Position numbers and translations under genes: made by a program. Below the pieces are notes generated by a model that was not told where the DNA came from, searched no databases, and saw only the letters and a program-made list of their open reading frames with translations. This document shows positions 1 to 23,226 of a DNA stretch of 23,226 nucleotides, one piece after another. The number at the start of each line of letters is the position of its first letter. The stretch's first letter is position 1. This DNA is from a virus: IMG/VR virus record IMGVR_UViG_3300020183_000481, positions 1 through 23,226 of that record, one strand, 5' to 3'.

Positions 1-1731
1 GACGATTTGTGGCAACGAATGATTGACCTCTACCGAGGTAAGCATCATCGTACCGATATCAAAGAGGACCAGTTGCTTGTCAATATGGCGTTCTCCACCA
101 TCAACATCGTTGCGCCTTCGGTGTCGGTGAATCATCCGAAGATTACGGTGAATGCCCGTCGCCCAGAAGACGGGGACAAGGCGGTGGTCACTGAGGCGAT
201 TGTGAACTATTGGTGGCGTCATTATGAATGTCAGAAGGAGTTTCGTCGCGCGGTGAAGGATTGTTTGATTGTCGGTCACGGGTGGGTGAAGACGGGGTAC
301 CGCTACGTGGAAGAAGAAAAGGTTGTTGAGAACAATTTTGATTCGTTTGACGAATTGGTGGAGGTTCGCGAGGAGAACGTATCGGAATCCAATCTGATTG
401 TCAAAGAGGACCGCCCGTTCGTTGAACGGGTGTCCCCGTTTGACGTGTTCGTTGACCCCGATGCGACAAGCATGGAGGATGCCCGCTGGATTGCGCAACG
501 TATCCGTCGTCCGTTGGAGGATGTGAAGAAGGATAAGCGTTACAATTCGACTGCCCGTGGTGAGGCTGCGCCGAGCCACTACAGCAAATGGGGTCAGGAT
601 TCGTTCCGTCCGCGCAGGTCGCAGGACCCGATGGATTCGTATGTTGAGGTGTTTGAGTGGTACGACATTGACCGCAACACGGTGTCGGTGTTTTGTGACG
701 GGTCGGACAAGTTCTTGGTGGCGCCACGCGAAATACCTTTTGCGTTCGGGCAGCCGTTCGTGATGATTCGCAACTATGACGTTCCGGAGACGTTCTATCC
801 GATGGGTGAGTTGGAGGCGATTGAGCCGCTGCAGCACGAGTTGAACCAGACCCGCACACAGATGATGAACCACCGCAAACGGTTCTCCCGCAAATGGTTG
901 TACAAGGAAACCGCGTTTGATACCGATGGTCGTCAAGCGTTGGAGTCCGACGAGGACAACGTGATGGTTCCTGTTATTACGGATGACAACCTTGGGAATG
1001 TGATTAGTCCGATGCCGGCAGTCATCAATCCGCCCGAGTTCTACAATCAGTCGGATTTGATTTCGTCGGACATGAACCGTGTGTCTGGTGTGACGGAGTA
1101 TCAGCAGGGTGCGTTGCCCGAGATTCGTCGTACCGCCACGGAGGCGGCGATTGTGCAGGATGCGTCGAATGCGCGCGCGAGCGACAAGTTGGCGATTGTT
1201 GAGCGTTCTATTGGTGAGTGTGCGCGTCGTCTGGTGATGTTGGCTCAGCAGTTCATGACTGGTGAGCAGGCGATTCGTGTGGTGGGGTCTGAGGCGCAGC
1301 CGCTGTGGTTGACGTTTGACCGCGACTATATTCAGGGCGAGTTTGATTACGAGGTTGAGGCTGGGTCTACGGCTCCGATGAATGAGTCGTTCCGTCGTCA
1401 GCGGGCGTTGCAGATTGTGGATGCGATGGCTCCTTTTGCTGGGGCTGGGATTCTGGACATGGGCAAACTGGCAACCTACGTGTTGCAGTACGGTTTCGGC
1501 ATCAAGCAGGCGCAAGGGTTTATTACCCAGATGCCACCAATGGGTCCGGAGAGTGCGATGCCACCTCAAATGGGTGGTCAAGGGCTGCCTCCGGGTACGG
1601 GTGCGGCTGAGGCTCCGCCGACTGGTGGCATGCCGTTGCCGAGCAATATCCCGCCCGAGATTCTGTCGCAACTGTTGGCCGCGGGTGCGCCGTTGGCGAA
1701 TACGCAGTTGCCATTTGAACAAACGATGTAG
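1..1731 (+). CDS. Phage portal protein (5' end outside window)
   Basis: The reading frame is open from base 1, so the true start lies upstream; a TTG at base 7 has no convincing ribosome site and is not a likely start. About 576 residues are visible. Portal proteins form the dodecameric ring at one capsid vertex through which DNA is packaged and ejected. The sequence resembles podovirus portals: an N-terminal region with a conserved YWWRHYECQKEFRRAV stretch and VGHGWVKTGY, a middle region with RPFVERVSPFDVFVDPDA, a helical stretch with PLQHELNQTRTQMMNHRK, and MNRVSGVTEYQQG followed by a TATEAAIVQDASNARASDK helix. The last 70 or so residues are rich in Pro, Gly and Met and probably disordered. 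Scaffold and capsid genes follow, as expected. A terminase gene would be expected just upstream. The call rests on motif resemblance and order. Confidence 0.88.
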   Translation, partial: DDLWQRMIDLYRGKHHRTDIKEDQLLVNMAFSTINIVAPSVSVNHPKITVNARRPEDGDKAVVTEAIVNYWWRHYECQKEFRRAVKDCLIVGHGWVKTGYRYVEEEKVVENNFDSFDELVEVREENVSESNLIVKEDRPFVERVSPFDVFVDPDATSMEDARWIAQRIRRPLEDVKKDKRYNSTARGEAAPSHYSKWGQDSFRPRRSQDPMDSYVEVFEWYDIDRNTVSVFCDGSDKFLVAPREIPFAFGQPFVMIRNYDVPETFYPMGELEAIEPLQHELNQTRTQMMNHRKRFSRKWLYKETAFDTDGRQALESDEDNVMVPVITDDNLGNVISPMPAVINPPEFYNQSDLISSDMNRVSGVTEYQQGALPEIRRTATEAAIVQDASNARASDKLAIVERSIGECARRLVMLAQQFMTGEQAIRVVGSEAQPLWLTFDRDYIQGEFDYEVEAGSTAPMNESFRRQRALQIVDAMAPFAGAGILDMGKLATYVLQYGFGIKQAQGFITQMPPMGPESAMPPQMGGQGLPPGTGAAEAPPTGGMPLPSNIPPEILSQLLAAGAPLANTQLPFEQTM

Positions 1732-1773
1732 TGCCCGGTACTAGGGGTAGAGCAACCGCCGAAGGAGGACTCT

Positions 1774-2553
1774 GTGCAAGAAGAATTTGAATCCACCGTT
1801 GAAAGCGTTCCTGACACACCCGTAGAAGGGCAAGTTGAGGCGGACGCCGAGATTGGTGATACCCCGGTTGGGGAACCGAAAGAGTATTTCGCTTGGGACG
1901 AATACGCTGACAAGCCCGTCAAGTTGACTGTTGATGGCGAAGAAATTGAGGTTCCTTTGGCTGAGGCGCTCAACGGGTACCAGCGTCAAGCGGACTATAC
2001 ACGCAAGACGCAGGAACTCGCTGAGCAACGGAGACAGGTGCAGTTTGCTGGCGCTTTGCAAGAGGCTTTGCAGAACGACCCGAGCGGCACTCTGGAACTG
2101 CTTTCGCAACATTATGGTGTGAATCAGAAACCAACGTCCGAAGAGGACGAGTTTTTGGACCCTATGGAGAAGCAGTATCGGCAACTTGAATCTCGTATTC
2201 AGGCATTTGAGCAAGACAAGGCGATGCGTGAATTGGAGAATCAGATTGAGTCTTTGTCACGGAGATACGGAGACCTGTTTGATGCCAATGCGGTCGTAGC
2301 GAAAGCGTTGGCGACAGGTAACACGAATCTGGAAGCAGTCCATAAACAGATTGCATTCGACCGTTTGTATGAACAATCCCAAACCAAAGGAGAAACCAAG
2401 GTGACGCCAGAGGAAAAGAAGATTGTTGAAGCCAAACGGGAGGCTGCGGTTGTGTCTAAGGGTGCTTCTGCGAAGAGTGCCGACGTGTCTTCAAAACCAA
2501 TTCGTACAGTCCGCGAAGCCTTTGAATCTGCCAAAAAGCAGTTTGAGGGTTAG
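1774..2553 (+). CDS. Capsid scaffolding protein
   Basis: 259 residues starting at GTG 1774, chosen because GAAGGAGG (1761-1768) sits five bases upstream. Scaffolding proteins guide capsid assembly and leave or are degraded before DNA is packaged. The first 40 or so residues are acidic (many Glu and Asp). The segment VKLTVDGEEIEVPLAEAL, then NGYQRQADYTRKTQELAEQR, is typical of phage scaffold or head-assembly proteins. Residues about 75-175 are strongly helical and likely coiled coil. The C-terminus is Lys- and Ala-rich with a final amphipathic helix (REAFESAKKQFEG), the part that usually binds the coat protein. It lies between portal and capsid genes, the usual place. There is no visible protease motif, so a protease-scaffold fusion is unlikely. 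Confidence 0.78.
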   Translation: MQEEFESTVESVPDTPVEGQVEADAEIGDTPVGEPKEYFAWDEYADKPVKLTVDGEEIEVPLAEALNGYQRQADYTRKTQELAEQRRQVQFAGALQEALQNDPSGTLELLSQHYGVNQKPTSEEDEFLDPMEKQYRQLESRIQAFEQDKAMRELENQIESLSRRYGDLFDANAVVAKALATGNTNLEAVHKQIAFDRLYEQSQTKGETKVTPEEKKIVEAKREAAVVSKGASAKSADVSSKPIRTVREAFESAKKQFEG

Positions 2554-2581
2554 CACAATTTCAACCAAGGAGTAATTCATC

Positions 2582-3523
2582 ATGACGGCTAACGCCAACT
2601 TTGATGCGCTGCTTTCCACAACGCTTGCAAACTACCGTGCGCAACTGACGGACAACGTGTTCTCTGCACGTCCGTTGACCTACTTCCTCATGGACAAGGG
2701 TCGCATCCGCATGTTGAACGGTGGTACCAAGATTGTTGAGCCGCTCATCTACGGTCAGAACGATACGGTCTCGTCGTACAGCGGGTACGACACCATCTCG
2801 CTCACCGCGCAAGCAGGAATTTCGGCTGCTGAGTACGAGTGGAAGCAGTACGCTGCGTCCATCGCCATCAGCGGTATTGAAGAGGGTAAGAACAACGGCG
2901 AAGCAGAAATCATCAGCCTGCTGGAAGCCAAAATCATGCAGGCAGAGGAATCGCTGCGTGAAGGCTTCAACCAGATGTTTTTCTCTGACGGAACCGGTAA
3001 CTCGGGCAAGAACTGGAACGGTCTCGGCAACATTGTCGAAGCCTCTGGTACTGTCGGCGGCATCAACCGCGCGACCGCCGGTAACGAGTTCTGGCGTTCG
3101 TACGAGGAGAACACCGCTGGTGCGCTCACTCTGGCTCAAATGTCAACGGCGTACAACACCGTGTCGGTGGGTAATGACCACCCGGACATGGTGCTGACGA
3201 CCCAAACCCTGTTCGAGAAGTATGAGGCTCTGTTGCAGCCGCAACTTCGTTACACCGACACCAAGACTGCAGATGCTGGTTTCCAGAACCTGCTGTTCAA
3301 GGCTGGTCCGGTTGTGTACGATGTGCACTGCCCCGCTGGTGTCATGTTCTTCCTGAACAGCAAGTATCTGACGCTTGTCGGTCACAGTGCCAAATGGTTT
3401 GCTCAGACGGAGTTCGTCCGTCCAGAGAACCTAGACGCACGTTATGCTCTCATCATGTGCTACGGCAATTTGACTTGCCGAAACGCAAAGAAGCAGGGCA
3501 AACTGACGGCCAAGACGGCCTGA
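2582..3523 (+). CDS. Major capsid protein
   Basis: 313 residues; ATG 2582 is preceded by AAGGAG (2567-2572). The protein forms the icosahedral shell. Position after portal and scaffold, length, and the pattern of an N-terminal helix (TTLANYRAQLTDNVF), an acidic helical stretch (LLEAKIMQAEESLREGFNQM) and a C-terminal segment with a presumptive coat fold (LLFKAGPVVYDVHCPAGVMFFLN) all fit an HK97-fold coat protein, though I cannot assign the exact subfamily. Its codon use differs from its neighbours: only about four of roughly thirty leucines are TTG, and codons ending in C (AAC, ACC, ATC, GTC) are common, as expected for the most abundant phage protein. A strong hairpin follows the stop codon. 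Confidence 0.85.
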   Translation: MTANANFDALLSTTLANYRAQLTDNVFSARPLTYFLMDKGRIRMLNGGTKIVEPLIYGQNDTVSSYSGYDTISLTAQAGISAAEYEWKQYAASIAISGIEEGKNNGEAEIISLLEAKIMQAEESLREGFNQMFFSDGTGNSGKNWNGLGNIVEASGTVGGINRATAGNEFWRSYEENTAGALTLAQMSTAYNTVSVGNDHPDMVLTTQTLFEKYEALLQPQLRYTDTKTADAGFQNLLFKAGPVVYDVHCPAGVMFFLNSKYLTLVGHSAKWFAQTEFVRPENLDARYALIMCYGNLTCRNAKKQGKLTAKTA

Positions 3524-3539
3524 TAAGGGAGAAGATGTC

Positions 3540-3567
3540 GGGGCAGGGGGATGAAGCCCTCTGCCCC
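3540..3567 (+). terminator. Strong hairpin after the capsid gene
   Basis: An 11-base 5' arm (GGGGCAGGGGG, 3540-3550), a 6-base loop (ATGAAG) and an 11-base 3' arm (CCCTCTGCCCC, 3557-3567) pair throughout, with one G-U wobble. It begins 16 bases after the capsid stop codon. No T run follows, so it is not a classical intrinsic terminator. It may be a partial terminator or an mRNA 3'-end stabiliser that raises capsid protein yield over the downstream genes. Confidence 0.6.
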
Positions 3568-3599
3568 GCATTACAACAACAAGGGAAAGTGAGATAGTT

Positions 3600-3920
3600 A
3601 TGCCACAACAGTATGCAGTGCTAGACAACGGTCAAGGAAGCGGTGGCAAAAAGCCGCGTTCTGCCAAAGTCAAGTACGTTCGTCAATACCTGAAGAGCAA
3701 AGGTGTTACGCCGACGAGGGATGCGGCTTCTCGCAGTGCGCGTGAGCGTAAACTGCGTGCAAAGGCTCGTGCCGAGTTTGCCGCAAAAGGCAAAAAGTCG
3801 TCATCGTCGTCATCGCGCAAGACCTCGCCCAAGACCATGCAGCCTTCGACTACGACCCTAAAGCCAAAGCGTGGCGGATTTCCGCAAGGAAAGCCAGCGG
3901 GTATCGGCAAGGGTTACTGA
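3600..3920 (+). CDS. Small basic protein, unknown (possible virion or DNA-binding)
   Basis: 106 residues starting at ATG 3600. I do not recognise the family. The protein is very rich in Lys, Arg and Ser: an N-terminal region with GGKKPRSAKVKYVRQYLKSKG, a helical middle part (SARERKLRAKARAEFAAKGKK), a six-serine run, and a Gly/Lys/Pro-rich tail. It has no cysteine, membrane segment or signal peptide. It follows the capsid gene after a hairpin and shares the start context GAGATAGTTATG with the next small gene, which suggests related origin or regulation. A minor capsid, cement or DNA-condensing virion protein would fit the place and charge, but this is inference only. Confidence 0.7.
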   Translation: MPQQYAVLDNGQGSGGKKPRSAKVKYVRQYLKSKGVTPTRDAASRSARERKLRAKARAEFAAKGKKSSSSSSRKTSPKTMQPSTTTLKPKRGGFPQGKPAGIGKGY

Positions 3921-3988
3921 GTTAGTTGGTTCCCCGCCTCATGACACCTCCCTTCCGTGGGGTGGGGACCTTCAAGTAGGAGATAGTT

Positions 3989-4342
3989 ATGGCAAAGAAG
4001 AAACCCAAGTCTCGTCCTGTTCCACCTGAACCACCCAAATCTAGGCTTCGTGGTAAAGGCTTTTTGCCGCATGGTGGTGCAGATTTGACGCGAGAGGCAT
4101 TTCCAAGATTTGTAGAAGTTGACCCCGAACGGTACAAAAAAACAAAACCGACAGGACCGCTTCGGGGAACTCTTATCAATGGACCGGGTCCCAACAAGCC
4201 GAATCCAAATAATAAAAAAGGCAAACTTCGTGGAAAAGGTTTGCCACAACAACCACCGTCTGGCAAACTTCGTGGAAAAGGTTTGAAGAACAAGTTATCC
4301 GTCAAGTCTCCGAATGGGGTTTGGACCATTCTTGGCAAGTAG
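3989..4342 (+). CDS. Small basic LRGKG-repeat protein, unknown
   Basis: 117 residues; ATG 3989 has TAGGAG seven bases upstream. No family recognised. It is strongly basic and rich in Pro and Gly. The motif (R/K)LRGKG(F/L) occurs three times, near residues 19-25, 78-84 and 92-98, and a partial PLRGTL lies between. The second and third copies share an identical 24-base DNA repeat. The protein appears largely unstructured apart from a short central part (DLTREAFPRFVEVDPERYKK). It lies in the head-gene cluster beside another basic protein, so binding to packaged DNA or the capsid interior is plausible, but nothing in the sequence proves it. Confidence 0.68.
   Translation: MAKKKPKSRPVPPEPPKSRLRGKGFLPHGGADLTREAFPRFVEVDPERYKKTKPTGPLRGTLINGPGPNKPNPNNKKGKLRGKGLPQQPPSGKLRGKGLKNKLSVKSPNGVWTILGK
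4043..4285 (+). repeat. Dispersed 24-bp repeat coding for LRGKG motifs
   Basis: Two identical 24-base copies lie at 4220-4243 and 4262-4285 (each begins GGCAAACTTCGTGGAAAAGG), 42 bases apart. A diverged copy lies at 4043-4066. All are in the same reading frame and encode (R/K)LRGKG(F/L). Identity at the DNA level of the last two indicates recent duplication. Confidence 0.85.
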
Positions 4343-4357
4343 CAACTGGGGCTAAGG

Positions 4358-4588
4358 ATGATGAAAGGTTCTAAGCCCGCCTACGCTTTCTATGGTCAAC
4401 CCGTCAACGGTCAACGACCAGCCCATCAGGGAGTCAATGAGGCACGTCTGCAGGCTGGTGGAGGTGAATACATAGGTCGCAACCGTTGCGTTGCCGACAA
4501 CGACACATGCGAAGGTCCGAAGGCAAAAGGCACCCAGTACTGCATCGGTCATTTGCGTAAAGCCGCCAAGGGCGGTGATGTCGCTTGA
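4358..4588 (+). CDS. Small Cys3His zinc-finger-like protein
   Basis: 76 residues. ATG 4358 is followed at once by a second ATG; the upstream site (CTAAGG) is weak. The C-terminal half has C44-x6-C51-x10-C62-x2-H65 (RNRCVADNDTCEGP and YCIGHLRK), a spacing like small treble-clef zinc fingers often seen in phage proteins with a G-x-x-C then C-x-x-H pattern. The N-terminal half (PAYAFYGQPVNGQRPAHQG) looks extended. The stop overlaps the TTG start of the adaptor gene (TTGA), so the two are probably translationally coupled. Its role is unknown; its place among head genes suggests a minor structural or assembly part. Confidence 0.72.
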   Translation: MMKGSKPAYAFYGQPVNGQRPAHQGVNEARLQAGGGEYIGRNRCVADNDTCEGPKAKGTQYCIGHLRKAAKGGDVA

Positions 4589-5274
4589 ATCTAGCCGACG
4601 TTCGCACGATGGTCCGAGACATCTCGGACTTGGACACCGTTGACCTGCCCAACAGCCTGTTGGATACGTTCGTCAAGGAAGCGTTCCAGCGCATCGTCGC
4701 TTTGGAGCGACGATGGCCGTTCTACCAAGAAACATACACGATGAACACCGTCACTGGTCAACGTCCGTACACCATCTCCACTATCGGGGACATTCGGGAA
4801 ATAATTTCAATCGTGGAGACGACGACATCGGGCAACAGGTTTTGTGAGATTGCGTACGATGATGCCGAGGAAATTTGGTTGGGTAACACCGACGTTGCTA
4901 GCCGCCCCTATTTTTGGGCTGTGTGGGACGGTCAGATTCACCTGTATCCGAAACCAGATGCGGTGTATCCGTTGACTGTCCGCGCGTATCGTAACGCGAC
5001 GTATACGTGGTTGTCGAATACGGCAACCGAAATTGACATAGATAACTGGTTTCACATCTTGTTGGCGTATTACGCGCTCGCGCGCGTGTACCAGCGTCAA
5101 GAGGACAACGAGATGGCGATGATGTATCAGCGGTCGTTTGAGGAAGGTGTGGCGATGGCTCGCCGCGATTTGATGAAGGCACGGTCGCACAGACCGCTTC
5201 TGTTGTCGGGTGGTAAGAAGTATCCGACGATGCGCCGCTGGTTGCAGACGTTGGGGGCGACGCTTGGGTCATGA
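4585..5274 (+). CDS. Head-tail adaptor / tail tubular A-like protein
   Basis: 229 residues. I choose the TTG at 4585, which overlaps the preceding stop and has AGGGCGG a few bases upstream; the next in-frame ATG (4609) would remove the first eight residues of a conserved helix. The pattern is that of podovirus adaptors (P22 gp4 / T7 gp11 type), which sit below the portal: an N-terminal helix pair ending FVKEAFQRIVALERRWPF, a beta-rich middle with YTISTIGDIREI, the common motif WDGQIHLYPKPDAVYPLTVRAY, and a C-terminal helical part (LLAYYALARVYQRQEDNEMA). The stop overlaps the nozzle start by ATGA. Function follows from family and context. Confidence 0.8.
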   Translation: MNLADVRTMVRDISDLDTVDLPNSLLDTFVKEAFQRIVALERRWPFYQETYTMNTVTGQRPYTISTIGDIREIISIVETTTSGNRFCEIAYDDAEEIWLGNTDVASRPYFWAVWDGQIHLYPKPDAVYPLTVRAYRNATYTWLSNTATEIDIDNWFHILLAYYALARVYQRQEDNEMAMMYQRSFEEGVAMARRDLMKARSHRPLLLSGGKKYPTMRRWLQTLGATLGS

Positions 5275-6881
5275 GCAACCTTTCTACGCGCCGATACGAC
5301 GATTTCACTGGCGGTTTGAACCTTCGCGCTGACCAGTTTCAGTTGGCTCAGAACGAGTCACCCGATTTGTTGAACGTGGAAATTGACCCTCGTGGCGGGG
5401 TGTTCAGTCGTGGCGGTATGCACAGGTTGAACACGACCGCCGTGGGCGGTACGTGGAATCCGCAAAGTTTGTATTCGTTCTACGGTGATTCTTCTCGTTT
5501 GATGCTCGCCAACGACACGAAAGTGTTGCATTCGTCCGGCGCCAATTTTACCGAGTTGCAGTACTCCGCTGGCAATGCGGTTGTTTCCGTTTCGTCTCAT
5601 GGCGCGGACATGTATGCGTGGGGCAACACGCTATACATTACGACAGGGGCAGCGACGGGCAAGGTTGGTTACAAGTGGACGACTGGTTCGGCGTTTGCGA
5701 CCGCGTTGTCCGCGTCTGGTCCGACGTGGCAGGCGTACAATAATCCGAACGGAACACACATGCCCCCGGCTGAGCATGTGATTACGCATGCCAACAAGTT
5801 GTTCGTTGCCGACACCTATGAGGATGGTGTTCGTTACCAGAATCGTTTGCGTTGGTCGCACGAAGGTCTGCCCGAGAACTGGTTGGAGGACGACTATTTG
5901 GAGTTCAACGGTGGCGGATTGGGAATCCGTGCGCTTGCCATCGTGGCGGGTCAACTTGTTATCTTCAAACCGAACGGCATCTATTTGTTGATTGGCAACT
6001 CGTCGGACAACTTTCAGGTCGTTGAACTGTCAACGAATCTCGGCACCAACACCCGTCACAGTGTTGCGCAGTCGGAGTCTGGTGTCTATTTCTACTCAAA
6101 TCCCGAGGGTGTGTTCTTTTATGACGGCACGAAAATCGTGGACATTTTTCAGCCGTTGCGTCCGTTGGTGGACGAACGGCGTTTGTCTACGGCTTCTACG
6201 GAACCGTATTCGGTGTCGTATGCGGGTCGCCGTGTTTGGGTTGCGTTGCCGTTTGATGACACCAACACCGCCACCCAGCCGACTCGGAACTATGTGTTTG
6301 ACGCGTCAATCGGGTCTGGTGGCGCGTATACGCAGTTTGCCACGCACGATGGTTACGGTGTCGTCGCCGGAACGGATTTCACGGATGACAACGGGGAGAA
6401 CTATCGGGTGTTTTGTCATCCCGTTCAGGCTCGTGTTGTGAAGGTTGATTTGTACGAGGAAGCCCAAGACAACATTACTGGTACGGCGGCAAGTTTTTCG
6501 TCGTACTACAGGACGGGTTGGGTTGACGGTGGTTCGTACGCACGTAAGAAGGTGTTTCGTCGCCCCGACATCGTGTTCAAGCAGGTGGATACGCAACGGA
6601 TTGTGAACGTGAAGATTTTTCACAACTACGAGGAGGCGTCTGGTTCGGAGCGTAAACAGTTTGATGTCACGTTGTCTGGCACTGCTACTGGCGGGTATTG
6701 GGGTACGGATTTGTGGGGGACTGGTTTGTGGGGTACTGAGTCGGAGGGTGTGCAGGTTATTTCTGGTCGCCAACTTGGGTTGGCGCGAAGCGTGTGTTTG
6801 TTGTTTACGGGACCTTCCAACGGCAACTGGGGTATTGATTCGATTACGTACAAGTTCAACAACCGAAAGGTGAGTGGCTGA
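5271..6881 (+). CDS. Tail nozzle / tail tubular B-like protein
   Basis: 536 residues, starting at ATG 5271 inside an ATGA overlap. The protein corresponds to the tail tube or nozzle of podoviruses (T7 gp12 / P22 gp10 type). The N-terminus has the typical FTGGLNLRADQFQLAQNESP followed by DLLNVEIDPRGGVFSRGG. The rest is beta-rich with propeller-like repeats: KLFVADTYEDGVRYQNRLRW, SHEGLPENW, LGIRALAIVAGQLVIFKPNG and SESGVYFYSNPEGVFFYDG. Near the end, residues 476-490 contain three tandem WGT units (YWGTDLWGTGLWGTE). It completes the head-to-tail connector encoded from 1 to 6881. Its stop overlaps the next start by one base (TGATG). Confidence 0.82.
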   Translation: MSNLSTRRYDDFTGGLNLRADQFQLAQNESPDLLNVEIDPRGGVFSRGGMHRLNTTAVGGTWNPQSLYSFYGDSSRLMLANDTKVLHSSGANFTELQYSAGNAVVSVSSHGADMYAWGNTLYITTGAATGKVGYKWTTGSAFATALSASGPTWQAYNNPNGTHMPPAEHVITHANKLFVADTYEDGVRYQNRLRWSHEGLPENWLEDDYLEFNGGGLGIRALAIVAGQLVIFKPNGIYLLIGNSSDNFQVVELSTNLGTNTRHSVAQSESGVYFYSNPEGVFFYDGTKIVDIFQPLRPLVDERRLSTASTEPYSVSYAGRRVWVALPFDDTNTATQPTRNYVFDASIGSGGAYTQFATHDGYGVVAGTDFTDDNGENYRVFCHPVQARVVKVDLYEEAQDNITGTAASFSSYYRTGWVDGGSYARKKVFRRPDIVFKQVDTQRIVNVKIFHNYEEASGSERKQFDVTLSGTATGGYWGTDLWGTGLWGTESEGVQVISGRQLGLARSVCLLFTGPSNGNWGIDSITYKFNNRKVSG

Positions 6882-7156
6882 TGCCTTTGTCTATTCCTTA
6901 TTCGTTTACCACCGGGACGGTGATTGAGGCTGGCGACATGAACAGCAACTTCACTGCGGTGAAGAACTTTGCCGACGGGTTGGCTACTGGTACGAACATT
7001 GATGCTGGTGCAATTACTGCGGCGAAGATTGGTACTGGTGCTGTTGAGACGGCGAAGATTGCCGATGGTGCCGTTACTTCGGCAAAGTTGGCTGCTGGAA
7101 TTATTGCAAGTTCAGATAGCGACCAGTTTGTGTTGGGTGCGCAGGTGTTCGGATGA
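6881..7156 (+). CDS. Short fibre-like protein with AxTxAKI repeats
   Basis: 91 residues. ATG 6881 lies in a TGATG overlap with the nozzle gene. The N-terminus (LSIPYSFTTGTVIEAGDMN, then SNFTAVKNFADG) is a motif often found at the start of phage tail-fibre or tail-associated proteins. It is followed by three decapeptide repeats (AITAAKIGTG, AVETAKIADG, AVTSAKLAAG), which in other phages usually form triple-helical or beta-structured fibre shafts. The chain ends soon after in SDQFVLGAQVFG. No receptor-binding head domain follows, so this may be an adaptor, a trimerisation stub, or a minor tail or head fibre. It has no cysteine. Confidence 0.7.
   Translation: MPLSIPYSFTTGTVIEAGDMNSNFTAVKNFADGLATGTNIDAGAITAAKIGTGAVETAKIADGAVTSAKLAAGIIASSDSDQFVLGAQVFG
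7010..7099 (+). repeat. Three 30-bp units coding for decapeptide repeats
   Basis: In-frame units at 7010-7039, 7040-7069 and 7070-7099 encode A-(I/V)-x-x-AK-(I/L)-x-x-G. The DNA copies are diverged, while the protein pattern is kept, so this is a selected structural repeat rather than a fresh duplication. Confidence 0.75.
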
Positions 7157-7329
7157 GAACCCCGTGGTCTTCGCCAATCATCAACACATTGACAACCGAT
7201 GATGCTGCCCGTTTACAGCAGATTTTTATTTCGTTGTCGTTTGAGTTGTCGGAGATGCGCAAGGAGATGGAAGAGTTGAGGCGGCTTGTGGCAAAGATGG
7301 ACAGGAACGGTTATGGCGTACGACCCTAG
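7153..7329 (+). CDS. 58-aa coiled-coil protein
   Basis: A short gene starting at ATG 7153 in an ATGA overlap with the previous stop and ending at TAG 7327-7329. It encodes 58 residues: a short N-terminal part (MRTPWSSPIINTLTTDD) and then an uninterrupted helix with heptad-like hydrophobic spacing (AARLQQIFISLSFELSEMRK followed by EMEELRRLVAKM). Its coupling at both ends (it overlaps the next gene by 17 bases) and its lack of cysteine match the rest of this chain. No family is recognised. It could be a small tail or core assembly protein; small helical proteins with other roles, for example in lysis, cannot be excluded, but it has no clear membrane segment. Confidence 0.68.
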   Translation: MRTPWSSPIINTLTTDDAARLQQIFISLSFELSEMRKEMEELRRLVAKMDRNGYGVRP

Positions 7330-7747
7330 TTTGTATGAGTCGCGTCGTCGCGGATTGACCGAGAATTATGCCGCTACTGCCGCAGCGAATCAGTATTCGC
7401 GCACGTTGTCTCAGCAGCGTGGCGCGAGGCAGCGTTTGGCTGCGTTGCGCCAGTATGAGCAAGCACAACCGCAGTTGGTGCGCGGCTATTCGCAACGGAA
7501 TCTTGTGTCTCCGAATGTGCGTAGCGGTATTTTCAATCGTGCGATGCAGGATTTTGCTTCGGAGCGTGCACGTAATTTGTCGGAGTTTGATATGGGTCAG
7601 GCTGAGCAGATGCGGGGTTTTGATTTGGAGGATGCGAGGATTTTGCAGCAGTATCGGAGTGCGTTGGGTGATTTGGAAATGGATAAAGCAAAAGAAATTG
7701 CGAACGCTGCACGTCAGTTGTTTGCCTTCAGAGCAGGAGTAGCGTAA
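7313..7747 (+). CDS. Internal virion protein-like, 144 aa
   Basis: 144 residues from ATG 7313, chosen over an upstream in-frame TTG at 7286 because it is a proper ATG with AGGA six bases upstream. The protein is almost all helix and rich in Gln, Arg and Ala (ENYAATAAANQYSRTLSQQR; LVRGYSQRNLVSPNVRSGIF; FDMGQAEQMRGFDLEDARIL). The RGYSQRNLVSPNVRSG stretch resembles conserved unknown proteins of podovirus-like phages located among internal-core genes. It has no cysteine or membrane segment. The stop overlaps the next start (TAATG). A component of the internal core or ejected set is likely from context. Confidence 0.72.
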   Translation: MAYDPSLYESRRRGLTENYAATAAANQYSRTLSQQRGARQRLAALRQYEQAQPQLVRGYSQRNLVSPNVRSGIFNRAMQDFASERARNLSEFDMGQAEQMRGFDLEDARILQQYRSALGDLEMDKAKEIANAARQLFAFRAGVA

Positions 7748-8865
7748 TGCCACCAGTCCCAAATCCACCGAAGGGTGGTCGTGGAGTAACCACCTATAAT
7801 CCAACCGACCCAAATCTTGCGGACATGTCGCCGGATGAGTTTGTTGCTTGGGCAAAAAAGAACGGGTTGTTTCAGTACAAGCCAACTTCTAGTGTTGGTG
7901 CCAGTGCCGGTAAGGCAACTACTGCTTCTGACCGTTTGGCTCAACAAAAGTTTGATTATGAACGGCGTCAGGATGCCTCCGAATCTGCTCGTGCTGAGCG
8001 TACGTTGGCGGCGTATCAACAGATGTTGTCCGGTGGCGGTTACAGGTCTGGTATGGACAAGATTTTGGGGATGATTGATTCGCAGGCTGGGACGTCGCGG
8101 GGGAATGTGCAGAAGGCTTATCAGGATGCTTTGGCTGCGATTGCGGGTGGTTATGGTACGGCACAAGATTTGACGTCGCAGGGTTATGGTGCGTTGGAAC
8201 AGTTCTTGCGTCAGAATCCGAACAATCCGTATGCGAATGTGCAGGTGTCGGCTGGGTCGGCGCCTGATGCGATGGAGCAGTTGTTGTCTGCGTATGGTGT
8301 GTCGGCTGAGCCCGTGCGTGCGCAAGTTGCCGCTGAGCAGCAGGCTGCGCAGCAGGGGGCTGCCGGGTTTCAGAATTTGTTGTCTACGTTGGGTGCGTCG
8401 GCTCAGCAGTCTGATGCGTCTCGTTTGGCGGAGATGATGATGGCGAGGAATTTGGCTGGGGAGACGTTGGGTACGCAACGTGCGACGTTTGAGTCGCAGG
8501 CTGCTCGTGCGCAGGCTGATGCGTTGGCGCAGATTGAGGCTCAGTTGGCTCAGGCTCGGTTGGAGCAGGAGATTGCGGCGAATACTCGTCGTCAGTCCAT
8601 TGAGGATGCGATTGCTGCGGCTGGTGGTATGGTGCCGAACATTGGTTCACCGACTGCTACACCGACTGCTACACCAACGGCTACACCAACGGCTACACCG
8701 ACGGCTACACCTGCAAGGCTGGTTGACATGTTGGCTGATAGGGCTGAGTCTGCAAATCCTACGTTGAAGAAACGTATTGAGGAGTTTGTGAAGAAGAATC
8801 CGAATGCTGGGATGAAAAAGATTAAGAAAGAATTCCCGAAGATTGCCGCAACCCTCAAGGGGTAG
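7747..8865 (+). CDS. Internal virion protein-like, 372 aa, PTAT repeat
   Basis: 372 residues starting at ATG 7747 (TAATG overlap). No enzyme motif was recognised. After a short Pro-rich start there is a small domain (LADMSPDEFVAWAKKNGLFQ), then a long Ala- and Gln-rich helical region (residues about 55-295; for example LGTQRATFESQAARAQADAL). A PTAT linker of five tandem units follows, and the last 50 residues are a compact Lys-rich domain (LKKRIEEFVKKNPNAGMKKI). The long helical body, lack of cysteine and place before the giant gene suggest an ejected core protein comparable in role to T7 gp14/gp15. That is inference from position and composition. Confidence 0.75.
   Translation: MPPVPNPPKGGRGVTTYNPTDPNLADMSPDEFVAWAKKNGLFQYKPTSSVGASAGKATTASDRLAQQKFDYERRQDASESARAERTLAAYQQMLSGGGYRSGMDKILGMIDSQAGTSRGNVQKAYQDALAAIAGGYGTAQDLTSQGYGALEQFLRQNPNNPYANVQVSAGSAPDAMEQLLSAYGVSAEPVRAQVAAEQQAAQQGAAGFQNLLSTLGASAQQSDASRLAEMMMARNLAGETLGTQRATFESQAARAQADALAQIEAQLAQARLEQEIAANTRRQSIEDAIAAAGGMVPNIGSPTATPTATPTATPTATPTATPARLVDMLADRAESANPTLKKRIEEFVKKNPNAGMKKIKKEFPKIAATLKG
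8650..8709 (+). repeat. Five 12-bp tandem repeats (PTAT linker)
   Basis: Five in-frame units of CC(G/A)AC(T/G)GCTACA at 8650-8661, 8662-8673, 8674-8685, 8686-8697 and 8698-8709. Units 1 and 2 are identical, as are units 3 and 4. They encode Pro-Thr-Ala-Thr, a stiff, extended linker. Copy number may vary between relatives. Confidence 0.9.
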
Positions 8866-8886
8866 CGGTTGGGGTTATGGGTAGAG

Positions 8887-9885
8887 ATGGCTGACGATTT
8901 TGTTCTCGCTTTAGCAAGAATGCTCCAAGGCAAGGGCAATGTGTCGTCGGGCGACCTCAACGTACTGTTTTCGCCAGAAGTTGCCCAACTTACGGGAACC
9001 GATTATCAGAGCGCAGAACAAGCCGGCATGGACGAAGAAATGATGCTTCGTGAGTATGCCCCCAATTTCTTGTATACGCGGTCTTTGGACCCCAAGGACA
9101 TTCGGGCCAGTTTGGCGAATGCGTTGATTGTTGAGGGTCGGGCGCCTTGGGAAGTGAAACGAGATGCTCAGGCGTATGCGTCGGCGCAAGCCGAAGCGGA
9201 CGGAACGTACGATTTTGATGCCAACAGTAAAGAGTTGGAGAATTTTGTTGACACCATTTTTAGGGAGTCGAACGCTTTGCAGGTTGCCAAGTACAAGAAA
9301 CAGCAGAAGGATACAACGAATAATCTTCCTCCCGAGGATTTGGATTTTACTTTGGAGCAGTTGGAGCCGGAGTTGATGCAGATGCTTGCGTCAAGTTATT
9401 CGCAAGTTCAAAAGGATAAGGCAAGGACAAAGGTTGACCCCGCTTCGGTGAGGTATGCAACCGAGTATTTGAAGGGGAAGCGACCGGCTGAAGAGGCTGC
9501 GGCACAGAAACGTTCTGATGTTTACGCTGGTAAGGCGGGTGTTGGTGGCGTGGTGGGGCAGGGAATCAAGGATATTGGTGCAGCAATTATGCGCCCTTTC
9601 AAAGAGGGTTCGCTTAGCGACACCCGCAAACAACGCAAAGAGAAGAAGGCTGCGGCCGATGTAGCGGAAAAAAGTTATCAGTACACTTTGCGCACCATAG
9701 TAGAACGTGCCGCCGACCCGCAGCGTATTGCGGACGAGGCGACCGCAAAACAGCGGGAAAAGAATTTGGAACAGATTATGCAGGTTGTTGCACAGTTGGC
9801 GCAACAGAACGCTAGAGCGGCGGGGTACACGCCTTATCGGGAAGCACTCATTAGGAGAGCAAACTTTATCCGCGGTGGTGACTGA
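8887..9885 (+). CDS. Internal virion protein-like, 332 aa
   Basis: 332 residues from ATG 8887; an in-frame TTG at 8869 would add six residues, but the ATG has a GGGTAGAG site just upstream. No family recognised. The N-terminal half is acidic and helical (DDFVLALARMLQGKGNVSSG; SLDPKDIRASLANALIVEG). The middle contains a Gly-rich stretch (AGKAGVGGVVGQGIKDIGAA, residues about 210-230), which could insert into or cross a membrane. The C-terminal third is a basic coiled coil (LSDTRKQRKEKKAAADVAEK). It has no cysteine. The stop overlaps the giant gene's start (TGATG), so production is probably coupled to it. A pore or core protein of the ejection apparatus is a reasonable guess. Confidence 0.72.
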   Translation: MADDFVLALARMLQGKGNVSSGDLNVLFSPEVAQLTGTDYQSAEQAGMDEEMMLREYAPNFLYTRSLDPKDIRASLANALIVEGRAPWEVKRDAQAYASAQAEADGTYDFDANSKELENFVDTIFRESNALQVAKYKKQQKDTTNNLPPEDLDFTLEQLEPELMQMLASSYSQVQKDKARTKVDPASVRYATEYLKGKRPAEEAAAQKRSDVYAGKAGVGGVVGQGIKDIGAAIMRPFKEGSLSDTRKQRKEKKAAADVAEKSYQYTLRTIVERAADPQRIADEATAKQREKNLEQIMQVVAQLAQQNARAAGYTPYREALIRRANFIRGGD

Positions 9886-12800
9886 TGGCTGTTGACAATT
9901 CGGGGGCGACGTTTCAGGAGTTGTTGAATCAGTTGGCGAAAGCCAAACCGCTCCCCGTGTCTCCGTCGCCGTTTCGCACGAAAAAAGCGATTGCTGGTTC
10001 GCAGTTGGGTGATACGCAACTTGGTGCGGTTTCTGCGGCACCTTCTTTGCAAGACCAGATTGCGCGTATTGCCAAAGGCAATACCGCGCCGACTGGGTGG
10101 AAGGGGGCGTTGTACAGGGGTTTGAATTCTCCTCCGGGCAAAGTGGTGTTGGGTGGTTTACAAATAGTTGATACGCCGCGACGCGCAATCATAAGCACAT
10201 TGAAAGAAACCGTTGATGCGTTTGACACCGACCCGAATACGACAACTTCGTTGGGTGATTTTGTTAGTCAGGTGAAAGACCCGACGTTTGGTTTTGGTCG
10301 CATTTACGCAAAACCGGGTGCGGGTGGTCGAATTGTCGGGTTTATCGGAGACGTGTTGTTGGACCCGATAACGTATGCGACGTTTGGTGCTTCTGTTCCG
10401 TTGAAGGGCGCAACAAGTGCGGCGACCGCAGCAAAGTTATTGGAAGCGGGTGCCGGTAAAACCCTGTTTAGGCAGAGCGCCAATTTGTCTGGTCGTGAAG
10501 GTCGTGCGGCTTTGGCTAAGGTTTTGCAGGACATGGGTGCAGAAGCAGGTGTTGTGAAGAATGTTTTGGCTCGCGGCAAGTCTGCGGTTCCTCGCGAGTT
10601 GGCTGAAGAGTTGGGTTTGCCTCGTAACGGTTTGTACATGTTTGGTTCGCGTGTGCGTGTTCCGGGTTCTGGTGTTATTGGTAGCGCGTTGGAGCGTGGA
10701 GTTGTTGGTAGTCGCCTGTTTTTGACAAACACAAAATGGGGCACAAAACTGCAGTACATGTACACGCCGCGCGGTGTGAGCGGTGTGTATGGTGACGTCA
10801 GTCAAATTCGTGCAGATTTGGCTTCTGGTCGTTTGGATGCCGAAACCGCGAATGCGATGCTTGCTGGTTTGAATGGAATTGAGTTGGGTCGCAGGGCGGG
10901 TGCCCGCGCTAGGGGAGACTATGGTCGTGGCGCGGCGCGCGCAATGGAAGACCAGCAGGCACAAAAATTTGATACAGAAATTCATCGTTTTATTGAAAGT
11001 GCCGATGACGCCGCGTTGACAGCGGAACAGCGGAAGGCTCGCAATCTTGCGCAGGGCGTGTTGGAGGCTGCGCGCGTAAACATTGAGGGTGCGGGCAAGG
11101 TTGTTGATGACACTTTTGAGTTGAAGAATCCCGCACTCCAAGTTGATGAGGCAACTGGTGTTGTGACGAACAGGTATGTTCCGCATGTGTATTCTGACGA
11201 TTTTTACAAGTGGGCGGAACGCAATCCGCAGGACCCGTTCTTTCAGTTGATTGAACGCGAGGATGCGGTGAACGTGTTGGATATGCGCAACAGTTTGGCT
11301 CACCGCGGAATGAAGAAGGGAACCAATTTTTTGGAGACGGACAAGGTTATCAAGTACGGGACGATTGAGGAGTTGAACGCCTTGTGGCGTGAAACGACCG
11401 GACTTGATTTTGATTTGTTTGAAACGTCCATGTCCAAGATTTTGAGCAAGTATGCGCGCACGGTTGATTCTGCGCATTCTGTGTTTGCGTTTTTGGGTGA
11501 GTTGAAGAACACAAACTTTTTGCGGATGATGGAACAGCAGGGTGTGATTGACCCTGATTATCTGCGCGCTATGGCGGTGCATCAGGACATGATGTTGAAG
11601 AATGTTGCAAGGTTGGCGGAAAAGAAGAAGAACGCTGCCGGCGCGTTGAGGGATGCGGTTGTTGAAATGTTTGACAACAATGTGCGGCGCGGGCCGATGG
11701 CGACGATGCGCCGTGTCGTGTCCGACACCGGCGAGGAAATCAGGCTTGCTACTGCTGCGGTGAAATCGGTTGACCAATCCGTTGCGCAAATAGAAGCCTT
11801 GTCCAAGACGCTGGATGAGATTGCGGTTGAAACTCAGGCAAAGATGGTTGAGTTGACGTCGGCTACGGTTGAGAAGAATGTTGTGATGGGACATATTGGC
11901 GACATTATGCGGCGCGCCAGCGATGAGGCAACAAGTTTGGCGCGGCAGGCGCGCCAGTTGGCGCAAGACGCTGCTTCTGGTCGGCAAAGCGCGGAGGCGT
12001 TGGAGGAGCGTTTGGTTGATTTGCAAACCAATCTTTCTCGCGCTGATGCAGCATTTTCTAGGGCGAATGAAACGGTTGAGTACATGCGGGTGTACGGGGA
12101 CGAGTTGGGTCCTGCGATGCAGAGGATTTATCAGACGATTCGGCAGCAAAGCAACGATGGGGATTTGCCTGCGATGTTGGCTGCGGGTGAGACGTTTGCG
12201 AAAACAGGCGATGAGGAGACGGACAGAATCATAGACATTTTGATGCGTCCGTTCAATCATCTTCCGTACAAGAACACGGTTGATTTGGACAACGAATGGT
12301 TGTCGTTGACGATGGATTCAAATGAGTCTTACGGGCGGGTGCTGCGGAGTATTCCGGGTGATGTTGGTGGTGATGTTGAGGGCGGAAGGGTTACGCGCAA
12401 AGGTATGGCGTATGAGCGTTCGGCTACGCGCAAATTGACTCAGGACAATGTGAATGAGATAGTTGGTCGTGCCGCAACCGTTGGTGATAATCCGGAGAAG
12501 GTTGGGGACGCATTTTTCTTTATGACTGCCCGAATGTTGCGGTATGCGTTTGATGCCGCGGGTGGTGGCGACGCTGGTTTGGCTGCGCAAAAGGCTTTGG
12601 CTGACGAACTGTTGACTTTCGGACCGGGGGTGTCGGCGCGCGCGCGGGCATGGCAGGAGGCGAACGGTGCGGTTAGCAGGATTGTTGAGCAGCGTAAGGT
12701 TTTGGAAGAGTTGGGTTCTCGCAGGGTGATGCGCGGCGGAGAGTACGAGAAGTACGAGCAAGCGGTGATAGACATTGCTGCGTTGGAAGAAAAATTGAAG

Positions 12801-15800
12801 GATGCTGGTACGTTTGTTGACGAGTATCCGACGGTTGGTGCAGCGTATGATTCTTTTAGGGTTGCGTTCAATCAGGCAAAATCTGGTGGTTTGGAAGATG
12901 CCAGAACTTTTGCGTACAAGGCGATTGATTTGGTGGCGGTAGCCGCCGAAGCAGAGCCGTCTTTGCGTAGAAGCCCAAGTTGGATAACGTTGATGACTCT
13001 TGCAAATGATTTTGAAAAAGCGGTTGCTGCCGGTAACACAATACAGAATACTGGTGCTTTGGATGCGCTTTACGCCAGATTTGTAAAAGAAGTTACCGAC
13101 GCGTTTACTGACCCGGTTCAGGTTCAACGAGATGTTGAGTTGTTGAATTCTACGCGTCGTCGAGCCGCAGAGGCGATGTCGCTGGATAAAAGTTTCAATG
13201 ATGCCAAAATGAATTTGGACATCAGCGTGAAGGATGCCGGTGTGAAAGTCGCAAATTATCAGTTGTTGCACGCTGCGGATATGGCGGTTGATGCGTTGAC
13301 ACGTTTGTTGCCGAACAACACCCCGACGGACACGTTGTGGCGTTTGGCTTTGTCTGGTGCTGCGCGTCAACAGTTGGCGCATGTGGAGAGGTTTGAGAAA
13401 GTAATTTCGCAGGGCAGGACAATTCTGTCCACGATAAGAGACGAGGTGTACGGCGTCCCGTCGCATGAGCGAGCGGGACGGTTGGCGTATCTTGTTGAAC
13501 AGTTGTCGCCGGATGACAAAGAAGCGTTGTATTCGGTAACGGGGGATTTGACGTTCATCACGGATACGGTTGGTCAGTCTCGTGGTATTCAGTATTATCG
13601 TCGTCACAATGGCGAATACGAGCGTGTATTGAACGACATTGTTACCCGACATCAAGGTCCGAATTGGAAACGTCAAACAGAAATTGAGGGTTTTGGCGGT
13701 TATGTAAAAGTGGAATCTCGCGCAAAGTATTATGATGCCGATTACGACAGAACCAGCGAGTCGTACAGCGGGAAAGCAGAGTTGGATGATGTTTTGTCAC
13801 CGAATCAAGAGGAGGCTTTGGCGCGCAACAGGTTGTTGAAGGAGTCGGAGAATCGCATCAACAAGTTGCAAAGTTCAACACCCGACGCTTTGCGTCGGAT
13901 GATTGATGATTTGGTTGAACGTGGCAGCATTGACGCAGAAACAAAATCGCGTTTGTTGGATGAACTTGCAAATGCCGAACAGTTGGCGAATGCCGCAATG
14001 GCTCGTTCTCGTCCCAAGAGTGTTGCCGATTTGACAAAAGAGTTGGATGCCGCCAAAAAATCCAAGGATTTGGACAAGGCGGCAAAGGATGAGTTGGTGA
14101 AGAAACTTGAGTCGGAGTTGCGTTTTGCGCGGCAACGTGTTGATTTGCCGGAGCGTGTTGCCAAACGTGTTGCTGAGGGTGCGAGAAAAGACGTGACCGA
14201 CACTTACGGTTTGGCTCGCCAGTTTTGGATGGCTACGCGCGTGGACAAGGGGGGTGCCAGTCGTGCTCCGCGCCAGATTGACGATTTCTTTACGCTTGCT
14301 TTTGGTGACGGTGAGATTCGAGTTGGTTGGACTGGTGGTTCGCGGAAACCTGTTTATCGTTACGGCGGAGACATGTCGGATGAGGTTCAGACTTGGAATC
14401 CGTCAACTGGTGCAATGGAAACTGTGATGTTGCAGGATGTTTCCGAAGAAAGTTATGCGAGGCTCGTTGATGCGACGATTGCTGCGGCTCGCGCAGAGAA
14501 GGCTAGAAGGATTGCGACCATTCGGGCTAAGCGTGGTACGCCGGAGTATTTGGAACAAAAGTTGGTGTACGACCTTGAGTATTATGATTTAGAAATTCGG
14601 GACAGGGCTGGTTCGCTGAATACGGTTGGTGAGGTTGTTGACGCAGACAAGGCTCGGCGTTTGGTGAACGAGCGTCATGAGTTGTTGTTGGAGCAGCCGT
14701 TGTTGAAAGAGAATGTGTCAGTTTCTAGGACGGATGCTGAGCGTGGAATGGCGCAGGATTTGTTGCGCCGCAACGGCGCCAAGGTTGAGGCAATAGACAA
14801 AGAGTTGAATGACATGGAGAGGCGTGCTCGTCAACTTGTGCAACGTGGTGAGGGTAGCGGCGAGGTGATAACTCGTCGTGTTGAGGTTGAGGATTCTATT
14901 TTTGGTTCGGCGGCTAAGCGTAACAACATTCGTATGCGAGAGTTGCGGATACTTGCGCAGGACCCGAGTGCGGCACCGGAGTATGGGTCGCTCGATTTTG
15001 GTTTGGAATCTTCGGTGACGTTGGGTGGGGATTTTGGTTTGGTGGAGCATTTGCGCAGCAAGATTCGGCAGTTGGAGGCTGCCGTAAAGGTTGTTGAGCA
15101 GGCAAAGAAGAAGGGTACGCAGGAGGCGATTGACAAGGCGAAGGCGCGAGCGCCGAAGCGGGTACAGCAGGCGGTTGAGGCTGCTGAGATGATTGCGAAC
15201 AATCCTGTGTTGCGCAGGCGATTGGATGCGATTTTGTTGTTGGATAGCGCCGACCCCGCCAAGGCGGAGAAGGCGTATCGGGATTTGTTGATGCCCAAGA
15301 AGGTTGGTTGGTTGGGTGATTCTCGTTTGGGCAAGGAGGTGGATGAGTCTGGTGATTTGTTGCGTGGTGTGCCGACTATTGTGAAGAACAAGATAAATGC
15401 GGTTCGTCGTGCAGCGCGAAGTCTGCGGGAGATTGAACGCAGTCCGGAATACACTGCCGCCTTAGAGCGTCAGTTCAAGAACGAATTTTTGAAGATTCTT
15501 GCCGCCGTGGACATCAACAATCAGGAGTTGGAATTTGCCCAACATGTCTTTGACTCCGCGGCCAGAGGGCGCATAAATCGTTTTTCTTCTCGTGATGTGA
15601 ATGGTGTTGGAGATTTTTCTGCTGATGCGGAAGTTTATGTGATGAACGAACTTGCGTTTGACAACAAGATGGTTGACCGTTTGTTGGCAAACAAGGCTGG
15701 TGAGTACTATTTCACGGTGAACGGTTTGCGTGTCCGCGACCATGTGGCTCGCGATGTTGCCGTGGCAGAACTGGGTGGAAAGTTCCGTTACAAGGTTGAG

Positions 15801-18800
15801 ACTTCCGAATCTTCTAGTGGCGTGAAGCAGTACAAGGTTGTGAACTTGGACAGCGGGGCTGTTTATCATTACGATGAGTTGCCTGCCGAGTTGATTACGG
15901 ATACGGTGTTGGAAACCCGTGCACCGTTTTACACGTTGCCCGGTACGAATTTGAGTCCTACTGGCATGCGTGGACCTTTGGCTGGGGATTTGGCAAACGA
16001 GTTCAGGGAGTTTGCTGGTCGTCGTGGCGAGCGTGTGGTTTACAAACCGAACAGGGCTTTGCATGCGGCAGGTGAGGTTCCGTATCACGGTGATGAAACG
16101 TTTGCGGTTTATTCAACCGGTTCGGGGACGCAGCGTGTGTTCAAGATGTCGGAGATTGATGGTGTGGTGTCAAAAAATAGTGCCGATGCGACGGTGGTGA
16201 CGTATCCGAGGGGTGAGGACCCGCTCGACCCGAGGAATGTGTTTGCTGGTATTCGTGATGATTTTGATTCTATTTATGAGCCGACCGCCAAGGTTCCGGA
16301 TAAGAAGTCTGGTTTGTCGTATGATGCGGTTGAGGGTGATTTTGCTAGGGCGACGGAGGGTTTTGTTCGGGCGCGCAGTCAGAAGAGGTTGTCTCAGTTG
16401 CGTACGGCGCGGGAGAAGTTGGTTGCCGAGTTTGAGGTTCAGACGCGCAAACGTTCGGAGGCTGCTACTCAGGAGTTGAATGCTCGCACGTTTGATGCTC
16501 AGAGGGCTGCCCGCACTCGTCGCGCTGTGGCTGCTGACAGGTTGAATGATTTGCGTAAAGAAATTGATGCGTTGGACAAACAGATTCGTTCAACGAATCC
16601 TGTTGTCCGCATGAACACTTTGATGAATGCGTTTGATTTGATTCGTAAGGGCGACCCCGAGAATGGTGTTTTGCCGGGTTTGTTTCGTGACCCGACGATT
16701 TTGCGTCGTCTTGGTGTCAAGGTTGAAATGGACCCGCGTTCGGTGACAGATGAGCAGGCGTTGGAGGGTTTCAAGCGTTATGTGGAGGGTTTGAAGCGTG
16801 GCAGATTGCGCGCTGGGAAGAACGAAGAGGTTATCAACGAGGTTGCGGCAAGCGAGTTGAAGCGTCGCAGGGACGTGTTGAAGCAGGCTTGGTCGGAATC
16901 GGAGTCTGGTTTGTTGCTGGCCCGCAAAGACATGGCGGAAAAAGTGATTGCTGCGAACAGGAAAGCGTTGCAGGAAATCATGGATGGCGGTCCGGGGGAA
17001 ACGCTGTTGCGTACGTTGCGCGGACATCGGGAAGAGTTGGCTCGCGCTGAACGCGAGTTGGGTTTGGCGAACAAGGATTTGGCGCGAACAATAAAGCAGG
17101 TTCGCGGAAAGATTGAACCGGGTGAGGATGTTTCGGCTGCTGCTGAACGAATTGCTCAACAGATGGCTGAGCAGGCTTCGGCAAATCAAGTGTCTTTTGG
17201 TATGACTCGTGATGCAATCGAGGCGGCGAAGGTTGAGGCGCAGGCGTTGTTGAGGGAGCGTTGGTATCAGGATTCGTATCTTGAACAGGCAAAGACAACG
17301 TTGTTGGGTGTTCGTTCTACTGTTGCTGCGCGTGAAAGTATTTTGGCTTCGTTGAAGCAGCAACAAAAAGTTGTTGAGCAGCAGTTGGATGCGATTGGAA
17401 AATCTATGTCTGCGAATACTTTGACGGTGACGGAACACAAGCGTCTTGGTGCAGAGTTCAGAACGTTGAAGTTGAAGTTGGATGGGCGTGGCAAGGTAAA
17501 GGGTTTGAAGCAGAGAATTGCTGATGCTCAGGAGGAGATTGCGAAGTTGCATGAGCGGCGTTTGAAGGTTGAGGGTGAGATTGCCCAACATCGTTCTGCG
17601 TACGATGTTGGTTTCTATGCGCAGTTGACGAAAGATGATGCGGTGCGTCGCATGGAGTTGGTGAAACGGACGATGGACGATTTGAAAGAACTTCGCAAAC
17701 AGGCCAAGGGGGTGAAAACAAAGGACGCGGGTTGGGAGGCGGATGTTGATGAGTTGGCGGAGGAGGTGCGCAAGATTATTGACCAGTTGAACGAGTTGCC
17801 CAAGGGTCCGGACACGGACAGGTTGGCTGCGGTGTTGACGGGTTATGCGGAGGCTAAGGCAAATTTGTTGAGGGCGCAAACCGCTTCGGAAGAGTTTGCG
17901 ATAAACAGCGTCTTCGGTGCCCAAGCGCATTTGATTTTCAGAAACGTTCTGTCTGATGGTTGGGTTGAGTTGAGTGGTGTGAAAGGTGCCGGTAGTGGTG
18001 CGTTGGAAGCGTTTGCAAATCTTGAGTTGAAAGAAAACATGCTTGAAATTTTCAACAACATGGGTCGTTTGCGTGACCCCGTGTTTGTGAAAGAGATGCA
18101 ACGGTTCACGGGCAGGTACACGAGGTTCTTCCGAGCGTGGGCTTTGGCGACACCCGGTTATCATGTTCGCAACACGCTTACCAATGCGTTCATGATGGTG
18201 GCTGCTGGTGGTAAGCCGAGATTTTTGTCTGAGGGCGCCAAAGAGTGGGATGCCTTGTACAAGGCTGTCTACGAAGGCGGGCAGACGATTGACGATTACG
18301 TTGCGTCTATTCCTGACGCCGTTCGCCGCAAAGCGGTGAACGACGCATACGATGCGATGCTCGGCTCTGGTGTTGGCAACGCAGAAGAGATTGCGTTTGA
18401 TATTGGAGGACGGTTCACGAACAATGCGTGGACAAAGTTGAACAGAAGGGCTGCGATTAGGATTGAGCAGCATTCGCGTTTCATGTTGGCGTATGACGGT
18501 GTGCGTCAAGGGTATGGTGTGAACGGTGCGCAGGCTCGGGTACGCAAGTTCTTGTTTGATTACGAGGACATTTCGAGGTTGGATGTTTATGCGCGTAGTG
18601 TGATTCCGTTTTGGATGTGGACGAGCCGTAACTTCCCGTTGACGATTCAGAACATTTACATGAATCCGAAGCCTTACCAGTTTTACGGTAATTTGAAGCG
18701 TGCTTTGGAAGATGAGGACAAGACTGACCGTTTGCCGTTGTGGATGCGCGAGACTGGCGGGTTTGGTTTGGCTGGTACGGGTTTGGCGTTGACTCCGGAC

Positions 18801-19271
18801 CTTGGTTTCAATCGTCAGGCTGCAGATGTGGCAATGCTTGCCGACCCAGCACGGTTGGCTGCAAACGTGAACCCAATTTTGCGTGTACCTGTTGAAGTGG
18901 CGTTGGCAAACAAATCATTCTTCCGTAACAGGCAGTTTGGTGAAGCACCTGTTCAGGTTCAAGGTCCTGTTGGCAATCTTGCGGCGTTGCTTGGCGCACC
19001 GCTTGGTTTGAGTCCTTCTAAGGGCGGTCAACAGTTTGCGAACGAGAAGTTGTTGTATGCACTATCAAACGTTGTCCCGCCGTTCAATCAGGCAGAACGT
19101 TTCATCCCGTCGCAGGATTATTATTCTGACAGGGGCAAGGTTTTTCCGTTCTTACAGTATTTGGGTGTTCCGGTGAAACCTGTAACTCCACAGATGCAAA
19201 CATCAGAACTTATTCGCAGAAGGCAGGAGTTGCAAAAACTTCTGCGTTCACAACCGAAGGTGGAACAATGA
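9885..19271 (+). CDS. Giant 3128-aa internal/ejected virion protein
   Basis: One uninterrupted frame of 3128 residues, starting at ATG 9885 in a TGATG overlap. Near the N-terminus (about residues 146-170) lies a hydrophobic stretch, GGRIVGFIGDVLLDPITYAT, of a kind seen in very large phage virion proteins. Residues about 600-740 and 2150-2620 are rich in coiled coil (for example LEERLVDLQTNLSRADAAFS; RIADAQEEIAKLHERRLKVE). The C-terminal 400 residues are the most family-like: RFFRAWALATPGYHVRNTL (about 2746-2764) and VRKFLFDYEDISRLDVYARS, then VIPFWMWTSRNFPLTIQNIY (about 2886-2925), motifs recurring at the ends of giant phage proteins. I found no cysteine in the whole chain. I see no lysozyme, peptidase or RNA-polymerase motif. 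Its place between core proteins and endolysin, and the short tail, argue for an ejected protein, not a tape measure. The frame shows no internal break. Confidence 0.85.
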   Translation: MAVDNSGATFQELLNQLAKAKPLPVSPSPFRTKKAIAGSQLGDTQLGAVSAAPSLQDQIARIAKGNTAPTGWKGALYRGLNSPPGKVVLGGLQIVDTPRRAIISTLKETVDAFDTDPNTTTSLGDFVSQVKDPTFGFGRIYAKPGAGGRIVGFIGDVLLDPITYATFGASVPLKGATSAATAAKLLEAGAGKTLFRQSANLSGREGRAALAKVLQDMGAEAGVVKNVLARGKSAVPRELAEELGLPRNGLYMFGSRVRVPGSGVIGSALERGVVGSRLFLTNTKWGTKLQYMYTPRGVSGVYGDVSQIRADLASGRLDAETANAMLAGLNGIELGRRAGARARGDYGRGAARAMEDQQAQKFDTEIHRFIESADDAALTAEQRKARNLAQGVLEAARVNIEGAGKVVDDTFELKNPALQVDEATGVVTNRYVPHVYSDDFYKWAERNPQDPFFQLIEREDAVNVLDMRNSLAHRGMKKGTNFLETDKVIKYGTIEELNALWRETTGLDFDLFETSMSKILSKYARTVDSAHSVFAFLGELKNTNFLRMMEQQGVIDPDYLRAMAVHQDMMLKNVARLAEKKKNAAGALRDAVVEMFDNNVRRGPMATMRRVVSDTGEEIRLATAAVKSVDQSVAQIEALSKTLDEIAVETQAKMVELTSATVEKNVVMGHIGDIMRRASDEATSLARQARQLAQDAASGRQSAEALEERLVDLQTNLSRADAAFSRANETVEYMRVYGDELGPAMQRIYQTIRQQSNDGDLPAMLAAGETFAKTGDEETDRIIDILMRPFNHLPYKNTVDLDNEWLSLTMDSNESYGRVLRSIPGDVGGDVEGGRVTRKGMAYERSATRKLTQDNVNEIVGRAATVGDNPEKVGDAFFFMTARMLRYAFDAAGGGDAGLAAQKALADELLTFGPGVSARARAWQEANGAVSRIVEQRKVLEELGSRRVMRGGEYEKYEQAVIDIAALEEKLKDAGTFVDEYPTVGAAYDSFRVAFNQAKSGGLEDARTFAYKAIDLVAVAAEAEPSLRRSPSWITLMTLANDFEKAVAAGNTIQNTGALDALYARFVKEVTDAFTDPVQVQRDVELLNSTRRRAAEAMSLDKSFNDAKMNLDISVKDAGVKVANYQLLHAADMAVDALTRLLPNNTPTDTLWRLALSGAARQQLAHVERFEKVISQGRTILSTIRDEVYGVPSHERAGRLAYLVEQLSPDDKEALYSVTGDLTFITDTVGQSRGIQYYRRHNGEYERVLNDIVTRHQGPNWKRQTEIEGFGGYVKVESRAKYYDADYDRTSESYSGKAELDDVLSPNQEEALARNRLLKESENRINKLQSSTPDALRRMIDDLVERGSIDAETKSRLLDELANAEQLANAAMARSRPKSVADLTKELDAAKKSKDLDKAAKDELVKKLESELRFARQRVDLPERVAKRVAEGARKDVTDTYGLARQFWMATRVDKGGASRAPRQIDDFFTLAFGDGEIRVGWTGGSRKPVYRYGGDMSDEVQTWNPSTGAMETVMLQDVSEESYARLVDATIAAARAEKARRIATIRAKRGTPEYLEQKLVYDLEYYDLEIRDRAGSLNTVGEVVDADKARRLVNERHELLLEQPLLKENVSVSRTDAERGMAQDLLRRNGAKVEAIDKELNDMERRARQLVQRGEGSGEVITRRVEVEDSIFGSAAKRNNIRMRELRILAQDPSAAPEYGSLDFGLESSVTLGGDFGLVEHLRSKIRQLEAAVKVVEQAKKKGTQEAIDKAKARAPKRVQQAVEAAEMIANNPVLRRRLDAILLLDSADPAKAEKAYRDLLMPKKVGWLGDSRLGKEVDESGDLLRGVPTIVKNKINAVRRAARSLREIERSPEYTAALERQFKNEFLKILAAVDINNQELEFAQHVFDSAARGRINRFSSRDVNGVGDFSADAEVYVMNELAFDNKMVDRLLANKAGEYYFTVNGLRVRDHVARDVAVAELGGKFRYKVETSESSSGVKQYKVVNLDSGAVYHYDELPAELITDTVLETRAPFYTLPGTNLSPTGMRGPLAGDLANEFREFAGRRGERVVYKPNRALHAAGEVPYHGDETFAVYSTGSGTQRVFKMSEIDGVVSKNSADATVVTYPRGEDPLDPRNVFAGIRDDFDSIYEPTAKVPDKKSGLSYDAVEGDFARATEGFVRARSQKRLSQLRTAREKLVAEFEVQTRKRSEAATQELNARTFDAQRAARTRRAVAADRLNDLRKEIDALDKQIRSTNPVVRMNTLMNAFDLIRKGDPENGVLPGLFRDPTILRRLGVKVEMDPRSVTDEQALEGFKRYVEGLKRGRLRAGKNEEVINEVAASELKRRRDVLKQAWSESESGLLLARKDMAEKVIAANRKALQEIMDGGPGETLLRTLRGHREELARAERELGLANKDLARTIKQVRGKIEPGEDVSAAAERIAQQMAEQASANQVSFGMTRDAIEAAKVEAQALLRERWYQDSYLEQAKTTLLGVRSTVAARESILASLKQQQKVVEQQLDAIGKSMSANTLTVTEHKRLGAEFRTLKLKLDGRGKVKGLKQRIADAQEEIAKLHERRLKVEGEIAQHRSAYDVGFYAQLTKDDAVRRMELVKRTMDDLKELRKQAKGVKTKDAGWEADVDELAEEVRKIIDQLNELPKGPDTDRLAAVLTGYAEAKANLLRAQTASEEFAINSVFGAQAHLIFRNVLSDGWVELSGVKGAGSGALEAFANLELKENMLEIFNNMGRLRDPVFVKEMQRFTGRYTRFFRAWALATPGYHVRNTLTNAFMMVAAGGKPRFLSEGAKEWDALYKAVYEGGQTIDDYVASIPDAVRRKAVNDAYDAMLGSGVGNAEEIAFDIGGRFTNNAWTKLNRRAAIRIEQHSRFMLAYDGVRQGYGVNGAQARVRKFLFDYEDISRLDVYARSVIPFWMWTSRNFPLTIQNIYMNPKPYQFYGNLKRALEDEDKTDRLPLWMRETGGFGLAGTGLALTPDLGFNRQAADVAMLADPARLAANVNPILRVPVEVALANKSFFRNRQFGEAPVQVQGPVGNLAALLGAPLGLSPSKGGQQFANEKLLYALSNVVPPFNQAERFIPSQDYYSDRGKVFPFLQYLGVPVKPVTPQMQTSELIRRRQELQKLLRSQPKVEQ

Positions 19272-19807
19272 CACAGTACACAGGTAACAGGGACGGGGAC
19301 AACGGCAAAGCACGACCGGGGTTGCTGGAGTTCGTGAAGACGATTGAGCAGGTAACGGATGGTGCGTTGTGGAACAACGGCACCTATGCGTCACGCAACA
19401 TGCGGGGCAAAGGGTCGTTGTCTGTCCACGCCACTGGTCGTGCGGTGGATTTGTCGTGGCGGAAACTGGGAACCAAGGGGCGACGCAACGGTCGTGCCGT
19501 TGCCCAATGGTTGTGCGATGTGCTCGTGAACAACGCGGAGACGCTCGGCGTGGAGTGCGTGTTGGATTACTGGCCCAAGCCGCATGGTCGCGGGTATCGT
19601 TGTGACCGCGACGGCTGGTTGAACTACAAGTCTGCGACTATCGGGGGCGCGCCCGACGGGGATTGGTTGCACGTTGAGTTGTCGCCCCGTATGGCGGATA
19701 GTTCAACGCTGGTGAGGGAGGCGTGGTCGGATGTTGCCCAGACGGGTGTGCTTGCCCAGATGCCGAATCCGAAACGGAAGAAAAGTCAGGCTCAGGGAGA
19801 ACAATAA
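19268..19807 (+). CDS. Endolysin-like M15 peptidase
   Basis: 179 residues; ATG 19268 lies in an ATGA overlap with the giant gene. The protein carries the zinc-binding signature of M15 (VanY/L-Ala-D-Glu peptidase type) enzymes: SVHATGRAVDL with H54 and D61, and DWLHVEL with D132 and H135 (the Asp is in the usual place of the catalytic acid). Such enzymes cut the peptide stem of peptidoglycan. No signal peptide or wall-binding domain is seen; residues after about 155 are a basic, probably disordered tail (NPKRKKSQAQGEQ). It is the last plus-strand gene, fitting late lysis; a virion-borne wall enzyme helping entry is an alternative. No holin is recognised in the window. It has three cysteines, unlike the six genes before it. 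Confidence 0.82.
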   Translation: MTQYTGNRDGDNGKARPGLLEFVKTIEQVTDGALWNNGTYASRNMRGKGSLSVHATGRAVDLSWRKLGTKGRRNGRAVAQWLCDVLVNNAETLGVECVLDYWPKPHGRGYRCDRDGWLNYKSATIGGAPDGDWLHVELSPRMADSSTLVREAWSDVAQTGVLAQMPNPKRKKSQAQGEQ

Positions 19808-20054
19808 TTTTGTTCACCATCCCTAACGGGATGTGTGAAACCATGCCAACATCGTCTGCTTCGTGCGGTGATTCTTCTTCGGGGAACCACGAACCCGTGA
19901 TGGAGATGTGACCATCCAAACATTCTTCCCACAGGAAGCCGACCGATACGACATGGCATGGTTTCGGTTTGTAGGTCTTGACGGTTATCCACCCGTTGTC
20001 TGAGTCGAATGCGTCGGTCCAGTGGACTGCGACGAGTTTGGCTGGGAGTTTCAT
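19638..20054 (-). CDS. Conserved small phage protein, unknown function
   Basis: 138 residues on the minus strand. ATG at 20054 is chosen because GGAG lies just upstream (CAGGAGACCACG) and it forms an ATGA overlap with the previous gene's stop. The pattern VHWTDAFDSDNGW, then CHVVSVGFLWEECLDGHISI, and IPLGMVNKIIVLPE resembles a widespread small phage family of unknown role: a trip of beta strands with W-D, G-W, S-V-G and I-P marks. The family-like part ends near residue 88. The last 50 residues (PDFSSVSDSASGQ, ending RRARPR) are low-complexity and lie antisense to the endolysin gene; no in-frame stop occurs before 19638. The tail may be a run-on produced by loss of the original stop. Confidence 0.68.
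   Translation of the reverse strand: MKLPAKLVAVHWTDAFDSDNGWITVKTYKPKPCHVVSVGFLWEECLDGHISITGSWFPEEESPHEADDVGMVSHIPLGMVNKIIVLPEPDFSSVSDSASGQAHPSGQHPTTPPSPALNYPPYGATTQRATNPRRARPR
19813..19839 (+). terminator. Bulged hairpin after endolysin, candidate late terminator
   Basis: TTCACCATCCC (19813-19823), loop TAAC, then GGGATGTGTGAA (19828-19839) form an 11-bp stem with one bulged T. It begins five bases after the endolysin stop, where the late operon should end. No T run follows on the plus strand. The hairpin lies inside the coding sequence of the convergent minus-strand gene. Confidence 0.5.
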
Positions 20055-20317
20055 TCGTGGTCTCCTGTCAGGTGGTCTTTCATGTTGACGATGAGATGTT
20101 CCATGAATGATGAGATGCGCAGCCATGCGTAGACATCTCCGTGTGTGGCTTTGTCCCATGTTTTGCAGAGGTCAATGACGTCTTCTTTGGTTGCCGACAT
20201 CATCATCGTGATGATGGTGCCGGCGTTTTTTTCAACGCGGTTTAGTTCGGCGTCCATCTTGTCGGCTTCACGTTTGTCCATGAATTCGTAAATCCAGTCA
20301 CCGTTGTTTGCTGACAC
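20051..20317 (-). CDS. Small helical phage protein, unknown
   Basis: 88 residues. I choose the GTG at 20317, since AAAGGAAG lies six bases upstream; longer versions begin inside the preceding genes. The protein is acidic at the start (NNGDWIYEFMDKREADKMDA) and helical through most of its length (LNRVEKNAGTIITMMMSATK). No family was recognised. The start overlaps the end of the 61-aa gene and the stop overlaps the next start, so it is a member of the minus-strand operon. Its role is unknown. Confidence 0.65.
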   Translation of the reverse strand: MSANNGDWIYEFMDKREADKMDAELNRVEKNAGTIITMMMSATKEDVIDLCKTWDKATHGDVYAWLRISSFMEHLIVNMKDHLTGDHE

Positions 20318-20483
20318 GATTCTTCCTTTCGTTGTTATGAACGTAGATGGCGTTCTCAGATAAACCGTTGACAACGATACCTTCGCCCACCTCCACGTCA
20401 TCAAAATGCGCGCGCAGTATACGTACAATTTTTGCCACATTGACCGCTCTATCGAATCCGATTGTTATCTGACGAGAGTTCAT
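20298..20483 (-). CDS. Small phage protein, 61 aa, unknown
   Basis: 61 residues from ATG 20483, which has a strong site (TTGGAGGAAC) on the minus strand; this decides the start against longer in-frame versions inside the DUF1599 gene. The sequence MNSRQITIGFDRAVNVAKIV, then RILRAHFDDVEVGEGIVVN, suggests a small beta-alpha-beta fold with a basic tail (NNERKNRVSKQR). No family recognised. It overlaps the previous gene by 35 bases and the next by 20. Confidence 0.65.
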   Translation of the reverse strand: MNSRQITIGFDRAVNVAKIVRILRAHFDDVEVGEGIVVNGLSENAIYVHNNERKNRVSKQR

Positions 20484-21327
20484 TTGTTCCTCCAAGTTCC
20501 AATTTGAATGTGTCGTCAAGCACCATGAGTCCGATGACGCAGTAGCCGACGATGTCCCTGAGTGTATCAATGATTGTTTCGTCAACCTTCGGCACGACGG
20601 TGTGACCGTCTGCGAAGAATTGGCGTGTGAATTCTAGGTTGGCGAGACGTTCGTATTTGTCGTTGAGGCGCACGATGATGCCTTGGAATCCGAAGCGTTC
20701 AATGTTCTTGTGACCGTAGTCGTGTTGTTTGGCTGCGAGCAGGCGAGCCATTTCTGCGGAGTCCCATTCTCCTTGGTGGCGAAGTTCGTGTATGACCGGT
20801 ACGGCTACGACGATGAACGCTTCGGGGTTTGGTTCTTCGTTGTTGTGGAACACGATGCCGATGAGCGTGTCAATCCTGTCGCGCAACAACCCGAAATCAA
20901 GGCGCGGTTTGCCCCTGTCGCTGAGTCCTGCGATGTGCATCACCCACTGTGTCGCTGACTGTTCCCAAGTTTTTGCCATCTCGTATCTCCTTCTCAACTC
21001 CACGTTCATCGTAAGTGTGTCACGAAGTTTATCATACGCGGTGTTGCGGATGCGCATGACATGTACATCAGAGAACCCCATCTCTTCGCCAGCGTCTTTC
21101 AGCGACAAGCCTTGGTATGTGGTCAGCAGGATTGCTTTGCGATACTTTGCGGGTAGCGAGGCGACCGCCGAGGCGACAGCCTCGCGGAGTAGCAGCATCT
21201 CGTCGGTTGACGGTTCGGGGTCTTCGCCCGGTACGCATTCCATCAACGCCTGCATCTCTGATTCGGGTCGGCGTAACGACAGTTTCTCAAACACCTCCGA
21301 CGCAAACAGGATGTGTTTCTTAGGCAT
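20449..21327 (-). CDS. Sigma-region-4-like HTH fused to DUF1599 domain
   Basis: 292 residues from ATG 21327, which overlaps the preceding stop; an in-frame ATG at 21360 is possible but has no better site. Residues about 48-103 look like sigma-70 region 4: LPAKYRKAILLTTYQGLSLK, then DAGEEMGFSDVHVMRIRN and AYDKLR, a DNA-binding helix-turn-helix. No region 2 is present, so it is not a full sigma factor. From about residue 117 follows a DUF1599-like domain (nucleotide-modification-associated) with KQHDYGHKNIERFGFQGIIV, then RLNDKYERLANLE, and DETIIDTLRDIVGYCVIGL. In related phages I would expect two genes; here there is no stop between them, but a strong internal start lies at the joint. Possible roles are gene control plus nucleotide metabolism. 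The fusion may be real or derive from a frame-changing indel. Confidence 0.7.
   Translation of the reverse strand: MPKKHILFASEVFEKLSLRRPESEMQALMECVPGEDPEPSTDEMLLLREAVASAVASLPAKYRKAILLTTYQGLSLKDAGEEMGFSDVHVMRIRNTAYDKLRDTLTMNVELRRRYEMAKTWEQSATQWVMHIAGLSDRGKPRLDFGLLRDRIDTLIGIVFHNNEEPNPEAFIVVAVPVIHELRHQGEWDSAEMARLLAAKQHDYGHKNIERFGFQGIIVRLNDKYERLANLEFTRQFFADGHTVVPKVDETIIDTLRDIVGYCVIGLMVLDDTFKLELGGTNELSSDNNRIR
20977..20994 (-). promoter_or_regulatory. Internal Shine-Dalgarno and ATG within fused gene
   Basis: On the minus strand AGAAGGAG (20994-20987) is followed after seven bases by ATG (20979-20977), in frame with the surrounding gene. This is one of the strongest start sites in the window. It would give a 176-residue protein beginning MAKTWEQSATQW that holds only the DUF1599 domain and ends at 20449. 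In the next frame a TGA (20996-20994) lies right before the site, where a separate upstream gene would normally end. Confidence 0.8.
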
Positions 21328-21751
21328 CGTATGATTCGTCGTACAGCAACGCGGATACATCGGTGGGGCGTAGCAGATATCCCCACGCTGGGTTGTCTGA
21401 GCGTCGTGCGAAGTCGCGGGTTTCCAGCGTGTCTCTGTTTGCTTCTATGTACCGTTTCAATCTGTCCACGGACACGATGATGAATCCGCCGTCCATTGAG
21501 AAGATGTACACCCACCATTTTGCTTTGGTGACTTGCAACCCTGACGGAACCCACTTGCCAGATTTGCGTGGGTTTTGACGCATCTCCACTGCCATGTTGC
21601 CGTTGCGGTAGCGGTCTGACTTCACCTCGAATGAACCTTCTACGAGGTTCTCCAACATCTTGCGTATCCGCTTCTCACCCAACTGACCGTACTTCAGGTC
21701 TTCTGCGAAGTTGAATGTGTTCTCCTTGATGTCCCACTTACTGTTCTTCAC
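21320..21751 (-). CDS. PD-(D/E)XK-like nuclease
   Basis: 143 residues from GTG 21751, supported by GGGAG seven bases upstream (minus strand) and a 14-base overlap with the previous stop. The pattern YGQLGEKRIRKML with E26, FEVKSDRYRNGNMAVEM with E42-x-K44 and E56, and GLQVTKAKWWVYI matches small phage restriction-fold nucleases, in which the E-x-K pair and flanking acids bind metal. I do not see a clear separate acidic residue just before the E-V-K strand. The role could be DNA processing in replication or recombination, or breakdown of host DNA. It sits two genes downstream of a RusA-type resolvase. Confidence 0.66.
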   Translation of the reverse strand: MKNSKWDIKENTFNFAEDLKYGQLGEKRIRKMLENLVEGSFEVKSDRYRNGNMAVEMRQNPRKSGKWVPSGLQVTKAKWWVYIFSMDGGFIIVSVDRLKRYIEANRDTLETRDFARRSDNPAWGYLLRPTDVSALLYDESYDA

Positions 21752-21908
21752 TGAGCGTCTCCCATTCCGATTGAGAGAAACCGCGCACCCGACCATCGGG
21801 TTGGATGTACACCCATGTGGGGGCATCGGGGTCGCACCCGCATCCCACCACGTTCCTACTGTCGTGCACGATTGTGATGCCGCACTTCTTGCATCGGACC
21901 TTGGTCAT
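21738..21908 (-). CDS. Small zinc-ribbon protein
   Basis: 56 residues from ATG 21908, in an ATGA overlap with the RusA-like gene and with GAGGAAA just upstream. Residues C6-x2-C9 and C23-x-C25 (VRCKKCG and VGCGCD) form a likely zinc ribbon, resembling small phage proteins of DUF7695 type (the name is from memory and unverified). The C-terminal part (TWVYIQPDGRVRGFSQSEW) is beta-rich. The role is unknown; it may bind nucleic acid or a replication partner, as its neighbours act on DNA. Confidence 0.7.
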   Translation of the reverse strand: MTKVRCKKCGITIVHDSRNVVGCGCDPDAPTWVYIQPDGRVRGFSQSEWETLSEEQ

Positions 21909-22252
21909 AGTTTCCTCACCGTGATTTCGGTTATCTGCTTGTCGTCTTCCCACGCTACGCCGTTCAACGCGTCAAGGATGGATTTCACATAGTTGTCAAT
22001 GTCCCCGCGCAACGATGCTTTCCATTCGGGGTTCTTTTCTGCGGTGATGACGATGTTGGTGCCTTTGTCGCTGAACGTCAGACACACCTCAACGGTGTGG
22101 TCTGCCGGGAACAGCGGACCCTCGTAGGCTTTGGCAACTTTCGCTTCGTACTGTGCGGTGCGTTTGGGGGTGTAGACGTGACCGTTGCGTGTGGCGCGTG
22201 GGCGTTCTTTGGCGAGTGGTCGGATGGGGATGAACTGCTTGTACTTTTTCAT
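21905..22252 (-). CDS. rusA-like: RusA-type Holliday junction resolvase
   Basis: 115 residues from ATG 22252, which forms an ATGA overlap with the primase stop; RusA proteins are about 120 residues, supporting this start over a longer version. RusA cuts four-way DNA junctions during recombination and can tidy replication branches before packaging. The signature is clear: KERPRATRNGHVYTPKRT near the start, then RGDIDNYVKSILDAL (D84, D86, K90) and WEDDKQITEITV (D103, D104), corresponding to the catalytic acids and lysine of RusA (D70, D72, K76, D91). It works as a dimer in the family. It lies directly behind the primase-polymerase in the replication operon. Confidence 0.88.
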   Translation of the reverse strand: MKKYKQFIPIRPLAKERPRATRNGHVYTPKRTAQYEAKVAKAYEGPLFPADHTVEVCLTFSDKGTNIVITAEKNPEWKASLRGDIDNYVKSILDALNGVAWEDDKQITEITVRKL

Positions 22253-23118
22253 TCGTAGACACGCATCACAATCTGTTCTAGGTACATGATTCCGTTTTCG
22301 CGGTCGTGGTATTTGCCCCACTTCTTGTCTGCTTCTATGAGCATGGTGAGTGTTTCGGCTGGCATCAATCCGTCTTGTCTGAGGCGTGAGGCGAGGCGTA
22401 CGAGGGTGGATGAGCGGTCTGACCCTTCAAGCGGTCCGTCGGTGAGAATGGTGTAGGTGTACGGGCTGATGAGGTATTTGAGTTCTCCGAGTGACATCGG
22501 TTTGCCTGTGCGCATCATCATCGGCGTGGACACTGGCGGTTTCCAGAGGGTTGCGACGCGGTGTATCCGTTCGGGTACGACACGCTCAGCGTGCGCACGA
22601 AGAACGAACGAACCGAGGTCGAGCGGTGTTTCGTCGTCTGATAGCACGATGCGTTCGGTTGGCTGTTTGTCCCAGCCACCGAAGTATGGGAGTCGGACGT
22701 AGTTGCCGTAGCCGTTGGTCACGGTTTCTTGTTTCGGGTTGACTTCTTTGGCTGGGTAGTTGCACACTTGGTGTGCTGCGAGCAGGCATCGGCGCATCGC
22801 TGATGCTGGTACGGGTTCGGTGGCGAACAGCCACAGGTGGTATCCGCGTCGTGAACGCTCAACCCATGTCGTTATCTGTTGGTGTGCGAGCACGGCTTGT
22901 AGGTTGCGTACCGCATCCAAGTCGGGGACGTCAATGTCTGAGCATCCCCAGCGTGTCATGTTGTCGGGGGTGACGGGGTAGATGCCGATGCCGATGGTGC
23001 CGAGCAGGTGTTCCATGAACAGTGATTGGGTGACGGGTTCTTTTACGCACCCACCTTCCCATGAGCCGTACGCATCGGTGCGTCCAGAGAACAGGTCAAC
23101 GAACTCAGAAAGGGGCAT
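22249..23118 (-). CDS. Primase-polymerase (AEP superfamily)
   Basis: 289 residues from ATG 23118, chosen for GGAGAA five bases upstream (minus strand); a longer frame to the window edge overlaps another coding frame. The N-terminal domain carries archaeo-eukaryotic primase marks: an HLLGTIGIGIYPV segment, the metal-binding CSDIDV (D61, D63), SRRGYHLW (S89, H94) and KEVNPKQ with GNYVRLPYFGG (K124, N139, R142). The C-terminal part (EGSDRSSTLVRLASRLRQDG, then KKWGKYHDR) resembles PriCT-type domains of phage primases. Such enzymes make primers or short copies for phage DNA replication. No helicase is seen in the window; one may lie upstream. Confidence 0.82.
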   Translation of the reverse strand: MPLSEFVDLFSGRTDAYGSWEGGCVKEPVTQSLFMEHLLGTIGIGIYPVTPDNMTRWGCSDIDVPDLDAVRNLQAVLAHQQITTWVERSRRGYHLWLFATEPVPASAMRRCLLAAHQVCNYPAKEVNPKQETVTNGYGNYVRLPYFGGWDKQPTERIVLSDDETPLDLGSFVLRAHAERVVPERIHRVATLWKPPVSTPMMMRTGKPMSLGELKYLISPYTYTILTDGPLEGSDRSSTLVRLASRLRQDGLMPAETLTMLIEADKKWGKYHDRENGIMYLEQIVMRVYE

Positions 23119-23226
23119 GGGATTTCTCCAAGTGTTGCTGTGGCAACTCTTGGGGACGCAACTGTCTGAGTCGGCCCGTGTGCAAATCAATCTCGTAGTC
23201 AATGTCGTCAACCAACTGTCCGCCCG
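23105..23226 (-). CDS. 3' end of an unknown gene (truncated by window)
   Basis: A minus-strand frame open from the window edge ends at TGA 23107-23105 and gives 39 residues (GGQLVDDIDYEIDLHTGRLR, ending LEKSHAPF). It overlaps the primase start by 14 bases, the same spacing style as the other genes in this operon. Too little is visible to name it; a replication gene would fit. Confidence 0.5.
   Translation of the reverse strand, partial: GGQLVDDIDYEIDLHTGRLRQLRPQELPQQHLEKSHAPF

Follow-up and report, generated by a model that had tools for sequence, protein, structure and literature searches.

Cys absence is already known for one class of ejected giant protein, the N4-type virion RNA polymerases, and both this property and its rationale have been published (PMC3715699, PMC3915230; see also PMC4837373, PMC5795418). 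The lack of Cys was proposed to serve the passage of the protein, an idea credited to Kazmierczak et al. 2002 in PMC2784036. For T7, N4 and crAss001, it has been established or at least proposed that ejected proteins are partly unfolded, and in SU10 the proteins gp20-24 were shown by mass spectrometry to be present in virions and absent from the genome-release intermediate (PMC9509320). Because of their rapid evolution, ejection proteins can seldom be recognised by homology, and the proteins that accompany the DNA are undefined for nearly all phages.

We analyzed a stretch of viral DNA of 23,226 nucleotides (IMG/VR record IMGVR_UViG_3300020183_000481, positions 1 to 23,226), referred to here as the window. 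Its genes follow the order portal, scaffold, capsid, adaptor, nozzle, fibre-like protein, small proteins, giant protein and endolysin. A sequence-only reading of the window had noticed six consecutive ORFs without Cys, with Cys-bearing genes on both sides. Indeed, our recount found no TGC or TGT codon in the 91-, 58-, 144-, 372-, 332- and 3128-aa ORFs at 6881-19271, which together comprise 4,125 residues, while the neighbours contain four (portal fragment), three (capsid), three (a 76-aa protein), one (adaptor), two (nozzle) and three (endolysin) Cys. Zero Cys was also counted in the scaffold (259 aa) and in two small virion-region ORFs near the capsid gene (106 and 117 aa), to which the sequence-only reading had not referred. 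The genes that we refer to as the cassette sit in the late block beside the nozzle and tail genes and ahead of the lysis genes, and their position between nozzle and endolysin is kept in relatives. On the minus strand, positions 20449-21360 encode a protein matching phrog_1485 in which a part similar to sigma-70 region 4 is fused to a second domain, suggesting that host RNA polymerase is redirected.

Table 1 Features of the window around the Cys-free cassette
Feature	Position	Strand	Remarks
Head scaffolding protein	1774..2553	+	phrog_3927 (2e-13); Cys-free
Nozzle/stabilisation-type tail protein	5271..6881	+	phrog_3287/511; 2 Cys; upstream border
91-aa tail-fibre-like repeat protein	6881..7156	+	phrog_892 tail fibre; probably outside the ejected set
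58-aa coiled-coil-like protein	7153..7329	+	possible cassette member; Cys-free in homologues
144-aa protein	7313..7747	+	first clear Cys-free cassette member; also His-free
372-aa cassette protein	7747..8865	+	rich in Ala and Gln; TPTA repeat close to the C-terminus; no Cys or His
332-aa cassette protein	8887..9885	+	Cys- and His-free
3128-aa giant virion protein	9885..19271	+	putative ejected protein; 0 Cys
Endolysin-like protein	19268..19807	+	weakly matches M15 peptidases; 3 Cys; border on the downstream side

The nucleotide sequence of the giant gene does not itself avoid these codons, since TGY triplets are abundant out of frame: the other two forward frames hold 415 of them (155 + 260), whereas none is in frame, where 51 are expected from the base composition at the three codon positions. 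For a composition-corrected expectation, we regressed Cys on the other 19 residues with a Poisson model, for which 94 non-ejected proteins from E. coli and seven phages served as the training set. The model predicted 22.4 Cys for the 144-, 372-, 332- and 3128-aa proteins taken together, compared with zero found (P(0) ~2e-10); applied to seven further window proteins, it gave 19.4 Cys, and 24 were found. Chance is excluded as the reason for the lack of Cys in the large genes. The sequence-only reading had expected some forty Cys, on the assumption of one percent, but this is an overestimate for proteins of such composition, for which ~22-24 is fairer. For the 91- and 58-aa ORFs the predictions were only 0.7 and 0.6 Cys, so their lack of Cys is by itself uninformative.

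Relatives were collected from 80 capsid-anchored loci, from full-contig regions and from 80 loci found via the C-terminal profile; a direct IMG/VR search with the 3,128-aa protein gave no matches, and a genome-contig scan for the host returned one weak, uninformative fragment in an Acidobacteria MAG. The homologues do not have an ordinary Cys content. Among 64 distinct giants (<80% identity, partial ones included, 938-3,288 aa), a single Cys occurs in 158,057 residues, and the 332-aa family has none in 23,439 aa (61 homologues). All 74 homologues of the 144-aa protein are Cys-free once the start is placed at MAYDP.., as the apparent Cys in three of them lies in the stretch ahead of the likely true start. 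In the 372-aa family, 75 of the 76 homologues are Cys-free, the exception being an apparently frameshifted 212-aa ORF with Cys in its tail. The other virion families of the clade contain Cys: 0.39% in the portal, 0.89% in the capsid, 0.58% in the nozzle and 0.15% in the adaptor; the endolysin has 0.89%, and conserved ORFs in the remainder of the contigs, which are mechanical ORF calls and not curated genes, have 1.20%.

We also followed the substitutions between the window proteins and their relatives. Only one change to Cys was found among 38,657 aligned differences in the giants, and none among 4,832 in the 144-aa family, although these differences are not independent, as the relatives share ancestry. 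A substitution matrix predicts 619 new Cys in the giants; this raw expectation is too high, since in neighbouring virion genes the observed numbers amount to 0.14-0.78 of those predicted, and after calibration roughly 90 to 480 Cys are missing. The giants retain 2.5% Met and 1.1% Trp. The constraint therefore concerns the thiol, as neither sulfur nor rare residues as such are avoided. These data bear on the idea of a founder effect or of an economy, that is, a Cys-less ancestor, or avoidance of Cys codons or sulfur by host or phage. All members are homologous within the clade, as this idea requires, but the other genes of the same genomes contain 1.2% Cys, the giants have plenty of Met, Cys is missing even from homologues at 26-30% identity, and families without detectable homology behave alike. 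This explanation is refuted by the Cys, Met and homologue counts, and we give it next to no credence.

The extent of the cassette can be narrowed from the same material. The 91-aa ORF matches tail-fibre families (phrog_892, 9e-9; phrog_28766, 4e-7), and the protein at this position in relatives is 75-322 aa long with up to five Cys (322 aa with five Cys in L082, ~121 aa with two in L091 and L093, 254 aa with one in L099). On both grounds, the 91-aa protein is probably outside the ejected set. The 58-aa protein may belong to the cassette: its 45 homologues are all Cys-free (45/45; 2,596 aa), but its small size gives this little weight. Thus, the part that clearly forms the cassette is 7313-19271, and of the two small products that the sequence-only reading had suggested as possibly ejected, only the 58-aa one can be kept as a candidate.

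The small cassette proteins (7153-9885) are also nearly His-free, with zero His in the window and 0.08-0.15% in relatives (p144, p372 and p332 families), and His is likewise scarce in unrelated small ejection proteins: 3/943 in T7 gp14 and gp15, 6/1309 in P22 gp7, gp20 and gp16, 2/794 in N4 gp51 and gp52, and 2/1223 in SU10 gp21-23. The giants contain 0.7-0.8% His.

As yardsticks, we counted Cys in phages of known biology. No Cys is present in T7 gp15 and gp16, P22 gp7, gp20 and gp16, N4 gp50, gp51 and gp52, lambda gpH, SP6 gp35-37, P-SSP7 gp15-16, phiKMV gp35-37, T4 gp29 and the T4 internal proteins I-III. The N4 precedent, which the sequence-only reading had cited, was thereby borne out (0/3,500 Cys in the virion RNA polymerase), in agreement with the published record. 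In SU10, the one phage for which we found a mass-spectrometry test of ejection, gp20-24 contain 0/2,956 Cys, gp19 just upstream contains six, and the other late proteins contain 41/6,111; the Cys boundary between gp19 and gp20 coincides with that of the ejected set. In a table of six phages limited to proteins of 150 aa or more, Cys is missing from 17 of the 18 ejected proteins compared with 10 of the 81 others (Fisher p 2e-11), and at a length of at least 600 aa the numbers are 9/9 and 0/19; these phages are few and were picked for their known biology, not sampled at random, and epsilon15, crAss001 and T4 were left out of the table. The composition regression predicted 158 Cys for the yardsticks, and eight were found.

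The rule has exceptions in both directions. The internal proteins of epsilon15 contain 7/2,728 Cys, the crAss001 cargo 7/7,478, T4 Alt 3/682 and T7 gp14 one; they are depleted in Cys to varying degrees but not free of it, showing that ejection does not strictly forbid Cys. Conversely, Cys is also missing from several proteins that are not ejected, namely the scaffolds, two tail needles, one short fibre, a capsid protein and two tail proteins of lambda. Zero Cys is therefore a strong mark only for large proteins. The proposal of the sequence-only reading is supported in part. The Cys-free block exists, is kept in relatives and finds its best explanation in ejection, whereas its borders do not mark exactly which products are ejected: the 91-aa protein is fibre-like with Cys-bearing counterparts, the scaffold, which is not ejected with the DNA, is equally Cys-free, and Cys is likewise missing from some needle, short-fibre and tube proteins of the tail, while the ejected T4 Alt, epsilon15 and crAss001 proteins have a few Cys. 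A further locus with this pattern is found in Myxococcus phage Mx8 (L107, 13869-18277), where p54-p57 (1,463 aa) occupy the ejection position and are all Cys-free, which makes them candidate ejection proteins.

Could the lack of Cys be a by-product of composition, without selection against thiols, because helical or disordered proteins rich in Ala and charged residues are simply Cys-poor? The cassette is indeed rich in Ala, Gln, Glu and Arg, its modelled parts are mostly helical, and correction for composition lowers the expectation from ~40 to ~22. Nevertheless, a deficit of 0 against 22.4 in the window and of 8 against 158 in the yardsticks remains after this correction, MukB, a largely helical cytosolic E. 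coli protein of 1,486 aa, has ten Cys, and the single new Cys among the aligned differences of the giants also contradicts a by-product. We consider this explanation very improbable.

The scaffold raises a different possibility, namely that Cys is kept out of every protein inside the procapsid, whether scaffold or ejection protein, and that the cause lies in assembly, in crowding or in leaving the shell instead of in threading through the tail. The scaffold is Cys-free in all 52 homologues from the relatives (52/52; 0 Cys in 13,749 aa) as well as in T7 (gp9), P22 (gp8), SP6 (gp31), P-SSP7 and phiKMV, and pooled scaffolds have two Cys compared with 13 predicted. Scaffolds are not ejected with the DNA. 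However, their small number and short length make for a weaker signal, and this possibility leaves the Cys-free lambda gpH and T4 gp29 unexplained. Both are tape-measure proteins and belong to the tail, not to the head interior, which argues that passage through the tail suffices. As the main cause, exclusion from the procapsid interior seems to us unlikely, although both causes may act.

Taken together, it is likely that the cassette proteins are ejected and that ejection is the main reason for their Cys absence. The counts themselves establish that Cys is missing, that this is conserved, syntenic and specific to the thiol, and that it recurs in ejection proteins with no detectable homology to the cassette; we infer that the cassette proteins are virion components that leave the particle unfolded and that disulfides are the hazard. 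The 144-, 372-, 332- and 3128-residue proteins, and perhaps the 58-residue one, would serve a short-tailed phage as its ejection (internal virion) proteins. Packed in the head, they would pass the portal-nozzle channel largely unfolded, either ahead of the DNA or together with it, and would regain their fold in the envelope or the cytoplasm of the host. Selection would act against free thiols at several steps: in the crowded virion, which is kept in an oxidising medium, during threading as non-native chains, and in the oxidising extracytoplasmic zone that has to be crossed. A single disulfide, if misplaced or formed between molecules, could obstruct the channel or prevent refolding.

A conservation profile of the giant protein shows conserved N-terminal (~1-600) and C-terminal (~2650-3128) parts and a middle of variable length; this middle, residues ~600-2650 here, can be as short as a few hundred or as long as about 2,000 residues among relatives, with both ends conserved. 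The AF2 models of both ends are mostly helical, and that of the C-terminal end is confident (pLDDT 83.7). The C-terminal model matches viral entries of BFVD, many of them named 'large polyvalent protein', at 46% down to 12% identity, these names covering whole proteins and not the matched part. Fold searches in the PDB with both ends gave no known fold and nothing usable, no enzymatic domain was recognised in the giant, and hhalign of the cassette against the ejection proteins of T7, P22 and N4 gave no convincing match. Such homology does not define the functional class as a whole, because these families differ widely from one another.

Size and Cys absence resemble those of N4 gp50, and in a published paper a virion RNA polymerase was inferred from these same two properties for StenR_269. 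On this view, the giant would be an N4-type polymerase, its lack of Cys being just the known property. However, it has no Pfam, PHROG or PDB match to an RNA polymerase, hhalign of both its ends against pieces covering N4 gp50 remained below 2%, the giants of relatives shrink to 1,244-1,319 aa, and the sigma-like protein encoded by the phage suggests use of the host polymerase. On these grounds, with fold models covering the two ends of the giant, a polymerase is a poor candidate, with little chance of being correct.

What is new here is the family of giants itself and the extension of Cys absence to several genes and several lineages. In the literature searched, which lay mostly outside subscription journals, we found no statement on Cys absence that covers an entire ejection cassette or compares ejection proteins of unrelated families. 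Slightly more likely than not, in our view, is the wider interpretation that Cys absence is a convergent mark of phage-expelled proteins that can be read from sequence and used to predict ejected sets in uncultured phages, and that near-absence of His sets the small, probably channel-forming members apart from the giants. The families considered, among which no homology was detected, are those of T7, P22, N4, the lambda tape measure, the kuraviruses and the present actinophage-like clade. If the signature holds in phages with experimental data, ejected sets could be predicted from metagenomes, and the question of whether very large virion cargo passes the tail unfolded would be tied to a constraint on thiols.

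Among known systems, the N4-like phages (Schitoviridae) resemble this locus in having a giant (gp50) beside smaller Cys-free ejection proteins (gp51 and gp52), with 0 Cys in 4,294 residues in N4. In contrast to gp50, the giant described here shows no sign of a polymerase in sequence, profile or fold, and no homology was found. T7 gp14-16, P22 gp7, gp16 and gp20, and SU10 gp20-24 share with the cassette the late cluster near tail genes, the combination of several small proteins with one or more large ones, no or almost no Cys and the low His content of the small members. The present set has no detectable homology to those of T7 and P22, its giant is 2-3 times larger, and it is a putative ejection set known from its genes. 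The large internal virion proteins of the Zobellviridae and StenR_269 can be likened to the giant by their published descriptions, as they are large, helical and Cys-free. A possible link to the phage polyvalent proteins of the LPD type (Iyer et al. 2017, PMC5512222), predicted to enter with phage DNA, is the structural match of the C-terminal domain of the giant to viral proteins so named; the Pfam model LPD38 (PF18857) had no match in the records of six relatives, a weak negative since control genomes were silent too. Counterparts are also present in two isolated actinophages, Microbacterium phage Shocker and Arthrobacter phage Jasmine, whose giants gp37 and gp28 are shorter (1,743 and 1,803 aa) but have homologous ends (hhalign 94.6-97.5). 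In both phages the order of nozzle, small and medium proteins, giant and endolysin corresponds to that described here, the nozzles are homologous, and the four-gene cassettes contain 0/2,472 and 0/2,558 Cys, respectively.
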